Source: Roseovarius albus
GTDB taxonomy: Bacteria; Pseudomonadota; Alphaproteobacteria; Rhodobacterales; Rhodobacteraceae
Assembly (NCBI RefSeq): GCF_900172335.1
Contig: NZ_FWFX01000009.1
Coordinates: forward strand, 62,001-126,000
Length of the DNA stretch: 64,000 nt
Reading direction: 5' to 3'
Shown: piece after piece, positions 1 through 64,000 of the stretch
Layout: every line of letters begins with the position of its first letter
How positions within the stretch are numbered: position 1 is the stretch's first letter
Made by a program: the position numbers and the translations under genes
The notes under the pieces: model-generated
Told to the model about the DNA's origin: nothing
The model's database searches: none
The model's input: only the letters and a program-made list of their open reading frames with translations

Positions 1-27
1 ATCCCACATCACAGCCAGATCATACAT
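1..27 (-). CDS. 5' end of a gene cut by the window edge, possibly urate oxidase PuuD
   Basis: An ATG at 27 on the minus strand follows a strong ribosome binding site (GGGAGG, positions 34-39) and opens the peptide MYDLAVMWD before the window ends. The gene diverges from the LysR gene at 127. The locus makes HIU hydrolase and OHCU decarboxylase but shows no urate oxidase, and as I remember them PuuD-type membrane urate oxidases of roseobacters begin with a similar short stretch before the first helix. The product name is inference from nine residues and context; the start itself is well supported. Confidence 0.4.
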
Positions 28-81
28 GGAAACCCTCCCAAGATTCGGTTTGAAACCACTCTAGGCGACCGATTATTATTC

Positions 82-94
82 TGCTATCATAGCA
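82..94. promoter_or_regulatory. Likely LysR operator between divergent genes
   Basis: TGCTATCATAGCA is a perfect dyad with the T-N11-A form typical of LysR-type boxes. It sits about 33 bp before the LysR gene at 127 and about 55 bp before the divergent gene at 27. A second small dyad, GGTTTGAAACC, lies at 47-57. Assignment to this regulator is inferred from position. Confidence 0.4.
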
Positions 95-126
95 AAATAC
101 CAAGCAGCATCAAAAAAATCAAAACA

Positions 127-1047
127 ATGTCATACCTCGACAACATCCGAACCTTTGTACGCGTTTACGAACTGGGCAGCATGTCTGCCGCCGGACGGGA
201 CCTGCGCATTTCGCCTGCGGTGACCTCCTCTCGAATCTCGCAACTAGAGGATCATCTGAGCGTGCGGTTGTTTCAACGCACCACCCGCAGCCTGACCCCA
301 ACCGAGCAGGGGCAAGCCTTTTACGCCGGGGCCTGCGAGATCCTTGAATCGGTGGAGAGCGCCGAGGCGCAGGTCGCCAATATCACTGAAAACCCCAAAG
401 GCTCGCTTTATGTCGCCGCCCCCTTGGGGGTGGGTCGACGATTGATCGCGCCTCAGGTGCCCGCGTTTCTGGGCGAGTATCCCGAGGTCAAAGTCAGATT
501 ACGCCTGACCGATCGCAAGGTGGACCTGACCACAGAAGGCTTGGATCTGGCATTCTTTCTGGGTCAACCTGAAGACAGCAACCTGCGTATCCGCAAGATC
601 GCCGATGTGGATCGGGTGCTTTGCGCGGCACCCTCTTATATCGAAGCGCACGGAACGCCGGGCTCGGGCGACGACCTGATCACCGGCGCGCATGAATGCC
701 TGAACCTGCGCTTCCCCGGCGCAACCGAGTTCCAATGGCCCCTAGTCACCGCCGAGGGCACCAAGAAATTCCGCGTCGCCGGGCGCTACGAATCCGACGA
801 CGGCGATGTGCTGACCGATTGGGCGCTGGATGGCCACGGCATCGCGATGAAACCAATCTTCGAGGTAGCCGAACACCTGCAATCCGGCCGCCTTGTACCC
901 GTCGCACAGAACACGCCACCTGAACCGATCCAAATGGCCTGCCTGTATACCCACCGCAAACGGCAAGACCCCAAAGCACGGCTGTTTATGGATTTCGTGA
1001 TCGACCGCGTCGGTCGGGAAATTCGTGAGAGTGGGGAGAGCCGCTGA
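127..1047 (+). CDS. LysR family transcriptional regulator, probably of purine breakdown
   Basis: The 306-residue protein has the LysR layout: a winged helix-turn-helix in residues 1-60 (pattern VYELGSMSAAGRDL, then SRISQLE) and a substrate-binding-type effector domain from about residue 90. It closely resembles the LysR protein at 27004, sharing the start MSY, FVRVYELG, RTTRSL, PLGVGRR and SDRKVD-like stretches. Each of the two stands divergent to a purine oxidation gene, xdhA in one case and the edge gene in the other. The role in purine control is inferred from that arrangement. No effector can be named from sequence. Confidence 0.85.
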   Translation: MSYLDNIRTFVRVYELGSMSAAGRDLRISPAVTSSRISQLEDHLSVRLFQRTTRSLTPTEQGQAFYAGACEILESVESAEAQVANITENPKGSLYVAAPLGVGRRLIAPQVPAFLGEYPEVKVRLRLTDRKVDLTTEGLDLAFFLGQPEDSNLRIRKIADVDRVLCAAPSYIEAHGTPGSGDDLITGAHECLNLRFPGATEFQWPLVTAEGTKKFRVAGRYESDDGDVLTDWALDGHGIAMKPIFEVAEHLQSGRLVPVAQNTPPEPIQMACLYTHRKRQDPKARLFMDFVIDRVGREIRESGESR

Positions 1048-1069
1048 CCCCCTTAGTACGTATCAGCCT

Positions 1070-1369
1070 TCAGTTTGATGCAGCATACTGCTCAGACTTG
1101 GCCCATGCACAAAGGTTCATGCCGTGCGCTTCGCCGACGGTATACCCGCTCCCGTCCGACCCGGCGATATACAACAACCCATCACGGGACTTTACCTTGT
1201 TCAACCGCAGCCAATGGGTCGAGCCCTTTTCTTGGGCACATTCGGCAAAAGCCGCCTTTTGAACCTCTTCAGGCACCGTGCGGATCGCATCAAAATCAGC
1301 AGCCGCTTCGCACGCCGCGACGGATGCGACCAACATGAAAGCGACGGTGCGACGAAGATAGAAGGCCAA
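1070..1369 (-). CDS. Small putative lipoprotein of unknown function
   Basis: This 99-residue frame starts with TTG. An arginine pair and hydrophobic stretch end in VAAC, a fair lipobox with Cys at residue 20. The mature part carries two more cysteines and no domain I recognise. Its 3' end lies close to the end of the convergent LysR gene. An ATG at 1336 would leave too short a signal, so the TTG start was kept. Function is unknown. Confidence 0.45.
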   Translation of the reverse strand: MAFYLRRTVAFMLVASVAACEAAADFDAIRTVPEEVQKAAFAECAQEKGSTHWLRLNKVKSRDGLLYIAGSDGSGYTVGEAHGMNLCAWAKSEQYAASN

Positions 1370-1583
1370 GCTAAACCCCGGTTATTGCTCTTCCTAGGCT
1401 AAACCTAGCTGCAACTAAGAACAACAAATTCACCAAAGTCATAAACTCTCTTTAAGCATTGTCCGCTTAGAGCCCAGCTTGACTAAAGCTGTGTACTACA
1501 CGAATGTCGGCTTCCAATCACGCAGATATGAGTGCGGTTCAAACTATACGCACTGTGTAATTTACAACTAAAGGACGCGATTG

Positions 1584-2009
1584 ATGCACCCAACAGAAAA
1601 AGTAGTTCGCCAGTTTCATGAATCTTGGGGCATGCGTGATCCTGATCGCGGAGCAGAAGTTATTTCGGAGGATTGCGCCTTTGAAGATATTGCTCGCCAA
1701 GAAAAACTGACAGGCAAAGAGGCTTACAAGGATGACTATTATCGATGGCGGGAAGCTTTCCCAGACGGTCTTTGTGAAGTTGAAAACGTAATCGTTAGCC
1801 AATGCGGAGAATGGGCAACCGTTGAGTTTCGCAATACAGGCATTCACGCTGGTATCCTGCGCTCCAGTCTCGGAGATTTCCAGCCAACCGGAAAGAAGGC
1901 CGAAGTTCGTTACTGTTCCGTGATGAAAGTAAAAGATGGAATGGTGGTAGAAGGCCGAGATTACTACGACAGCGCAACGATTACCCGCCAATTGGGGTTG
2001 GTCGATTGA
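1584..2009 (+). CDS. NTF2/SnoaL-like small protein
   Basis: The 141-residue protein has the size and pattern of the cone-shaped NTF2-like/SnoaL fold: an N-terminal helix (VVRQFHESWGMRD), a DYYRWREAFPDG segment and a C-terminal strand run ending in a conserved-looking EGRDYYDS stretch. Members include ester cyclases and limonene-epoxide-hydrolase-type enzymes, and many have no known substrate. The ATG at 1584 is preferred to the TTG just before it because AAAGGA lies nine bases upstream. It is AT-richer than the neighbouring purine genes, which fits a later insertion. The substrate cannot be told. Confidence 0.7.
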   Translation: MHPTEKVVRQFHESWGMRDPDRGAEVISEDCAFEDIARQEKLTGKEAYKDDYYRWREAFPDGLCEVENVIVSQCGEWATVEFRNTGIHAGILRSSLGDFQPTGKKAEVRYCSVMKVKDGMVVEGRDYYDSATITRQLGLVD

Positions 2010-2310
2010 CTCTTTGAGCCCTGCATTAACATAGCTGCTTTAACTAGCATATCTCACGACATGTAATGAAAGAGAAGCTGACATTCTTGAGCATCGTATA
2101 GATGTCGGCTCTGTCCGCATAGCGGTCTTGATGTCGTTCTGAATTCAACTTAGATCATCAGTTGACCGGTATGAGGCCAATCTTCTGAATGCTGTTAGTT
2201 CACGAATTTCATCTCCGGGATTAGCCCCAACAGCCTTCGCTAGTTGTGGGTCTAAGTGACTATAAACGCGAATTGTGATACTGATCCAAGCTCAAGCTTT
2301 GAGGTATCAA
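2010..2310. other. Intergenic stretch, no gene seen
   Basis: About 300 AT-rich bases lie between the NTF2-like gene and the secreted protein. No open frame with a credible ribosome site and no strong hairpin was found. The stretch near 2100-2130 (CGGCTCTGTCCGCATAGCGG) looks like decayed coding or repeat sequence but cannot be assigned. Confidence 0.4.
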
Positions 2311-3111
2311 ATGCGGCACATTCTTTTGGCAATATTATTTTTCTTTTACGCCGGGAGCGTCTCGGCACAGCAGTCAAGTGATGATCTTGCGGATTTTTGC
2401 GCAACTGCGACGCCTGATTTGATGGCTGCGCTGAACGGAACGTGGCGACTAACTCACGAGTCAGGCTCTGCATATTTTGGAAATATGTCCAGACAAGATT
2501 TTCCAGCCCCAGCACCGATAGATTTAGAATTTTTGCACTGGAGCAACCTCGACATCGGCATATTGAGCGGAGAAGGCCAATACCTTCTGATGTTGCCGGT
2601 ATCAACGGAGGCGGCAGCGGACCATATATCAACCCTTGTACAGGACGAGGTGACTGCAGACTTAATGCCAGGCAGTGCTTCTTGTGATTGGTATGCTCTT
2701 CCGGCGATGATCGGGACCACAAGTTATAGCTTGAAGTCTGATGAGTTGGAACCGGTAATTAGACCTGAAAATGTCCATTTGTGGCAGGGTGGTGTCGTCA
2801 TCAACATCTGTCCCGAAGGTGAAAAAGAAGAAGAACTTTGGTCTTCGATTCCAGACGAGTATCGCGACACAAGTAACGATACTGATGCACGTATCCGACT
2901 CTCTGAAAAAACAGATCTCCAAATATATCGAGATGAAAAGTCCGCTTGTGCGGTTCATAATTCGACGAAAGGCGATCTGGATATGACCCTCATCGTCAAG
3001 TTCAGTTCACCTAATTCCGCGTCTGGAATTGTGTCATTCTGGGGAAAGATGGATGCGGGCGGGCAGAAGATAGGATTTTTTGCGCAAACGCCAGTTAAGA
3101 TGAGTCGTTGA
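2311..3111 (+). CDS. Secreted protein of unknown function
   Basis: Starting at the ATG at 2311 gives a 266-residue protein with a clear Sec signal: MRHILLAILFFFYAGSVSA with likely cleavage before QQ. An earlier in-frame start at 2275 would bury the signal and was rejected. The mature part is acidic and holds several cysteines, including one in the ASCDWYALP stretch, but no family I recognise. Base composition is AT-rich, with runs of AAG and GAA codons unlike the purine genes on either side, so the gene is probably a recent arrival. Predicted location is the periplasm or outside the cell. Confidence 0.6.
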   Translation: MRHILLAILFFFYAGSVSAQQSSDDLADFCATATPDLMAALNGTWRLTHESGSAYFGNMSRQDFPAPAPIDLEFLHWSNLDIGILSGEGQYLLMLPVSTEAAADHISTLVQDEVTADLMPGSASCDWYALPAMIGTTSYSLKSDELEPVIRPENVHLWQGGVVINICPEGEKEEELWSSIPDEYRDTSNDTDARIRLSEKTDLQIYRDEKSACAVHNSTKGDLDMTLIVKFSSPNSASGIVSFWGKMDAGGQKIGFFAQTPVKMSR

Positions 3112-3297
3112 GCCAGCGCGAGAGCGCCAATGGAGCCGATGCCATGTCTGTTTTTGGCGTCATCGACGCGTTCACTCAAGATCCGCTTCGTCCGCAGTGC
3201 CGACATGAAGCCAGTTTCACTTTTCGGTCTTCTCGGACTTCTCGGACTTCTTCACGAAGCCCACTAGTATTACGCCGCAAGAAGCAAAATCCCCAAT
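3112..3297. other. Decayed sequence with a Gly-Leu-Leu tandem repeat
   Basis: The nine-base unit CTTCTCGGA occurs twice in tandem at 3229-3246, followed by a partial third copy. Read in the frame from ATG 3205 it gives MKPVSLF, then three GLL units, then HEAH and a stop at 3265-3267. Upstream, in another frame, the segment MSVFGVIDAFTQDP at about 3144-3185 looks coding-like. Together they suggest the frameshifted 3' part of a small protein with a Gly/Leu-rich C-terminal anchor. This is tentative. Confidence 0.3.
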
Positions 3298-3651
3298 CTA
3301 ACTTCCGCGATAGGTCGAATACCCAAACGGCGAGAGCAGCAGCGGCACGTGATAATGCGACGCCTCTGACATGCCAAAGCGGATTGGGATCACGTCCAAG
3401 AAGCGCGGTTCCTCGGGCGGGGTGCCGCTGGCATCGAGATAGCTGCCCGCGTGAAAGACCAACTCATAAACGCCTTTCTCAAACGCCTCTGTCGGCAGGA
3501 TCTGCTCATCCGTGCGGCCGTCGTCATTGGTGGTCAGCGTTTTCAGATGCGTCCGGGTCTCGCCCTCGATCTTATACAGGTCGATCTTCAGCCCCTCGGC
3601 CGGGCAGCCGCGTGCGGTGTCCAGAACATGCGTTGTCAGATATCCGGTCAT
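3298..3651 (-). CDS. uraH: 5-Hydroxyisourate hydrolase
   Basis: The 117-residue protein is a transthyretin-like HIU hydrolase, which opens 5-hydroxyisourate to OHCU after urate oxidation. Family marks are the start [14 protein letters not shown], the central TNDDGRTD and the C-terminal YRGS signature (family form YRGS/T). Start choice: the ATG at 3651 follows GAGAGG at a good distance and matches the family N-terminus. The longer frame to 3729 would add 26 residues outside the fold and run over the divergent promoter. It diverges from the allantoinase fusion, which carries the next enzyme, OHCU decarboxylase, as its C-terminal domain. Confidence 0.93.
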
Positions 3652-3801
3652 GATAAGCCTCTCGAATTGACGTGCCTTTTTATAAGCCGATCTTGCCCTG
3701 CCGGACAAAGTATGCCGGACAAAAGGCACCTTCGTGTTTAATTTGAAAAATATTCGGATTATTCTGGATTACAAAGGATTAATTCAAATGAGGACCTGCA
3801 A
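3652..3801. promoter_or_regulatory. Divergent uraH/puuE control region with several repeats
   Basis: Three layers of repeats are visible. GTGCCTTTT (3672-3680) is matched by its exact reverse complement AAAAGGCAC (3721-3729). TGCCGGACAAA occurs at 3699-3709 and again at 3713-3723. GGATTA occurs at 3756, 3766 and 3776, exactly ten bases apart, so all three copies lie on one face of the helix just upstream of the puuE start. These look like regulator binding sites. The most likely binder is one of the two LysR paralogues, which is inference. Confidence 0.5.
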
Positions 3802-5214
3802 GTGACCCGCTACCCCCGTGACATGACCGGATACGGTGCCAATCCCCCCGCTGCCAATTGGCCGAACGGGGCGAAAATCGCTGTTCAAATCGTTCTGAAC
3901 TACGAAGAAGGCGGCGAAAATAACATCCTGCACGGCGATGCCGCGTCTGAGGCGTTCCTGTCTGAAATCACCGGCGCACAGCCGTGGCCGGGGCAACGGC
4001 ATTGGAATATGGAATCAATCTATGAATACGGTGCACGCGCCGGGTTCTGGCGGGTGCACCGCATGTTGGGTGATCTGCCGGTCACGGTCTATGGCGTGGC
4101 CACGGCTCTGGCGCGTGCACCAGAACAGGTTGCAGCGATGAAGGCCTCGGGTTGGGAGATCGCCAGCCATGGCCTCAAATGGGTCGAACACAAGGACATG
4201 TCCGAGGAGGAAGAACGCGCACAGATCGCTGAAGCGATCCGGGTGCATATTGAGGCCACGGGCGAAGCCCCGCGCGGCTGGTACACTGGGCGCTGCTCAA
4301 ACAACACCGTACGCCTTGCGGCCGAAACCGGGCAATTCACCTATGTCGCCGACAGCTATGCCGATGATCTGCCATACTGGATGAAGATCAATGGGCAGGA
4401 CCAGTTAATTGTACCCTACACATTGGATTGCAATGACATGCGCTTTGCGATTCCTGCAGGATTCACCAACGGCAATCAGTTCGAAAGCTATCTGAAAGAC
4501 AGCTTTGATGTGCTGTACGAGGAAGGCGCGGCAGGCGCGCCCAAGATGCTGTCTATTGGTCTGCATTGCCGCCTGATTGGCCGTCCCGGCCGCGCCGCCG
4601 CTCTGCGTCGCGCGATCGAGTATTTCAAATCCCACGATGATGTCTGGTTCGCAACGCGCCTGCAGATTGCCGAACACTGGACCAAGGAGCACCCCCCCGT
4701 GACCACACCCATCCCCTCGCAAATGGACCGCGAGACGTTTGTCTCTGAATTCGGCGGTATCTTTGAGCATAGCCCCTGGATCGCCGAAGGCGCGCATGCG
4801 CAGGAGCTTGGACCGACCCATGACACCGCTCAAGGCATACATCAGGCGCTGGCCCGAGTATTCCGCGCGGCCCCTGACGATCAGCGCCTCGGCGTTCTGA
4901 CTGCGCACCCTGATCTGGCTGGTAAACTTGCCGCAGCCAAACGCCTGACCGCGGAATCCACGGCTGAGCAAGCCTCGGTCGGGCTGGACGAGTTAACTGA
5001 TGAAGAGCGCGCGACATTCACTCGCCTCAACGACTCTTACACCACGAAATTCGGTTTTCCCTTCATCATCGCCGTGCGTGACAACACCAAGGCCACGATC
5101 ATGGCCGCCTTTGAGCGTCGCATCGGCAATGACCGCGCCACCGAGTTTGATGAGGCCTGCCGTCAGGTCGAACGTATCGCCGAGCTGCGCCTGCAAGAGA
5201 AACTGCCAAGATGA
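3802..5214 (+). CDS. puuE: Allantoinase (PuuE type) fused to OHCU decarboxylase
   Basis: The 470-residue protein joins two enzymes. Residues 1 to about 305 form the polysaccharide-deacetylase-like PuuE allantoinase, which turns allantoin into allantoate (RYPRDMTGYGANPP at the start; NYEEGGENN; SHGLKWVEH). Residues from about 310 form OHCU decarboxylase, which makes S-allantoin, with the family's AHPDLAGKL stretch around His369 and KFGFPFI near 415. The order of reactions is C-terminal domain first, then N-terminal domain. The start is GTG at 3802, preceded by GAGG. The stop overlaps allA by four bases, so the two are translationally coupled. Confidence 0.93.
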   Translation: MTRYPRDMTGYGANPPAANWPNGAKIAVQIVLNYEEGGENNILHGDAASEAFLSEITGAQPWPGQRHWNMESIYEYGARAGFWRVHRMLGDLPVTVYGVATALARAPEQVAAMKASGWEIASHGLKWVEHKDMSEEEERAQIAEAIRVHIEATGEAPRGWYTGRCSNNTVRLAAETGQFTYVADSYADDLPYWMKINGQDQLIVPYTLDCNDMRFAIPAGFTNGNQFESYLKDSFDVLYEEGAAGAPKMLSIGLHCRLIGRPGRAAALRRAIEYFKSHDDVWFATRLQIAEHWTKEHPPVTTPIPSQMDRETFVSEFGGIFEHSPWIAEGAHAQELGPTHDTAQGIHQALARVFRAAPDDQRLGVLTAHPDLAGKLAAAKRLTAESTAEQASVGLDELTDEERATFTRLNDSYTTKFGFPFIIAVRDNTKATIMAAFERRIGNDRATEFDEACRQVERIAELRLQEKLPR

Positions 5215-5696
5215 CGACCCGGATCAAAGCCCACCCCCTGACTGCCGAAGCCCTCGCCCCCTATGGCGACGTGATGGAAGCCACCGGCGCGCCCGACAAG
5301 CTGATCAACCAAGGTAAATGCGGCCGGTTCCACGACCGCGCAAACCTTGATTTTTCGGATGGAAAAGCCGGGATCAGCATTTTTCAGGGTGAAAAAGAAA
5401 CCCTGCCTTTGCCGCTTAAGATGGTGGAACGCCACCCTGAAGGCAGTCAGGCTTTTGTGCCGATGTCCGCCGGCCCGTTTCTGGTGGTTGTGGCACGTGA
5501 TGAGGACGGCACACCGGTTAACCCCATCGCTTTCCTGACAAAACCCGGCCAGGCGATCAATTTTCACCGCGGCACATGGCATGGGGTTTTGGCCCCCCTG
5601 TCCGAGCCTGGGCTGTTTGCCGTCATCGATCGCATCGGCGACGGCGCGAACCTGGAAGAGCATTGGTTCGACACCGAATACATCATCGAAGAATGA
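5211..5696 (+). CDS. allA: Ureidoglycolate lyase
   Basis: The 161-residue cupin-fold protein matches ureidoglycolate lyase in length and motifs: APYGDVME near the start, the RHPEGSQAF(V)PM segment, and NFHRGTWHG, which bears the presumed active-site histidines. It splits ureidoglycolate into glyoxylate and urea, the last step of this purine route. Translation is coupled to the allantoinase through an ATGA overlap. The glyoxylate formed is the entry substrate of the bhc enzymes encoded at 12.7-17.2 kb. Confidence 0.92.
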   Translation: MTTRIKAHPLTAEALAPYGDVMEATGAPDKLINQGKCGRFHDRANLDFSDGKAGISIFQGEKETLPLPLKMVERHPEGSQAFVPMSAGPFLVVVARDEDGTPVNPIAFLTKPGQAINFHRGTWHGVLAPLSEPGLFAVIDRIGDGANLEEHWFDTEYIIEE

Positions 5697-5752
5697 CGCG
5701 AGCAGCTGGAAGAGGAGCCAGCACTCAGCATCGGTAAGGGAGGAACACCGAC

Positions 5753-7189
5753 ATGTCAGACAGATCCATCGGGACCCCGGCGCAGCTCCGGGATCCGAAT
5801 TACACGCCTGCGCTGCAACAAGCGATCCCCTTGGGCATTCAGCATGTGCTGGCAATGTTTGTCTCAAATGTCACGCCGGCGATCATTGTCGCCGGGGCAG
5901 CTGGATTTGGGTTCGGATCGGACGCGGGGGCACAGGGTTTCCCGGACATGACCTATCTGATCCAGATGTCGATGCTCTTTGCCGGGATCGCCACTCTGTT
6001 TCAGACCATCGGCATGGGGCCGGTTGGTGCCCGCCTGCCAATTGTACAGGGCACCAGCTTTGCCTTTATCCCGATCATGATCCCACTGGTATCAGGCAAA
6101 GGCGTTGAAGCCCTGCCCGCTGTGTTTGGCGGTGTCATCATCGGTGGGTTTTTCCACGCTTTGATCGGGACATTCATCGGCAAGATCCGCTTTGCCCTGC
6201 CTCCGCTGGTCACCGGCCTGGTGGTGACCATGATTGGCCTCACGCTGGTCAAGGTCGGCATACAGTATTCGGCCGGCGGCGTGCCCGCGATGGACAAGCC
6301 TGAATATGGCAGCCTGTTGAACTGGTCGGCGGCGCTTGTGGTGATCTTCGTCACACTGGCACTCAAGTTCTATGCCAAGGGCATGCTGGCAGTTTCTGCC
6401 GTCGTGATCGGCATCATTGTAGGCTACATCTACGCGATGATCATGGGCATGGTCACGTTCGAGGGCATCTCGACCAGCTGGGAACGTGCTGCGCCCATCG
6501 CCTTTCCGGTGCCCTTCAAATTCGGTTTCGAATTCAGCGCTGCCGCCATTATCGGCTTTTGCCTGATGTCATTTGTCTCAGCGGTGGAAACTGTCGGCGA
6601 CGTTTCAGGCATCACCAAAGGTGGCGCCGGACGCGAAGCGACAGAAGAAGAGATTGCCGGGGCGACCTACGCTGACGGTGTTGGCACCGCCATCGCCGGG
6701 TTCTTTGGCGGTTTTCCAAACACGTCCTTCAGCCAGAACGTTGGTCTGATTGCCATGACCGGGATCATGAGCCGCCATGTCGTGACCATCGGCGCGCTGT
6801 TCCTGATCTTCTGTGGGTTGATCCCCAAAGTTGGCGCGGTCATCCGCACTATCCCGATCGAGGTTTTGGGCGGCGGTGTCATCGTGATGTTCGGCATGGT
6901 CGTTGCGGCAGGTGTGTCGATGCTCTCGGATGTCGATTGGAACCGTCGCAACATGGTGATCTTTGCGATCTCGCTGACCATCGGTCTGGGCCTCAAGCTG
7001 GAGCCCAAGGCAGTACAGTATCTGCCAGATACGCTGCGTGCGCTGATGACCAGCGGCCTTCTGCCCTCAGCTTTTATCGCCATCGTGCTAAACCTGATAC
7101 TGCCCGAAGAACTGGCTGGAGAAGCCACCGAAGAAGTCTCAGGCGGGATGTCAGGACATGGCAAAGGGTCGCTGCCTTCAAGCGATTAG
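5753..7189 (+). CDS. NCS2 family purine permease (urate/xanthine type)
   Basis: The 478-residue membrane protein belongs to the nucleobase-ascorbate transporters (NCS2). It has about 14 hydrophobic segments, an early QHVLAMF motif, GPVGARLPIVQGTSFAF in the third segment, and the late ETVGDVSG and FPNTSFSQNVGLIAMTG signatures. The last resembles bacterial urate and xanthine carriers more than uracil carriers. It follows allA by 56 bases with its own strong ribosome site (AAGGGAGGA) and probably shares the transcript. Substrate is inferred from context. Confidence 0.88.
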   Translation: MSDRSIGTPAQLRDPNYTPALQQAIPLGIQHVLAMFVSNVTPAIIVAGAAGFGFGSDAGAQGFPDMTYLIQMSMLFAGIATLFQTIGMGPVGARLPIVQGTSFAFIPIMIPLVSGKGVEALPAVFGGVIIGGFFHALIGTFIGKIRFALPPLVTGLVVTMIGLTLVKVGIQYSAGGVPAMDKPEYGSLLNWSAALVVIFVTLALKFYAKGMLAVSAVVIGIIVGYIYAMIMGMVTFEGISTSWERAAPIAFPVPFKFGFEFSAAAIIGFCLMSFVSAVETVGDVSGITKGGAGREATEEEIAGATYADGVGTAIAGFFGGFPNTSFSQNVGLIAMTGIMSRHVVTIGALFLIFCGLIPKVGAVIRTIPIEVLGGGVIVMFGMVVAAGVSMLSDVDWNRRNMVIFAISLTIGLGLKLEPKAVQYLPDTLRALMTSGLLPSAFIAIVLNLILPEELAGEATEEVSGGMSGHGKGSLPSSD

Positions 7190-7216
7190 GTTTAATTCAC
7201 AATTCACGTGCACCCG

Positions 7217-7244
7217 AAAGCGGCGCGCCTCCCGCGCCGCTTTT
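7217..7244 (+). terminator. Rho-independent terminator between convergent genes
   Basis: AAAGCGGCGCG (7217-7227) pairs perfectly with CGCGCCGCTTT (7233-7243) across a five-base loop, with a short T run at 7241-7244 and an A run on the other strand. It can end both the permease transcript and the oncoming exporter transcript. Confidence 0.8.
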
Positions 7245-7247
7245 GCT

Positions 7248-8429
7248 TCAACTGATCAGGTTGCGGTTCTTTTGCGAATACATCGAGTAAGCGGTGATCT
7301 GCCCCGCCACGATGGCCGAAAAGATAAACAACGACGACAGGCCTACGCTTTGTGAGGGCATGAGGGATTCACCATAGAGCGTCTGTGTCGCCCCCATCAG
7401 CACCCGGCTGCCGGGAACTAAGATAATAATGCCCTGCACAATATAGATCGCCCCCGTTAGGCTCAATTTTTTGGCTAGCCATGTGCCATAGAAGGTGATG
7501 CAAACTGTCGTGATCCACGTTCCCACGATCCAGCCCGCCCCCAGATCCAGATATAGCGGTCCCCACATACCCAGAACCGTCACGGGAAAGGCCAGCAAGA
7601 TGTCAATCGCACGGGCGTTGAAGATCACACCAAGCGCGCAGGACAAGATCGGTAGCGCCACAAAAGGCATCCACGGAGCAATCTCGCTGACATTGGCGAC
7701 GGATTCAGCCTCACCCCATAGGGTTTCACCGATGTTCAGTCCGATAAATATGCCGATAAATAACTTCATAAAAACAAAGATAGACTGCCCAAACAAGCTG
7801 GTCCCAGACAATATGTCATTGAACGCTAGACATTCGAGCGAGTTGGCAATCGCCAATCCCGGCACGAACAAAACAATTGCCGCAATACAGAGCCCCCACA
7901 CCGGCAACGGAACACCGTGAGAACTCATCCAGGCGACGGTCAATCCGGTCACAAGGGCACTGAGAAATTCAACAACGATAATGCGCTCATTCCGGCAGAT
8001 CAGTTGGCACACCCAAACCATGAAGCCCAGTAAGGCCGCGATGCCAATCGCCTGCATGGAACTGCCCACCAGAACCAAAAATGCGGGGGGTATAGCGATG
8101 TTCGCCATCATTACCAGAAAAGCAGGATAGCTGACCGGCTCTGGCGGTACCTTGTTGGTAGACTGATTGATTTCGATGATTGTATTGGCCAACAAAGCCA
8201 GATTGATCGACGCTGGTTCCAACCGTTTCATGACAACCTGGTTTTCATTGTCGGGAAACTGATAGGTTATCGCCGTGGGCGAGGCCTGCACCACCACCGT
8301 CACCCCATGCTTACGCGCATAGTGTTGCACATATTTTTCGATCTTGTACGGCGCGCAGCCACTGCGGTGCAGCGTCGTGCCGATATCACAGATCATTTTT
8401 ATGCGTGCGCTCGGGGCCAAGGCAGTCAC
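7248..8429 (-). CDS. ThrE-type threonine/serine exporter family protein
   Basis: The 393-residue protein carries the two joined halves of the ThrE family. A soluble N-terminal part has DIGTTLHRSGCAPYKIE and HGVTVVVQASPTAI in residues 15-60, and about ten membrane segments follow. Family members export small amino acids such as threonine and serine. The frame opens with GTG at 8429; an ATG at residue 12 (8396) is an alternative, and neither has a strong ribosome site. It stands alone between the purine block and the haloacid dehalogenase gene, and its link to them is unknown. Confidence 0.8.
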   Translation of the reverse strand: MTALAPSARIKMICDIGTTLHRSGCAPYKIEKYVQHYARKHGVTVVVQASPTAITYQFPDNENQVVMKRLEPASINLALLANTIIEINQSTNKVPPEPVSYPAFLVMMANIAIPPAFLVLVGSSMQAIGIAALLGFMVWVCQLICRNERIIVVEFLSALVTGLTVAWMSSHGVPLPVWGLCIAAIVLFVPGLAIANSLECLAFNDILSGTSLFGQSIFVFMKLFIGIFIGLNIGETLWGEAESVANVSEIAPWMPFVALPILSCALGVIFNARAIDILLAFPVTVLGMWGPLYLDLGAGWIVGTWITTVCITFYGTWLAKKLSLTGAIYIVQGIIILVPGSRVLMGATQTLYGESLMPSQSVGLSSLFIFSAIVAGQITAYSMYSQKNRNLIS

Positions 8430-8676
8430 CAGATTTATGGATCAACATAGCAAGCCGGGCAGAATCAAAAACCGTCGGGATGCTCAGAGGCGGCTTTTAT
8501 GCGCTCTGGTATGAATTGACCATCCCCTGCACTAAACGCCCGCCAAAAGGAACATGACAGATTTCGATGATCCGATGAGCATCCATCATTAGGGTCATTG
8601 GTGCTGCACGAGTAACCTAAATCCGAGATGATGCCCTTCCATGCAAGGAATGGCATCCACGCGAAAAGGACACGCC

Positions 8677-9399
8677 ATGAAACTGAGTGACTTCAAAGCC
8701 CTGACATTTGATGTCTACGGAACACTGATTGATTGGGAAAGCGGGATGGTAGCAGGCTTGAAACCTCTGACCGACAAGGTCAGCCAGCCTTTGACACGCG
8801 ACAAAATCTTGGAGGCACATGCCTATTATGAATCCACAACGCAACGCTGGACACCCGCCCAAAAATACTCCGAACTTTTGCCGGTGGTGTATCGCCGCTT
8901 GGCTGAAGAATGGGGTGTTGAGGTCACTTGGGAAGAATGTCAGGCCTATGGCTTTTCAGTCCGACAGTGGCCCGCGTTTGATGACAGTCGTTCGGCCCTG
9001 GCCTATCTCAAGCAGCACTACAAACTGGTCGTGCTAACAAACACTGATAACCTCAGTTTTCAAGGTTCAAATGCCCGTCTCGGGGTGCATTTCGACGGAA
9101 TCTATACGGCTGAGGACATCGGTAGTTACAAACCCGCAGATCGCAATTTCGATTACATGCTGGAAACGCTGGCACGACAAGGCATTCAAAAAGGTGACAT
9201 TTTGCACACCGCAGAAAGCATGTTCCACGATCACGTCCCAGCCAATAAACACGGGCTGGCCAATTGCTGGATCTACCGCCGCCACAGCAAAGAGGGCTTT
9301 GGTGCAACGATGAATCCCGGCGATTTGCCAAGCTATGATTTCCGCTTCAACAGCATGTCGGATCTGGTCGCGACTCATAAGGCGGAACTGGAGGAATAG
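8677..9399 (+). CDS. Haloacid dehalogenase type II-like HAD hydrolase
   Basis: The 240-residue protein has all HAD motifs: DVYGT with the nucleophile Asp12, LTNTDN as motif II, KPADRNFDYML as motif III and an acidic motif IV region around ESMFHDHVPA. The layout and the FDVYGTLIDW start are those of class II 2-haloacid dehalogenases, though many such proteins act on phosphate esters. The ATG at 8677 follows AAAAGGA and opens exactly at the fold, so the earlier frame start at 8641 was rejected. It is followed 100 bases on by the DpkA-like reductase. Confidence 0.8.
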   Translation: MKLSDFKALTFDVYGTLIDWESGMVAGLKPLTDKVSQPLTRDKILEAHAYYESTTQRWTPAQKYSELLPVVYRRLAEEWGVEVTWEECQAYGFSVRQWPAFDDSRSALAYLKQHYKLVVLTNTDNLSFQGSNARLGVHFDGIYTAEDIGSYKPADRNFDYMLETLARQGIQKGDILHTAESMFHDHVPANKHGLANCWIYRRHSKEGFGATMNPGDLPSYDFRFNSMSDLVATHKAELEE

Positions 9400-9499
9400 G
9401 CCCGCAATACCATGCGACTACTTGCTGGCCATCGTCGCAAATATCGTTAACCATGCGCCCCTGACACATAAAAATTCTGACAAAGGGCGGCCTGACGAC

Positions 9500-10495
9500 A
9501 TGAGCACACTCGATCTGACACTTGATGAAATCTATACGCTGGCAAATGCCACGATGGTCGCCAATGGCTGTGATGAAGACAACGCCAACGCCTTGGCCGA
9601 CATTGTCACCCGGGCCGAACGGGATGGCTCGCATTCCCACGGTCTGTTCCGTGTGCCCGGCTATGTCAAAGCCCTGCGTAGTGGCAAAGTCAATGGCAAA
9701 GCCAAGCCTACAGTGATCCGTAAAACACCCTCGGTCATTCAGGTGGATGGCGGTGGCTGCTTTGCCCCGTTGGCTCAGGCCGTCGGTCTTCTCGCTCTGG
9801 CCGAAGCCGCCAATGAATCGGGTGCCGCAGCCTTATCATTGGTCAACATCCACCACTTTGCCGCGCTCTGGCCAGAGACCGAATATCTGGCGGACCGGGG
9901 ACTAGTAGGAATTGCCTGCACCGCCTATATGCCCTCTGTCGCGCCTGCCGGATCGAAGGAAAAGCTCTTCGGTACCAACCCGATATCCTTTGCCTGGCCG
10001 CGCCCAGGAAAATCGCCTATCTGCTATGACATGGCGACGGCCGCCATGGCGATGGGAGACGTGCAGATTGCTGCCCGCGATGGCAAAACCGTGCCTCCCG
10101 GAACCGGCCTTGATGCGGATGGCAATGAAACCACTGATCCCGCCAAAATCGCCAAAGGTGTGCTGCTGCCCTTTGGCGGTTACAAAGGTTCAGCCATTGC
10201 CTTGATGGTAGAATTGTTGGCTGCGGGCCTAACCGGCGAGCGCTTCAGCTATGAAGCCGCCGAACATGACAACAAGGATGGCGGCCCACCACGCGGAGGT
10301 GAGATGGTGATCGCTCTGTCACCGGCTGTCATTGCAGGCGAAGGCTGGGCTGAACACGCTGAAGAATTTGTTGACCGTCTGGCGGGGCTCGAAGGCGTCC
10401 GACTCCCCGGCGCACGCCGCCACGCAAACCGGCTGGATACTGGCCCGCGCGCCATCAATGCCACACTTGTCGAAACCATTCGTGGGCTCTGCTAG
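9500..10495 (+). CDS. dpkA: Delta1-piperideine-2-carboxylate/pyrroline-2-carboxylate reductase-like
   Basis: The 331-residue protein is of the malate/L-lactate dehydrogenase (Ldh2) family and, within it, closest to DpkA. It has DGSHSHGLFRVPGY (residues 42-55), HHFAALWPETE, LFGTNPISFAWPRPG, GDVQIAARDGK and LLPFGGYKGSAIALMVELL. The SHSHG signature separates this group from malate and ureidoglycolate dehydrogenases. The reaction is NADPH-linked reduction of cyclic imino acids to L-pipecolate or L-proline. The ATG at 9500 opens at the family N-terminus; the upstream 55 codons are not family-like. The real substrate in this organism is open. Confidence 0.7.
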   Translation: MSTLDLTLDEIYTLANATMVANGCDEDNANALADIVTRAERDGSHSHGLFRVPGYVKALRSGKVNGKAKPTVIRKTPSVIQVDGGGCFAPLAQAVGLLALAEAANESGAAALSLVNIHHFAALWPETEYLADRGLVGIACTAYMPSVAPAGSKEKLFGTNPISFAWPRPGKSPICYDMATAAMAMGDVQIAARDGKTVPPGTGLDADGNETTDPAKIAKGVLLPFGGYKGSAIALMVELLAAGLTGERFSYEAAEHDNKDGGPPRGGEMVIALSPAVIAGEGWAEHAEEFVDRLAGLEGVRLPGARRHANRLDTGPRAINATLVETIRGLC

Positions 10496-10521
10496 AGGCT
10501 GCAAATTTTTAATCAGATGCG

Positions 10522-10547
10522 GGGCCTGACACATAAATTGCAGGCCC
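10522..10547. terminator. Stem-loop between convergent genes
   Basis: GGGCCTG (10522-10528) pairs with CAGGCCC (10541-10547) around a 12-base loop. It lies between the reductase and MarR genes, which face each other. There is no T run, so termination is only possible. Confidence 0.35.
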
Positions 10548-10555
10548 TAGCGTCA

Positions 10556-11068
10556 TTAGCCCGGGCCATTTGTGCTGGCCCCGTCTGAAATCACGAAGCT
10601 GGATAATGCCTTTAAAAGATCATTCAGGTCGCTTTGTTGTTTGAGAGATAACCCATCCATCAATCGATGTTGAGTCGCGACATGATCAGTCACTGCAGCA
10701 TTGATCAATGAGAAACCCTCTTGGGTCAGCCGCACCAAAAACCCACGTTTGTCATCAGGGTTTTGAACCCTTTCAACCAGCTCTCGTTTCACCAATTGAT
10801 CGATGCGGTTGGTCATGGTTCCAGATGTCACCATGGTCAGTTCAAGCAACTCGCCTGGAGACAGGCCTTCGGCTTTTCCGGATCTGAGCAAAGTCGCAAG
10901 AACATCAAAACTGGCGAGATTCAGAGCATGCTCTTTCCAGGTTTTCTCCATCTCCGCCCGAAGCAAGATTCCAAGGCGCAATATCCGGCCAATGGGCTCC
11001 ATGGGGCCAACGTTAAGGTCAGGGCGAACCTTGTTCCACTGGCCAATAATAAAGTCAACTTCATCCAT
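10556..11068 (-). CDS. MarR family regulator
   Basis: The 170-residue protein shows the MarR winged helix: LASFDVLATLLRSG, SPGELLELTMVTSGTMTNRIDQL and a wing with NPDDKRGFLVRLT. It is divergent from a DMT exporter, and two inverted repeats lie between the two genes. The usual arrangement is self-repression plus control of the exporter, relieved by a small aromatic or toxic ligand. The ligand cannot be told from sequence. Confidence 0.9.
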   Translation of the reverse strand: MDEVDFIIGQWNKVRPDLNVGPMEPIGRILRLGILLRAEMEKTWKEHALNLASFDVLATLLRSGKAEGLSPGELLELTMVTSGTMTNRIDQLVKRELVERVQNPDDKRGFLVRLTQEGFSLINAAVTDHVATQHRLMDGLSLKQQSDLNDLLKALSSFVISDGASTNGPG

Positions 11069-11091
11069 GAATAGTGAGTAGTCAGAATTTA

Positions 11092-11133
11092 TCTTGACGT
11101 CAAGAGTTATGAATATATCTTGACATCAAGATA
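11092..11133. promoter_or_regulatory. Two MarR-type operators
   Basis: TCTTGACGTCAAGA (11092-11105) is a perfect palindrome. TATCTTGACATCAAGATA (11116-11133) has perfect eight-base arms. The centres are 26 bases apart. The CTTGAnnTCAAG core is the known shape for many MarR family sites. They lie in the 79-base gap between the regulator and the exporter, close to the exporter start. Confidence 0.8.
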
Positions 11134-11147
11134 AACGGAGATTCGCC

Positions 11148-12038
11148 ATGAAAGACCAAATTGACATTGTTTTGACATCCCTTGCGCCGCTGGTGTGGGG
11201 CAGCACGTATTATGTCACGACACAGCACCTTCCTGAGGGGTACCCGCTAACCATGGCAGCACTGCGCGCTCTGCCAGCAGGATTGCTATTGCTTGTCTTG
11301 GCGCGGCAGTTACCACGGGGGGTGTGGTGGGTGCGCGTCTTTGCGCTTGGTGCCCTCAATTTCACCCTTTTCTGGGCGTTGCTCTTTCTCGCAGCTTATC
11401 GACTTCCAGGGGGTGTCGCGGCGACGGTCGGTGCAGTTCAACCTCTTATTGTTGTCTTTCTCGCCTCTGCCATTCTGAGGTCGGCGCTTCGGAGCAAAGC
11501 AATAGTCGCCGCCGCCATGGGCGTGGTTGGGGTCAGCTTCCTTGTCCTTGGCGCAGGGGATGCTTTGGATACTGTTGGTTTACTGGCAGGCCTAGCCGGA
11601 GCGGTTTCGATGGCAGCAGGCACCGTTTTGACGCGAAAATGGCAACCTCCGGTGTCTCTGCTCACATTCACGGCTTGGCAACTCACGGCGGGTGGACTGC
11701 TTCTGGTGCCCCTCGCAATCTTCATCGAACCGCCATTGCCGCCGCTGGAGTTGGAGAACATCTTAGGTATTTCATACCTCAGCCTCATTGGTGCGGCGCT
11801 TACCTACATTCTATGGTTCAGGGGCATATCCCACATCGGTCCCACTGCCGTTTCGGCCCTCGGATTTCTTAGCCCATTGTCTGCGGTCCTGATCGGCTGG
11901 ATCATGCTGGGCCAAGCGATGACTGCCTGGCAAATCGTCGGTGCAGGGATCGTGTTATCGGCAGTATGGCTTGGTCAACACGCCAATTCCAGCAGACACT
12001 CCTCACTCCCAAATCAATCCATGCAAACATCCCACTAA
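11148..12038 (+). CDS. DMT superfamily (EamA) exporter
   Basis: The 296-residue protein has ten hydrophobic segments in two EamA repeats (first repeat from PLVWGSTYYVTT, second from VSMAAGTVLTRKW). It is an inner-membrane drug/metabolite transporter, probably exporting the compound sensed by the adjacent MarR protein. CGGAG gives a good ribosome site before the ATG. It precedes the NAD(P)-binding protein by 11 bases and is surely in one transcript with it. Confidence 0.9.
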   Translation: MKDQIDIVLTSLAPLVWGSTYYVTTQHLPEGYPLTMAALRALPAGLLLLVLARQLPRGVWWVRVFALGALNFTLFWALLFLAAYRLPGGVAATVGAVQPLIVVFLASAILRSALRSKAIVAAAMGVVGVSFLVLGAGDALDTVGLLAGLAGAVSMAAGTVLTRKWQPPVSLLTFTAWQLTAGGLLLVPLAIFIEPPLPPLELENILGISYLSLIGAALTYILWFRGISHIGPTAVSALGFLSPLSAVLIGWIMLGQAMTAWQIVGAGIVLSAVWLGQHANSSRHSSLPNQSMQTSH

Positions 12039-12049
12039 AGGAGAGCCCC

Positions 12050-12691
12050 ATGAAAATCGTTGTATTCGGAGCCACAGGTGACGTCGGAACCCGTATTGTT
12101 ACAGAGGCCATTCAACGCGGTCATCATGTCACTGCCGTGGTCAGAAACAAGGCCAGCCTATCCAAGCTGCCTGAACACATTACTGTCCATATAGCTGATG
12201 CCCGCAACCCATCAGAGGTTGCTGAAGCAATGAATGGTCAGGATTTGGCGATCAGTTCCCTTCGAACCCCATCTGGACAAGAGGGAGAGGTTGTTGGGCT
12301 GACGCAATCCATCCTGAAAGGCGCCGCACGGGCGGGTATCCGGGTCATAATCGTCGGAGGTGCCGCCCGTCTACACCTGCCAAATGGCAGCCCGCATAGC
12401 GTTCTCACTGCGCCGGGTTTCTTACCTGAAAGTGTTGTTCCAACGGCCAGAGCCTCATATGCACAATATGAACTCTGTAGCAGCGATCTCGTTGTGAACT
12501 GGACCTACGCAAGCCCCGCGGCTCTGTTGCGACCCGGCACACGGCGAGGCACCTACCGAACTGGTACCGACACGTTGTTGGTCGACGAAGATGGAAATTC
12601 GGAAATCTCGATGGAGGATTTTGCTGCCGCCTTGGTGGAGGAAGCCCAGAACGCTCAGTTTGTCCGCACGTCGTTTACGGTCGGTTACTGA
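12050..12691 (+). CDS. NAD(P)H-binding Rossmann-fold protein
   Basis: The 213-residue protein opens with the dinucleotide-binding pattern VVFGATGDVGTRIV (residues 4-17) and has the layout of NmrA/SDR-like NAD(P)H-binding proteins, with no full SDR catalytic Tyr-x3-Lys visible. Such proteins act as quinone or flavin reductases or as redox sensors. The ATG at 12050 follows AAAGGAGAG, and the frame extension upstream overlaps the exporter and was rejected. It is cotranscribed with the exporter under MarR control, so a role in resistance to a reactive compound is plausible. Confidence 0.8.
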   Translation: MKIVVFGATGDVGTRIVTEAIQRGHHVTAVVRNKASLSKLPEHITVHIADARNPSEVAEAMNGQDLAISSLRTPSGQEGEVVGLTQSILKGAARAGIRVIIVGGAARLHLPNGSPHSVLTAPGFLPESVVPTARASYAQYELCSSDLVVNWTYASPAALLRPGTRRGTYRTGTDTLLVDEDGNSEISMEDFAAALVEEAQNAQFVRTSFTVGY

Positions 12692-12738
12692 CGCCTGTAC
12701 ATCAAGGCCTGCCTCCGATTGGGGACAGGCCACTGATC

Positions 12739-13704
12739 TTAAAAATCAACCTCGATGGCGATACCCTTTTGGACCGCGAGATCAACGACCGAGGCCGCCA
12801 CGGCAAGATCTTGCAATCCGACGCCTGTGCCATCGAACACTGTGATTTGATCGTCAGAAGTCCGACCGGAGTTTGTGCCATTTATCACTGCCCCCAGTTG
12901 GGCAACGTCGCTCTCGGCAATCAGCCCTTCGGCCACGGCATGCTGCGCTTCGCCGATCGAAATAGATTGCGCCACTTCGTCGGTGAACACGGAGGCTTTG
13001 GCCAATATCGCGGATTCAACTTCTTGCTTGCCTTTTGTATCGGTCCCCATGCAGGCCACATGCGTGCCCGGTGAGACATGACCGGCCATCAAAGACGGTG
13101 CAAAGGCCGAAGTGATAGAGATGATGACATCCGCTTCAAGCATGCCAGGCAACTCAACTGCTTCAAACGCGACGCCTGCCTCGTTGGCCACCTTTTCGAT
13201 GTTGGGCAGAATTTCAGGGTGATAGTTCCAGCCGATGACCTTTTCAAAACTGCGCTGCTCGAGGGCTGCGCGCAGTTGGAATGTCGCTTGGTGGCCTGCG
13301 CCGATCATGCCTATCACCTTGGCATCTTTGCGCGCCAAATGTTTGATCGATACGGAAGAGGCCGCCGCTGTCCGCAGCGCGGTCAAAAGGTTGCCACCGA
13401 CCATCGCCTTGGCCTTGCCGGTATCCGGATCGAACAAGAACACGGTTGATTGGTGATTAATCAGCCCTCGGCGTTCAAGATTGTTGGGCCAATAGCCCCC
13501 GGCCTTCAACCCCAATGTTAACCCGGCCTGATCAAAGCCACCTTTGAAGCCATATAGAGCATCTTCATGGCCAATCGCCTCGCGAACGACCGGGAAGTTA
13601 TAAGCATCGCCTGCGGCCATGGCGGCAAACACCTTTTCCACAGCATCAAAGGCTGCCTCGCGGGTCATCAGATCGGCGATTTCGCGTTCGGGTACGATCA
13701 GCAT
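12739..13704 (-). CDS. bhcD: Iminosuccinate reductase of the beta-hydroxyaspartate cycle
   Basis: The 321-residue protein belongs to the ornithine cyclodeaminase/mu-crystallin family, with GGNLLTALRTAAAS and a Rossmann motif GMIGAGHQA near residue 130. Standing last in a bhcA-B-C-D set, it is the reductase that turns iminosuccinate into L-aspartate using NAD(P)H, which regenerates the amino donor for BhcA. The start at 13704 has AAAGAGA upstream; the extra 12 codons to 13740 were left out. A stem-loop separates it from bhcC. Generic annotation as ornithine cyclodeaminase would be misleading here. Confidence 0.92.
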   Translation of the reverse strand: MLIVPEREIADLMTREAAFDAVEKVFAAMAAGDAYNFPVVREAIGHEDALYGFKGGFDQAGLTLGLKAGGYWPNNLERRGLINHQSTVFLFDPDTGKAKAMVGGNLLTALRTAAASSVSIKHLARKDAKVIGMIGAGHQATFQLRAALEQRSFEKVIGWNYHPEILPNIEKVANEAGVAFEAVELPGMLEADVIISITSAFAPSLMAGHVSPGTHVACMGTDTKGKQEVESAILAKASVFTDEVAQSISIGEAQHAVAEGLIAESDVAQLGAVINGTNSGRTSDDQITVFDGTGVGLQDLAVAASVVDLAVQKGIAIEVDF

Positions 13705-13778
13705 GAGTTTCTCTTTCGTAAAAGCGGGGATCGGACGCACCGACCCCCCAAGTCACCCACCAAAGCGGTGGCTCAGGA

Positions 13779-13805
13779 TGCCCCTGACAGGGATCGGCAG
13801 GGGCA
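13779..13805 (-). promoter_or_regulatory. Stem-loop between bhcC and bhcD
   Basis: TGCCCCTG (13779-13786) pairs exactly with CAGGGGCA (13798-13805) over an 11-base loop. In the mRNA it falls in the 115-base gap after bhcC. With no U run it is more likely a processing or mRNA-stability element than a terminator, and could set bhcD levels apart from bhcA-C. Confidence 0.45.
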
Positions 13806-13819
13806 GGGGTTCCGTTTGA

Positions 13820-14983
13820 TTAATAGGCTTTGCCGCGGGCTGATACCGGCCACAAAGTTTCCACCACGCCGCCGCGGACACCGACGTACCAGTCGTGGAC
13901 ATTGGCGGTTGGGTCACAGTGTCCGGGAACCAGCTTGAGCTTGTCGTTGACCTTCAGCGTACCATCCAGGTCGGACACAACGCCATGCTCGTCGGAGCAT
14001 TTGACGTATTCCACATCGGTGCGGCCAAAGATCACCGGCAGACCAGAGTCGACCGACTGCGCCTTGAGGCCCGCATCAACGATGGCCTTGTCGGCCTTTG
14101 CATGTGACATGACCGAAGTCAGGATGAAGAATGCGTTCTCCCATTCGCCCTGATCGATGCGTTTGCCATCTTGATCCAAGATGCGTCCATAGTCTGCATC
14201 CATGAAGGCGTAAGACCCACACTGCAGTTCGTTGAACACGCCCGAATTACTCTCGAAGTAGTAAGAGCCTGTACCGCCGCCACCAACAATATCGCACTCG
14301 ATTCCGTCTGATTTCAACGCCTCAACCGCGTCTTTCACCATGGCCACGGCCACGTCGATCTTGGCTTTACGATCTTCATAGCTGTCCATGTGTTGCATCG
14401 CGCCTTGATAGGCTTGAATGCCTGAGAACTTCAGCCCCTCAGCGCCATCGATGGCCTTGGCGATATCCACAACTGCGGATGTAGTTGTCACACCGCAACG
14501 GCCCGCGCCGCAGTCGATTTCAACCAGACATTCGATCTCGGTGCCATGCCTTTGCGCCGCTGCAGACAGATCAGCCACATTCGCAATGTCATCGACACAG
14601 CAGATTGTGCGGGCCCCCAGCTTGGGCAGGCGCGCGAGCCGGTCGATTTTGGCGGGATCACGGACCTGATTGGACACGAGTACGTCCTGGATCCCGCCGC
14701 GGGCAAACACTTCAGCTTCGGACACCTTCTGGCAACAGACACCGCAAGCGCCGCCCAGTTCAACCTGCAACTTCGCCACGTCCACCGATTTGTGCATCTT
14801 GCCATGCACCCGGTGGCGCATGCCGTGGGCCTTGGCGTAATCGCCCATTTTCTTGATGTTGCGCTCCAGCGCATCCAGATCCAGCACCAGACTTGGCGTT
14901 TGAATATCGGCTTCGTTCATGCCGGGCAGAGCAGGCACGTCAAAGCCAACCTCAAGCCCCTCGAATTTTGTTTGTGCGTTCAT
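13820..14983 (-). CDS. bhcC: beta-Hydroxyaspartate aldolase
   Basis: The 387-residue PLP enzyme has the alanine-racemase-fold barrel of D-threonine aldolases: RVHGKMHKS (presumed PLP lysine Lys62) and the C-terminal metal site HCDPTANVHD (His355, Asp357). In the bhc context it joins glyoxylate and glycine to form (2R,3S)-beta-hydroxyaspartate. The ATG at 14983 follows AAAGGAG; the longer frame upstream is a shadow of bhcB. The gap to bhcB is 14 bases. Confidence 0.94.
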   Translation of the reverse strand: MNAQTKFEGLEVGFDVPALPGMNEADIQTPSLVLDLDALERNIKKMGDYAKAHGMRHRVHGKMHKSVDVAKLQVELGGACGVCCQKVSEAEVFARGGIQDVLVSNQVRDPAKIDRLARLPKLGARTICCVDDIANVADLSAAAQRHGTEIECLVEIDCGAGRCGVTTTSAVVDIAKAIDGAEGLKFSGIQAYQGAMQHMDSYEDRKAKIDVAVAMVKDAVEALKSDGIECDIVGGGGTGSYYFESNSGVFNELQCGSYAFMDADYGRILDQDGKRIDQGEWENAFFILTSVMSHAKADKAIVDAGLKAQSVDSGLPVIFGRTDVEYVKCSDEHGVVSDLDGTLKVNDKLKLVPGHCDPTANVHDWYVGVRGGVVETLWPVSARGKAY

Positions 14984-14997
14984 TGGAATGGCTCCTT

Positions 14998-15948
14998 TCA
15001 CGTCGTCCAAGGCAGAGTGTCGAGGTCGACATTCCCGCCGGTGATTATGATCCCGACCCGCTTGCCTGCAAATCGGTCCTTGTTCTTTAGAATGGCAGCG
15101 AGCGACACAGAGGAACTGGCCTCCATCACGATCCTCAAGTGCTTCCACGACAACTTCATCGACTCGATGATCTCCGCCTCTGACACCGTCAGAATGTCGC
15201 TCACGTGGTCTGAGACGAAATGCCAAGTCAGATCCTTGAGCGGCACCAGCAGACCATCGGCGATGGTCTTGGGCGCATCGTCAGCAATGATGTGGCCCGC
15301 CTTGAAGCTGCGATAGGCATCGTCTGCCTGTTCAGGCTCTGCCGCGATCACTTGTGTCTCCGGTGCCAGATTGGACAGCGTCAGGCAGGTGCCAGAAATC
15401 ATCCCACCGCCGCCAATTGGGGCAATAACCGTATCAAGACCGTCGGTCTGCTCGATGAATTCCTTCGCACAGGTACCTTGGCCAGCGATAACTCGGTGAT
15501 CGTTGTAGGGGTGGATGAAATCACCACCCGTTGCCGCCTGAACCTTGGCAAAGGTTTCCTCTCGCGACGATGTAGACGGCTCACATTCGGTAATCTGACC
15601 GCCATAGCGGCGCACCGTATCCTTTTTCGCCTGTGGCGCGGTATACGGCATCACAACATTGCATGGAATGCCACGCCGCTTTGCCGCATAAGACAGACAA
15701 GAGGCGTGATTTCCAGAGGAATGCGTCGCCACACCTTTGGCAGCTTGATCCTCGTCCAGACCAAACACCGCATTGGATGCACCGCGTACCTTAAAGGCCC
15801 CCGGTTCCTGAAAATTCTCGCATTTAAAAAACAACTCCGCCCCGGTCAGCTCGTTGAGATACTCTGACGTGCGCACTGGGGTGCGTCGGATATGCGGCGC
15901 AATCCGTACATGCGCCGCCAGCATGTCCTCGTAAGTGGGGATATACAT
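14998..15948 (-). CDS. bhcB: beta-Hydroxyaspartate dehydratase
   Basis: The 316-residue protein is a fold-type II PLP dehydratase like threonine/serine dehydratases: FKVRGASNA with the PLP Lys53, THSSGNHA, and the phosphate loop GGGGM. Here it removes water from beta-hydroxyaspartate to give iminosuccinate. The start at 15948 (MYIPTYEDM) has AAGGA seven bases upstream. An alternative start at 15963 overlaps the bhcA stop as TGATG and would add five residues. Its place between bhcA and bhcC is diagnostic. Confidence 0.94.
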   Translation of the reverse strand: MYIPTYEDMLAAHVRIAPHIRRTPVRTSEYLNELTGAELFFKCENFQEPGAFKVRGASNAVFGLDEDQAAKGVATHSSGNHASCLSYAAKRRGIPCNVVMPYTAPQAKKDTVRRYGGQITECEPSTSSREETFAKVQAATGGDFIHPYNDHRVIAGQGTCAKEFIEQTDGLDTVIAPIGGGGMISGTCLTLSNLAPETQVIAAEPEQADDAYRSFKAGHIIADDAPKTIADGLLVPLKDLTWHFVSDHVSDILTVSEAEIIESMKLSWKHLRIVMEASSSVSLAAILKNKDRFAGKRVGIIITGGNVDLDTLPWTT

Positions 15949-15962
15949 CGCACAATCCTTCA

Positions 15963-17153
15963 TCACGCCGCTGCCTTGAGCGCCGCCGCCGGATTGGCGC
16001 GGTAATACTCCTGCGCTGCTGCAACGCCCGAGCCCAAAGTGATTTCCAGTCCCAGATCGGCCATGCACATCTCAGCCGTGGCAATGCCGCTCAGCGTCAT
16101 CACATCGGTCAGGCTGCCAAGGTGGCCGATACGGAACACTTTGCCCGCAACCTCGCCCAACCCAACACCAAAGGCGACGCCGTAAGTATTGGCCGCATGA
16201 GTCACGATGTCGGTCGCATTGAACCCCTCGGGCGTGCGAATTGCGCTGACCGTGTCCGAATAAACCTCAGGGCTTACGGCGCAAAGCTCCAACCCCCAGG
16301 CGACAACAGCCTTGCGCACGCCTTCGGCAATACGTGTGTGACGGGCAAAAACATTCTCTAGCCCTTCATTGAGCAGCATAGTGCAGGCTTCATTCAGGCC
16401 ATTCATCAGGCCAACAGCTGGGGTGTAGGGATAAGCATTGGCCGCATAGCCTTTGGCCATGTCATGCACGTCATAGAAGGTGCGCGGCAGGGTGCCCGTC
16501 TTGGTGGCCTCCATCGCCTTGGCGCTGAAGCCAACAATGGCCAGGCCTGCCGGCAGCATGAAACCCTTTTGCGAACCGGTCACCGCAACATCGACGCCCC
16601 ATTCGTCAAAGCGGAAATCCATCGAGCCGATCGAAGACACGCCATCAACAAACAACAGCGCCGGGTGACCCGCTGCATCCAATGCACGACGCACAGCGGC
16701 GATATCGGACTTCACACCAGTGGCGGTTTCATTGTGCGTGGCCAGAACAGCCTTGATCTCGTGGCCTTTGTCGGCTGTCAGAATTTCCTCGTAGCGATCA
16801 GCAGGCAGGCCCTGCCCCCAAGCGGTTTCAACAACCTGAACGTCCAGACCATGACGCTGGCACATATCAATCCAACGATGTGAGAACATGCCGTTACGCG
16901 CCGCCAGGATCTTATCACCTGCGCTCAGGCAGTTAGTCAGCGCCGTTTCCCAGCCGCCCGTGCCGGTCGCTGGAAAGATGAATACCTCGGCCGAGGAGCT
17001 TTTCAGAACCGTGCGCACGCCGTCACGTGCCGGGTGCAGAATCTGCCCGAACAGCGGTGACCGGTGGTCGATTGTCGGCATATCGCAGGCTTTGCGCAGG
17101 GACTCGGGGATATTTGTTGGCCCCGGAATGAAAACTGGATTTTGAAAGCTCAT
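15963..17153 (-). CDS. bhcA: Aspartate-glyoxylate aminotransferase
   Basis: The 396-residue class V aminotransferase shows FIPGPTNIPE at the start, PATGTGGWETAL, ATHNETATGV and the PLP lysine in GSQKGF (Lys196). In the beta-hydroxyaspartate cycle it moves the amino group of aspartate to glyoxylate, giving glycine and oxaloacetate. It is the first gene of the operon, with an ideal AAAGGAG site. The promoter lies in the AT-rich gap shared with bhcR. Homologues are often mislabelled as serine-glyoxylate or alanine-glyoxylate aminotransferase. Confidence 0.94.
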   Translation of the reverse strand: MSFQNPVFIPGPTNIPESLRKACDMPTIDHRSPLFGQILHPARDGVRTVLKSSSAEVFIFPATGTGGWETALTNCLSAGDKILAARNGMFSHRWIDMCQRHGLDVQVVETAWGQGLPADRYEEILTADKGHEIKAVLATHNETATGVKSDIAAVRRALDAAGHPALLFVDGVSSIGSMDFRFDEWGVDVAVTGSQKGFMLPAGLAIVGFSAKAMEATKTGTLPRTFYDVHDMAKGYAANAYPYTPAVGLMNGLNEACTMLLNEGLENVFARHTRIAEGVRKAVVAWGLELCAVSPEVYSDTVSAIRTPEGFNATDIVTHAANTYGVAFGVGLGEVAGKVFRIGHLGSLTDVMTLSGIATAEMCMADLGLEITLGSGVAAAQEYYRANPAAALKAAA

Positions 17154-17205
17154 GGCCGTCTCCTTTGGGTGTTAAACCAAGAGTAGGGTCGGGTATTACA
17201 CTTCT

Positions 17206-17301
17206 CAATTTTTTTGAAATCATTTTTCAAAAATTGGTATTTACGAAAATATATTTATTGTCAGATAGTTATATTTTTCATATTGTGAATTTGATTTTCA
17301 C
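17206..17301. promoter_or_regulatory. bhcA/bhcR divergent promoter with dyad repeats
   Basis: This 167-base gap is far more AT-rich than its surroundings. CAATTTTTTTGAAA (17206-17219) faces TTTCAAAAATTG (17225-17236), a dyad broken only by two extra T. A second dyad, GTGAA (17285-17289) with TTCAC (17297-17301), lies just before bhcR. IclR-type regulators bind AT-rich dyads with GAAA/TTTC arms, so these are the best candidates for BhcR sites. Confidence 0.6.
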
Positions 17302-17320
17302 GAATAATCTGAGGCATTTT

Positions 17321-18160
17321 ATGAAATCCCAAGATAATCCAGTATCTACCCCTAGACGCGCTCGTGGCCGCCCGCGCGATTGGGACGATAAGACTGCGCA
17401 AAACACGATCAAATCGCTGGATCGGGCGATGGAGGTGTTCGAATATCTCAGCGAAACGCAAGGTATGGCACTCAGCGCGCTTGCCGAGGCCACCGGACAG
17501 TCTGCCGCCACCGTCTACCGTATTCTTGTCACGCTTGAAGGGCGCGGATTGGTGGAATTCGATCCCGCCGAACAGATCTGGCATATCGGCCCACAGGCCT
17601 TTGTCATCGGTGCGCGTTTTTTGCGCCGCACCAGCCTGGTTGACCGAGCCCGTCCAATCATGCGCAAACTGATGGAAGAGACCGGTGAAACCGCAAACTT
17701 GGGCGTCGAACAAGAGGGCGCGGTGCTTTTCCTTAGTCAGGTCGAAACCCACGCGAATATCCGCGCGTTTTTCCCGCCGGGATCGCTGTCGCCGATGCAT
17801 GCCTCGGGCATTGGGAAGGCGTTGTTAGCTGAAATGGATGAGGACCGCTTGACCCGCACCCTTTCCAATCAAAACCTGGAAGCCTTCACCGATCACACCG
17901 TCACGGATCTCGCTCAGTTACGCGCGGATCTAACCCGCATTCGTCAGCGCGGCTATTCTATTGATGATGAAGAAAAAAATCTTGGCATGCGTTGCATCGC
18001 TGCCCCGATCTTTGATGTGCACGGCGAGGCCATCGCCGGGATATCCATTTCGGGGCCAGTTAGCCGTGTCAGCCGTGACGACATTGATCGCCTGAGCGCC
18101 CCAGTTGTTGAGGCGGCTCAGGCACTTTCTCTGGCCATTGGTGGACGAGTATCCCCCTAG
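17321..18160 (+). CDS. bhcR: IclR-type regulator of the beta-hydroxyaspartate cycle
   Basis: The 279-residue protein has an IclR helix-turn-helix (residues 30-90: SLDRAMEVFEYLSE, ALAEATGQSAATVYRIL) and the effector domain with SPMHASGIGKALLA and AAPIFDVHGEAIAGISISGP. It is divergent from bhcA, as BhcR is in Paracoccus, where the protein senses glyoxylate (established for that family). The ATG at 17321 begins a basic tail of the type seen in this group. The frame to 17165 runs through the operator and was rejected. It ends one base from allE, which is convergent. Confidence 0.92.
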   Translation: MKSQDNPVSTPRRARGRPRDWDDKTAQNTIKSLDRAMEVFEYLSETQGMALSALAEATGQSAATVYRILVTLEGRGLVEFDPAEQIWHIGPQAFVIGARFLRRTSLVDRARPIMRKLMEETGETANLGVEQEGAVLFLSQVETHANIRAFFPPGSLSPMHASGIGKALLAEMDEDRLTRTLSNQNLEAFTDHTVTDLAQLRADLTRIRQRGYSIDDEEKNLGMRCIAAPIFDVHGEAIAGISISGPVSRVSRDDIDRLSAPVVEAAQALSLAIGGRVSP

Positions 18161-18161
18161 A

Positions 18162-18977
18162 TCACAGGGGCATATGGCGGTTCACGTCCTTATAGAGCAG
18201 ATAGCGGAACTTACCTGGGCCACCGGCATAACAAGCCTGTGGGCAGAACGCGCGCAGCCACATGTAATCGCCAGCTTCGACCTCTACCCAATCATTGTTT
18301 AATCGATAAGCCGCTTTGCCCTCGAGCACATAGAGACCATGTTCCATAACATGGGTTTCCAGAAACGGGATGACGCCACCAGGTTCAAACGTCACGATGG
18401 TGACATGCATATCATGACGCAGATCAGTGGGATCAACAAACCGCGTCGTAGCCCAACGTCCTTCGGTCTCTGGCATCACTGTGGGGGCGATGTCTTTTTC
18501 ATTTGCAATGATCAACTCGGGATGATCCAGCCCCGGCACCTCTTCATAGGCTTTGCGAATCCAATGAAACCGCAGCATATCGTCAGTAGTGTTATGCAAC
18601 GTCCACTCTGAAGAGGGTGGCAAAAACGCGTACCCACCTTCGGTCAGCTCATAAGTGGCACCATTGACGGTCAGGCTTGCCCTGCCCTCAACCACAAACA
18701 AGACACCCTCGGCATCTGGATCGCCCTCAGGTCGGTCTGATCCGCCACCGGGGGCGACTTCCATAATGTATTGCGAAAAGGTTTCAGCAAAGCCACTCAG
18801 GGGACGGGCAAGAACCCAAAGCCGTGTCTTGTCCCAAAATGGCAGAAAGCTGGTCACAATATCGCGCATTGTTCCCTTAGGAATGACAGCATAGGCCTCG
18901 GTAAAAATCGCACGGTCGGTCAAAAGTTGCTCTTGCCCGGGATGCCCGCCTTTAGGCGCGTAATACTTCGCTGACAT
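18162..18977 (-). CDS. allE: (S)-Ureidoglycine aminohydrolase
   Basis: The 271-residue bicupin protein matches ureidoglycine aminohydrolase: YYAPKGGHPGQ at the start, LFVVEGRASLTVNG in the first cupin, and HVMEHGLYVLEGKAAYRLN in the second, which holds the metal-binding His/Glu set. It turns ureidoglycine into ureidoglycolate, the substrate of AllA at 5211. The ATG at 18977 is preferred to the GTG at 18995. It is the last gene of the minus-strand xdhA-to-allE run. The partner allantoate amidohydrolase is not in the window. Confidence 0.9.
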   Translation of the reverse strand: MSAKYYAPKGGHPGQEQLLTDRAIFTEAYAVIPKGTMRDIVTSFLPFWDKTRLWVLARPLSGFAETFSQYIMEVAPGGGSDRPEGDPDAEGVLFVVEGRASLTVNGATYELTEGGYAFLPPSSEWTLHNTTDDMLRFHWIRKAYEEVPGLDHPELIIANEKDIAPTVMPETEGRWATTRFVDPTDLRHDMHVTIVTFEPGGVIPFLETHVMEHGLYVLEGKAAYRLNNDWVEVEAGDYMWLRAFCPQACYAGGPGKFRYLLYKDVNRHMPL

Positions 18978-19111
18978 AAATGAAATTCCACTCACTTAGC
19001 ATTCGACCCCAGTATGCGCCGGTGCGCGGCGGGGGGCCAGTTGTTTTCAGGCAAAGACTGTTTCCGTAATCCTTTGAAAATGCAGGCAACCCAAATCGCC
19101 CTGCGATGCCA

Positions 19112-20443
19112 TTAGGCTGGGTCTAGAACCTTCGCAATTACAGACCGATTCGCCTGTTTTTGAGGTGCACCACTGACGTAAACTTCCTCAACCGCGCGGT
19201 CATCACCCATCATCTGCAGGATAAATAGCTCTTCGGCCAATGTTTCCGCCCGTTCCATCCGCAAGGCCATGGCATCGGTGCTGCACGCATTCAGGATGGT
19301 GATATCCGCCTCGGTGCCTGCATCCAGCGTGCCGATCTGATCCTCCAGCCCCAGCACGCAGGCGTTGCCACGCGTGATCCAGTGGAAGGCCTGCAGAGGA
19401 TGCAGGGACTGCCCCTGCAATTGCAGCACCTTGTAGCCCTCATTCAGGGTCTGCAACATGGAATAGCTTGTGCCCGCTCCCACATCGGTGGCGATGCCAT
19501 TGGCAATCCCGCGCGACCGCAGCCCAGCATCATCGAACAGCCCGCTGCCAAGGAAGAAATTCGAAGTTGGGCAAAACACCGGATGGGCCCCGGTTTCAGC
19601 CATCGCCTCAATCTCACGCGGCTCAAGGTGAATCGAATGCCCCAGCAGAGTCTTGTCGCTTAGCAATCCGTTAGATTGATACACATCCAAATAATCGCGC
19701 GCCTTCGGATAAAGCTCGCGTGTGAAGGCGATCTCGTCCTTGTTTTCCGACAGGTGGGTTTGGATGTGACATTCCGGATGCTCCGCCGCCAGCGCTTGCG
19801 CCATCTTCATCTGTTCGGGGGTTGAGGTGATGGCAAATCGCGGCGTGATGACATAGCCATTGCGCCCCTTGCCGTGCCAATCCCCGATCAGCGCTTTGGT
19901 TTCATCATACCCCGACTGCGGCGTATCACGCAGGCCATCAGGCGCATTGCGATCCATCAGCACCTTACCGCCCAGCATCCGCATATTGCGGCGTGACGCC
20001 TCGCAAAAAAACGCCTCAACCGAGGTTTTGTGCACCGAACAATAGGCCACCGCCGTAGTGGTGCCATGATCGATCAACTGATCATAAAACGCCGCCGCCA
20101 TCCGGGCGCTGTGTTCTTCACTGGCAAACCGGGTCTCTTCCGGAAAGGTGTAATTGTTCAACCAATCCAGCAGCTGTGAGCCCCAAGAAGCAATCACCTG
20201 CACCTGTGGAAAGTGGATATGCGTATCAATAAACCCGGCCATCATCAGGTGCGGGCGGTGGTCTACCACTGGCGCATCGGGGGCCTGTGCGGCGACATCA
20301 GCAAAGTCACCTGCGCGTTCAATCAACCCATCGCGGATCAACACACCGCCATCTTCGATATAGGTATAAGCCCCGGTATCATCACCATTCTCTGGCTCTC
20401 GGTGAAATGTCAAAAACCGGCCACGCAGCAAGGTCTGGGTCAT
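19112..20443 (-). CDS. guaD: Guanine deaminase
   Basis: The 443-residue amidohydrolase has the zinc ligands in DTHIHFPQ, TTAVAYCSVH, HLSEN, GHSIHL and ATDVGAG, and the guanine deaminase signature FPEETRF. It converts guanine into xanthine in the cytoplasm, feeding XdhAB. The ATG at 20443 follows AAAGAGA. The upstream 29 codons in frame belong to the permease tail and were left out. It lies 61 bases after the permease and 134 bases before allE. Confidence 0.93.
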   Translation of the reverse strand: MTQTLLRGRFLTFHREPENGDDTGAYTYIEDGGVLIRDGLIERAGDFADVAAQAPDAPVVDHRPHLMMAGFIDTHIHFPQVQVIASWGSQLLDWLNNYTFPEETRFASEEHSARMAAAFYDQLIDHGTTTAVAYCSVHKTSVEAFFCEASRRNMRMLGGKVLMDRNAPDGLRDTPQSGYDETKALIGDWHGKGRNGYVITPRFAITSTPEQMKMAQALAAEHPECHIQTHLSENKDEIAFTRELYPKARDYLDVYQSNGLLSDKTLLGHSIHLEPREIEAMAETGAHPVFCPTSNFFLGSGLFDDAGLRSRGIANGIATDVGAGTSYSMLQTLNEGYKVLQLQGQSLHPLQAFHWITRGNACVLGLEDQIGTLDAGTEADITILNACSTDAMALRMERAETLAEELFILQMMGDDRAVEEVYVSGAPQKQANRSVIAKVLDPA

Positions 20444-20504
20444 TGGAATTCTCTTTGTCTGAGGAAGAAGGGCGACCCATTCGCCGCCCCTCGTAAGTGT
20501 TGCG

Positions 20505-22106
20505 TTATGCCTGTTGCGGTGCAGGCGCATCGTCCATCAAGTCGGGCTCATCCGGCACGATGATGCGGTTCTCCAGATCTTCCTTCGGCGCGACCAAAGG
20601 ATAGAGGTAGAGGAACGCACCCACGATCAGATAGCCCAGCGTGATGCCATCAAACTGTGGTGCCTGCATGGTGTAGGAATGGATGATCCCGACCGAGGAC
20701 ATCACCGCCGCAGCCACGGCAAAACCACCCGCCATGCGGAACCGGCCATCGATCACATCAGCGACAATCGCACCCCAAATCAGGCCAGTAATAATTGCCC
20801 CCTGGCTCAACGCCAGATGCCCCTCATAATGCGCGCCCTCCATCAGCAAGGCTGCTGTCAGACCCTCATCACCCAAAGACGGCAAGCCTTCGACGCCCGA
20901 GCTACGCAACGCATTCATCAACGAGCCCCACTTGACCATCAAGAAGGCCGAGATGTGTGGCAGTACGGCAAAGGACACCGCCGCCATATGCATCGGCTTG
21001 ACTGCCCAAGCCGTGTTGGTGATCAGGCTGACCGCAACGAATACCAGTACAGGTGCCGCCGCCGCAATCGGGATCAGTCCTGCTAGGAACGACAGGAAAC
21101 CAAGGAAGGCCGCCGCCGCGATCACAATCGCCACACCGATGGTATAGCCTGCGTGGGCACCCAGACGTTTGTAGGCAGGGTGGCCGATATAGACGGTTGT
21201 CGGGAAAGGCGAACCAAACAGCGCACCGATCATGGTTCCAGCGCCATCGGTCACCTGACAAAGGCCGACAGGGTACGTATCGCCTGCGGCCTCGGCCGAT
21301 TCCACGTTATTCATCGTCTCGATGAAGTTATAAATCTGTACCGGGATCAGAACCAGAAACAGCTCAGGATTGGCAAACAGGTACTGAATGCCTGCGATCA
21401 TGTCGCCAAAGTAAGGCACAGGCGGGTAAAACCCGACGCCTGAGAAGTCAAACTTGGATTCTCCAAGGATAATCGCAATCACCGTACCAGCGCCAATGGC
21501 GACCAGACCCGCAGGGATATTGCCTGGCAGGCGGAACCGACCGATCAGCCCCCACAGAATGAACAGCAGCGAAGTAAAGCCAATCAACGGATGCTCAAAA
21601 ATTTCAGCCAAAGGAACCGAGCCAATGAACACCAACGCGATACCGCAGAGTGTTCCCAGCATGCCCGCACGTGGGGTAATCCGCTTGAGGTACGGCCCAA
21701 TGAGGGCACCAAGTGCCGCAACGATGCCACCCATGAAACCCGCACCAATGCCAACCTGCCATGCCAGCAGCGGATCTTGTGTTGCCCAATAAATGGGACC
21801 GATCACGCCGAACAGATAGACAAACATCACCGGCGTTGAAATGCCGTACGGCAAGGCGGTTACATCTTTGCCTTGCTTCTTGGCGGCCCATTTCGCCATG
21901 CAAGTATAGACCACCACCCCTGCAATAATCGCTACCGCAGCGCCCGGCACGATCCGGCCATAAACGATGTCGGCTGGCATCTGGAACACAAACTGACAGA
22001 CCCCGGACAGGATCAGCAGGTTCACAAGGTTATCGGTAAACAGCGCCCAAAAGGCGCTTGAATCGCCGCGACTGAGCAGCTTGTAGTCGTAAGTCCTCCC
22101 GTCCAT
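20505..22106 (-). CDS. Purine permease of the AzgA/NCS2 type
   Basis: The 533-residue protein has 12-14 membrane segments with TDNLVNLLILSGVCQ, ALPYGISTPVMFVYL, NFIETMNNVESAEAAGD and a GSPFPTTVYIGHPAYK loop. These features fit the AzgA-like branch of the nucleobase permeases, which carry guanine, hypoxanthine or adenine. Being between xdhC and guaD supports uptake of guanine or xanthine. It differs clearly from the permease at 5753, so the locus carries two carriers with probably different substrates. Confidence 0.85.
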   Translation of the reverse strand: MDGRTYDYKLLSRGDSSAFWALFTDNLVNLLILSGVCQFVFQMPADIVYGRIVPGAAVAIIAGVVVYTCMAKWAAKKQGKDVTALPYGISTPVMFVYLFGVIGPIYWATQDPLLAWQVGIGAGFMGGIVAALGALIGPYLKRITPRAGMLGTLCGIALVFIGSVPLAEIFEHPLIGFTSLLFILWGLIGRFRLPGNIPAGLVAIGAGTVIAIILGESKFDFSGVGFYPPVPYFGDMIAGIQYLFANPELFLVLIPVQIYNFIETMNNVESAEAAGDTYPVGLCQVTDGAGTMIGALFGSPFPTTVYIGHPAYKRLGAHAGYTIGVAIVIAAAAFLGFLSFLAGLIPIAAAAPVLVFVAVSLITNTAWAVKPMHMAAVSFAVLPHISAFLMVKWGSLMNALRSSGVEGLPSLGDEGLTAALLMEGAHYEGHLALSQGAIITGLIWGAIVADVIDGRFRMAGGFAVAAAVMSSVGIIHSYTMQAPQFDGITLGYLIVGAFLYLYPLVAPKEDLENRIIVPDEPDLMDDAPAPQQA

Positions 22107-22150
22107 GACGGTCTCCTCCTCTAGAATGACCTAAGATTTCCCTGACATTG

Positions 22151-23032
22151 TCAGGCCAATCTCCCTTCCCGGTCATGATGGTTGCCCACTTCGGGCGCTT
22201 CGATGGCCCCTTCCGGGGCAGTCGCGGCAGTTTCAGAGGTCAATTCAGCCATCACCTCGGCCACCGCAAAGGCGGCGATGATGCTGGGCCGCTTGTCGCG
22301 GCTACCGCTTGCCCCGATGGGGCAATTCAAATGTTCGATTGAGGGTGCTTCACTTTGATCGCGCATCCAATTGCGGAACTTCACCCGCTTGGTGGCTGAA
22401 CCGATCATACCAACATAAGTTGCATCCCCACGTTCCAATGCACATTGAGTTAACAAAAAGTCCAACCCGTGATCATGGGTCAACACAACAAAGGCGCTGC
22501 CCGCAGGCGCGCTCATGATGTCTATTTCCGGGATCGCACTGACACGGGTTTCCACATCCGCACTGTTCAGAGCAATTTCGTCCGCTCGCGTGTCCACCAG
22601 AATGCAATGCACCGGCAAATGTTGAAACTGATTGGCCAACGCCCGGCCCACGTGCCCCGCGCCCATGACATAGACATGTGGCAGGGTTTTCTCCTGCGCC
22701 GCCATGCGGGCAATGGAATCGCGTTTGCCCGATCCACGCATCCGGATCAGTGACAATTCAACCCGGCCGCCGCAGCACTGCCCAATCTCCGGGCCCAGTG
22801 GCACATCCATCTCTTTGTTCAACACACCACTGCGCAGCATCTCTCGGGCTTGCTCAATCGCCAGATACTCAAGCTGTCCACCCCCAATAGTGCCAAACAG
22901 GCCCCGTTCGGTGACAAACATCTCAGTACCCTCGTTGCGCGGCGACGAGCCCTGCACGCGGGTCAAAGCCACCCGGATCACCGGGCCGTTGACCTCAAGA
23001 AACTCGGCAAGCTTATCTGCGACGACAACCAT
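22151..23032 (-). CDS. xdhC: Xanthine dehydrogenase accessory protein XdhC
   Basis: The 293-residue protein has the XdhC layout: an N-terminal TRVQGSSPRNEGTEMFV segment, GTIGGGQLEYLAIEQA, and a C-terminal Rossmann part from VYVMGAGHVGRAL. It binds, sulfurates and inserts the molybdenum cofactor into XdhB. It follows xdhB with a three-base gap, which is the normal order. Confidence 0.93.
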   Translation of the reverse strand: MVVVADKLAEFLEVNGPVIRVALTRVQGSSPRNEGTEMFVTERGLFGTIGGGQLEYLAIEQAREMLRSGVLNKEMDVPLGPEIGQCCGGRVELSLIRMRGSGKRDSIARMAAQEKTLPHVYVMGAGHVGRALANQFQHLPVHCILVDTRADEIALNSADVETRVSAIPEIDIMSAPAGSAFVVLTHDHGLDFLLTQCALERGDATYVGMIGSATKRVKFRNWMRDQSEAPSIEHLNCPIGASGSRDKRPSIIAAFAVAEVMAELTSETAATAPEGAIEAPEVGNHHDREGRLA

Positions 23033-23035
23033 GGC

Positions 23036-25354
23036 TTAGCCCTCCACCTTCAACCGCGAAACGGCCATCAGCACCCGCTCCGGTGTGGCAGGCGCCTCCA
23101 GACGTGGGCAGGTCTGATAATCAGCGACCGAAGCCACCGCCATCGACAATGCTTCGAACACTGAAATGCCCAACATAAACGGCGGCTCCCCCACCGCTTT
23201 GGAGCGTTTGATCGTCAACTCGCGGTTCTCCGACCAATCGGCCAGTTTCACATTGAACTCGCGTGGACGGTCCGAGGCCAGCGGGATCTTGTAGGTTGAT
23301 GGCGCGTGCGTCCGCAGACGCCCAGCATCGTCCCACCACAGTTCCTCTGTTGTCAGCCAACCCATGCCCTGAATGAACGCGCCTTCAACCTGGCCCTTGT
23401 CCAGAACCGGGTTCAATGAATGACCCACATCGTGCAGGATATCCGTACGCTCGATCCGGTATTCACCTGTCAGCGTGTCAATTGTCACCTCGGAACAGGC
23501 CGCGCCATACGCAAAGTAATAGAACGGGCGCCCCTGACCTTTGGTTCGATCCCAGTGAATTTTCGGGGTCTTGTAAAATCCAGCAGCCGATAACTGCACC
23601 CGTGCCATGTAGGCCTCTTTGATGAAGGTATCGAAAGGCAGAACCTCGTTGCCGACGCGTACTTGATTGGGCAGAAATTCAACGTCGTTCGCGTCGATAT
23701 CCCATTTCTCAGCAGCAAAGGCAACCAGACGCTCTTTGATTTGTTCAACCGCGTTCAATGCCGCCATGCCGTTGAGATCGGTCCCGGACGAGGCCGCCGT
23801 AGCTGACGTATTCGGCACTTTCTCGGTTGTTGTTTTGGTGATCTTGATTCGTTCAAAATCTACCTGAAACGCTTCGGCTACAACCTGTGCCACCTTGGTG
23901 TTCAGACCTTGACCCATCTCGGTCCCGCCATGGTTCAGGTGGATCGACCCATCATTGTAGACATGCACCAGTGCCCCCGCCTGATTGTACCAGGTTGCCG
24001 TGAAGGAAATACCGAATTTGACCGGTGTCAGGGCGATACCCTTCTTCAGCACAGGCGAGGTTTTGTTATAGGCAATAATTTCTTCACGGCGCTTGCGGTA
24101 CGCGGAGGTTTCTTCCAGCTCTTCCACCAGACGGTCCAGAATATTATCCTCAACCTCCTGATGATAAGGCGTCACATCGCGGCCTTTGCCGCCATAGAAA
24201 TTCGCCTTACGCACATCCAGCGGGTCTTGACCGGTGGCATAAGCGATTTCTTCAATGATCCGCTCCGCCGCAATCACCCCTTGCGGGCCGCCAAAGCCGC
24301 GAAAGGCCGTGTTAGAGACTGTATTTGTCTTCATCGGGCGGCTGTTCAGGCGCACATTCGGGTAGAAATAGGCATTGTCTGCGTGAAACAACGCCCGGTC
24401 CGTTACCGGCCCTGACAGATCTGCCGAAAACCCGCAGCGCGCGGCGAATATTCCGTCCACCGCCTGAATCCGGCCCGCATCATCAAACGCCACATCATAA
24501 TCGATGACAAAATCATGCCGCTTACCAGTGGCAGTCATATCTTGATCACGATCCGGGCGGATTTTAACTGCGCGATTCCATTTCTTCGCCGCCATCGCCG
24601 CCACGGCGCAAAACAGGTTCATCTGGCTTTCCTTACCACCAAACCCACCGCCCATCCGACGTACATTCACCACAACCGCATTCGAGGGCACGCCCATCAC
24701 ATGGGCCACCATATGCTGCGCCTCTGACGGGTGCTGGGTCGAGCAATGCACGACGATATCGTCGTCTTCGCCGGGGATCGCCGCCGCGATATGCCCCTCC
24801 AGATACATGTGGTCCTGACCACCAACCTCCATCCGGCCTTTGATCCGGTTAGTGGCTGCATCCAATGCAGGCTCAACATCTCCACGCTCCAGCTTCAGTG
24901 GTGCCGTTACATGCGGATATCCAGCGTTTTGCGCTGAAACAGGGTCTAATGCGTGCGGCAGAACCTCATAGTTCACCTTCGCCAACTCAGCCGCCCGACG
25001 CGCCGCTTCACGGGTTTCGGCCACAACTGCAAAGAGAGGCTGGCCGTGAAACTGGATCGCGTCGGTGGGAAACACCGGCTCGTCATGCAGGCCGGTGGGG
25101 CTGATATCATTGATTCCAGGCACATCGTCCGCGGTGAGCACACCAACCACGCCGGGGGCTTTCAGCACCTCCGACAAGTCAATGCCTTTTAGTGTCGCGT
25201 GGGCGACATCCGACACTCCAAGATACGCATGAAGTGCTCCAGCTGGCAGGGGAATGTCATCGGTGTAATCCGCCTCCCCTGTCACGTGCTTGATGGCACT
25301 ATCATGAATACGGTCAGTATGCGCAGCGCCCGAGATCGAAACCGTCTGTTTCAT
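23036..25354 (-). CDS. xdhB: Xanthine dehydrogenase, molybdopterin subunit
   Basis: The 772-residue subunit has the aldehyde oxidase/xanthine dehydrogenase a/b hammerhead (HAYLGVSDVAHATLKGID), the molybdopterin domain with GGGFGGKE, the RGFGGPQG loop with the substrate arginine, and a late GEPPFMLG motif whose Glu acts as base. It oxidises hypoxanthine and xanthine to urate, passing electrons to XdhA. Start at 25354 gives the normal family length. It is 11 bases after xdhA. Confidence 0.95.
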   Translation of the reverse strand: MKQTVSISGAAHTDRIHDSAIKHVTGEADYTDDIPLPAGALHAYLGVSDVAHATLKGIDLSEVLKAPGVVGVLTADDVPGINDISPTGLHDEPVFPTDAIQFHGQPLFAVVAETREAARRAAELAKVNYEVLPHALDPVSAQNAGYPHVTAPLKLERGDVEPALDAATNRIKGRMEVGGQDHMYLEGHIAAAIPGEDDDIVVHCSTQHPSEAQHMVAHVMGVPSNAVVVNVRRMGGGFGGKESQMNLFCAVAAMAAKKWNRAVKIRPDRDQDMTATGKRHDFVIDYDVAFDDAGRIQAVDGIFAARCGFSADLSGPVTDRALFHADNAYFYPNVRLNSRPMKTNTVSNTAFRGFGGPQGVIAAERIIEEIAYATGQDPLDVRKANFYGGKGRDVTPYHQEVEDNILDRLVEELEETSAYRKRREEIIAYNKTSPVLKKGIALTPVKFGISFTATWYNQAGALVHVYNDGSIHLNHGGTEMGQGLNTKVAQVVAEAFQVDFERIKITKTTTEKVPNTSATAASSGTDLNGMAALNAVEQIKERLVAFAAEKWDIDANDVEFLPNQVRVGNEVLPFDTFIKEAYMARVQLSAAGFYKTPKIHWDRTKGQGRPFYYFAYGAACSEVTIDTLTGEYRIERTDILHDVGHSLNPVLDKGQVEGAFIQGMGWLTTEELWWDDAGRLRTHAPSTYKIPLASDRPREFNVKLADWSENRELTIKRSKAVGEPPFMLGISVFEALSMAVASVADYQTCPRLEAPATPERVLMAVSRLKVEG

Positions 25355-25365
25355 ATGCCTTTTCC

Positions 25366-26829
25366 TTACGCTGAAGCCAGTTGAATGGGGGCCGTCGTAG
25401 CCGCGTCATGCTCAAGATAGAAACGTCGCAGCAGGTTCTGCGCAGATAGCATCCGGTAATCTGACGAGGCGCGCCAATCGGTCAACGGTGCAAAATCCCC
25501 GCTCAAGGCCGCTGCTGCTGCTTCGAACACTTGTTGAGACCAAACCCGCCCAATAAGAGCCTGTTCTGCCTGAATTGCGCGTTTTGGCGTGGCCGCCATA
25601 CCGCCAAAGGCAATGCGGCAACCGGTGATCACACCATCGATCACTGTCACATTGATCCCTACCGCGACAGAGGAAATATCCTCATCCCGACGCTTGGAAA
25701 TCTTGTAGGCGGCGTTCAGGTCCCCCGCCTGCGGCAATGGCACATGGATGCTTTCGACAAACTCACCGGGTTGTCGGTCCTGCTTACCGTAATCAATGAA
25801 ATAGTCCTGCAATAGCAGATTGCGACGCGTCGCACCCCGGCGCAGCGTGATCTCGGCACCCAGCGCGATCAGCACCGGCGGTGTATCCCCGATGGGCGAT
25901 CCGTTGGCAATATTGCCACCAATCGTCCCCATATTGCGTACTTGCCACCCTGCGATCCGGTCCCAGTAGGGCCCCAGATGCGGCAGATGCTCGGCCATAA
26001 GATCTTGGCATTCGGTATAGCTGGCCCCCGCCCCAATCACCAAGGAATCCCCTTGTTTAGAGACTGATTTCAAGCCGTTCAGGTGCCCGATAAAAATCGC
26101 CGGTCCAATGTTGCGCAAGAATTTCGTGACCCACAGCCCCACATCCGTGGCTCCTGCCACGATGGTCGCCTCGGGGTACTCCAGCAGGCATTCGGCAAAG
26201 TCATCCACATCGCTGGGCAGGATGCACAGATTGTCCGCTGGTCCGGTCACAACCCGCACACCGCCCTGAAGCGCCTTCAGCCGCGCCGTAATCGCATCAC
26301 GTTCGGTGTTCAGATAATCCGCCGTAGGTGATCCATATTGGCTCACCGCCACCGCAGCCTTTATAATTGGCTCGTATCCTGTGCAACGGCACAGATTGCC
26401 CTGCAGCGCGGTTTCCACCTGCGTCTCTGTTGGCTCGGGTACAGCCATCCACAACGCATAGAGCGACATCACAAACCCCGGCGTGCAGAACCCGCACTGC
26501 GTTCCGTGGTGCTCAACCATGGCTTGCTGCACGGGGTGCAAGCGGCCACCAGGGCCGGAAAGATGTTCAACTGTCACCACATGGCAGCCGTCAACCGAGG
26601 CCAAAAACCGAATACAGGCGTTGACAGGGATATAGCTCAAACCATCCTCAGCAAGTCGCCCCACCAGCACGGTGCAGGCGCCACAGTCCCCCTCTGCACA
26701 GCCTTCCTTGGTGCCGGTCAAACGGCGATCAAGACGAATGTAGTCCAGCAGAGTCTGATCTGCGCGAACATTGCCGACTGAAACGTCTTTGCCATTCAAA
26801 ACAAATCGGATGTCACTGCGCTGTGCCAT
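25366..26829 (-). CDS. xdhA: Xanthine dehydrogenase, FeS/FAD subunit
   Basis: The 487-residue subunit carries the plant-type 2Fe-2S domain (CAEGDCGACTVL), a second 2Fe-2S domain (CGFCTPG and CRCTGY) and the FAD domain (IVAGATDVGLWV, GGNIANGSPIGD). It takes electrons from XdhB to NAD. The ATG at 26829 follows GGGAGCAGG and matches the family N-terminus. The longer frame would run over the operator shared with the LysR gene. It is first in the purine operon. Confidence 0.95.
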   Translation of the reverse strand: MAQRSDIRFVLNGKDVSVGNVRADQTLLDYIRLDRRLTGTKEGCAEGDCGACTVLVGRLAEDGLSYIPVNACIRFLASVDGCHVVTVEHLSGPGGRLHPVQQAMVEHHGTQCGFCTPGFVMSLYALWMAVPEPTETQVETALQGNLCRCTGYEPIIKAAVAVSQYGSPTADYLNTERDAITARLKALQGGVRVVTGPADNLCILPSDVDDFAECLLEYPEATIVAGATDVGLWVTKFLRNIGPAIFIGHLNGLKSVSKQGDSLVIGAGASYTECQDLMAEHLPHLGPYWDRIAGWQVRNMGTIGGNIANGSPIGDTPPVLIALGAEITLRRGATRRNLLLQDYFIDYGKQDRQPGEFVESIHVPLPQAGDLNAAYKISKRRDEDISSVAVGINVTVIDGVITGCRIAFGGMAATPKRAIQAEQALIGRVWSQQVFEAAAAALSGDFAPLTDWRASSDYRMLSAQNLLRRFYLEHDAATTAPIQLASA

Positions 26830-26928
26830 TTTGCCTGCTCCCAAAGAATAAAAGGTCATTGAGTCGTTGGTGATAAAGCAGTGTAGAGTGACTAATTGCA
26901 TTCTCAAAGAGCGGTAAACAGGAAATAG

Positions 26929-26947
26929 TTTCAACAAAATGTTGAAA
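26929..26947. promoter_or_regulatory. LysR-type operator between xdhA and its regulator
   Basis: TTTCAACAAAATGTTGAAA has perfect eight-base arms around AAA. It lies 100 bases before xdhA and 57 bases before the divergent LysR gene, the usual place for a LysR recognition site. The arms differ from the dyads near 47-94, so the two paralogous regulators may have separate sites. Confidence 0.6.
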
Positions 26948-27003
26948 ATAAACCACGCAAAATGCGATACATATGACAGCAAACCGCCGCCGGGGAGGGA
27001 GCC

Positions 27004-27906
27004 ATGTCGTATATTGAGAGCTTGCGCGTCTTTGTCCGCGTCTATGAGCTTGGCAATATCACCTCCGGCGGGCGTGATCTTCGGCTAACCCCGGCTGTGG
27101 CCAGCAAGCGCCTCAAAGAACTGGAAAAATATCTCGGTGTCCGTCTGTTTAATCGTACGACCCGCTCGCTTGCTCCAACCGACGTCGGATCCGTTTTTTA
27201 CGAAGAAGCAAAGACCGTACTGCTCACGCTCGAAACCGCCGAAGCCAGAATCGCTAACTTCTCAGGCCAGCCTCGTGGTGCGATTCGCGTCACCTCTCCG
27301 CTTGGCGTGGGCCGTCGGGTCGTTGCTCCTTTGGTGCCTGATTTTGTTGATGCCTACCCAGAAACCGAGATTCAGATGCGTCTTTCGGATCGCAAAGTTG
27401 ATATTCTGGCCGATGGCATCGATGTGGCGTTTTTTATCGGCAAACCTGCCGATTCCAACATGAAGCTACGCAAGATCACCGATTGCGATCGGGTCCTCTG
27501 CGCCTCGCCAGCCTACCTGTCACAATTTGGCACCCCAATGGCCCCCGATGATCTAATAGACCACAATCACAACTGCCTGCTTTTGCGGTATCCCAGATCA
27601 CCAGAGTACTTTTGGACCCTACAAACCCACACCGGCCCGGAGAAGCTTGAGGTGCGTGGCAAATTTGACGCTGACGATGGCGATGTTCTCACTGACTGGG
27701 CACTGGCCGGACGTGGCATCGTTAATAAACCCCGGTTTGACGTTGAAGAGCATCTTACCAGCGGTCAATTGGTCGAGGTCTTGCCCCAGACGCCCCCAGT
27801 TCCCACCGTTTTTGGCTGCTTATATCCACACAAAAAACTGCAAGATCCGAAAGTGCGCTTGTTTGTCGATCACGTCACGACGCGTAGCAAAGCTTTGTTT
27901 GCCTAA
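27004..27906 (+). CDS. LysR family regulator divergent from xdhA
   Basis: The 300-residue protein has the LysR helix-turn-helix in residues 1-60 (VYELGNITSGGRDL, ASKRLKELE) and the effector domain beyond 90. It is paralogous to the regulator at 127 over its whole length, with shared RTTRSL, PLGVGRR and DVAFFIGKP/DLAFFLGQP stretches. It most likely activates the xdhA operon, perhaps with a purine or a breakdown product as effector. The start has GGGAGGG directly upstream. Confidence 0.88.
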   Translation: MSYIESLRVFVRVYELGNITSGGRDLRLTPAVASKRLKELEKYLGVRLFNRTTRSLAPTDVGSVFYEEAKTVLLTLETAEARIANFSGQPRGAIRVTSPLGVGRRVVAPLVPDFVDAYPETEIQMRLSDRKVDILADGIDVAFFIGKPADSNMKLRKITDCDRVLCASPAYLSQFGTPMAPDDLIDHNHNCLLLRYPRSPEYFWTLQTHTGPEKLEVRGKFDADDGDVLTDWALAGRGIVNKPRFDVEEHLTSGQLVEVLPQTPPVPTVFGCLYPHKKLQDPKVRLFVDHVTTRSKALFA

Positions 27907-27998
27907 TTTACCTGCCCCCGCCTTCATTGCTCAGAAATTTAGATCTTTGCCCCGAATTTCCGCTCACTGCGGCATAGTAACTATTGCGAAATCTCACC

Positions 27999-28008
27999 TT
28001 ATCGATAA
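27999..28008. promoter_or_regulatory. BioR box 1
   Basis: TTATCGATAA is a perfect match to the BioR consensus TTATMKATAA known from alphaproteobacterial biotin genes. It lies 44 bases before the bioB start. Confidence 0.85.
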
Positions 28009-28040
28009 ATTGCACCTCAAACGCACCTAGCGCAGGAATA

Positions 28041-28050
28041 TTATCGATAA
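28041..28050. promoter_or_regulatory. BioR box 2, abutting the bioB start
   Basis: A second identical TTATCGATAA ends one base before the bioB ATG at 28052. The centre-to-centre distance of 42 bases is exactly four helical turns, so two dimers could bind on one face. Bound protein here would block transcription just before the start codon. Confidence 0.85.
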
Positions 28051-28051
28051 A

Positions 28052-29050
28052 ATGACTGATCCAGCAAAAACATGGACCCGCGACGAAGCCCAAGGCATTT
28101 ATGATCTCCCCTTCATGGAGCTGCTCTTTCAGGCCCAGACGGTACATCGCGAGAACTTTGACCCGAACCGGGTTCAGATGTCTCGGTTACTTTCGATCAA
28201 AACCGGCGGGTGCGCCGAAGATTGCTCGTATTGCTCCCAATCGGCACGCAATGGATCGACCCTTCCGGCCTCTAAGCTAATCGAAGTGCAGCGCGTCCTC
28301 AGCGAAGCCCGCAAGGCGCGCGATGCAGGTGCCACACGGTATTGCATGGGCGCGGCCTGGCGCGAGCCGAAAGAGCGGGACATGGATGCCCTGGTGGCCA
28401 TGGTTGAGGGCGTCAAAGCACTTGGCATGGAATCGTGCATGACGCTGGGCATGCTGGAGGACAATCAGGTTGTTCGCCTCAAAGGTGCAGGTCTCGATTA
28501 CTACAACCACAACATTGACACGTCTGAGCGGTATTACCCGGAAGTTATCACCACTCGCACCTTCGCGGACCGGATTGATACCTTGAACCGCGTGCGCGAA
28601 GCTGGGATCAAGGTGTGCTCGGGCGGCATTCTGGGCATGGGCGAAGAATCGCAAGACCGGATCGACATGCTGGTCAGCTTGGCCAACTTGACAGAGCCAC
28701 CAGAATCCGTGCCGATCAACATGCTGATGCCACAGGCCGACACGCCGCTGGCCGATGCCACGCCGATTGATCCCATAGAATTTGTCCGTGTAATCGCATT
28801 GGCCCGGATCATGATGCCGAAATCTCATGTGCGCCTGTCTGCCGGTCGTACTGAAATGAGTGATGAGATGCAGGCCATGTGCTTTTTTGCAGGGGCAAAC
28901 TCAATCTTTGTAGGCGACACGCTGCTGACTGCCGAAAACCCCGAGAATGACGCCGACATGACGCTCTTTGCCAAGCTGGGCATTCAGCCGATGGAGGCGC
29001 ATGAACACAGTACGAAGGATGCGCCAAAACATCTGGATGCTGCTGAATGA
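28052..29050 (+). CDS. bioB: Biotin synthase
   Basis: The 332-residue radical SAM enzyme has the cluster motif CAEDCSYC (Cys54, 58, 61), [10 protein letters not shown] before it, and the later YYNHNIDTS and SGGILGMGE motifs. It inserts sulfur into dethiobiotin. The ribosome site is AGGA at about 16 bases, farther than usual because a BioR box lies between it and the start. It overlaps bioF by four bases and heads the biotin operon. Confidence 0.96.
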
Positions 29051-30177
29051 CAACCCTTGCGCGGCTTGGCGGGATGCTCGAGGCGCTGGCGGCACGCCAG
29101 CGCCTGCGTCAATTGCAGCCGCGTGAAGGTTTGGACTTTGCCTCGAATGATTACCTAGGGCTCGCCGACTCCGAAGCCCTACGTGAAGCCGCACAATCGG
29201 CTTTGGCGCGTGGTGTTTCCCTCGGCGCGGGTGGCTCGCGCTTGTTGCGCGGTAACCACCCCGAACATCAGGCACTGGAATTCGAAGCCGCCGCATTCTT
29301 TGGAACTGAGGCAGCGCTCTATATGGGTGGTGGCTTTCAGAGCAATCAGGCGATCTTTTCAACCCTGCCTGCAGCGGGTGACCTGATCCTGCATGATGAA
29401 CTGATCCACGCCAGTGCTCACGAAGGGATGCGCCTTGGTCGCGCAGAAACTCGGGGCTTTGCGCACAACGACATTGAAGACGCAAAGCAAGTTCTGAGCA
29501 CATGGCGTGCCGAAGGCAATGGCGGCCAGATCTGGATTGCAGTTGAAAGCGTTTACTCGATGGAAGGGGATATCGCGCCATTGGCCGATTTGGCCGCATT
29601 GGCACGAAATGAATCCGCCATCTTGATTGTGGATGAAGCCCACGCCACGGGCGTGTTCGGACCACAGGGTCAAGGGCTCGCCCATGGGTTGGATGCCGAA
29701 ATCCTCACCCTGCACACCTGCGGCAAGGCGCTTGGCGTTTCGGGCGGTTTGATCTGTGGTGCCACGGTGATCATCGATACGTTGATCAACAAAGCGCGTC
29801 CCTTCATTTTTGCGACGGCACCCACTCCACTTAATGCGGCACTGGTGCGTGCCAGTCTGCGGCAAATGCAAAACCAGCCAACGCTCGTCTCTGGAGCCAG
29901 CAACCGAATGATGCATGCCCATTCTGAGGCGAAACGTCTGTGTGGCCTGGATGGTTTCGAAAGCCAGATCCTCCCGGTCATTGTCGGCCCCGACGGAGCG
30001 ACCATGGCGCGCGCCAAGGAGCTTCAATCCCAAGGGTTCGATATCCGCGGCATCCGCCCACCAACGGTGCCGAAGGGAACGTCCCGATTACGTGTTTCCA
30101 TCACCGGCAACGTCACACACGCCGACATCACATCCCTGTTCAAGGCCATCTCACAACAGCAAGCGGAGGCCGCATGA
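29047..30177 (+). CDS. bioF: 8-Amino-7-oxononanoate synthase
   Basis: The 376-residue alpha-oxoamine synthase has [42 protein letters not shown] and the PLP lysine in [11 protein letters not shown]. It condenses pimeloyl-ACP with alanine. Overlaps of four bases with bioB before it and bioD after it show tight coupling. Confidence 0.95.
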
Positions 30178-30794
30178 GCCCGTTGATCGTTACCGGAACC
30201 GATACCGGCATTGGCAAAACTGTTTTTTCGGCGGGCCTCACTGCCGCGCTTGGCGCAACCTATTGGAAGCCGGTACAATCCGGCTTGGAAGACGCAACTG
30301 ACACTGAAACCGTAGTGGCCCTGTCTGGCTGCAAAACCCTGCCCGAAGCCTATCGCCTGCCACTGCCCGCATCACCCCATTTGTCCGCCGAAGATGCCGG
30401 AGTTGAGATCGATCTGGCGCAGCTGGAAATACCACAAGTGGATGGCCCTTTGGTGGTTGAAGGCGCAGGCGGTGTCATGGTGCCGCTCACCCGGTCAACC
30501 TTCTATCTCGATCTTTTCGCCCATTGGCAGGCCCCAATAATTTTGGTTGCCCGCACAGCGCTCGGCACCATCAATCACACTGCCCTTTCCCTGATGGCAT
30601 TGCGCAATTCCAATTGCTCGGTGGTCGGAGTCGTGTTTAGCGGCGAAGCTGTACCAGACGTCGAAAAGACCATCGTTCAAATGTGCGATGTGCCTCACCT
30701 TGGACGATTGAACGTCTTAAGCGAAATAACCCCCGAAACGCTGAAAGAGGCCTTCGCAGCCATTGACATCGAGACCATCCGAGGTGCGCTATGA
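30174..30794 (+). CDS. bioD: Dethiobiotin synthetase
   Basis: The 206-residue protein has the P-loop GTDTGIGKT (residues 8-16), WKPVQSGLED and VEGAGGVMVPL. It closes the ureido ring using CO2 and ATP. The ATG at 30174 overlaps the bioF stop; the longer frame upstream is a shadow of bioF. At about 206 residues it is slightly shorter than the usual 220-230. Confidence 0.94.
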   Translation: MSPLIVTGTDTGIGKTVFSAGLTAALGATYWKPVQSGLEDATDTETVVALSGCKTLPEAYRLPLPASPHLSAEDAGVEIDLAQLEIPQVDGPLVVEGAGGVMVPLTRSTFYLDLFAHWQAPIILVARTALGTINHTALSLMALRNSNCSVVGVVFSGEAVPDVEKTIVQMCDVPHLGRLNVLSEITPETLKEAFAAIDIETIRGAL

Positions 30795-32077
30795 CGCCGC
30801 TTGAGTTTGATGCAAACCACCTTTGGCACCCCTATACCAATGTCGCCAAGCCCGGCCCGATGCACCTGATCACCGAGGCCGAGGGCGTTTGGCTGACACG
30901 CGATGATGGCACCCGGATGATCGACGCCATGTCATCGTGGTGGTGCACCATTCATGGCCACCGCAATTCGGTGATCACAGAAGCGGTGAAACAGCAGATT
31001 GATCAGATGCCGCATGTCATGTTTGGCGGTCTGACCCACAATCCGGCCATCGAGCTGGGCAAAAAGATGATTGACCTTTTGCCCGACGGTCTGGATCGGA
31101 TCTTCTACTGCGACAGTGGCTCGGTCTCCGTCGAGGTCGCGATGAAAATGGCGGTCCAATATCAGATTGCACAGGGGCATACTGGCAAGGTCGAATTCGC
31201 CACGATCAGCGGCGGCTATCACGGTGACACATGGAAGGCGATGAGCGTCTGCGACCCAGTCAACGGCATGCATGGATTGTTCCGCGGAGCCCTGTCGATC
31301 CAGCACTTCCTGCCACGGCCGCATGTACGGTTGAATGACGAATGGCCACAAGATTCTCAGGTCAACGGTCTGGCGGCACTTGAGCAGCTTCTGGCAGAAA
31401 AAGGCGATCAGATCGCAGCCCTGATCCTTGAACCCATCGTTCAGGGTGCAGGGGGAATGTATTTCTATCACCCAGCATGGCTGAAGGGTGCAAAAGCCCT
31501 GTGTGAAGCGCATAATGTGTTGTTGATTTTCGACGAAATCGCCACAGGCTTTGGTCGAACTGGCTCACTTTTCGCCATGGATCTGGCAGAGGTCACTCCT
31601 GATATCGTCTGCCTAGGTAAGGCGTTGACCGGAGGTCATATTTCCTTTGCAGCGACCGTTACAAGCAAGGCCGTTGCCCATGGCATTGGCGAAAGCGAAG
31701 CAGGCGTTTTCATGCATGGCCCAACCTACATGGCCAACCCGCTGGCCTGTGCTGCTGGGATTGCCAGCCTCAGCCTGCTGGAAGACGGACAATGGCAGGG
31801 CAGAGTCGCGCAGATCCAAACCCAGATGCAAACAGAACTGGAACCTGCGCGCGGCCTTCCGGGGGTTGCCGACGTCCGGGTACTGGGGGCCATTGGTGTC
31901 ATTGAAATGCACGATTGGGTCGATCCAAGCGTTGCGCATCAGTTGGCACCAGAAACAGGCGTCTGGCTGCGCCCCTTTGCACGCAACATCTATTGCATGC
32001 CCCCCTTCGTCATATCTCCAGACGAATTGAGCCGCGTTACTTCTGCAATGGTTTCTCTGGCCGGGCTAAGGTCATGA
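30791..32077 (+). CDS. bioA: Adenosylmethionine-8-amino-7-oxononanoate aminotransferase
   Basis: The 428-residue class III aminotransferase has HLWHPYTNV and SSWWCTIHGH, the BioA-specific starts, then GGYHGDTWKAM, DEIATGFGRTG and the PLP lysine in CLGKALTGG. It forms 7,8-diaminononanoate with SAM as amino donor. It overlaps bioD and bioG by four bases each. Confidence 0.95.
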   Translation: MTPLEFDANHLWHPYTNVAKPGPMHLITEAEGVWLTRDDGTRMIDAMSSWWCTIHGHRNSVITEAVKQQIDQMPHVMFGGLTHNPAIELGKKMIDLLPDGLDRIFYCDSGSVSVEVAMKMAVQYQIAQGHTGKVEFATISGGYHGDTWKAMSVCDPVNGMHGLFRGALSIQHFLPRPHVRLNDEWPQDSQVNGLAALEQLLAEKGDQIAALILEPIVQGAGGMYFYHPAWLKGAKALCEAHNVLLIFDEIATGFGRTGSLFAMDLAEVTPDIVCLGKALTGGHISFAATVTSKAVAHGIGESEAGVFMHGPTYMANPLACAAGIASLSLLEDGQWQGRVAQIQTQMQTELEPARGLPGVADVRVLGAIGVIEMHDWVDPSVAHQLAPETGVWLRPFARNIYCMPPFVISPDELSRVTSAMVSLAGLRS

Positions 32078-32694
32078 GAAAACAGTGGCTCTCGCATGCA
32101 GGTGGGGTAGATCTTCTGCTGGTCTTCGGTGGCTGGGGGTTAGGCCCCGCGCCTTTCAAAGGACTATCCGGTGCCGGTGATGTCCTGTTTGTTGACGACT
32201 ACACCACACTTGATAACGGCCTACTCGAAACCTCAGATTATGACGAAACCACTTTGTTGGCCTATTCTTTTGGCGTTGTCTCGGCTGCGCATTGGCTCGC
32301 TCAAACGGGCTTCAGGCCCAATCGCAAAGTGGCGGTCAATGGGACGCTCTATCCAGCGAATGAGAATAAAGGCATCGCAACCGAGACTGTGAACGCGACA
32401 ATTGATGGACTATCGCCGGACAGTTTTTCCAACTTCTGTCGCCGCGCTGGATTTCGCGACACGCCCCCGCAAATTGACATTACAACCGCACAAGAAGAAC
32501 TGCGCGCGATCATGAACCGCGGTTCAGCACCAGAAACGACATTCGACCGCATCTGGATTTCACAGCGCGACCGGATCATTCCAGCCCAAGCGCAGACAGC
32601 AGCTTGGGCCGCGCAAGAAAAGACCATCAAATACAACCCGGGATCACATTGTCCGTTTACCAATGGGCAAAGCTGGCAGGAGTGGCTGTCATGA
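32074..32694 (+). CDS. bioG: Pimeloyl-ACP methyl ester esterase BioG
   Basis: The 206-residue protein is of the BioG (DUF452) esterase family: LLLVFGGWG at residues 14-22, nucleophile Ser65 in AYSFGV, and the C-terminal histidine in PGSHCPF. It cuts the methyl ester from pimeloyl-ACP so that chain growth stops and BioF can act, the same job as BioH. It is coupled by four-base overlaps to bioA before it and bioC after it, and pairing with bioC supports the assignment. Confidence 0.9.
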   Translation: MRKQWLSHAGGVDLLLVFGGWGLGPAPFKGLSGAGDVLFVDDYTTLDNGLLETSDYDETTLLAYSFGVVSAAHWLAQTGFRPNRKVAVNGTLYPANENKGIATETVNATIDGLSPDSFSNFCRRAGFRDTPPQIDITTAQEELRAIMNRGSAPETTFDRIWISQRDRIIPAQAQTAAWAAQEKTIKYNPGSHCPFTNGQSWQEWLS

Positions 32695-33455
32695 CTCCAG
32701 TTACAATAGATCGGGTGGAACGCAGTTTTGGCCGCAGCTTCCAAAGCTATGCTTCCTCAGCCAGTCAGCAGGCACGTATCGCGCGACACCTCGCCCGCCG
32801 CCTTTGCGACTTGGGTGCGCCTGACCATTTTCACAACACCTTTGAATTTGGTTGTGGAACCGGAAACCTGACACGCGCTCTTCAGGAACACTTTACCTTT
32901 GGCGATCGGACACTCAACGATCTGACCGCCGAAGCACGCGAAACGGCCAAGGCCTTTGATGCATCCTTTCTCCCCGGTGATGTCCGAGACATCCTCTGGC
33001 CTCGCACCCCGGACCTGATTGCATCTGCTTCAACCATTCAATGGTTGGACAACCCAGAGCAAATAGTCCTGCGTGCCGCGCAGGAGCTTGCTCCAGGTGG
33101 TTGGTTGGCCATTTCTAGTTTTGGCCCACAACAATATTGCGAGTTGGCAGAACTGGGTTCGACCGCCGGCGCACCTGGCCTGCGTGGCGCACAAGACCTC
33201 ACTCAATCACTCGCGAACGACCCAATAATATCGATTCATGAATACGATGAGGACTATCACCAGCTTTGGTTCGACTCACCTACTGATGTTTTAAAACACC
33301 TGCGAAAAACCGGCGTCAACGCGGGGGCAGCACAAGGCTGGACACGTGCCAATCTGAACCAGTTTTACGATCAATATCTGGAAAAGTTTGGCACCGCGCA
33401 GGGGGTCCCGCTCACGTATCATGCCACGTGGGTCATCGCGCGAAAGCACGGCTGA
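32691..33455 (+). CDS. bioC: Malonyl-ACP O-methyltransferase BioC
   Basis: The 254-residue SAM methyltransferase has RVERSFGRSFQSYA at the start, the SAM loop FEFGCGTGNLT and SASTIQWLDNPE, all BioC features. It methylates malonyl-ACP so the fatty acid enzymes can build the pimeloyl chain. It is the last gene of the operon. With BioG it gives a complete pathway, unlike the bioZ-type operons of many other alphaproteobacteria. Confidence 0.92.
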   Translation: MTPVTIDRVERSFGRSFQSYASSASQQARIARHLARRLCDLGAPDHFHNTFEFGCGTGNLTRALQEHFTFGDRTLNDLTAEARETAKAFDASFLPGDVRDILWPRTPDLIASASTIQWLDNPEQIVLRAAQELAPGGWLAISSFGPQQYCELAELGSTAGAPGLRGAQDLTQSLANDPIISIHEYDEDYHQLWFDSPTDVLKHLRKTGVNAGAAQGWTRANLNQFYDQYLEKFGTAQGVPLTYHATWVIARKHG

Positions 33456-33458
33456 ACC

Positions 33459-34067
33459 TTAACTCAATCGCGCAAGATGCCGATGCAAAACGGCCGTAGC
33501 GCGATGGGTATCCCGATCCTTAATCGCCAAAATAATCGCAAGGTGATCCGGGTCGCTGCGCCGCTTCCAGTTGCTGGCATGTTTGGCAAGAAAGTGTCGT
33601 GCATAGAGCAGCTGCAGATTACTGATCTCTTCAGTCAAACGCGGCATCGCGCAGCCCGAAATGATCGCCATATGGAACATGCGATTGGCCTCTTCCCAGT
33701 CCAAGGCGGATTCTGCGGCGTCACACGCCAGGCGGATTTTATCGGCCTTTGCGATCTGTGCTTTCGTCAAGTTCGGAATGGAATGAGCCAAGGCAACCGG
33801 CTCCAGCGCCTGTCGCATCACTTTCAATTCATCTGCCGCATTGCGATCCAAAGGCGCAACGCACATCCCGCGGCGTGGAAGCACAATTGTCAGGCCCTGA
33901 GCTGCAAGTTGCAGCATCGCTTCGCGAACCGTTGCATGACTAACACCATATTCGCGTGACACCGCAATTTGCCGGAGTTTCTCGCCCGGCTGCAATTCAC
34001 CGCGAATAATTTTTTCGCATAAAGCGCGGGCAATCTGATCTGATTTCTTGTCCTGAATGTCCGTCAC
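33459..34067 (-). CDS. bioR: GntR (FCD) family regulator, probably BioR
   Basis: The 202-residue protein has a GntR winged helix (residues 8-72: ALCEKIIRGELQPGEKLRQIAVSREYGVSHATVREAM, shown here only by its pattern of helices) and an all-helical FCD ligand domain. It is convergent with bioC, three bases away. Two perfect BioR boxes precede bioB, and BioR is a GntR protein often encoded next to biotin genes, so it is the natural owner of those sites. The start is GTG at 34067 with only a weak ribosome site. No BioR box is seen in front of its own gene. Confidence 0.7.
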   Translation of the reverse strand: MTDIQDKKSDQIARALCEKIIRGELQPGEKLRQIAVSREYGVSHATVREAMLQLAAQGLTIVLPRRGMCVAPLDRNAADELKVMRQALEPVALAHSIPNLTKAQIAKADKIRLACDAAESALDWEEANRMFHMAIISGCAMPRLTEEISNLQLLYARHFLAKHASNWKRRSDPDHLAIILAIKDRDTHRATAVLHRHLARLS

Positions 34068-34157
34068 GTGGAATGCACCATCTTGATGATCTAGGCCTTC
34101 GAGTACAGCAAACTCTTTAGAGGTAGAAGGGGAAATACCGACCAGAAGGGATGCAAT

Positions 34158-34961
34158 TCACGTGAGATCTGTTGTGCCATGCAGATCGCCCGAAAGATAT
34201 TTTTTGATGATGGGATCAAGCCTAAGGTTTTCTGCAGAAAACATCCCGCAGGTTTGAAACAACTCTTTCACAGACTTGTAGTTCTCAAACCTGCGCCAGA
34301 CCACCTTTGATGCATAAGGCGTACGCCGAGGCATCGACGCAAGGTAACACATGGTTCCAAATAGATAGTGGCTCTTCTGCCGTGGCGGTGGGGTCAAAAT
34401 ATATGTGCTGAGGGCGTTTTCACCGTGACGTTCGGAATCCACAACAAAGATACGCCCATTCTGATAGCTCACCTTCCCGTCGCAGCGGGTCCAACGGCGA
34501 TGACCCGAGGCAGGGCTTGGCAAAGCCTCGATCAGGCGGCTGTAGACGATGCCATCGCGTTCATCCAAAAAGATGGTATTGACGATATAGCCATTGGGCA
34601 CGACAGGGGCGCGGAAATATATCTGATAGGCCCCCAGAAACGGGCGGAGCTGCTTCAGATCACCGGGAAAGGCATCTGCAAGCGGATCGTGCTGCTGCGC
34701 TGCAGGGGACGTGGTGCGTTGGCCGCGGATCTGGGTCAGATTGGCGTGGGACCCAGCCAGATTGGTTTCGCTGAGGCCAAAATATTGCGCGATACGGCGC
34801 AAATTATGGGCCGAGGGTTTGGAACGACCCGTGAGATATTTGCTGAACTGCTGGTGATTGATTCCAATCTCGCGGCAAACCATTGCGACAGAAGGTTTTT
34901 CTGCACAGAGATATTTAAGATTTTGTGCAAGGTCATTTGGCATTTGGGAGTTGTGCCTCAT
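34158..34961 (-). CDS. XRE-type helix-turn-helix regulator
   Basis: The protein of about 267 residues has an N-terminal Cro/CI-type HTH (PSVAMVCREIGINHQQFSKYL) and a C-terminal part of roughly 190 residues with no family I know. That part may sense a ligand or a partner (YFRAPVVPNGYIVNTIF; YILTPPPRQ). Start is uncertain: GTG at 34973, ATG at 34961 or ATG at 34943. It is divergent from the solute-binding protein gene and is its likely regulator. Confidence 0.65.
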   Translation of the reverse strand: MRHNSQMPNDLAQNLKYLCAEKPSVAMVCREIGINHQQFSKYLTGRSKPSAHNLRRIAQYFGLSETNLAGSHANLTQIRGQRTTSPAAQQHDPLADAFPGDLKQLRPFLGAYQIYFRAPVVPNGYIVNTIFLDERDGIVYSRLIEALPSPASGHRRWTRCDGKVSYQNGRIFVVDSERHGENALSTYILTPPPRQKSHYLFGTMCYLASMPRRTPYASKVVWRRFENYKSVKELFQTCGMFSAENLRLDPIIKKYLSGDLHGTTDLT

Positions 34962-35087
34962 GTAATGTGTCACTTTAGCCGCATAAACTCACTCAACATA
35001 GCATAGAAGCGCGCAATTGCTTAAGTCCTGTTTTTCGCGAAATTCCCCCCCAAACCAAGCGTTTTGTGGTTGTGGGAGGAAAACCAA

Positions 35088-36686
35088 ATGAAAAAACAAG
35101 ATTACATTCAACAAATGGAAGTCAAACTGGCGATGCGCCAGATCGACCGCCGCCAGTTTATGCGCGGGGTGTTGGCGACGGGTTTGACAGTGACTGCCGC
35201 CACCACTTTGGCCGACCGGGCCGCAGCTGCCACCGCCCAGCGAGGTGGCAGCTTGCGCGCCGGTCTAGGCCACGGGGCAACAACCGATACGTTGGATCCG
35301 GGCCAGTTCGAAGCCGGTTTCATGATCCCAATCGGGATTGCGATCAACGGCTACCTGACCACCATGGACCCGACCAGCGCGGTGCAGCCATCAATGGCCG
35401 AATCCTGGGAGGCATCACCTGATGCCAAGGTCTGGACCTTTAAGATGCGTCAGGGGATCGAATTCCACAACGGCAAGACTGTAACCACTGATGACGTGAT
35501 CACCTCGATCAACCACCACCGCGGCGAAGGCACCACATCCGTGGCGGCGCCGCTGCTGGCCAGCGTCACCGATATTCAGGCCGATGGCGACAACATCGTC
35601 TTTATACTGGACAACGGCAATGCCGACTTCCCCGCAGTCCTGAGCGACTATCACATTCCGGTTCAGCCCGCTGTTGACGGCAAGATGGATTGGAAATCAG
35701 GTGTCGGATGCGGGCCTTATCGTCTGGAACATCTGGAGCCGGGTGTTTCGGCCCAGCTCAAGCGCTATGAAAACCACTGGAACGACCTAGAAGGTTTCGT
35801 AGATGAGTGGGAGATTCTGGCGCTGCTGGACACCAACGCACGGATGACTGCCGTGCTGACCGGCGACGTTGATGTAGCTGACAAGGTCGACGTGAAAACC
35901 GCCGGTCGTCTGGCCGGGGCTCCGGGCCTGACATTGCACAACATTGCGGGCAACCAGCACTATACCTTTGCGATGGACACGCGAAATGGGCCGTACAATG
36001 ACAACAATGTGCGCCAAGCGCTGAAATACGGCATTAACCGTGAGGAACTGGTTGAGAAAATCCTGTTTGGCTACGGCTCCATCGGCAATGACCATCCGAT
36101 TGGCACAGGTCAGCGGTATTACAACACTGAGCTTGAGCAGAAGGTCTATGACCCGGACAAGGCGAAGTACTACCTCAAAGAGGCAGGTCTGGATTCACTT
36201 GATGTTGAGCTGTCAGCCTCGGATGCGGCCTTCTCGGGCGCAATTGATGCGGGCCTATTGATCCAGAACTCTTGCGCCGGGGCCGGGATCAACGTCAAGG
36301 TCACACGCGAGCCAAACGATGGCTACTGGTCCGATGTCTGGATGAAGAAAGGTTGGGTCGCCAGCTATTGGGGTGGCCGTCCGATCGAGGATCTGATGTT
36401 CACGCTGGCCTTCAAATCGGGTGTATCGTGGAACGAAAGCTACTGGGGCAACGAGCGGTTCGATGCGCTGCTGATCGAAGCCCGCGCCGAGTTGGACGAC
36501 AACAAGCGCCGCGAGATGTATTGGGAAATGCAGGATCTGGTCGCCAATGATGGCGGCGTCGCGATCCCGATGTTTGCCTCTTACGTCTTTGCCACCCGCG
36601 ACGGCGTTGGCACGCCAGAGGTGCTGGGCTCCAACCTCGACGTTGACGGTCAGGCCTTCCTCAGCCGCTGGTGGGCAACGTCATAG
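35088..36686 (+). CDS. Family 5 ABC solute-binding protein, Tat-exported
   Basis: The 532-residue protein is of the peptide/opine/nickel-binding family 5: SWEASPDAKVWTFKMRQGIEFHNGK, then DVITSINHHRG and a C-terminal ARAELDDNKRREMYWEMQ. A twin-arginine signal (RRQFMRG at residues 24-30 and a hydrophobic run to AAAA) sends it folded to the periplasm. A good GGGAGGA site precedes ATG 35088. No permease or ATPase genes are nearby, and a terminator follows, so it must share a transporter coded elsewhere or act as a sensor. Confidence 0.88.
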   Translation: MKKQDYIQQMEVKLAMRQIDRRQFMRGVLATGLTVTAATTLADRAAAATAQRGGSLRAGLGHGATTDTLDPGQFEAGFMIPIGIAINGYLTTMDPTSAVQPSMAESWEASPDAKVWTFKMRQGIEFHNGKTVTTDDVITSINHHRGEGTTSVAAPLLASVTDIQADGDNIVFILDNGNADFPAVLSDYHIPVQPAVDGKMDWKSGVGCGPYRLEHLEPGVSAQLKRYENHWNDLEGFVDEWEILALLDTNARMTAVLTGDVDVADKVDVKTAGRLAGAPGLTLHNIAGNQHYTFAMDTRNGPYNDNNVRQALKYGINREELVEKILFGYGSIGNDHPIGTGQRYYNTELEQKVYDPDKAKYYLKEAGLDSLDVELSASDAAFSGAIDAGLLIQNSCAGAGINVKVTREPNDGYWSDVWMKKGWVASYWGGRPIEDLMFTLAFKSGVSWNESYWGNERFDALLIEARAELDDNKRREMYWEMQDLVANDGGVAIPMFASYVFATRDGVGTPEVLGSNLDVDGQAFLSRWWATS

Positions 36687-36732
36687 GCTCCCTGTCAGTT
36701 CATCGTTTGAAGTGTCGATGAGTGGCAATCTG

Positions 36733-36766
36733 GCGTGGCGGGGCCTCAACCTCGCCACGCTTTTTT
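36733..36766 (+). terminator. Rho-independent terminator after the solute-binding protein
   Basis: GCGTGGCG (36733-36740) pairs with CGCCACGC (36753-36760), with a further G-C contribution at the loop side, followed by six T. It is the clearest terminator in the window. It separates the binding protein from the M81 gene, though read-through remains possible. Confidence 0.9.
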
Positions 36767-36802
36767 ACTATATATCTCAACTACACCTGAAGGGAGGGGA
36801 TC

Positions 36803-38278
36803 ATGCGGCTGTTCATGGCGACCCTGTCCACAGAGACCAATACGTTTTCACCGATGCCCACGGGGCCATCGGGGTTCAACGAATATTTTCTGCGTCACGG
36901 CGATGCCACGCAAGAACCGCCTAACCTGATGACCGAAGCCCTTCATATCTGGCGCGCAAAGGCCGAGGCGTTGGGCTGGGACGTAGTTGAGAGCCTTTCG
37001 GCCATTGCCGAACCGGCCGGGCGAACAATGCAATCGTATTATGAAGCACTGCGCGATGAGATTTTGGGCGATCTGGAACTGGCAGGCGGCGCCGATATCG
37101 TACTGTTGCAACTACACGGTGCGATGGTGGCCGAAGACGAGGATGATTGCGAAGGCGATATCATCACGCGAGTGCGGACGATCTGCCCCGACGCCGTGTT
37201 GGGGCTGGCGCTGGATCAGCATTGTCACCTGACCGAGCAGATGATGCAGGCCAGTGACTTGATCGTCGCGTTCAAGGAATATCCGCATGATGACGCCACG
37301 GCCCGAGCAGAAGAGTTGTTTGACATGGCGCGGCAAACCGCCGCGGGTGAAATCAATCCGGTTATGGCAAGCTATGACTGCCGGATGGTGCATATGTACC
37401 TGACCAAAACCGGCGCGATGCGGGGATTTGTCGACCGGTTGAGTGCAACCGAACAAGAGCCGGGTATTCTGTCGGTGACGCTGGCGCATGGATTTCCTTG
37501 GGCCGATGTCGAGGATGTGGGTACACGGATGTTGGTGATTGCGGATGGCGCCCCCCATTTGGCACAGGAGACGTCAGAACGTTTGGCGCAGGAATTCTTC
37601 GCTTTGCGTCATGAGGTGACGGGGCAGTTTGTCTCTTTGGATCAAGCGTTGGAGGAAGCTATGGCCCATCCATACGGCCCCGTGGTTTTGGCCGATATGG
37701 GTGACAATTCAGGCGGTGGAGCACCCGGCGATTCAACCTTTGTATTGCGGGCGATACTGGAGCGCGGCCTCGCAAACGTGACAACCGGGATTTATTGGGA
37801 TCCGGCGGCAGTTCGGATCTGCGAAGATGCAGGCGAAAACGCGCACCTGACTCTGCGCATCGGTGGCAAGACCTGTGCAGATTCTGGCGACCCAGTTGAT
37901 ATCTCGGTGAGCGTGATGAAAATCGCCAAAGGCCTTGGACAGCATCTTGGCAAAGGGTTGGAGCCCTTGGGCACGATGGTCTGGCTCAAGACCGCCAATG
38001 ATATTGATATCTTGATCAACGACCTGCGTACGCAGGTCTACCACCCCGAGGCCTTTACTCAGCTGGGGATTGATCTAAAGGCCAAGCATCTCGTGACGGT
38101 GAAGTCGTTGTTCCATTTCTACGCGCCCTTTGCCGAGATTGCTGCGAAGGTGATTCAGGTGGCAACACCCGGCGGCACCTCACCCCGGTTTGCGAAACTG
38201 CCGCTGACCAAACGCACGACCCCATGGTGGCCTAGGGACGAAGATCCATTTTCGGTCGAGGAAATTTCTGCCGCATAA
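36803..38278 (+). CDS. M81 family metallopeptidase (MlrC-like)
   Basis: The 491-residue protein matches the MlrC/M81 family: ETNTFSPMPTG at residues 11-21, LLQLHGAMVAE, DQHCHLTEQM and KEYPHDD (metal and catalytic region), and LADMGDNSGGGAPGDS in the C-terminal domain. The founding member opens linear microcystin, but most homologues sit by peptide ABC transporters and their substrates are unknown. A strong GGAGGGG site precedes it. With the preceding binding protein it suggests uptake and cleavage of a small modified peptide. Confidence 0.88.
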   Translation: MRLFMATLSTETNTFSPMPTGPSGFNEYFLRHGDATQEPPNLMTEALHIWRAKAEALGWDVVESLSAIAEPAGRTMQSYYEALRDEILGDLELAGGADIVLLQLHGAMVAEDEDDCEGDIITRVRTICPDAVLGLALDQHCHLTEQMMQASDLIVAFKEYPHDDATARAEELFDMARQTAAGEINPVMASYDCRMVHMYLTKTGAMRGFVDRLSATEQEPGILSVTLAHGFPWADVEDVGTRMLVIADGAPHLAQETSERLAQEFFALRHEVTGQFVSLDQALEEAMAHPYGPVVLADMGDNSGGGAPGDSTFVLRAILERGLANVTTGIYWDPAAVRICEDAGENAHLTLRIGGKTCADSGDPVDISVSVMKIAKGLGQHLGKGLEPLGTMVWLKTANDIDILINDLRTQVYHPEAFTQLGIDLKAKHLVTVKSLFHFYAPFAEIAAKVIQVATPGGTSPRFAKLPLTKRTTPWWPRDEDPFSVEEISAA

Positions 38279-38310
38279 AAACCGGCGTAAATGCCATCAT
38301 CCTACAGGGC

Positions 38311-38967
38311 CTAATCTTGTGCAAAATGCCCTGGAAACATGCCCGACAAAAATTTTTGAATCAAAGACACAGCTTCCTCACGAGAGAACCCATCCATATC
38401 AGATAGAAAGTGTACCCACATGCCCTCGAGCAGGGCGAAAGTCCCAAAGGTCGCCTGTCTTGCGCTGAGCTGGCCGCCGACACTGTGCTCACGTGTGATA
38501 TGCTCGAACGCCTTCTGCAGGATACCTTTCAAGCGCTCATCCTGAGTGCTGCTGTACTCGGAAATCCCCGGATGAGAATGCGCAACACCGCGAAATGCGT
38601 GCCAAACCTTGGCCGACCGTTCATTTAATAGGTTTGGGCCCAAATCCGTGCGCACAACCGCCATTATGATGGCCTCGGGATCGCCACCCGCATGCTTTAG
38701 GCTTTTCTCCAGTTCGGCGTAATACACCTCGCTGTAATACTTGGCGGCGCTGGAGAGCAATTTGTCTTTCCCGCCGAAGTGCAAATGGATCATGCCACGC
38801 GATAAATCGGCGCGCTTGATGATGCTTGTGACCGTCGTGTCGGTGATTCCAATTTCGGCGATTGTATCCAGTGTCGCATCAATTAAAGCCTGCCGACTCC
38901 CCTCCGGATCACGCTTAGACGCGCGCTTTTTCCCTTTTGATTCTTTGTTTTTATCCAATGTTTCCAT
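38311..38967 (-). CDS. TetR family regulator
   Basis: The 218-residue protein has a basic N-terminal tail, then a TetR HTH (TIAEIGITDTTVTSIIKRADLSRG) and a helical ligand domain similar in size to BetI-type regulators. The ATG at 38967 follows AAAGGA, and the GTG just before it was not used. It is divergent from the transporter and catabolic genes and a perfect dyad lies between, so it is probably their repressor, released by the imported amine or a product. Confidence 0.88.
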   Translation of the reverse strand: METLDKNKESKGKKRASKRDPEGSRQALIDATLDTIAEIGITDTTVTSIIKRADLSRGMIHLHFGGKDKLLSSAAKYYSEVYYAELEKSLKHAGGDPEAIIMAVVRTDLGPNLLNERSAKVWHAFRGVAHSHPGISEYSSTQDERLKGILQKAFEHITREHSVGGQLSARQATFGTFALLEGMWVHFLSDMDGFSREEAVSLIQKFLSGMFPGHFAQD

Positions 38968-39037
38968 CACATTGGTTCCTTTCTTAGGAATTCTTCAACT
39001 GCAAGATTGACACAACTGTCGTCAATGTAACAGTATT

Positions 39038-39057
39038 TAATGGACAAGCGTCCATTA
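39038..39057. promoter_or_regulatory. TetR operator at the transporter promoter
   Basis: TAATGGAC (39038-39045) and GTCCATTA (39050-39057) are perfect eight-base arms around AAGC. A TTGACA at 39007-39012 could be the -35 element of the plus-strand promoter, placing the dyad near the transcription start. An ATG at 39040 lies inside the left arm, which argues that it is not the permease start codon. Confidence 0.75.
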
Positions 39058-39087
39058 GCAACATCGAAAAATACAAGGTGCAGCCGG

Positions 39088-39948
39088 GTGATCAACCTTC
39101 GAAGCGAAACAGCCAAAGGATATGCATTGAGCGCGCCAGCCACGCTCTATGTCGGCTTTCTGGTGGCAGCGCCTTTGGCCATTCTGATCGCCTATTCTTT
39201 TTGGACACAGACTTACGTCACACTCGACAAAACCCTGACCCTTCAAAACTACCGCGACGCCCTTGCCGACCCACTGGTTCGGCACCTACTGCTGCGCTCG
39301 ATCATGATCGCAGGGGCGGTCACTGCCGTTACCGTCGCGACAGCTTATCCCATCGCCTACTTCATCGCGATGAAGGCCAATAAGAAAACGATCTGGCTGT
39401 TGCTGATCACTATTCCGTTCTGGTCCAGTTATCTGCTGCGCGTCTTTGCCTGGAAGCTCATCCTTGGATTCAACGGGGTGATGAACTCGGCTCTCCTCTG
39501 GATGGGGTTGATTGATGAGCCGCTGACCTTCTTGCTCTACAACGAGTTTGCCGTGGTTCTAACGCTCGCACATGCTTGGGCACCCTTCGCCATTTTGCCA
39601 ATTTATGTGTCACTGCAGAAAATCGACCCCAGCCTCTTGGAAGCAGCAACCGATCTGGGAAACAGCAAGTTTCAGGCGTTTCGCCGGGTGACACTGCCTC
39701 TGACTATTCCTGGCATCATCGCCGCCTGTCTGATCATCTTTATCCCCACTGTTGGCGATTACGTCACGCCCTCACTCGTGGGCGGATCAGATGGCAAGAT
39801 GATCGCTAACCTTATTCAGGTTCAATTTGGTGCTGCTAATAACTGGCCACTTGGGGCAACGCTGTCACTCATGGCAATGCTCTCTGTCGGATTTGTCGCA
39901 ATCGTTCTGGTCATCACCGGCACCGCATTGGGGAAACGTATCAGATGA
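39088..39948 (+). CDS. ABC transporter permease, spermidine/putrescine type (PotB-like)
   Basis: The 286-residue protein has six membrane segments and the EAA loop EAATDLGNSKFQAFRRVTLP that contacts the ATPase. The family is the polyamine/Fe type of permeases. The start was set at GTG 39088, which follows AAGGTG, because the ATG at 39040 has no ribosome site and lies in the TetR operator. It overlaps the next permease gene by four bases. Confidence 0.88.
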   Translation: MINLRSETAKGYALSAPATLYVGFLVAAPLAILIAYSFWTQTYVTLDKTLTLQNYRDALADPLVRHLLLRSIMIAGAVTAVTVATAYPIAYFIAMKANKKTIWLLLITIPFWSSYLLRVFAWKLILGFNGVMNSALLWMGLIDEPLTFLLYNEFAVVLTLAHAWAPFAILPIYVSLQKIDPSLLEAATDLGNSKFQAFRRVTLPLTIPGIIAACLIIFIPTVGDYVTPSLVGGSDGKMIANLIQVQFGAANNWPLGATLSLMAMLSVGFVAIVLVITGTALGKRIR

Positions 39949-40727
39949 GCCGCCCTTCCAAACTCACAATCTACGCCTTTGCCTATCTCGGGTTCTTGTA
40001 CCTGCCTGTTCTGTTCTTACCCCTGTTCTCCTTTAACAGCGGCACCATTGTGGCCTTCCCGATCAAGGGTTGGACGCTGGATTGGTATCGCAAGCTGGGT
40101 GAGCAGGATGCGCTCATTCAAGCCCTGTGGAACAGCCTCACAGTCGGGTTGATCGCGGCCGTACTGGCGACCTCTCTGGGCCTCTTCGCCGCGCGCGCCT
40201 TTGTGCGCTACCGTTTCCGCGGCCAACGTGCCTCTGAAGGGCTGGTGATGCTGCCATTGGTCATCCCGGGCATCATTGTGGCCTCGTCCATGCTGGTCTT
40301 GTTTTTGTTCATCGGCCTGAAGCCATCCCTGACTTCAGTTATTTTGGGTCACACCTTCTTGGCGCTGCCTTTTGCTGTGTCCATCTTGAAGTCGGCTTTT
40401 GACGACTTTGATGCGTCCTTGGAAGAAGCTTCATATGACCTTGGCGTTGGCGTATTCGAAACCTTCTACCGCGTCACTCTGCCCGTTGTTGCGCCCGGCA
40501 TCATTGCCAGCATTCTGGTGACCTTCACCGTCAGCTTTGACGAATTTGTTCTGGCCTTCTTCCTGTCCGGCAATCAACCCACCCTTCCCGTCTACATCTG
40601 GGGGCAGATCCGTTTTCCGGCGAAACTCCCCAATGTTCTGGCCCTGGGTTCCATCCTGCTTCTCATGTCGGTCCTATTACTGCTCTTGGCCGAATATTTC
40701 CGCCGCCGCTCATCAAGTTCCAAGTGA
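39945..40727 (+). CDS. ABC transporter permease (PotC-like)
   Basis: The 260-residue protein has six membrane segments (FAYLGFLYLPVLFLPLFSFNS first) and an EAA loop in EEASYDLGVGVFETFYRVTLP. It pairs with the preceding permease as a PotB/PotC-like heterodimer. It is coupled by an ATGA overlap. Confidence 0.92.
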   Translation: MSRPSKLTIYAFAYLGFLYLPVLFLPLFSFNSGTIVAFPIKGWTLDWYRKLGEQDALIQALWNSLTVGLIAAVLATSLGLFAARAFVRYRFRGQRASEGLVMLPLVIPGIIVASSMLVLFLFIGLKPSLTSVILGHTFLALPFAVSILKSAFDDFDASLEEASYDLGVGVFETFYRVTLPVVAPGIIASILVTFTVSFDEFVLAFFLSGNQPTLPVYIWGQIRFPAKLPNVLALGSILLLMSVLLLLLAEYFRRRSSSSK

Positions 40728-40733
40728 GGTATC

Positions 40734-41834
40734 ATGACTGAAACCAATATCATAAAGTTGCGCGGTGTCGAAAAGCGCTATGGCAGTTTTACCGCCGCAA
40801 CCGGGATCAATCTGGAACTGAAAGAGGGCGAGTTCTTCTCTCTCCTCGGCCCCTCCGGCTGCGGCAAAACCACTGTTCTGCGGATGATTGCCGGCTTTCA
40901 GGAGCCCAGCGAAGGGCATATTGAAATCGACGGGGTCAGCATGGACGGTGTGCCCGCCAACAAACGCCCAACCAATATGGTATTCCAAAGCTACGCAATT
41001 TTCCCGCATCTGAATGTTGGGGACAACGTGGCTTATGGGCTACGCGGTCGGGTCGCCAAACCCGAGATCGAAGAACGCGTCGCCGAAGCGCTTGAGATGG
41101 TGGAACTTGGCGGCCTGCAAAAACGTGGTGCGACTGAGCTTTCCGGCGGGCAACGCCAACGGGTCGCCCTAGCTCGCGCCCTGATCATGCGGCCCAAGGT
41201 TCTGTTGCTGGATGAGCCACTGTCAGCCTTGGACAAGAAACTGCGCGAACAGATGCAGTTCGAGATGCGCAACCTGCAGCAATCTCTGGGCATTACCTTT
41301 GTCATGGTCACACACGACCAGTACGAGGCGATGACCATGTCCGACCGCATTGGTGTCATGTTCCAAGGGCGGTTGATGCAGGTGGATACCCCCACCATGC
41401 TTTATGCCCGCCCCTGCAACCGCGAGATTGCCAGCTTCATCGGTGAGATGAACATTCTGCCCGCGGCGGTCCAGAACGAGCAAGCAGAGACCAGCATGAC
41501 CGTGGACATGGCCGCCTTTGGTAAAATCGAGATCGAGAAGAATCCGAACGTGACCAACCGCGCTAAAAACATCATCGTTGGCATTCGGCCCGAACAGCTG
41601 GAAATCTCGCCCGACAAACCCGCGGACTATCCCGCGACTCTTCAAGGCACGGTCAGCAACGTCGCCTTCTACGGCGAGAACGTTCACTATCACGTCAAAA
41701 CCGAAACCTTCGAAAAACCCATCTCTGTTTCGGTGCCGAACTATTTTCACACAGTCGATTTTCAACGTGATGACAAGGTCTGGCTTGGGGTTCAGGGCGC
41801 ATCTGTCATCGATCTTGGACAAGACAAACAATAA
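40734..41834 (+). CDS. ABC transporter ATPase (PotA-like)
   Basis: The 366-residue protein has Walker A GPSGCGKTT, signature LSGGQRQRVALARAL, Walker B VLLLDEPLSALD and the switch histidine in MVTHDQ. A C-terminal TOBE domain (IRPEQLEIS onward) marks the polyamine/sugar importer type. It is six bases after the second permease gene. Confidence 0.94.
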   Translation: MTETNIIKLRGVEKRYGSFTAATGINLELKEGEFFSLLGPSGCGKTTVLRMIAGFQEPSEGHIEIDGVSMDGVPANKRPTNMVFQSYAIFPHLNVGDNVAYGLRGRVAKPEIEERVAEALEMVELGGLQKRGATELSGGQRQRVALARALIMRPKVLLLDEPLSALDKKLREQMQFEMRNLQQSLGITFVMVTHDQYEAMTMSDRIGVMFQGRLMQVDTPTMLYARPCNREIASFIGEMNILPAAVQNEQAETSMTVDMAAFGKIEIEKNPNVTNRAKNIIVGIRPEQLEISPDKPADYPATLQGTVSNVAFYGENVHYHVKTETFEKPISVSVPNYFHTVDFQRDDKVWLGVQGASVIDLGQDKQ

Positions 41835-41852
41835 TCCAACGGGAGACTAACA

Positions 41853-42911
41853 ATGAAAATGCAAACACTAACGGCTTTCGCCATCACAACCGCCCTTTGT
41901 ACCGGCACTGCAAACGCCGGGGGGGCAGACCTGACCGTCTTTGACTGGTCTGGGTACGAGGATCCGGGATTCTTTGGCACTTATGTCGAAAAACATGGCG
42001 AATCCCCGACCTATTCCTACTTCGGCAGCGTCGAAGAGGCCTTTACCAAGCTGACCTCCGGCTTTGGTGCCGATCTGGCGCATCCCTGCTCGGATGCTGT
42101 GCGTAAATGGGTGGCTGCCGATCTGATCCAACCATTGGACGAAAGCAAACTGACCAATTGGGCGGCGCTTTTGCCAGAGATCAAAGAGGTCGATGGCATC
42201 GTGATCGACGGCAACCTCTATATGCTGCCGTTTGAATGGGGCAACACCGGATTGATCTATCGCACCGACAAAATTGCAGATGATCAGGTGTCGATCCAGC
42301 TACTCGCAGACCCTGCCTATGCCGGAAAAATCGCCATCCCCGATGCGGCGTCTTCAGCCTATGCGTTGGCGTCCTTGGCCACAGGGAATGGCGCGGATTA
42401 CACCAATTTGAGCGATGAGCAGTTCCAACAAGCCTCGGATTTCTTGCGCTCGATTCACCCAAACGTCCGCTTCTACTGGTCAGACGCTGGTCAACTGGAT
42501 CAGGCCATGACCAGTGGCGAGATTGAAATGGGCTGGGCCTGGAACCAATCCGAGCTGAACCTGATCTGGAACGAAGTGCCTGCCAAGATGATGCGCGACA
42601 TCGACAAGGGGATTGCGACTTGGGTTTGCGGCTATGTTCACCTGAAATCCTCGACCACGCCCGAAGATCAGATCTATGATCTGTTGAACGCCCTGACGGA
42701 ACCGGCCAGTGGTCAGTACATCATCGAAAACTGGGGTTATCCGCACTCGAACGCAGAGGCGTTTGAAATTTCGGATCAAGCCACGATTGAGGCTTATGGC
42801 TTCGATGACCCTAAGGCCTTCTTTGATGGTAGCCTGTTCTTTGATGCGGTGAATCCGGAACTTGAAGCAAAGATGCTGAGCGAGTTCGAGCGGATCAAAG
42901 CCGGCTTCTAA
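41853..42911 (+). CDS. Spermidine/putrescine-type periplasmic binding protein (PotD-like)
   Basis: The 352-residue protein has a Sec signal (MKMQTLTAFAITTALCTGTANA) and the PotD layout: LTVFDWSGYEDPGFF, then SDAVRKWVAADLIQPLDESKL and LPFEWGNTGLIYRTDK. Such proteins bind polyamines and also other amines and betaine-like compounds, so the ligand is open. A stem-loop follows the stop, as is common where the binding protein is made in excess over the next genes. Confidence 0.9.
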   Translation: MKMQTLTAFAITTALCTGTANAGGADLTVFDWSGYEDPGFFGTYVEKHGESPTYSYFGSVEEAFTKLTSGFGADLAHPCSDAVRKWVAADLIQPLDESKLTNWAALLPEIKEVDGIVIDGNLYMLPFEWGNTGLIYRTDKIADDQVSIQLLADPAYAGKIAIPDAASSAYALASLATGNGADYTNLSDEQFQQASDFLRSIHPNVRFYWSDAGQLDQAMTSGEIEMGWAWNQSELNLIWNEVPAKMMRDIDKGIATWVCGYVHLKSSTTPEDQIYDLLNALTEPASGQYIIENWGYPHSNAEAFEISDQATIEAYGFDDPKAFFDGSLFFDAVNPELEAKMLSEFERIKAGF

Positions 42912-42928
42912 TCTCAACTTGAATACGG

Positions 42929-42949
42929 GGAACCCGGACAGGGTTCCCT
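42929..42949 (+). promoter_or_regulatory. Stem-loop between transporter and catabolic genes
   Basis: GGGAACCC (42929-42936) pairs perfectly with GGGTTCCC (42942-42949) over a five-base loop. The following CTCTCTCC is not a clean U run. It may act as a partial terminator or as a 3' end that protects the binding protein mRNA. Confidence 0.6.
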
Positions 42950-42977
42950 CTCTCCAAACACGAAAGAATGCGCGCGA

Positions 42978-45047
42978 ATGTCTGACGCAAATCCATATGG
43001 CCTGCTATTTGAACCGGTTAAAATTGGTCCGGTAACGGCCAAGAACCGCTTCTATCAGGTGCCCCACTGCACCGGTCTGGGGCATGTCCGGCCCCGCGCT
43101 GATGCCGGTGTGCGAGGCATGAAAGCAGAAGGTGGCTGGGCCGTGGTCTCCAATCAGGAAACGGAGATTCACCCAACGTCTGATCTTGGACCATTTGCCG
43201 AAGGCCGTCTATGGGATGCCCGCGATGTTCCTGCACTGCGCCTGATGACAGAGGCGGTGCATAAACATGATGCACTTGCTGCCATACAGTTGGTTCATAA
43301 CGGAAATCATGCGCAAAACCATATCAGCCGCGCGCCCGTTCTGGCCCCATCTGAGATGTCTATTGATCTTGCGCAACCCAAACAGGCGCGCGCGATGGAC
43401 AAGGCTGACATCCGCAATCTACGTCAATGGCACCGTGATGCGGCCAAGCGCGCCAAAGACGCTGGGTTCGACATCATCTATGTCTATGCAGGACACAATA
43501 TGACCATCGCGCAGCACTTCATGCTACCGCACATGAACCAGCGCAGTGACGAATACGGAGGATCACTGGAAAACCGCGTCCGCCTGACCCGTGAACTTTT
43601 GGAAGATACACTCGACGTTGCGGGTGGCGACTGCGCCGTTGCCCTCCGTTTTGCCATCGATGAAATGCAAGGCCCCGACGGGATGCAAGCGGCTGAGGAA
43701 GGCCGTGCTGTTGTCGAACTGCTCGCCGACCTGCCCGATCTGTGGGACGTGAATGTCGCTGACTGGTCGAATGACTCGGCCACCACACGGTTCCAATCAC
43801 AAGATGGGTATCAGAATGACTATCTGGCCTACGTAAAGCAGGTCACGAACAAACCTGTCGTCGGCGTGGGCCGCCTGACCTCGCCCGATATGATGCTGTC
43901 GATGGTGAAAAAGGGAATCGTCGATCTGATCGGGGCCGCTCGTCCTTCCATTGCTGATCCCTTCATCCCAACCAAGATCAAAGAAGGTCGCATCGACGAG
44001 ATCCGCGAATGCATCGGCTGCAATATTTGCGTCGCCTCCGACAACATTGGTATCCCCATCCGCTGCACGCAAAACCCAACCATGGGCGAAGAATGGCGGC
44101 GTGGCTGGCACCCAGAGAAAATTGCACCCCAAGTGTCCGACACCGACACACTGGTTATTGGTGGAGGTCCTGCCGGGCTGGAATGTGCCATGCAATTAGC
44201 CCGACGCGGCTACGGCGTCACCTTGGCCGAAGCACGATCAGAATTTGGAGGCCGTGTCCTGCGCGAAAGCCAACTGCCCGGTTTGAATGCCTGGGCACGG
44301 GTGATGGACTATCGCCTGAATGACCTGAGACAACGCGCGAATGTGCAGATGTTCACTGACAGTAAGCTGGATCCTGAACAGGTTGCAGAACTGGGCATCA
44401 AGCATGTCTTTGTGGCCACCGGTGCAACATGGCGTGCTGACGGAATTGGGCGCAGCACGCAACGGCACCCACCACAGATCGCACCAAATGCGCACATCCT
44501 GACACCTGATGACATCATGACTGGCGCGCAGTCTCCGGAGGGCCCTGTCCTGATCTTCGATGACGATCAGATTTATCTGGCCGGTGTCATCGCTGAAAAA
44601 CTGGCGAAAGAGGGGCGCGAAGTGATCTTTGCCACCCCCGACAGTCTGGTCTCCGGCTTCACCGCAAACACGCTGGAACAACACCGCATTCAGGCGCAGC
44701 TGATCGAGCTTGGCATCGACATCCGCTGCAACCAGTCGCTCACAAACCTGACACCCAATGGTGCGCAACTAAGTTGCACTTTCACCGGCCGCAATACTGA
44801 AGTGCACTGCGCATCGGCGGTACTCGTCACTGAACGCCACCGGGAAACCGCGCTTTACAAGGCATTGCAAAATCTCGACCTGACCACATTGGAACTGATC
44901 GGTGATGCTGCCTCACCCGGTTTGATCGTTGATGCCATCTTTGCAGGCCATCAGGCCGCACGCGACTTCGAACGCGACCCGAAAGAGGTGGAGCAACAAT
45001 ACTTCCACCGCGAAATAATCTCTTTAGAAATGGACGAGGTGCTGTGA
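42978..45047 (+). CDS. Trimethylamine-dehydrogenase-like FMN/FeS/FAD demethylase
   Basis: The 689-residue protein follows trimethylamine dehydrogenase from end to end. It has an FMN barrel with NRFYQVPHC, where Cys31 matches the TMADH Cys30 that binds 6-S-cysteinyl FMN, then a 4Fe-4S site with Cys345, 348, 351 and 363, and a C-terminal FAD/NAD-like domain from LVIGGGPAGLECA. Compared with TMADH as I remember it, the aromatic bowl keeps one Trp (Trp263) but has Glu61 for Tyr60 and an Asp/Asn stretch for Trp355. So the substrate is likely another N-methyl amine or amino acid, as in the DgcA and StcD relatives. Confidence 0.85.
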   Translation: MSDANPYGLLFEPVKIGPVTAKNRFYQVPHCTGLGHVRPRADAGVRGMKAEGGWAVVSNQETEIHPTSDLGPFAEGRLWDARDVPALRLMTEAVHKHDALAAIQLVHNGNHAQNHISRAPVLAPSEMSIDLAQPKQARAMDKADIRNLRQWHRDAAKRAKDAGFDIIYVYAGHNMTIAQHFMLPHMNQRSDEYGGSLENRVRLTRELLEDTLDVAGGDCAVALRFAIDEMQGPDGMQAAEEGRAVVELLADLPDLWDVNVADWSNDSATTRFQSQDGYQNDYLAYVKQVTNKPVVGVGRLTSPDMMLSMVKKGIVDLIGAARPSIADPFIPTKIKEGRIDEIRECIGCNICVASDNIGIPIRCTQNPTMGEEWRRGWHPEKIAPQVSDTDTLVIGGGPAGLECAMQLARRGYGVTLAEARSEFGGRVLRESQLPGLNAWARVMDYRLNDLRQRANVQMFTDSKLDPEQVAELGIKHVFVATGATWRADGIGRSTQRHPPQIAPNAHILTPDDIMTGAQSPEGPVLIFDDDQIYLAGVIAEKLAKEGREVIFATPDSLVSGFTANTLEQHRIQAQLIELGIDIRCNQSLTNLTPNGAQLSCTFTGRNTEVHCASAVLVTERHRETALYKALQNLDLTTLELIGDAASPGLIVDAIFAGHQAARDFERDPKEVEQQYFHREIISLEMDEVL

Positions 45048-46246
45048 TGGCGCAAGATGATCTGCAATTGATGCGTGACTTGGTTGATAATCAACCGGAC
45101 GGGTTTGCCCTGCCCCGGCATTTCTACACGTCTCAGGATGTCTACGAGCACGATATCAAGGCCTATTGGAACCACAGCTGGATCTGGGTTGGCCACGTCA
45201 GCCAGATCCCCAATCCCGGTGATTATTTCCTGTTCGATTATGCCAAGGAAAGCATCATCGTAGTCCGCGACCGCGAGGGTGAAGTGCGCGCACATATGAA
45301 TGTCTGCCGCCACCGGGGGTCGCGCGTCTGCACAGAAAAGCAGGGCAACGCCCGCGTGTTTTCCTGCCCCTACCACGCATGGACCTTTGACCTAAGTGGC
45401 AAGCTCCGTGGTGGCCGCGCCATGGGTCCAGATTTTGATCCATCGAAATACGGGCTTTTCCCGGCGCAGATCCGCATTTTCGAAGGGTTGATCTTTGTCT
45501 GCGCCTCAGAAGATGCCCCACCGATTGACGCCGGTTTGTCAGAGCTGCAAACCCATGCGGCCCCCTTCGACTTTGCCAATGTGAAGGTTGCGCATGAGGC
45601 ATCATACCCCGTGCCTGCCAACTGGAAACTGGCGTTGGAAAACTACATGGAATGCTATCACTGCGCCCCCTCGCATAAGGAGTATTCGCGTAGCCATAGC
45701 CTGAAAGACCCTGCTGAAATGGAAGGCCTGCTTGAACCGCTGCAAGAACGGTCCTGCGCGATCGGGCTGAAAACCGAAGAGGTCAATCAAACCGGCACAG
45801 ACTCTGCTGGCCCTGCTGCAGATGTGTATTGGCGACGCTACCCATTGTTCGAAGGCTACCAAACCGGCAGCAAAGATGGCCAACCCCTGGCTCCGCTCTT
45901 GGGCACGCTCACCGGTTTTGATGGAGGTGCCACCGATATGCAGATCGGGCCGCTGAACAACTTCCTGATCTATGCAGATCACGTTGTCGGCTACCGCTTT
46001 GTACCCACATCGTTGCAGGAAACAGATATCCAGATTGTTTGGTATGTGCGTGGCGATGCCGAGGAAGGCATAGATTACAACAAGGACGATCTGACCTGGC
46101 TCTGGCATGTCACTTCCCTCGATGACGAGCGGATCATTCGCCACAATCAGGAAGGCGTCAATTCGCACCGATTTGAACCAGGGCCTTTGTCAGACATGGA
46201 GTGGGGGATTTTGACCTTCTACCACAGCTATTTGGCCATGATCTGA
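45047..46246 (+). CDS. Rieske non-haem iron oxygenase, alpha subunit
   Basis: The 399-residue protein has a Rieske site with Cys87, His89, Cys107 and His110 (CRH, then CPYH) and a mononuclear iron site in NYMECYHCAPSH (His205, His210). The NYMECYHC form is typical of the glycine betaine, carnitine and stachydrine N-demethylating group rather than of ring dioxygenases. It overlaps the flavoprotein stop as TGATG. No ferredoxin-reductase gene is nearby, so the electron donor must be coded elsewhere. Confidence 0.88.
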   Translation: MAQDDLQLMRDLVDNQPDGFALPRHFYTSQDVYEHDIKAYWNHSWIWVGHVSQIPNPGDYFLFDYAKESIIVVRDREGEVRAHMNVCRHRGSRVCTEKQGNARVFSCPYHAWTFDLSGKLRGGRAMGPDFDPSKYGLFPAQIRIFEGLIFVCASEDAPPIDAGLSELQTHAAPFDFANVKVAHEASYPVPANWKLALENYMECYHCAPSHKEYSRSHSLKDPAEMEGLLEPLQERSCAIGLKTEEVNQTGTDSAGPAADVYWRRYPLFEGYQTGSKDGQPLAPLLGTLTGFDGGATDMQIGPLNNFLIYADHVVGYRFVPTSLQETDIQIVWYVRGDAEEGIDYNKDDLTWLWHVTSLDDERIIRHNQEGVNSHRFEPGPLSDMEWGILTFYHSYLAMI

Positions 46247-46306
46247 CATCCCACTTCGTGACCCTCGACAAATTTCCGAATTTTCATGGCTGCAAGGAGA
46301 TAGCCA

Positions 46307-47656
46307 ATGACCGCGCACAACACCAACTGGGACAACGAGCACTTCTTTCACCCGTGGGAAGGCATGGAAACGCTTGGCCAGAACGACCGAGCCTATATCG
46401 AAGGGGGCGAAGGCATCTATGTCCGCAATGATCGCGGTGAACGCCTGATGGATGGTCCCGCTGGAATGTGGTGCGTGCAGGTTGGGTACGGGCGCGAGGA
46501 GATCGCCGACGCGATGGCTGATCAAGCACGACAATTGGCCTATTTCTCGCCCTTCAACAACACCAGTTCCATCAGCACGCGCTTTGCCCATGAAATCGCC
46601 CGTCGCGCACCCGGCGACTTGAACAACGTGTTCTTCACCACGGGCGGATCCACGGCAGTCGACACCGCCATTCGCTTTGTTCATTTCCGCAACAACCTGA
46701 TGGGCCGGCCCGAGAAAAAGATCATCATCTCACGGCAAAAAGCCTATCACGGCAGCACCTATCTAGCTGCCAGTGTCAGCGGCAAAGAACGTGATCGTCT
46801 CTGGCTCGATAAGGCCGATCACCTCAGCCACTTCCTGCCCAACGTGAACCCGCTACACCGGTCAGACGGACAATCGATTGACGCCTTCTTGGACGAAAAA
46901 ATCGCCGATCTGGAAAACGCCATCCTGACACTGGGCGCGGATAAGGTTGCCGCTTTCATCGCAGAGCCGATTCTGGCCTCGGGCGGGGTGATCGTGCCGC
47001 CCAAGGGGTATCACAAGCGGTGCCTGGAGGTCTGCCACCGCCACGATGTCCTTTACATTTCAGACGAAGTTGTCACCGCTTTTGGTCGTTTGGGCCATTG
47101 GTTCGCGTCTGAGGATGTCTTTGGCATTCAACCTGACATCATCACCTGTGCAAAAGGCATGACCTCGGGCTATGTCCCAATGGGGGCGGCCATCGTTTCC
47201 GACCGCCTGATCGCTGATCTGACCGGCATGGGTGCAACATTTTCAAACGGTTACACCTACTCCGGCCACCCAGTCAGCGCCGCTGCGGGCCTGAAAAGCA
47301 TGGAGATCATCGAGCGTGATGGGCTGCTAGAGCATGTTCAGGCCCTGTCACCCCTGTTTCAGGAAAGACTGTCCTCGCTGCAGGACATCGATATCGTCGT
47401 TGACACGCGGGGTATGGGCTTTATGGGCTGTGTAGAATGCTCTGCTGATGGCAGCAAAGACGCCTTGCTGGATCAAGACTATGCTATTGGCGCACTGATC
47501 GACGAGGAATGTCAGAAACGCGGATTGCTCGTGCGCCCGTTGATCAACATGTGTGTCACCTCGCCGCCTCTGATCATGAGTGCGGATCAGATCAACCAGA
47601 TGTTCGATATTCTCGAGACTGGCATCAAAACCGCTGCAGACCGGAGGGGTGCGTAA
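46307..47656 (+). CDS. Class III aminotransferase (omega-amino acid type)
   Basis: The 449-residue PLP enzyme has [41 protein letters not shown] and the PLP lysine in [13 protein letters not shown]. This matches the omega-amino acid:pyruvate group that acts on beta-alanine, GABA, putrescine or similar amines. It follows the Rieske gene by 60 bases with an AAGGAG site. In the cluster it could take the amine left after demethylation. Confidence 0.88.
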
Positions 47657-47664
47657 GCGCCCCT

Positions 47665-48534
47665 TCACGTTTCTTTGCCAGCGGCCTTCACATCGTGGAA
47701 CTTGTTTTCCCGCGTGTCGCCAAACAGATGGCGGTTCTCCAGAAACTCGCGCTGCTGGCGGTAAAAATCATTGAGGAAATTCCAATAGTCATTTGGCAGC
47801 AACCGTTGTTGATAACCGATCTTTCGCACAATGGTACGGGCCACCTCTTGCATTCGTTTGGTTTGCTCCAGACTCTGAGGCCGGGATCGCAGGATCTCTT
47901 CCAGCACCTGTAACTCGTACCGCCCATAAACCCCTAACTGCCCTGTATCAAAGACGAAACCATTGCCCTTCGTGGCCGACCGCGTACTCAGGTCAGGCAT
48001 CAAAACCAGTTGCGGCTGATCAACCACCAACGTGCCGGCGATCATGTCCCCCAAACGCTGGCGGTGTTTATTCAACAGTGGCACTAACAAGATCCCCACC
48101 ATCCAGAAAAACAACATCCAGCCGGTCAAAGATGTATCGAACTGCCCCGATAACAAGGTCGCAATCGGCAAAAACACCTCGACCTCTTTCATCAGGTTTC
48201 GCGCGACAATCTGATGCGGCGTCAACCTCCCGCCATTGTCTGAAACCACCCGAATCTTAACAATGCGTTTGCCAATCGTGCGTCCGTTCCACACCAGTTC
48301 AGCAAAAATGTAATAGGGGATGCGGATCAGGAAGGTCAGCAAGAAAAACAGTGTTGCCAGTAGCCCCCAATCAAACACACCCATCCAAATCAGCACCACA
48401 AACAGCAAGAACATCCCGCCAAATGTGATCAGAATATCCAAAAGCTGCGCTCCAAGCCGAGATCCAGCCGAGGAGATCTCAAAGGCAATCGGTACGCCCT
48501 CCGGCGGCAGCAGCTCGGCCTTGCGTCCGATCAT
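47665..48534 (-). CDS. RDD family membrane protein
   Basis: The 289-residue protein has the RDD domain: SAGSRLGAQLLDILI in the first helix and the WNGRTIGKRIVKIRV segment, with three to four membrane helices up to about residue 165. A soluble tail rich in Glu, Gln and Arg follows. Start at 48534 overlaps the SpoIIM-like stop (ATGA). It is the last gene of the seven-gene MoxR operon. RDD proteins are implicated in ion transport, but the role here is unknown. Confidence 0.85.
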   Translation of the reverse strand: MIGRKAELLPPEGVPIAFEISSAGSRLGAQLLDILITFGGMFLLFVVLIWMGVFDWGLLATLFFLLTFLIRIPYYIFAELVWNGRTIGKRIVKIRVVSDNGGRLTPHQIVARNLMKEVEVFLPIATLLSGQFDTSLTGWMLFFWMVGILLVPLLNKHRQRLGDMIAGTLVVDQPQLVLMPDLSTRSATKGNGFVFDTGQLGVYGRYELQVLEEILRSRPQSLEQTKRMQEVARTIVRKIGYQQRLLPNDYWNFLNDFYRQQREFLENRHLFGDTRENKFHDVKAAGKET

Positions 48535-49550
48535 TGGCCTGACTCCCGGTTCCGACCGGACAAGGCCAACCACAGCATCCAGCACAGCCCGAGGCCCCAA
48601 CCGATAACCAATCGCAGCCACATATCCTGTATCAACTGACGCAAGAAACCTTCGACCAGGGCTGCTACAATCAGCATGAGCCCCGCCAATATGGCCAATT
48701 TCACCGCATCATGGCTAGCGTCTTTCAACGCTGCACGACGCGTAAGGCTGCCCGGGTTTAGCACCGCAAGGCCCAGTTTGGCCCCACCGGCACAAGCGAC
48801 ACAAATCGCAGAAATCTCTGTTACCCCGTGGATCGACAACCACGCCACAACATCCGGACCCAACCCTGCCTCGGCATAAAGCGCCACAAAGGCCCCCAGC
48901 AGCACACCGTTATAAAACGTCAGCGCAAAACTGGGCAGCGCGACAAACACCCCAAGCGCAAAGATAAAGATTGCGATCCGTGTGTTGTGCGAAAACAAGA
49001 AGCTGGCAAAGACCCCTAAACTTTCACCATCCCGGGTATCTGTGTCGTAAAGTGAATCGCGCAAATAGCTCGCACTCGCCCCCGGCGCGCGCCCATCGGC
49101 CAATTCGGGCGGGACAAAGGTGAAATACCAACTGGGATCCTGCTGAAACAGCAGATAGCCCACCAAACAGCCAATCATCATCGCGGCAAAGCCAATCACC
49201 AGCGGAATGGCGGATCGGCGCACCGCCTGCGGAATGCCAGTCACAAACAATCGTTGTAGCGCACCAGTGATACTCTCTTGAGGCGCATAGATTACCAAGT
49301 AAGCCCGTGCGCACAGCGCCTCGAGATACAACAACAACGACTTGTCCATCGAAATCGAGCGCGCCACCGAAAGCGAATTCATTGCCTGACGGTACAGACT
49401 GGCGAGATCTAACGCTTGTCCATAACTAAGTGCGGCGGTGCCGGATTTTTCCACCTCGGCAACCAGCCCCTCCAGTCTTTTCCAACTGGCTTCGCGCTCG
49501 GCACGGAACCGGGCAGACCGGATCATATCTGATGCATTCGTCTTCGTCAT
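48531..49550 (-). CDS. SpoIIM (stage II sporulation protein M)-like membrane protein
   Basis: The 339-residue protein has a soluble N-terminal third, then about six membrane segments with FASFLFSHNTRIAIFIFALG and FYNGVLLGAFVALY, as in SpoIIM/DUF95 proteins. The organism is not a spore former; such proteins are common beside MoxR and DUF58 genes. ATG 49550 overlaps the DUF58 stop as TGATG. Confidence 0.85.
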   Translation of the reverse strand: MTKTNASDMIRSARFRAEREASWKRLEGLVAEVEKSGTAALSYGQALDLASLYRQAMNSLSVARSISMDKSLLLYLEALCARAYLVIYAPQESITGALQRLFVTGIPQAVRRSAIPLVIGFAAMMIGCLVGYLLFQQDPSWYFTFVPPELADGRAPGASASYLRDSLYDTDTRDGESLGVFASFLFSHNTRIAIFIFALGVFVALPSFALTFYNGVLLGAFVALYAEAGLGPDVVAWLSIHGVTEISAICVACAGGAKLGLAVLNPGSLTRRAALKDASHDAVKLAILAGLMLIVAALVEGFLRQLIQDMWLRLVIGWGLGLCWMLWLALSGRNRESGQ

Positions 49551-50866
49551 CAAATCATCCCCTGCGCCTTGATATCCATGTAACGCGAGATCAGCGCGGG
49601 TGTCACACCCGCTACCTCGGTATCCAGACATAGAATTCCTAACCGCCGCAGCCTGTCGATCACCTCGTCTCGTTCGCGTAGAAGCTGCTGCGCCGACACC
49701 GCCTGCGCCACCGCGTTCATCCCGGCCTGCTCCGGCTGGCTGAGCCGTTTCAACGCCGGGTCGCGCAGCGCCACATAGAGCACCAGATGCTGCCGCCGGA
49801 TCACCGCAAGATTTTCGATCAGCAGCTCGGCCGTGACCGTGTCGACAAAATCAGAAAACACCACCACCAATGAGCGCTGCGATAATTTCTGGTTCATCTG
49901 CGTTAGACCCAAAGTATGGTTGGTCTCTACGCTCGATTGTTCCAGCGCCGCACTATGCGCCTGTATCTGACCAAAGGCCCGCCGCCCCGGTCGTGGCGGC
50001 AAAAACTGACCGGGTTTTGCGTCAAAGGAATAAAACCCGACATTGTCACCCCCCAGCCCCCCGGCCCAGGTCAGCGCCAGTGCTGCATTGATCGCGGTGT
50101 CCAGCTTCGACAGTTTCCCCACCCGTTCGGCCATAAGGTGTCCGCTGTCGACGGCGATGATAATCTGATGATTGCGCTCGGCCCGGGTTTCCCGTGCCAC
50201 CATCTCGCGCAGTCGCGCCGAACGTTTCCAGTCAATGGAACGCGGATCCATCCCCGCCTGAAATTCGCGCAGCTGATGAAACTCAGACCCCTGCCCGCGC
50301 ACGGACATGTCTTTCATACCATCCAGCAACGGCAACATCTGCGTCATGATCTCACCCGAGGTCACTGGCGATATGTCCGGCACTATGTCAACCGGCAAGT
50401 TCAGTGGCCAGCGCGGCAACACCTCGAACAGACCAAGACGCGAGGCGTAACAGGCCGATAGCTGCGTCACCGCCCCTTGCCCGCGCTTGAGCAGATCAAT
50501 CGGCCAATGCAATTTCACTTCTCTTTGTTTCGTCTCGCTGATGGCCTCCGAGGTCTCAGGCTGCGGTGCCAACAGCGGACCGTGGCTTAGTCGCAAGGTC
50601 AGCAGTGGCGGCAGTCGTCCCTTGGTACTACCTATATTCAGGTCGAGCATCGCCTTACGTCCCGCAAAACCAGATGACACCATATCGACGCTGACGGAGA
50701 AATTTCGCGCACTGTGCGACAGCAACAGATCCACAAGACACGCCAGAACCATCGCGCCCCAGATTACCGCCACCCATAGGGCGCGGTTCTCGACTGACAG
50801 CCCCAGGCCAAAAGTCAGGGCAGCCAGCGCCAACACCAAGATCAAAAGGCGGCGCGACGGACGCAT
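49550..50866 (-). CDS. DUF58 domain protein
   Basis: The 438-residue protein has two N-terminal membrane helices and the DUF58 signature (FHQLREFQAGMDPRSIDWKRSARL) followed by a von Willebrand A-like fold (IIIAVDSGHLM). DUF58 proteins are the usual partner of MoxR ATPases and are thought to help assemble or activate other proteins. It overlaps both neighbours by one base. Confidence 0.9.
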   Translation of the reverse strand: MRPSRRLLILVLALAALTFGLGLSVENRALWVAVIWGAMVLACLVDLLLSHSARNFSVSVDMVSSGFAGRKAMLDLNIGSTKGRLPPLLTLRLSHGPLLAPQPETSEAISETKQREVKLHWPIDLLKRGQGAVTQLSACYASRLGLFEVLPRWPLNLPVDIVPDISPVTSGEIMTQMLPLLDGMKDMSVRGQGSEFHQLREFQAGMDPRSIDWKRSARLREMVARETRAERNHQIIIAVDSGHLMAERVGKLSKLDTAINAALALTWAGGLGGDNVGFYSFDAKPGQFLPPRPGRRAFGQIQAHSAALEQSSVETNHTLGLTQMNQKLSQRSLVVVFSDFVDTVTAELLIENLAVIRRQHLVLYVALRDPALKRLSQPEQAGMNAVAQAVSAQQLLRERDEVIDRLRRLGILCLDTEVAGVTPALISRYMDIKAQGMI

Positions 50867-51822
50867 CAGCGGGGCGCGTCTGTGCGGTTCAGGATTGTGG
50901 CGAGCACATCATCGCTGGTGCGACCGTCAATTTCTGCCATTGGTCCCAGCACAATCCGGTGGCGCAATGCAGGCGCAAACAAGGCCTGCACATCGTCAGG
51001 GATTGCGTAATCGCGCCCGTCCAATGCTGCCTTGGCACGCACCGCGCCAGCCAGCGCATCCGCCGCCCGGGTTGAGGCGCCGTGCTGAATGTCGCCATCT
51101 CCGCGCGTCGCTCGGACCAGATCGACAATGTAGGTTAAAATCGTCGCATCCAGCCGGATCGAAGCCACCAAATCATGGCCTTCGTGCAGCTTGGCCCGGC
51201 TCAATACCTGCTTCAGCGCGGTACGCCCACTATCCGCCCCAAGGGGCAACGTGGAGTGATGTGTCAGAATATCGATCTCGGTCTGCCGATCCGGGAAATC
51301 CACCAGCAGTTTGAACAGGAAGCGGTCCAGCTGTGCCTCCGGCAAGGGATAGGTACCATGCTGTTCAATCGGGTTTTGCGTCGCCACAATAAAGAAGTCC
51401 TGCCCCAGCGGATAATGCGTACCGTCGATGGTCACTTCACGCTCGTTCATCGCCTGCAACAGCGCTGATTGCGTCTTTGGCGGGGCACGGTTGATCTCAT
51501 CCGCCAGCAGAATATCGGTAAACACTGGCCCTTTGGTCAGACGAAACTCGTTGGTTTCGAAGCTGAACAGGTTCACACCCAGCACATCACTGGGCATCAG
51601 GTCGGGCGTAAACTGCACTCGGCCAAACTCCAGATCCACCACCTGTGAAAGGCAACGCGCCACCAGCGTTTTTGCCGTGCCGGGCGCTCCTTCGATCAAA
51701 CAGTGTCCACGTGCAAACAGCGCGATCAACAGGTTGTCAATCAGCTCTTCCTGGCCTTGAACCACCTGCCCAACTTCGGTGCGGATGGCGGTTGCAAGTG
51801 ATTGAAATTCAGATAGATCCAT
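50866..51822 (-). CDS. MoxR-type AAA+ ATPase
   Basis: The 318-residue protein has Walker A GAPGTAKT, Walker B ILLADEINRAPPKTQ, the ATQNPIEQHGTYPLPEAQLDRF sensor stretch and a C-terminal lid. It is the MoxR Proper or closely related APE2220-like group, acting as a chaperone with the adjacent DUF58 protein. Overlaps with DUF4350 upstream and DUF58 downstream show co-translation. Confidence 0.94.
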   Translation of the reverse strand: MDLSEFQSLATAIRTEVGQVVQGQEELIDNLLIALFARGHCLIEGAPGTAKTLVARCLSQVVDLEFGRVQFTPDLMPSDVLGVNLFSFETNEFRLTKGPVFTDILLADEINRAPPKTQSALLQAMNEREVTIDGTHYPLGQDFFIVATQNPIEQHGTYPLPEAQLDRFLFKLLVDFPDRQTEIDILTHHSTLPLGADSGRTALKQVLSRAKLHEGHDLVASIRLDATILTYIVDLVRATRGDGDIQHGASTRAADALAGAVRAKAALDGRDYAIPDDVQALFAPALRHRIVLGPMAEIDGRTSDDVLATILNRTDAPR

Positions 51823-53134
51823 TGGGTTCCACCACCTTCTTCAATAGAGAATGATAATTGTTCAGATTACGGTCCAGATCGCGCGGCGACATTCGGGTCG
51901 CCTGTGTGATCAGCACCTCAGCCACTGATGAGAGATCATGGGCCAGTTGCTTGTCACGCCGCGCCAATACCCGAAAAAACCGCTGCCCACCATCATCGGG
52001 CTGGTCATGGCCCAAAACGTCGGTACTCAGTGTTCGTAATTGCGCAGCAACAAAATCCGCCACCATCGCGCCATCATTACCCGACAGGCGCAGGATCCGT
52101 GCCTTGGCCGCAATGGCCGCCTCTTTCGATTGATCCCAGGCCCGATCGTCTCCACGTGCTACCGGGCCAAATCGCAGCGCGCCGCGCCAATAAGTCACCC
52201 CCGCCACAATCAGGAAAACCGCCCAGAACATCGAAAACGGATACTGCAGGAAGCGCGAGAGCTCTTCACCGCCACGTTCGTAATCCTGCCGCTCTTCGCT
52301 GCGGTCCACCGTGGTCAACAGGTCCGGGCTGATGTCAATGTAGATCGGCGCTTCAGTCTCTCCCCGTAGATCCTGAAGCAAGGACACCGCGAACGCAGCA
52401 TTATCCGCCAATCCCAACCCGTGATTGTTCAATAGGTCCGGATCAGCCACAAAATAAATCGGATATTCCTCTTCGCGCACGCAGCGAATTGCCAGCGGAT
52501 CCCCCCCCGCTGTCAGGATGGGAGTACAATCTCTTGGAAGCGTCGCAGCAACAAAAGTCTGCATATGAAATAAAGCCACTTCGGAATCGCCTTCGCGGAT
52601 CGACGACATTTCTGCCCCATCCTGTTGAAGCCGCACACCCGCCAATCCGATCTGTCCCAGCAAAGATTGCTGCGCCTTTGGTGGGATCAGCATCTGCTCG
52701 TGCAGGAACTTTAATTCCGCTGCTGCGCCACGCCACTTCGGCAGTAAAACAACGGTTGGCATCTCAACGATTTTAGTTTCAAAAGTCTCTAATTCCAGAT
52801 CCCGTAGATCTGTGCGGTTTAACAACTCTTCCGTCGTTTCCGGATCCCTCGCATAGCTTTCCAAATCCAAGTCATAGAGCGGCAAGACCCGTAGACTCAG
52901 GTCCTCCAGCGCCGGGTGAATGCGTGAATGTGCCAATCGCGCAGGCACCTCATTCTGCACCAACCATCCAGATAAGCCCGCCATTCCGATAGCAGAGCGA
53001 TCCAGAGCCCGGTCCCGCGCAGCCAAGCTCAACTGCGTCATCAAAAACAGCCCACCCAAAAGTAACACAACGATAATCACAACGGGCATCACGCCTGCGC
53101 CGCCATCTCGAGCTTTACCGATCGCCTCAGCCAT
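51809..53134 (-). CDS. DUF4350-containing membrane protein
   Basis: The 441-residue protein has one N-terminal membrane helix (VMPVVIIVVLLLGGLFLM), a large soluble part, and a second helix near residue 295 (FSMFWAVFLIVAGVTYW). The order of domains and neighbours fits DUF4350, a periplasmic glutamine-amidotransferase-like fold found in MoxR operons. It overlaps moxR by 14 bases and the DUF4129 gene by eight. Confidence 0.75.
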   Translation of the reverse strand: MAEAIGKARDGGAGVMPVVIIVVLLLGGLFLMTQLSLAARDRALDRSAIGMAGLSGWLVQNEVPARLAHSRIHPALEDLSLRVLPLYDLDLESYARDPETTEELLNRTDLRDLELETFETKIVEMPTVVLLPKWRGAAAELKFLHEQMLIPPKAQQSLLGQIGLAGVRLQQDGAEMSSIREGDSEVALFHMQTFVAATLPRDCTPILTAGGDPLAIRCVREEEYPIYFVADPDLLNNHGLGLADNAAFAVSLLQDLRGETEAPIYIDISPDLLTTVDRSEERQDYERGGEELSRFLQYPFSMFWAVFLIVAGVTYWRGALRFGPVARGDDRAWDQSKEAAIAAKARILRLSGNDGAMVADFVAAQLRTLSTDVLGHDQPDDGGQRFFRVLARRDKQLAHDLSSVAEVLITQATRMSPRDLDRNLNNYHSLLKKVVEPNGSI

Positions 53135-53927
53135 GCCGCGCCCCCGACAATATTGCCTGTCCGATTTTCAGAGCGCGGTCAAAATCCGCCTCACTCACAA
53201 CGCGCCCACCGTAGTGGGCCAGCTCTGTGCCCTGCAGCAACACATTCAAAGCCTGATGATGTTGCCAGGACTTGGGCAACCGCGCCATGGCACTACGTTC
53301 GGTATCAGACCGCGCAAAACGCACTTGGGTTGCTCCTGCCCCAGCCAACAAACTGTGCCGCAACAATAAAATCATCGCCTCGGTACGGTCCGACATTGCC
53401 GCAATCCGCGCCAGCAGGCTGCGACCGTCCAGCTTCAGATCTTCATCACTGATTTTCCACGCCTTAGGGGCCGGCCCATCGGGTTTATCATCTTGCGGCT
53501 CGCGTGACAGCAATGTGCCAGAGCCACCAAACTTCAACCAAAGCAACAGCAACCCCCCGATCAGGATCAGCGCCAACACCACCCCGAACCCGTTCAGGTT
53601 CAGTATCGGCTGGTATTCCCGCCGCCTATCAATTGGTTGCTTTGCGATCTCCCCGCTGGTCAGATCACCTTCAACTTCGACAACGTAGTCGACCTGCGCT
53701 CGTAGCCTCTTTCGGCGCGACAGATCCAGATATTCCTGTGCTTCGTCCCCACGTGGCGGATTCAGCGTTTCCAGAATAACTGTATCGCCCGCAGCCTGCG
53801 CCGGGGCGATGTCTGGCGTCGATACCAGACAGACTGCAATCAAAGCTACGTATCTGAGGGAGAGATTCAATTGCAATTCACGCGAAAACTTCGGCACCTT
53901 TTTGAACCTGCAATGGGTCTTCCCCAT
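53127..53927 (-). CDS. DUF4129-like membrane protein
   Basis: The protein of about 266 residues has a signal-like N-terminus, an extracytoplasmic region, one membrane helix (FGVVLALILIGGLLLLWL) and a C-terminal helical domain of the DUF4129 type found with MoxR/DUF58. The start is unsure. ATG 53927 overlaps the DUF805 gene by 50 bases, a TTG at 53942 is longer, and TTG codons at 53876 and 53870 would remove the overlap but lack a ribosome site. Confidence 0.65.
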   Translation of the reverse strand: MGKTHCRFKKVPKFSRELQLNLSLRYVALIAVCLVSTPDIAPAQAAGDTVILETLNPPRGDEAQEYLDLSRRKRLRAQVDYVVEVEGDLTSGEIAKQPIDRRREYQPILNLNGFGVVLALILIGGLLLLWLKFGGSGTLLSREPQDDKPDGPAPKAWKISDEDLKLDGRSLLARIAAMSDRTEAMILLLRHSLLAGAGATQVRFARSDTERSAMARLPKSWQHHQALNVLLQGTELAHYGGRVVSEADFDRALKIGQAILSGARHG

Positions 53928-54351
53928 GTTTGTTGGCTCCAACGGTACCTTTCATGACACAAATCACGAACCATGCAATGGTTGTGAAAATACTGGCGAG
54001 CAGACCAACAACCGGGATCAATCCAATAACAATCATGACCAATACCCACCAACCTGAAAGATTGCAGTCATGAAGCCGACGGACCAAAGCCGTTAACATG
54101 GGAATACACAGGGCAATTGAGACGATCACGACAAAGGCGGCCACGATGTACTCCGTACCACTTGGTCCACCGGAAATCATGGCTTCAACCAACCCCATCC
54201 AAAGCCCTGGGGACAAGAAAACTATTATCAATACAAGCCACGTAACCCACATAAAAAGTATAAAATACCAATATTCAGACCGTGAAGCCCGTCCTTGAAA
54301 CGTAAAATATTTGTCTCGCAAACAGGTGCGTACTGCTTCTGTAAAACCCAT
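53878..54351 (-). CDS. DUF805 membrane protein
   Basis: The 157-residue protein shows DUF805: CLRDKYFTFQGRASRSEYWYF then four membrane helices, with RRLHDCNLSGWW between the third and fourth. It is the first gene of the minus-strand MoxR operon. Small DUF805 proteins often lead membrane-stress operons, but no function is known. Confidence 0.85.
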   Translation of the reverse strand: MGFTEAVRTCLRDKYFTFQGRASRSEYWYFILFMWVTWLVLIIVFLSPGLWMGLVEAMISGGPSGTEYIVAAFVVIVSIALCIPMLTALVRRLHDCNLSGWWVLVMIVIGLIPVVGLLASIFTTIAWFVICVMKGTVGANKHGEDPLQVQKGAEVFA

Positions 54352-54665
54352 CTGTGTCTCTCATTACCAGATGCTTCTGAATTCGACCTCTCGGTCTTAC
54401 AACCGCAATGGTGAACAACTTTGGCGATATTATGAAGATACTTGTTAATGTAAAGGCACCGCTATCCGAGTGGCCTCAATTGGACCTCCAAAGCAGGTCA
54501 ATTGTGTGGAGAGATAGAACTTCAATCACACAAGAGTTGACAGCCTACCCCCTGATCACGTCAAGTCGGCCCATGGTCTGGCGGTGGCCGGAACATCTGG
54601 GCAATGGCACATCATCACGACAGCCCGCCCTGTACAACATGGCAAACAGGTTCGGGATTGCAGGA
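54352..54665. other. Gap with possible remnant of eutA
   Basis: The gap separates the MoxR operon and eutB. It has an AT-rich first half that must hold both promoters. In the eutB frame, 54540-54665 reads PLITSSRPMVW and later SSRQPALYNMANRFGIAG. Both echo the TSNQ-type C-terminal motif and tail of EutA (arylmalonate decarboxylase/racemase family), which is normally just upstream of eutB. No stop intervenes, but there is no credible start either, so this may be a decayed 3' end. Confidence 0.3.
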
Positions 54666-55655
54666 ATGACCAAACGCATCACAGTGCAAGACAGCTATGC
54701 CGCGCGCCAGCGGATTTCGGGCAAGGTACGGTGTACTGCGTTGGTCCGCTCGGATACCTTATCAGATCAATCCGGCGCAGATGTCCACCTGAAGCTGGAA
54801 CACAACCAAATCACCGGCAGCTTCAAACTGCGCGGGGCGACAAATGCAGTGTTATCGTTGACCAAAGAGCAGCGCACCAAAGGCGTCGTCGGGGCCTCCA
54901 CTGGCAATCATGGTCGCGGACTGGCCTATGCCGCCAAACAAGCCGGAGTGCGTTGCATCATCTGCATGTCCGAGCTGGTGCCACAAAACAAGGTTGATGG
55001 CATCAAGGCCCAAGGGGCCGAGGTTCGGATTATTGGGCGGTCACAAGATGATGCGCAAGAAGAAGTCGACCGTTTGGTGGCTGAGGGCATGGTCATGCTG
55101 CCGCCCTTTGATCACCCTGACATCATTGCCGGGCAAAGCACCTTGGGTTTGGAAATGCTGGAACAGATGCCTGATATGGACACAGCCGTGATCCAACTCT
55201 CAGGTGGTGGGCTGATATCGGGCGTCGCTATGGTGCTCAAGGCCGCCAATCCTGATATCCGCGTCATTGGCGTGACCATGGAGCGCGGCGCAGCAATGTA
55301 TGAATGCCTGAATGCGGGCAAACCGATCTTTGTCGAAGAGGTGCCAACCCTCGCCGATTCTCTTGGCGGCGGCATCGGCCTAGACAACCAGTACACGTTC
55401 AACATGGTGCGCGATCTGGTGGATGACATCGTGCTGGTCTCCGAGGTTGAAATCGCCGCCGCCATCCGCCACGCCTATTGGGAAGAGCGCCAGATCATCG
55501 AAGGCTCAGGCAGCGTTGGCATCGCCGCAGTTCTGGCTGGAAAAATCAAGACCCCGGGGCGCTGCGTGGTGCTGACCTCAGGGCAAAACATCGACATGAA
55601 GCTGCATCACCGGATCATCTCCGGCGAAGATGTAGACGTCACGGCGGAGGGGTAA
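54666..55655 (+). CDS. eutB: EutB, PLP dehydratase-like enzyme of hydroxyectoine use
   Basis: The 329-residue fold-type II PLP protein has ITGSFKLRGATNA with the PLP lysine, ASTGNHGRGLAYAA and the LSGGGLISG loop. Its place directly before eutC and doeA identifies it as EutB, which with EutA and EutC is proposed to turn hydroxyectoine into ectoine. The ATG at 54666 matches the EutB N-terminus; the frame extends to 54408 without family resemblance. It is followed without a gap by eutC. Confidence 0.87.
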   Translation: MTKRITVQDSYAARQRISGKVRCTALVRSDTLSDQSGADVHLKLEHNQITGSFKLRGATNAVLSLTKEQRTKGVVGASTGNHGRGLAYAAKQAGVRCIICMSELVPQNKVDGIKAQGAEVRIIGRSQDDAQEEVDRLVAEGMVMLPPFDHPDIIAGQSTLGLEMLEQMPDMDTAVIQLSGGGLISGVAMVLKAANPDIRVIGVTMERGAAMYECLNAGKPIFVEEVPTLADSLGGGIGLDNQYTFNMVRDLVDDIVLVSEVEIAAAIRHAYWEERQIIEGSGSVGIAAVLAGKIKTPGRCVVLTSGQNIDMKLHHRIISGEDVDVTAEG

Positions 55656-56648
55656 ATGCCAGATATCAAGATACTAACCGAGACTGAGCTACGCAAATTG
55701 GTCCCCTTGGATATGAGCGCAATCGACTGCGTCGAAGCCGGTTTCGCTGCGCTTTCCGCCGGCACCGTCGAAATGCCTCCCATTCTGTCGTTGGACGTTC
55801 ACGAGAACAACGGCGAGGTTGATGTAAAAACCGCACATATTCAGGGCGCCGAAAGCTTTACCATCAAAATGTCGCCGGGGTTTTATGACAATCCCAAAAT
55901 TGGGCTGCCGACCACCAATGGTATCATGGTTGTTTTCTCGGCCAAAACCGGCCAGGTCGAGGCGCTGCTTTTGGATAATGGCTATTTGACCGAAACTCGC
56001 ACCGCAGCGGCAGGTGCTGTAGCGGCACGTCATCTGGCACGGCAGGATGCCTCGCGGTTATGTGTGGTTGGGGCCGGTGCTCAGGCAAGATTACAAGTAA
56101 CCGCGATTAATCAGGTGCGACCATTGACCCATGTAGATGTTTGGGCAAGGGACTCTGAGAAAGCTGAAAAGGCCGCTGAAGATATCGCTGCAATGCTTGG
56201 GATCGAAACGTCTTTCACGCATCAGATTGAAGATGCAGTTTGCGCAGCAGACATCATCGTCACCACAACTCCTGCTAAAGAGCCCTTGATCTTCGCCGAC
56301 TGGCTAACGACTGGCCAGCTTGTCATCGCTATGGGGTCAGATCAGGAAGGAAAATTTGAGCTGGAACCCGCGCTGATCGCGCGCGCCGACTATTATATCC
56401 CTGACCGTTTGGCCCAAACTCGTGTGTTGGGTGAAGCCCGCGCGGCCATTGACGCTGGCGTCATCGCTTCTGACGCAGATTTCCCAGAACTCGGCGATGT
56501 CGTTGCAGGCAAATTACCAGAGTACGATGCTGCCGACAGCCTGACAGTATGTGACCTGACCGGTACCGGGGTGCAGGACGCCGCCATTGCCACTCTTGCC
56601 CGCCAAAGGGCCGAGGCCGCCGGGCGCGGCGCAACTTTCACCAGCTGA
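55656..56648 (+). CDS. eutC: EutC, ornithine-cyclodeaminase-family enzyme of hydroxyectoine use
   Basis: The 330-residue protein has PTTNGIMVVFSAKTGQVEALLLDNGYLTETRT (shown by pattern) and the nucleotide loop VVGAGAQARLQ near residue 140. Its family is that of BhcD, but it is placed between eutB and doeA and so is EutC. The stop of eutB touches its ATG. Confidence 0.88.
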   Translation: MPDIKILTETELRKLVPLDMSAIDCVEAGFAALSAGTVEMPPILSLDVHENNGEVDVKTAHIQGAESFTIKMSPGFYDNPKIGLPTTNGIMVVFSAKTGQVEALLLDNGYLTETRTAAAGAVAARHLARQDASRLCVVGAGAQARLQVTAINQVRPLTHVDVWARDSEKAEKAAEDIAAMLGIETSFTHQIEDAVCAADIIVTTTPAKEPLIFADWLTTGQLVIAMGSDQEGKFELEPALIARADYYIPDRLAQTRVLGEARAAIDAGVIASDADFPELGDVVAGKLPEYDAADSLTVCDLTGTGVQDAAIATLARQRAEAAGRGATFTS

Positions 56649-56657
56649 GGAAACATC

Positions 56658-57845
56658 ATGCCAACACCAACCCTGCACTTTTCCAAAGCTGAGTTTCAGG
56701 CCCGCATCGCCAAAACCCGCGATGAGATGGCCCGGCGCGGCATTGACACGCTGATTGTCACCGACCCATCGAACATGAACTGGCTGACCGGCTATGACGG
56801 CTGGTCTTTTTACGTCCACCAATGCGTCATCGTCGGCCCCACCGGCGACCCGATCTGGTACGGGCGCGGACAGGATGCAAACGGTGCCCTGCGCACCTGC
56901 TTCATGGACCCCTCTGATATCATTGGCTACCCCGATCATTACGTCCAATCGACTGAGCGCCACCCAATGGATTACCTCTCAACGCAGCTGATCGACCGCG
57001 GCATCGGCAAGGGCACCATCGGGGTTGAGATGGACAATTACTGGTTCACCGCCGCCGCCTTTGCCTCTCTGCAATCTCACCTGCCCAACGCCCGTTTCAC
57101 CGACGCCAATGCGTTGGTCAACTGGCAACGCGCCGTGAAATCCGAGGCCGAACTGGCCTATATGCGTCAGGCGGGCAAGATCGTCGAAAAGATGCACCAG
57201 CGGATTTTCGACAAGGCCGAACCCGGCCTACGCAAATGTGATCTGGTGGCGGAAATTTATGATGCCGCTCTGCGGTATGACCCAGAGATCGGAGCTGGCG
57301 GGGATTACCCGGCCATCGTCCCCCTGCTGCCCTCTGGTTCAGACGCCGCCGCACCGCATCTGACATGGGATGACCAACCGATGAAATCCGGCGAAGGCAC
57401 GTTTTTTGAGATTTCCGGCGTCGTACATCGCTATCACTGCCCGCTGTCGCGTACTGTGTTTCTGGGCAAACCAACGCAGACCTTCCTTGATGCAGAGAAA
57501 GCTGTATCTGAGGGCATGGAAGCAGGCCTTGAGAAAGCCCGGGCTGGCAACACCTGCGAAGACATCGCCCTTGCGTTTTTTGCCGTGTTGAAAAAACACG
57601 GCATCACCAAAGACAATCGCACCGGTTACCCCATCGGCGTTTCTTACCCCCCCGACTGGGGCGAACGCACCATGTCCCTGCGGCCGGGTGACAAGACGGA
57701 GTTGAAGGAAAACATGACCTTCCATTTCATGACTGGCCTGTGGATGGACGATTGGGGGTTCGAGATCACTGAAAGCATTCGCATAACGGAAAACGGGCAC
57801 GAATGCCTGTCGAACGTGCCGCGCAAGATGGTGGTCAAAGACTGA
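56658..57845 (+). CDS. doeA: Ectoine hydrolase
   Basis: The 395-residue protein has the creatinase/Xaa-Pro peptidase (M24) fold with the DoeA-type start (LIVTDPSNMNWLTGYDGWSFY) and EISGVVHRYHCPLSRTVFLG in the catalytic half. It opens the ectoine ring to N-acetyl-2,4-diaminobutyrate. DoeA is known as EutD in roseobacters. It ends one base before doeX. Confidence 0.92.
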   Translation: MPTPTLHFSKAEFQARIAKTRDEMARRGIDTLIVTDPSNMNWLTGYDGWSFYVHQCVIVGPTGDPIWYGRGQDANGALRTCFMDPSDIIGYPDHYVQSTERHPMDYLSTQLIDRGIGKGTIGVEMDNYWFTAAAFASLQSHLPNARFTDANALVNWQRAVKSEAELAYMRQAGKIVEKMHQRIFDKAEPGLRKCDLVAEIYDAALRYDPEIGAGGDYPAIVPLLPSGSDAAAPHLTWDDQPMKSGEGTFFEISGVVHRYHCPLSRTVFLGKPTQTFLDAEKAVSEGMEAGLEKARAGNTCEDIALAFFAVLKKHGITKDNRTGYPIGVSYPPDWGERTMSLRPGDKTELKENMTFHFMTGLWMDDWGFEITESIRITENGHECLSNVPRKMVVKD

Positions 57846-57846
57846 C

Positions 57847-58323
57847 ATGCGGCTGGATGCACGCGATATCGAGATCCTCAAGGTATTATCCTCCGAGGGC
57901 CGTATCACCAAGGCGGCATTGGCCGAACGCGTCGGCCTGTCGCCTACCCCCTGTTGGGAACGGCTGAAAAAGCTGGAAAAAGCGGGGATCATCGAAAGTT
58001 ACCATGCGGAAATCAATCTGCGCAAAATCGCCCCGCATGTCACCGTTTTCGTGGCCGCGGAACTTTCGGATCACACTGCCGCCAGCTTTCACGCCTTTGA
58101 ACAGGCGGTTCATCGCTATGATGAGGTCACCGCCTGCTGGGCTTTGGGTGGCGGGTTTGATTACATCCTGCAAATCGTCACCCGTGACATCGACGCCTAT
58201 CAACGCCTGATCGATGAGATGCTTGAGGCCCGGATCGGTCTGGCCCGCTACTTTACCTACATCGTCACCAAGCCGATTAAGGGCAGCGGCACGCCACCGA
58301 TTGATGTGCTTTTACAGAGCTAA
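57847..58323 (+). CDS. doeX: Lrp/AsnC family regulator of ectoine breakdown
   Basis: The 158-residue protein has an AsnC helix-turn-helix (DIEILKVLSSEGRITKAAL, LSPTPCWERLKKLEKAG) and a RAM ligand domain. In ectoine operons this AsnC/DoeX protein works with EnuR and senses intermediates of the pathway. The eutE/doeB deacetylase normally found between doeA and this gene in roseobacters is absent. Confidence 0.88.
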   Translation: MRLDARDIEILKVLSSEGRITKAALAERVGLSPTPCWERLKKLEKAGIIESYHAEINLRKIAPHVTVFVAAELSDHTAASFHAFEQAVHRYDEVTACWALGGGFDYILQIVTRDIDAYQRLIDEMLEARIGLARYFTYIVTKPIKGSGTPPIDVLLQS

Positions 58324-58413
58324 GTGGAAACCTCTGGTTTACTCCACTCCGGCAGAAGATTCCTCTGCTTGCCCTCTGATCTTTGGACACAATGGCCTGC
58401 GCTTTTGTCGCAA

Positions 58414-58436
58414 AACCTCCGTGAAGAACGGAGGTT
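58414..58436 (+). promoter_or_regulatory. Hairpin covering the doeC ribosome binding site
   Basis: AACCTCCGT (58414-58422) pairs with ACGGAGGTT (58428-58436) in nine perfect pairs around the loop GAAGA. The right arm contains the GGAGG Shine-Dalgarno (58430-58434), six bases before the doeC ATG at 58440. No U run follows, so it is not a terminator. It should hold back doeC translation until opened by a ribosome, protein, ligand or heat. Confidence 0.8.
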
Positions 58437-58439
58437 CCC

Positions 58440-59915
58440 ATGTCCACAATCACTCTATCATCATCCTTTGATGTCGCTGACCCAAAACTGGTGCGCAACT
58501 TTTCCTACATAAACGGCAAGTGGTGCGCCGCCGCCAATGGCAAAACCATTCCCGTCACCGATCCAGCCACCGGCGAGGCCATTGGCGAGGTTGCCAGCCT
58601 ATCCGCAGAAGAATCCTCTGCCGCAGTCGATGCCGCCCAAAACGCGTTTCCGACGTGGGCCGCACTATTGCCGCAAGAACGCGCGAAACGGCTGCGCCGC
58701 TGGTTTGAACTACAGTTGGAACACAAAGTGGATCTGGCCCGCATCATGGTGCTGGAACAGGGCAAACCCCTGTCCGAAGCGCGCGGTGAAATCGAATATG
58801 GTGCTGCCTTTGTCGAGTTTTATGCCGAGGAAGCCAAACGCCCGAACATCGAGGGCGTCACCAGCCATTTGCCCGATGCCGAGGTGGAACTGTGGCGCGA
58901 GCCCGTCGGCGTCGCGGCCCTAATCACACCGTGGAACTTCCCCTCGGCTATGCTCACCCGCAAGGCTGCCGCGGCAATGGCGGCAGGCTGCACAATCGTT
59001 GCCCACCCCTCCACTGAAACCCCGTTTTCCGCGCTGGCACTGGCTGAACTGGCCGAACGTGCGGGCATTCCTGCCGGGGTGTTCAACGTCGTCACCGGGC
59101 GGCCCGCAACCGTTGTTGAACCCTGGACACAAGACACCCGCGTACGCGCGTTGTCGTTTACAGGATCCACCGAAGTTGGCCGACTTTTGTATCGCCAATC
59201 GGCCAGCACAATTAAAAAGCTGGTGATGGAGCTTGGCGGCCATGCCCCCGTGATCGTCTTCAAAGGGGCTGATCTAGACGTGGCGGTTGCCGAGACCATC
59301 AAGGCCAAATTCGCCACCTCTGGTCAGGATTGTCTTGGGGCGAACCGCATCTATGTCGAGCGCCCGATTTATGACGACTTCTGCGTCCGTTTTGTTGAGG
59401 CCACCAAGGCGCTCAGCCTTGGCAACGGCATGGATGATCCCGACATCGGCCCGTTGATGAATGAAAAGGCGGTGCAAAAGCAAGAAGAGCACGTCGCCGA
59501 CGCATTGACCAAAGGCGCTATTTTGGCCTGTGGGGGCAAACGCGACGCAATGGGCCCCTTGTTCTATCAACCCACCGTGCTGGCGGATGTCCCCGACACC
59601 GCCGCTATCATGCACGAGGAAACCTTTGGCCCCGTCGCCGCCATCGCCCCGTTTGAAACCGAGGACGAGATCGTCGCCAAAGCCAACGATACAGAATATG
59701 GCCTCGTTGCTTACCTGCACAGCCACGACCCGCGCCGCATCTACCGCGTCAGTCGGGCGCTACAATTCGGCATGGTCGCGGTGAACCGAACCAAAGTCAC
59801 CGGTGCCCCCATTCCCTTTGGCGGCACCAAACAATCCGGGCTAGGCCGCGAAGGCGCCAGACTGGGGATGGAAGAATTCACTGAAATCAAATACGTCTGT
59901 CGTGATTGGGCGTGA
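58440..59915 (+). CDS. doeC: Aspartate-semialdehyde dehydrogenase of ectoine breakdown
   Basis: The 491-residue aldehyde dehydrogenase has ITPWNFPSAML, FTGSTEVGRLL, the glutamate in ELGGHAPV and the catalytic cysteine in SGQDCLGANRIYVE, features of the succinate-semialdehyde group. In the pathway it oxidises aspartate semialdehyde to aspartate with NAD. It is the only gene of the operon with its ribosome site in a hairpin. Confidence 0.9.
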   Translation: MSTITLSSSFDVADPKLVRNFSYINGKWCAAANGKTIPVTDPATGEAIGEVASLSAEESSAAVDAAQNAFPTWAALLPQERAKRLRRWFELQLEHKVDLARIMVLEQGKPLSEARGEIEYGAAFVEFYAEEAKRPNIEGVTSHLPDAEVELWREPVGVAALITPWNFPSAMLTRKAAAAMAAGCTIVAHPSTETPFSALALAELAERAGIPAGVFNVVTGRPATVVEPWTQDTRVRALSFTGSTEVGRLLYRQSASTIKKLVMELGGHAPVIVFKGADLDVAVAETIKAKFATSGQDCLGANRIYVERPIYDDFCVRFVEATKALSLGNGMDDPDIGPLMNEKAVQKQEEHVADALTKGAILACGGKRDAMGPLFYQPTVLADVPDTAAIMHEETFGPVAAIAPFETEDEIVAKANDTEYGLVAYLHSHDPRRIYRVSRALQFGMVAVNRTKVTGAPIPFGGTKQSGLGREGARLGMEEFTEIKYVCRDWA

Positions 59916-59926
59916 GGAGTAAGACA

Positions 59927-61300
59927 ATGCTGAAGAATGACCAACTGGATCAATGGGATCGCGACAACTTTTTCCACCCGTCCACCCATCTGGCGCAACA
60001 CGCCCGTGGTGACAGCCCCAGCCGGGTTATCAAAACCGCAAACGGTGTTCATATCGAGGACCGCGACGGCAACCAGTTGCTGGATGCTTTTGCCGGGCTT
60101 TATTGTGTGAACGTTGGCTACGGCCGTCAGGACATCGCCGAAGCAATCGCCGCGCAAGCCAAGGAACTGGCCTATTACCACTCCTATGTGGGTCACGGGA
60201 CAGAGGCCTCGATCACCCTGTCAAAAATGATCCTCGACCGCGCGCCCAGCAACATGTCCAAGGTCTATTTTGGCCTCGGCGGCTCAGACGCCAATGAAAC
60301 CAACGTCAAGCTGATCTGGTACTACAACAACATCCTTGGTCGCCACGAGAAAAAGAAAATCATCAGTCGCTGGCGTGGCTATCACGGCTCGGGTCTGGTC
60401 ACCGGCTCGCTGACCGGGTTGGAGCTTTTTCACAAGAAGTTCGACTTGCCACTAGCGCAGGTGGTCCATACCGAGGCGCCCTATTATTTCCGCCGCGATG
60501 ACCTGAGCCAAACCGAGGAGCAATTCGTCGCCCATTGCGTGGCCGAACTGGAAGCCCTGATCGAACGCGAAGGCGCGGATACCATCGCCGCCTTCATTGG
60601 CGAGCCGGTGCTGGGCACCGGTGGCATCGTGCCGCCACCCGCCGGATACTGGGCCGCCATTCAGGCCGTGCTAAAGAAACACGACATCCTGCTGGTCGCC
60701 GACGAGGTGGTCACCGGCTTCGGCCGTCTGGGCACCATGTTCGGCTCCGATCACTACGGGATCGAGGCGGACATCATCACCATCGCCAAGGGCTTGACCT
60801 CGGCCTATGCGCCGCTGTCGGGCTCCATCGTCAGCGACAAGGTCTGGAAAGTGCTGGAACAGGGCACCGACGAAAACGGCCCTATCGGCCACGGTTGGAC
60901 CTACTCCGCCCACCCCATCGGGGCCGCCGCCGGGGTGGCCAACCTCAAGCTGATTGATGAGCTGGATCTGGTCACAAACGCAGGCGAGGTTGGTGCCTAT
61001 CTGAACAAGACCATGACCGAGGCACTAGGTAGTCACCCCAACGTCGGCGATATCCGGGGCGAGGGCATGCTCTGCGCCGTCGAATTTGTAAAAGACAAGG
61101 ACAGCCGCACCTTCTTTGACGCCGCCGACAAGATCGGACCTCAGATTTCGGCCACCTTGTTGGCGCAAGACAAGGTCATCGCCCGCGCGATGCCCCAAGG
61201 CGACATTCTGGGCTTTGCCCCACCATTTTGCCTGACCAAAGCCGAGGCAGACACCGTCGTGGCCGCCACCGCCGCCGCTGTCAAAACCGTGTTGGGATAA
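59927..61300 (+). CDS. doeD: Diaminobutyrate aminotransferase of ectoine breakdown
   Basis: The 457-residue class III aminotransferase has AGLYCVNVGYGR, YFGLGGSDANETN, VADEVVTGFGRLG and the PLP lysine in TIAKGLTSAYAP. It takes the amino group from 2,4-diaminobutyrate to give aspartate semialdehyde, the substrate of DoeC. The ATG at 59927 follows GAGGAG; the seven codons before it were dropped. It is the last gene of the operon. Confidence 0.88.
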   Translation: MLKNDQLDQWDRDNFFHPSTHLAQHARGDSPSRVIKTANGVHIEDRDGNQLLDAFAGLYCVNVGYGRQDIAEAIAAQAKELAYYHSYVGHGTEASITLSKMILDRAPSNMSKVYFGLGGSDANETNVKLIWYYNNILGRHEKKKIISRWRGYHGSGLVTGSLTGLELFHKKFDLPLAQVVHTEAPYYFRRDDLSQTEEQFVAHCVAELEALIEREGADTIAAFIGEPVLGTGGIVPPPAGYWAAIQAVLKKHDILLVADEVVTGFGRLGTMFGSDHYGIEADIITIAKGLTSAYAPLSGSIVSDKVWKVLEQGTDENGPIGHGWTYSAHPIGAAAGVANLKLIDELDLVTNAGEVGAYLNKTMTEALGSHPNVGDIRGEGMLCAVEFVKDKDSRTFFDAADKIGPQISATLLAQDKVIARAMPQGDILGFAPPFCLTKAEADTVVAATAAAVKTVLG

Positions 61301-61539
61301 ACCAAGACCGCAATGGATCTATGATTTAAGGGTACTGCTCTGAATAGGGCAGCGCCCGGCCGCGGGTGGGCGTCGAGAGGTATGTAGAAAACGCTTTATC
61401 TCTCAACCCACATCCAACGGGTTTTGAATCTGAAACGTTTGCTAAAGAGCCCGCCCATGGGGCGGTCGGGCTCTGCCCGGCGCGCTACGCGCTTGATTTC
61501 GGGCGAAACTCTAGGGCAACGGTGGCTTTGAATCGGCCA
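61301..61539. other. Structured GC-rich intergenic sequence
   Basis: AGAGCCCG (61446-61453) pairs with CGGGCTCT (61467-61474), and a second small stem GCGCG/CGCGC follows at about 61480-61493. Upstream, CGCCC and GGGCG arms lie near 61351-61369. The sequence looks like a dispersed intergenic palindrome rather than a gene. The first stem may end the doeD transcript. Confidence 0.4.
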
Positions 61540-61782
61540 TCAACTGCCCGTTTTTCTCCAGCGTTGAATAGTTTTTCGTGTCATTGGGATACCGGTGCAA
61601 AGCATCCAAGCAAGCCAAATCCAGATTATGATTTGTGAAACCAGAAAAGAGTGGTCGGGGAAAATACTGGTCACCTTAACGAGGACAACACCAAAGCCAT
61701 AGTGAGACAGAAGAACTACTAAACACGCTGACACTGGATGGCGTTCGAGCACGTTATTGTAGAATCCGAAGAGCCGTTTCAT
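61540..61782 (-). CDS. Small hypothetical membrane protein
   Basis: The 80-residue frame from ATG 61782 has two hydrophobic segments (VSACLVVLLSHYGFGVVLV and a segment with IIIWIWLAWML) and basic ends. A weak GTAGAG ribosome site precedes it. Nothing in it matches a family I know, and it lies alone in an AT-rich patch, so it may be spurious. Confidence 0.35.
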   Translation of the reverse strand: MKRLFGFYNNVLERHPVSACLVVLLSHYGFGVVLVKVTSIFPDHSFLVSQIIIWIWLAWMLCTGIPMTRKTIQRWRKTGS

Positions 61783-61881
61783 TTTGTTGTTTCTCTACCT
61801 TCAAAAGGATTTCACACTTTGTAAAAAATGTAGGGAGCCTACTAAAGCCTTTAAACCTATAGAGAATTATAGCAAGTGTAA

Positions 61882-61900
61882 GGTGGGCAGTTTGCCCACC
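61882..61900 (-). terminator. Stem-loop downstream of the flavin-oxidase-like gene
   Basis: GGTGGGCA (61882-61889) pairs perfectly with TGCCCACC (61893-61900) with loop GTT. It is 22 bases after the stop of the minus-strand gene at 61922. The T content after it on that strand is modest. Confidence 0.5.
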
Positions 61901-61921
61901 GCTCATTTGTCGGAACATTGG

Positions 61922-62572
61922 CTAACCAATCCCACGCCAGTTCTTGACATCATCAGACACCTCAACCCCGGGCAAATTGCGTGGATCCGGTTCCACCGGA
62001 CCCGCCACCATCTTCACAGGGATCACGCCCGCCCAGATCGGCAGGGCGTAGTCTTCCTCGTCATCCCCCGGACCGCCGGTTCGGATCTTGGCGCTGGCTT
62101 CATTGATCTCAAGGCTCAGGATCGTGGTCGCCTTCAGCTCTTGCGTGGTGTTGGGGCGCAGGCTGGCGGCACGACCTGGAAACAACCCGTCGACAAACCG
62201 GCACAGCTTAGCTTCTTTCTCCTCCGGGTCGGTCACTTTCTGCGCCGTGCCAAACAGCATGACCGACCGCGTGTTCGCCGAATGGTGCATGCCCGACCGC
62301 GCCAGCACAAATCCATCCAGCAAAGACACCGTCACACAGACCTGCGCCTCATTACTGGACTTCAAAGCCCGACTGGCCGAGGACCCGTGCCAGTAAATGT
62401 GATTGCCCTCACGCCAGTGAAAGGTCGGCGTCACATAGGGCGCGCCATCGATGGTATAGCCGACAAAACACTGCGGCGTGGCATCCAGAATGCTATACAG
62501 CGTGTCTTTGTCATAATGCCCCCGCTCGTACATACGGCGCAGGCGGGTGCGGTCAGTTGGCGCGTTGCTCAT
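61922..62572 (-). CDS. Pyridoxamine 5'-phosphate oxidase-like FMN protein
   Basis: The 216-residue protein is of the PNPOx-like split-barrel family, with CFVGYTIDGAPYVTPTFHW at residues 38-56 and YWHGSSASRALK, which likely binds FMN phosphate. Many members reduce or bind F420, FMN or haem and have no known substrate. Start at 62572 was chosen over 62581. Confidence 0.78.
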   Translation of the reverse strand: MSNAPTDRTRLRRMYERGHYDKDTLYSILDATPQCFVGYTIDGAPYVTPTFHWREGNHIYWHGSSASRALKSSNEAQVCVTVSLLDGFVLARSGMHHSANTRSVMLFGTAQKVTDPEEKEAKLCRFVDGLFPGRAASLRPNTTQELKATTILSLEINEASAKIRTGGPGDDEEDYALPIWAGVIPVKMVAGPVEPDPRNLPGVEVSDDVKNWRGIG

Positions 62573-62664
62573 GGCTCTCATCCCGATGTTATTGTCGCAC
62601 CGGGATAAGGTCTTATTGGACAGCCATTAATATCCAATAAATTATAAAATGATCAGACCAATTT

Positions 62665-63114
62665 TTAGCCGGGCAGTGACCCGTCCAGCACATAACGCAG
62701 AATTTCCACCACTTCTTGCGGTGTCCGCGTCATCGCCAACGCAGCGGCATCCACCTCTTTCAGCGCATGGTCATGCTCGGGCGGCTGCAGGATGATCAGC
62801 GACTTGCCCAGCGCACTGGCATAACCCGCGTCAAAGGCTGCATTCCACTGTTTGTACTTGTCGCCAAAGCGCACCACGACCACATCCGCGTCGGCAATCC
62901 CCTTGCGGGTACGGATCGCATTGACCATCGCGCCCTTGTGGTCGTGCCAGTATTTGTTGTCTTCCGCACCCAGAATGGTGACGCCACAATCATCGCTGGC
63001 CTCATGGTTCGTCACCGGAGCCGAAAACGACACATCCAGCCCCTTGGCTCCTTCAATGATCTGCTCACGCCAATCGGTGTGAATTTCCCCTGACAAATAG
63101 ACTTTCAGGCCCAT
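62665..63114 (-). CDS. YtoQ family protein
   Basis: The 149-residue protein matches the YtoQ family: VYLSGEIHTDWREQI at the start, then FSAPVTNHEASDDCG and VVVVRFGDKYKQWNAAFDAGYA. The fold is nucleoside-deoxyribosyltransferase-like. No reaction is known. It is AT-poor like the operons around it. Confidence 0.85.
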   Translation of the reverse strand: MGLKVYLSGEIHTDWREQIIEGAKGLDVSFSAPVTNHEASDDCGVTILGAEDNKYWHDHKGAMVNAIRTRKGIADADVVVVRFGDKYKQWNAAFDAGYASALGKSLIILQPPEHDHALKEVDAAALAMTRTPQEVVEILRYVLDGSLPG

Positions 63115-63199
63115 GGCTTCCTCCGCAATTGTTCAGGACCTACTTAATTCGCAATCGCGCAAAGCCCAATGCGGAAATACAAGAAACCGTCGATAAGCT

Positions 63200-63835
63200 C
63201 TATTTCTTTCGCGCGACCAGATACCGCGATGGAGGTTTTGCCGGATAGTTGCCACTTCTAATCACGTCGAACCCGGCGCTGGTGACCGCGGATTCGAGTG
63301 TTTCCACACGGAACAGATTGACATATGGCGCTTTACCAAACAGCTGCATCACCGGCAGCATGAGTTTCAACAACCCGAACTTCAATCCCAGCCCTCCCTC
63401 CGACAGGCACGGTGTCTTGGAGATGAACAAACCATCCGGTGCCAGTCGCGCATGAATGTCCGCAAAAACCGCGTCTATGTCCGGCACGAGATGAAACAGG
63501 TTGAAGCCAAGTATGACGTCAAAGGTCTGCCCATTTTCTGGCTTGGTTATATCAAGTGTTTCGAATGAGATGTTTTTGGCCCCTTCTGCCTTAGCCTTTT
63601 CTCGACCAATGTCCAGCATGGCTTCGGAATAATCGCTAGCCGTGACATGTGAAACCGACGGCGCAAGCAGCAGTGCCGTTGAACCCGTTCCGCACCCAAG
63701 TTCAAGAATTTTATCTTGCTCGGACAGATAGGACCGGGTCCAGCCCAAGGTGTATTCATAGGATTCCATGTCTTGGATCGGAGTGCGCGAATACTTCGCG
63801 GCAATGCCGTCCCAGAATTTCGCAGTTGTGGTCAT
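63200..63835 (-). CDS. Class I SAM-dependent methyltransferase
   Basis: The 211-residue protein has the SAM loop LELGCGTGSTALLL (about residue 45) and SDYSEAMLDIGREKA next, a standard small-molecule methyltransferase layout. The ATG at 63835 follows AAGGAGATC; the GTG-like extension to 63859 was not used. It is divergent from a LysR gene. The substrate is unknown. Confidence 0.85.
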   Translation of the reverse strand: MTTTAKFWDGIAAKYSRTPIQDMESYEYTLGWTRSYLSEQDKILELGCGTGSTALLLAPSVSHVTASDYSEAMLDIGREKAKAEGAKNISFETLDITKPENGQTFDVILGFNLFHLVPDIDAVFADIHARLAPDGLFISKTPCLSEGGLGLKFGLLKLMLPVMQLFGKAPYVNLFRVETLESAVTSAGFDVIRSGNYPAKPPSRYLVARKK

Positions 63836-63920
63836 GTGGTGATCTCCTTTGCAGGACATTTATCCATGCGCAAATTGAATATAAATTGCCGAAATACGCA
63901 GAGCATATATACATATATGC

Positions 63921-64000
63921 ATGGAAAACTTTGGCCACTTTGACTGGAACCACATACGCGCCTTCCTCGCGACTGCGGACAGTGGATCCCTTTCCGCAGC
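63921..64000 (+). CDS. LysR family regulator, 5' part only
   Basis: From ATG 63921 the frame reads MENFGHFDWNHIRAFLATAD then SGSLSAA, the first helices of a LysR helix-turn-helix, and is cut by the window edge. It diverges from the methyltransferase gene and may regulate it. TATATACATATATGCAT just before the start is AT-rich and holds a TATA-like repeat. Confidence 0.8.
   Translation, partial: MENFGHFDWNHIRAFLATADSGSLSA

Follow-up and report, generated by a model that had tools for sequence, protein, structure and literature searches.

The analysed window, a 64,000-nt stretch of contig NZ_FWFX01000009.1 of Roseovarius albus, carries at positions 38311-47656 what is probably a dedicated, locally regulated operon for the uptake and N-demethylation of one quaternary (N-methylated) ammonium compound; we assign this reading a probability of roughly 0.6. 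The strongest new evidence is the exchange of two demethylase genes: the operon of the window has a Rieske oxygenase gene and lacks MttB, and close relatives have a gene of the MttB superfamily in the same slot.

Gene content, regulator and operator

The initial annotation described a TetR-controlled run of genes for a PotBCAD importer, a flavoprotein, a Rieske oxygenase and an aminotransferase. All eight ORFs are intact and the families named were recovered (Table 1). Adjacent genes of the operon overlap or have at most 66 bases between them, and the flavoprotein and Rieske genes overlap. Because the first ATG of potB falls inside the operator palindrome, the GTG at 39088 is probably the real start. 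The scan found 13 terminator-like sites in the region versus 9.6 expected, so the hairpin at the end of the aminotransferase gene is weak evidence.

Table 1. Features of the R. albus locus (positions in the window)
Feature	Position	Strand	Remarks
TetR-family regulator, BetI-type C-terminal domain	38311..38970	-	divergent from operon; scores above cut-off for PF00440 and PF13977
Inverted repeat ATTGAC-N9-GTCAAT, possible further site	39006..39026		not among the three best repeats listed for relatives
Operator ATGGACAAGCGTCCAT	39040..39055		within longer palindrome TAATGGAC-aagc-GTCCATTA
PotB-type permease	39040..39948	+	PF00528; NCBIfam PotB 204 of 348 bits
PotC-type permease	39945..40727	+	PF00528; NCBIfam PotC 179.2 of 326 bits
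PotA-type ATPase	40734..41834	+	TIGR01187 potA 366.1 bits, cut-off 355.6
PotD-fold substrate-binding protein	41853..42911	+	aromatic cage retained, polyamine-anchoring acids gone
FMN/4Fe-4S flavoprotein, OYE/TMADH/histamine dehydrogenase family	42978..45047	+	family models, nearest solved relatives
Rieske oxygenase alpha subunit, quaternary-ammonium type	45044..46246	+	family, fold, active-site residues
Class III (omega) aminotransferase, PRK07036	46307..47656	+	NF005447 643.5 bits, cut-off 618
Terminator-like hairpin	47643..47666	+	overlaps aminotransferase gene end; consensus match only

Both BetI models score the regulator below their cut-offs (NF001978, 95.7 of 118 bits; TIGR03384, 93.9 of 201.3 bits), and a true BetI was rejected on these grounds. 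For the operator we compared 29 loci, excluding those without a TetR match of 38% or with a stretch longer than 500 bases. The site ATGGAC-N4-GTCCAT is exact in 26 of the 29 intergenic regions and is common to operons with Rieske only, with MttB only and with both. As an inverted repeat alone it does better than 20 shuffled copies of the region in 14 of the 29; the weight rests on recurrence of the same sequence. The exact site is present in a single copy in the genome of the window, at the operon, and none was found elsewhere in that genome, for example at a co-regulated reductase or aldehyde dehydrogenase gene. The control pattern, read backward, has no copy in this genome and one copy in each of two of 13 further genomes. 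From one operator, the BetI-like TetR protein would keep the operon repressed as long as neither the substrate nor an intermediate is bound.

Exchange of Rieske and MttB-type genes

Ruegeria and Leisingera are among those in which the gene order is seen again; the gene set is conserved and not a chance arrangement. The search of 394 sampled genomes of the family by flavoprotein, the only one free of Rieske ascertainment, detected the flavoprotein clade in 16 genomes. A demethylase gene lies beside the flavoprotein gene in 14 of these: Rieske only in eight, MttB-type only in four and both in two. Against the reading, the two remaining genomes have the flavoprotein but neither the transporter nor a Rieske or MttB gene. 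The four MttB-only genomes are absent from the 19 (of 394) with an operon-type Rieske at E<=1e-100.

Among the MttB-only loci, three have the order TetR-potBCAD-flavoprotein-MttB-aminotransferase and a fourth potBCAD-flavoprotein-MttB. Both demethylases are present at two loci in the order Rieske-MttB-aminotransferase, and a R. pomeroyi strain is among the genomes with both genes; at one further locus (L148) the sequence ends just past the Rieske start, so its MttB state is not readable. No MttB more than 41% identical to the operon MttB was found in the genome of the window; in other operon copies, identity to the latter is 74-89%. The operon MttB of one double locus (L047) is distant from the solved structures 2qne and 9yce (about 208 bits). 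All 26 rows with the four Pot genes also carry Rieske, MttB or both.

In the 394 genomes, which are related, so that p-values of association are only indicative, the flavoprotein clade and a Rieske at >=60% identity occur together in nine, flavoprotein alone in seven (one of these does hold part of a Rieske gene, at the end of a contig), Rieske alone in one and neither in 377. The corresponding counts for flavoprotein and aminotransferase are 10 for both, six for flavoprotein alone, 36 for aminotransferase alone and 342 for neither. Because a scan of named genomes was run with the Rieske and kept the 80 best of 588 confirmed places, Rieske presence is ascertained in those 80; of 38 loci with a Rieske at >=58% among these 80, flavoprotein adjoins in 30. 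The other eight, a point against the reading, are one locus with a flavoprotein fragment, one that is cut off and six with no flavoprotein beside the Rieske gene. In a quick flavoprotein tree of 42 rows and three outgroups (matches below 58% or spanning at most 500 residues excluded; 13 of 42 inner branches open), at least four state changes are required for Rieske and at least six for MttB.

The Rieske fold is closest to stachydrine demethylase and 3n0q, which are tied (3vca: Z 46.8, rmsd 2.1, 384 aligned). The protein has the features of a quaternary-ammonium oxygenase: the C-H/C-H motif, the mononuclear Fe site, and Glu rather than Asp as bridging residue. Residues C88, H90, C108, H111, E203, H206 and H211 are present in all 28 aligned rows, and Glu at position 203 is also found in the Stc2 and CntA rows; we take Glu203 to be the bridging residue and presume its usual meaning in quaternary-ammonium oxygenases. 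It counts against the reading that no reductase gene was found in the operon; none of the seven FAD_binding_6 places of the genome falls there. MttB, DMGDH-type and GcvT-type demethylation genes adjoin more distant relatives of the Rieske gene; those loci (34-46% identity) served as context only.

Since the Rieske gene has this fold and bridging residue and exchanges with MttB, the Rieske protein, fed by a reductase encoded elsewhere, would remove the first methyl oxidatively as formaldehyde. The MttB-superfamily methyltransferase of the relatives would do the same first step, with a corrinoid protein as the methyl acceptor. The proposal of import followed by a first Rieske demethylation gains support from the fold, from MttB taking the same operon slot in relatives and from the BetI-like regulator; the role of the flavoprotein and the order of steps, as first proposed, are less well supported. 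The shared operator and identical flavoprotein residues (below) across the three kinds of operon suit one substrate and, taken with the exchange, support demethylation as step one.

Flavoprotein, binding protein and alternative explanations

The label 'TMADH-like' is correct at the family level; histamine dehydrogenases are nearer. Among the solved relatives of the flavoprotein, the top two are histamine dehydrogenases (711 and 688 bits), followed by 6l6j (644) and TMADH (516). Residues C31, E61, W263, D266 and D355 are identical in all 42 clade rows, be they from Rieske-only, MttB-only or double operons. In the alignment with 1djn, E61 and D355 stand at Tyr60 and Trp355 of TMADH, whose aromatic bowl we take to be Tyr60, Trp264 and Trp355; with E61, W263 and D355 in 42 of 42 rows, identity as TMADH was rejected. 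The alignment with histamine dehydrogenase (3k30, 6de6) spans about 680 residues, with the FMN cysteine (Cys31), the 4Fe-4S cysteines, Trp263 and Asp355 shared. The window protein differs in its operon partners and in Glu61, which replaces Gln (Gln, Trp and Asp presumably being the three bowl positions of histamine dehydrogenase).

The active-site residues are nearer to those of histamine dehydrogenase, a deaminase, and deamination is possible. The flavoprotein could cleave a C-N bond after or instead of demethylation, releasing ammonia, methylamine or dimethylamine and leaving an aldehyde; were the substrate of the diamine type, the aminotransferase would then act on its second amino group. 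The rank of the two histamine dehydrogenases as best solved relatives speaks for this, as does D355, which aligns with the Asp of both; in Leisingera caerulea, moreover, the operon is preceded by genes for an agmatinase and for a binding protein of PotF-like type. A point against the N-demethylation reading is that the two acidic flavoprotein residues would accommodate a second positive charge, which sits uneasily with the loss of diamine-anchoring acids from the operon's binding protein. Together with Glu at position 61, found in 6l6j as well, and the presence of Rieske, MttB or both in every row with a full Pot set, this loss makes the deaminase explanation unlikely. Under the preferred N-demethylation reading, the flavoprotein would act next on the tertiary or secondary amine so formed, oxidising it and most likely taking off further methyls. 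Nothing in print on a Rieske and histamine dehydrogenase combination was found in the open-licence literature.

Stachydrine and glycine betaine catabolism both follow the logic of a Rieske oxygenase plus a TMADH-like flavoprotein, which acts at the N-methylproline step in the former and is DgcA in the latter, where GbcAB and DgcAB are successive demethylases. With the Rieske protein nearest to Stc2 and 3n0q by fold and sequence, the operon could belong to such a known pathway (stachydrine, glycine betaine or carnitine/gamma-butyrobetaine), which we consider quite improbable. Identity to the Stc2 chains (3vca, 4qup; same fold family) is 34-35%, and there is no neighbouring reductase like the annotated Stc4, which adjoins a dioxygenase gene in S. 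meliloti; the Pot-type importer, the aminotransferase and the MttB exchange are further differences, and the stc system was rejected. Glycine betaine monooxygenase was rejected as well: the GbcA model NF058607 gives 296 bits, less than half its cut-off of 670, and the operon has no GbcB. So was carnitine monooxygenase CntAB, with the Rieske profile matching CntA strongly only over positions 13-221 (a second piece scores 2.0 bits) and no reductase gene in the operon. To our knowledge, these betaine pathways do not need an aminotransferase. The earlier statement that no pathway has this exact set meets no contradiction in the open-licence papers searched. A homarine pathway was also considered; no paper on its genes was found among them, which leaves this candidate neither favoured nor disfavoured.

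The importer resembles PotABCD in fold (1pot: Z 34.5, rmsd 2.6, 319 aligned), gene set and aromatic cage; W32, Y35, W230, W257 and Y296 are present in all 19 binding proteins aligned. It differs in the pocket: the window protein has A165, S168 and C259 at the positions of PotD D168, E171 and D257, presumably the acids binding polyamine nitrogens. Across the 19 rows, none from an MttB-only operon, the D257 column is Cys throughout and the E171 column is Ser in 14 and Asp in five. As a control, the PotD of a second locus in the same genome retains E171 and D257; its own departures from PotD, Gly at the D168 position and Tyr at that of W229, weaken the argument somewhat, as do the five Asp in the E171 column. 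Because the three anchoring acids are missing, identity as a PotD/PotF polyamine-binding protein was rejected and the pocket argues against a classical putrescine/spermidine binder. Ordinary putrescine/spermidine uptake and transamination with the oxidases as bystanders, to which the PotABC-type genes, the PotD fold and the kinship of the aminotransferase with the putrescine aminotransferase 6gwi (324 bits) might point, is very improbable given this pocket and the overlapping flavoprotein and Rieske genes that travel with the transporter. According to a published transporter screen, polyamine uptake in R. pomeroyi belongs to potFGHI (SPO3466-3469).

By family and pocket, the PotD-fold protein and PotABC would import a quaternary ammonium compound. 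The aminotransferase, a PRK07036 member by its NF005447 score, would take up the primary amine once freed, with a keto acid as acceptor; against the reading, it lies within 7 kb in only 23 of 42 loci. Its nearest solved chain is 3i5t (467 bits); no substrate was found for PRK07036 or 3i5t, and the NF005447 description names none. As to the operon's substrate, we have two guesses of about equal weight: the betaine of an omega-amino acid, of the beta-alanine or GABA type, and an N-methylated diamine.

Implications for marine methylated-amine use

Cobalamin-dependent demethylation by the MttB superfamily (MtgBCD) resembles the present system in that an MttB-type gene occupies the Rieske slot of relatives; the window operon has Rieske instead. 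Marine genomes carry up to seven pfam06253 genes each, which may serve diverse methylated compounds (PMC12478193).

We see an even chance that one regulator, transporter and flavoprotein serve the same quaternary amine while the first demethylase swaps between Rieske (using O2 and yielding formaldehyde) and MttB (using cobalamin and keeping the methyl for folate), some strains having both. This would be a natural oxygen/B12 switch in marine use of nitrogenous osmolytes, with a substrate new to any pathway. Methylated amines are a sizeable pool of seawater nitrogen, and in marine genomes such as that of R. albus, many Rieske and MttB genes have no substrate assigned to them. The exchanged first demethylase would offer a direct handle on these, with the substrate of the Rieske enzyme predicting that of MttB and vice versa. 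Comparison of Rieske-only, MttB-only and double strains may reveal the influence of oxygen and vitamin B12 supply on the use of methylated compounds from algae.

Operon content and distribution

The region 38311-47656 is best read as an operon for quaternary-amine uptake and N-demethylation, a reading to which we give a probability of about 0.6. It consists of one divergent TetR gene and seven genes sharing one direction, and the gene families agree with those assigned in the initial annotation. Adjacent genes overlap or are separated by at most 66 bases; a terminator-like hairpin, a weak indication, overlaps the end of the last gene.

Features of the operon, its surroundings and related loci (coordinates count within the window unless a locus or contig is named)
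Feature	Coordinates	Basis
Two Pot-type permeases	within 38311-47656	family search
PotA ATPase	within 38311-47656	TIGR01187, above cut-off
PotD-fold binding protein	within 38311-47656	
FMN/4Fe-4S flavoprotein, TMADH family	within 38311-47656	family search
Rieske oxygenase alpha subunit	within 38311-47656	family search
Class III aminotransferase, last gene	within 38311-47656	PRK07036, above cut-off
Biotin synthesis-like run (BioB-, BioF-, BioD- and BioA-like ORFs)	28052-32077	translations inspected by eye
Peptide-type binding protein and MlrC/M81 metallopeptidase genes, directly upstream of the operon	35064-38278	
Second locus of similar composition, L173	contig 11 (which contains the window as 62001-126000), 24000-42500, outside the window	
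PotF-like binding protein upstream of the operon, Leisingera caerulea	L117:1998-4079	match with PotF variant 7oyx, 337 bits
Xanthine-dehydrogenase-type FAD and molybdenum subunit genes after Rieske	L044, 11581-15172	
Related small subunit and large ORF, corresponding place	L043:11310-14024	

Among the best 80 of 588 places kept in the scan of named genomes, the closest relatives at the locus are for the most part Rhodobacterales, and the order TetR-potBCAD-flavoprotein-Rieske is common to Ruegeria, Leisingera, Mameliella and others. A Rieske protein of at least 58% identity is present in 38 of those 80 places; the flavoprotein adjoins it in 30 of the 38, is a fragment in one and absent from six, and one locus is cut off. 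In the sample of 394 family genomes, the flavoprotein clade (at least 61% identity, flavoprotein as query) was found in 16 and a Rieske of at least 60% identity (Rieske as query) in 10, with both together in nine. The aminotransferase, at E ≤ 1e-150, occurs in 46 of the 394, including 10 of the 16 flavoprotein-clade genomes.

Rieske genes of 69-70% identity, with neither the flavoprotein nor the transporter adjoining, were also seen in Pseudohalocynthiibacter, Roseovarius and one further genome (L041, L062, L016/L125). Of the two genes upstream of the window's operon, MlrC had no match in the 107 loci compared, and the peptide-type binding protein had one in L043 only (24%). The PotF-like gene of L. 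caerulea adjoins an agmatinase gene (above cut-off); a PotF-like gene is likewise upstream in L030-L032 and L038.

Exchange of Rieske and MttB genes

The best evidence that the window's Rieske oxygenase is an N-demethylase is that, in related operons, its gene is replaced by or paired with a gene of the MttB methyltransferase superfamily. The order flavoprotein-Rieske-MttB-aminotransferase is found in L045 and in L047, a R. pomeroyi strain, where the extra gene belongs to the MttB superfamily (PF06253, 335.5 bits; TIGR02369, 361.7 versus 525 bits). Three loci (L144-L146, in genomes G043, G241 and G200) have TetR-potBCAD-flavoprotein-MttB-aminotransferase and lack Rieske. A fourth, L147 (G201), has potBCAD-flavoprotein-MttB with the TetR side cut off, and the aminotransferase is absent from the 4.8 kb examined past MttB. 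The genomes of these four loci are absent from the 19 of 394 that match the window's Rieske at E ≤ 1e-100.

The window's operon has Rieske and no MttB. Its host genome (4.29 Mb; 12 matches to the Rieske alpha-subunit family) carries 14 MttB-family genes elsewhere, at most 41% identical to that of L047, whereas the other operon copies are 74-89% identical to it. Rieske alone is present in eight of the 16 flavoprotein-clade genomes (one of them, G245, counted from a Rieske fragment at a contig end), MttB alone in four, both in two and neither in two; in the last two cases (L149, L150) the flavoprotein occurs without the operon's transporter. All four Pot genes are found in 26 of 42 loci, seven with Rieske, 15 with both and four with MttB. 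A quick flavoprotein tree groups the window with one MttB-only row and two rows having both (support 100), with at least four state changes for Rieske and at least six for MttB. All 42 flavoprotein rows carry C31, E61, W263, D266 and D355, irrespective of the neighbouring demethylase; three outgroup rows differ at these positions.

Characterised members of the MttB superfamily remove methyl groups from trimethylamine and from quaternary amines (PMC12478193; PMC8604678). Since its exchange partner has such relatives, the Rieske oxygenase is argued to be an N-demethylase of the same compound, and we infer that the two enzymes act on the same step. A search of open-licence papers found no description of this gene set or of the exchange.

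Ligand binding and enzymes

The predicted model of the binding protein (mean pLDDT 88.8) best matches YdcS (6nlp; Z 35.5, rmsd 2.5, 324 aligned), followed by PotD (1pot; Z 34.5, rmsd 2.6, 319 aligned). We compared PotD residues that we take to line the ligand site, numbered along the 348-residue chain 8y5h, in an alignment of 19 relatives. Positions matching W34, Y37, W229, W255 and Y293 are invariant, while D168 is replaced by A, G, S or N, E171 is S in 14 and D in five, and D257 is C in all 19. On this pattern a classical polyamine is an unlikely ligand; a cage of aromatic residues that lacks the PotD-type acids would suit a quaternary ammonium group. The PotD of L173, used as a control, retains two of the three polyamine acids (Glu and Asp at E171 and D257), but D168 is replaced by Gly and W229 by Tyr.

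For the Rieske model (pLDDT 91.7), the nearest structures are stachydrine demethylase 3vca (Z 46.8, rmsd 2.1, 384 aligned) and, tied with it, 3n0q (Z 46.6); CntA (6y9c) is far below both (Z 33.8). Glu203 stands in place of the usual Asp in 28/28 rows, as in Stc2 and CntA, whereas the L173 Rieske (25% identical) has an Asp bridge. A genome-wide search placed no reductase gene in the operon and seven FAD_binding_6 places elsewhere; L173 encodes a PaaE/GbcB-like reductase.

In the flavoprotein, Trp263 and the FMN and Fe-S cysteines are retained, whereas Glu61 and Asp355 take the places of TMADH Tyr60 and Trp355. These positions hold Gln and Asp in two histamine dehydrogenases, Glu and Val in 6l6j, and likewise Glu and Asp in a S. 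meliloti relative (54%). The flavoprotein may catalyse demethylation or deamination. The TMADH-family flavoprotein of L173 has Gln, Trp and Asp, like histamine dehydrogenase; this locus also contains acetylornithine-deacetylase-like, Pot-type transporter and nitrilase-like genes.

The aminotransferase also accompanies demethylation genes outside this operon type: L151 has it together with another Rieske and a transporter of PotF-like type, L153 with amine-oxidase-like, GcvT-like and MttB genes, and in Parasedimentitalea it is joined by a pair of Rieske genes and by genes for a transporter, a flavoprotein and an aminomethyltransferase. In L152 it lies beside PotBCAD genes, and no demethylase gene was found at that locus.

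Putative operator and predicted pathway

The TetR regulator is BetI-like and scores under the BetI cut-offs. The gap between its gene and potB contains TAATGGAC-aagc-GTCCATTA. Of the 29 gaps compared, 26 contain an exact ATGGAC-N4-GTCCAT repeat, and those of L040, L051 and L146 a near-exact one; scored by itself, the repeat exceeded 20 shuffles in 14 of the 29. The window's genome has one site, at the operon (backward control, 0). Thirteen further genomes have it once (10 genomes), twice (two) or not at all (G200, whose operon carries a one-base variant); 12 of these 14 sites are at the operon, and the backward control occurs once in each of two genomes. Because the putative operator is common to Rieske-only, MttB-only and double operons, it points to one inducer for all three kinds. 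It also spans the first potB ATG, so that potB translation probably starts at GTG 39088.

The initial annotation had proposed import of a betaine or methylated polyamine followed by successive N-demethylation. Its first demethylation step is well argued, through the Rieske/MttB exchange; its later steps and substrate are not. When tested for membership, the operon's proteins fell outside GbcA, Stc, CntA, TMADH, PotD and BetI. Even so, on the best reading the operon is predicted to work like a betaine demethylation pathway.
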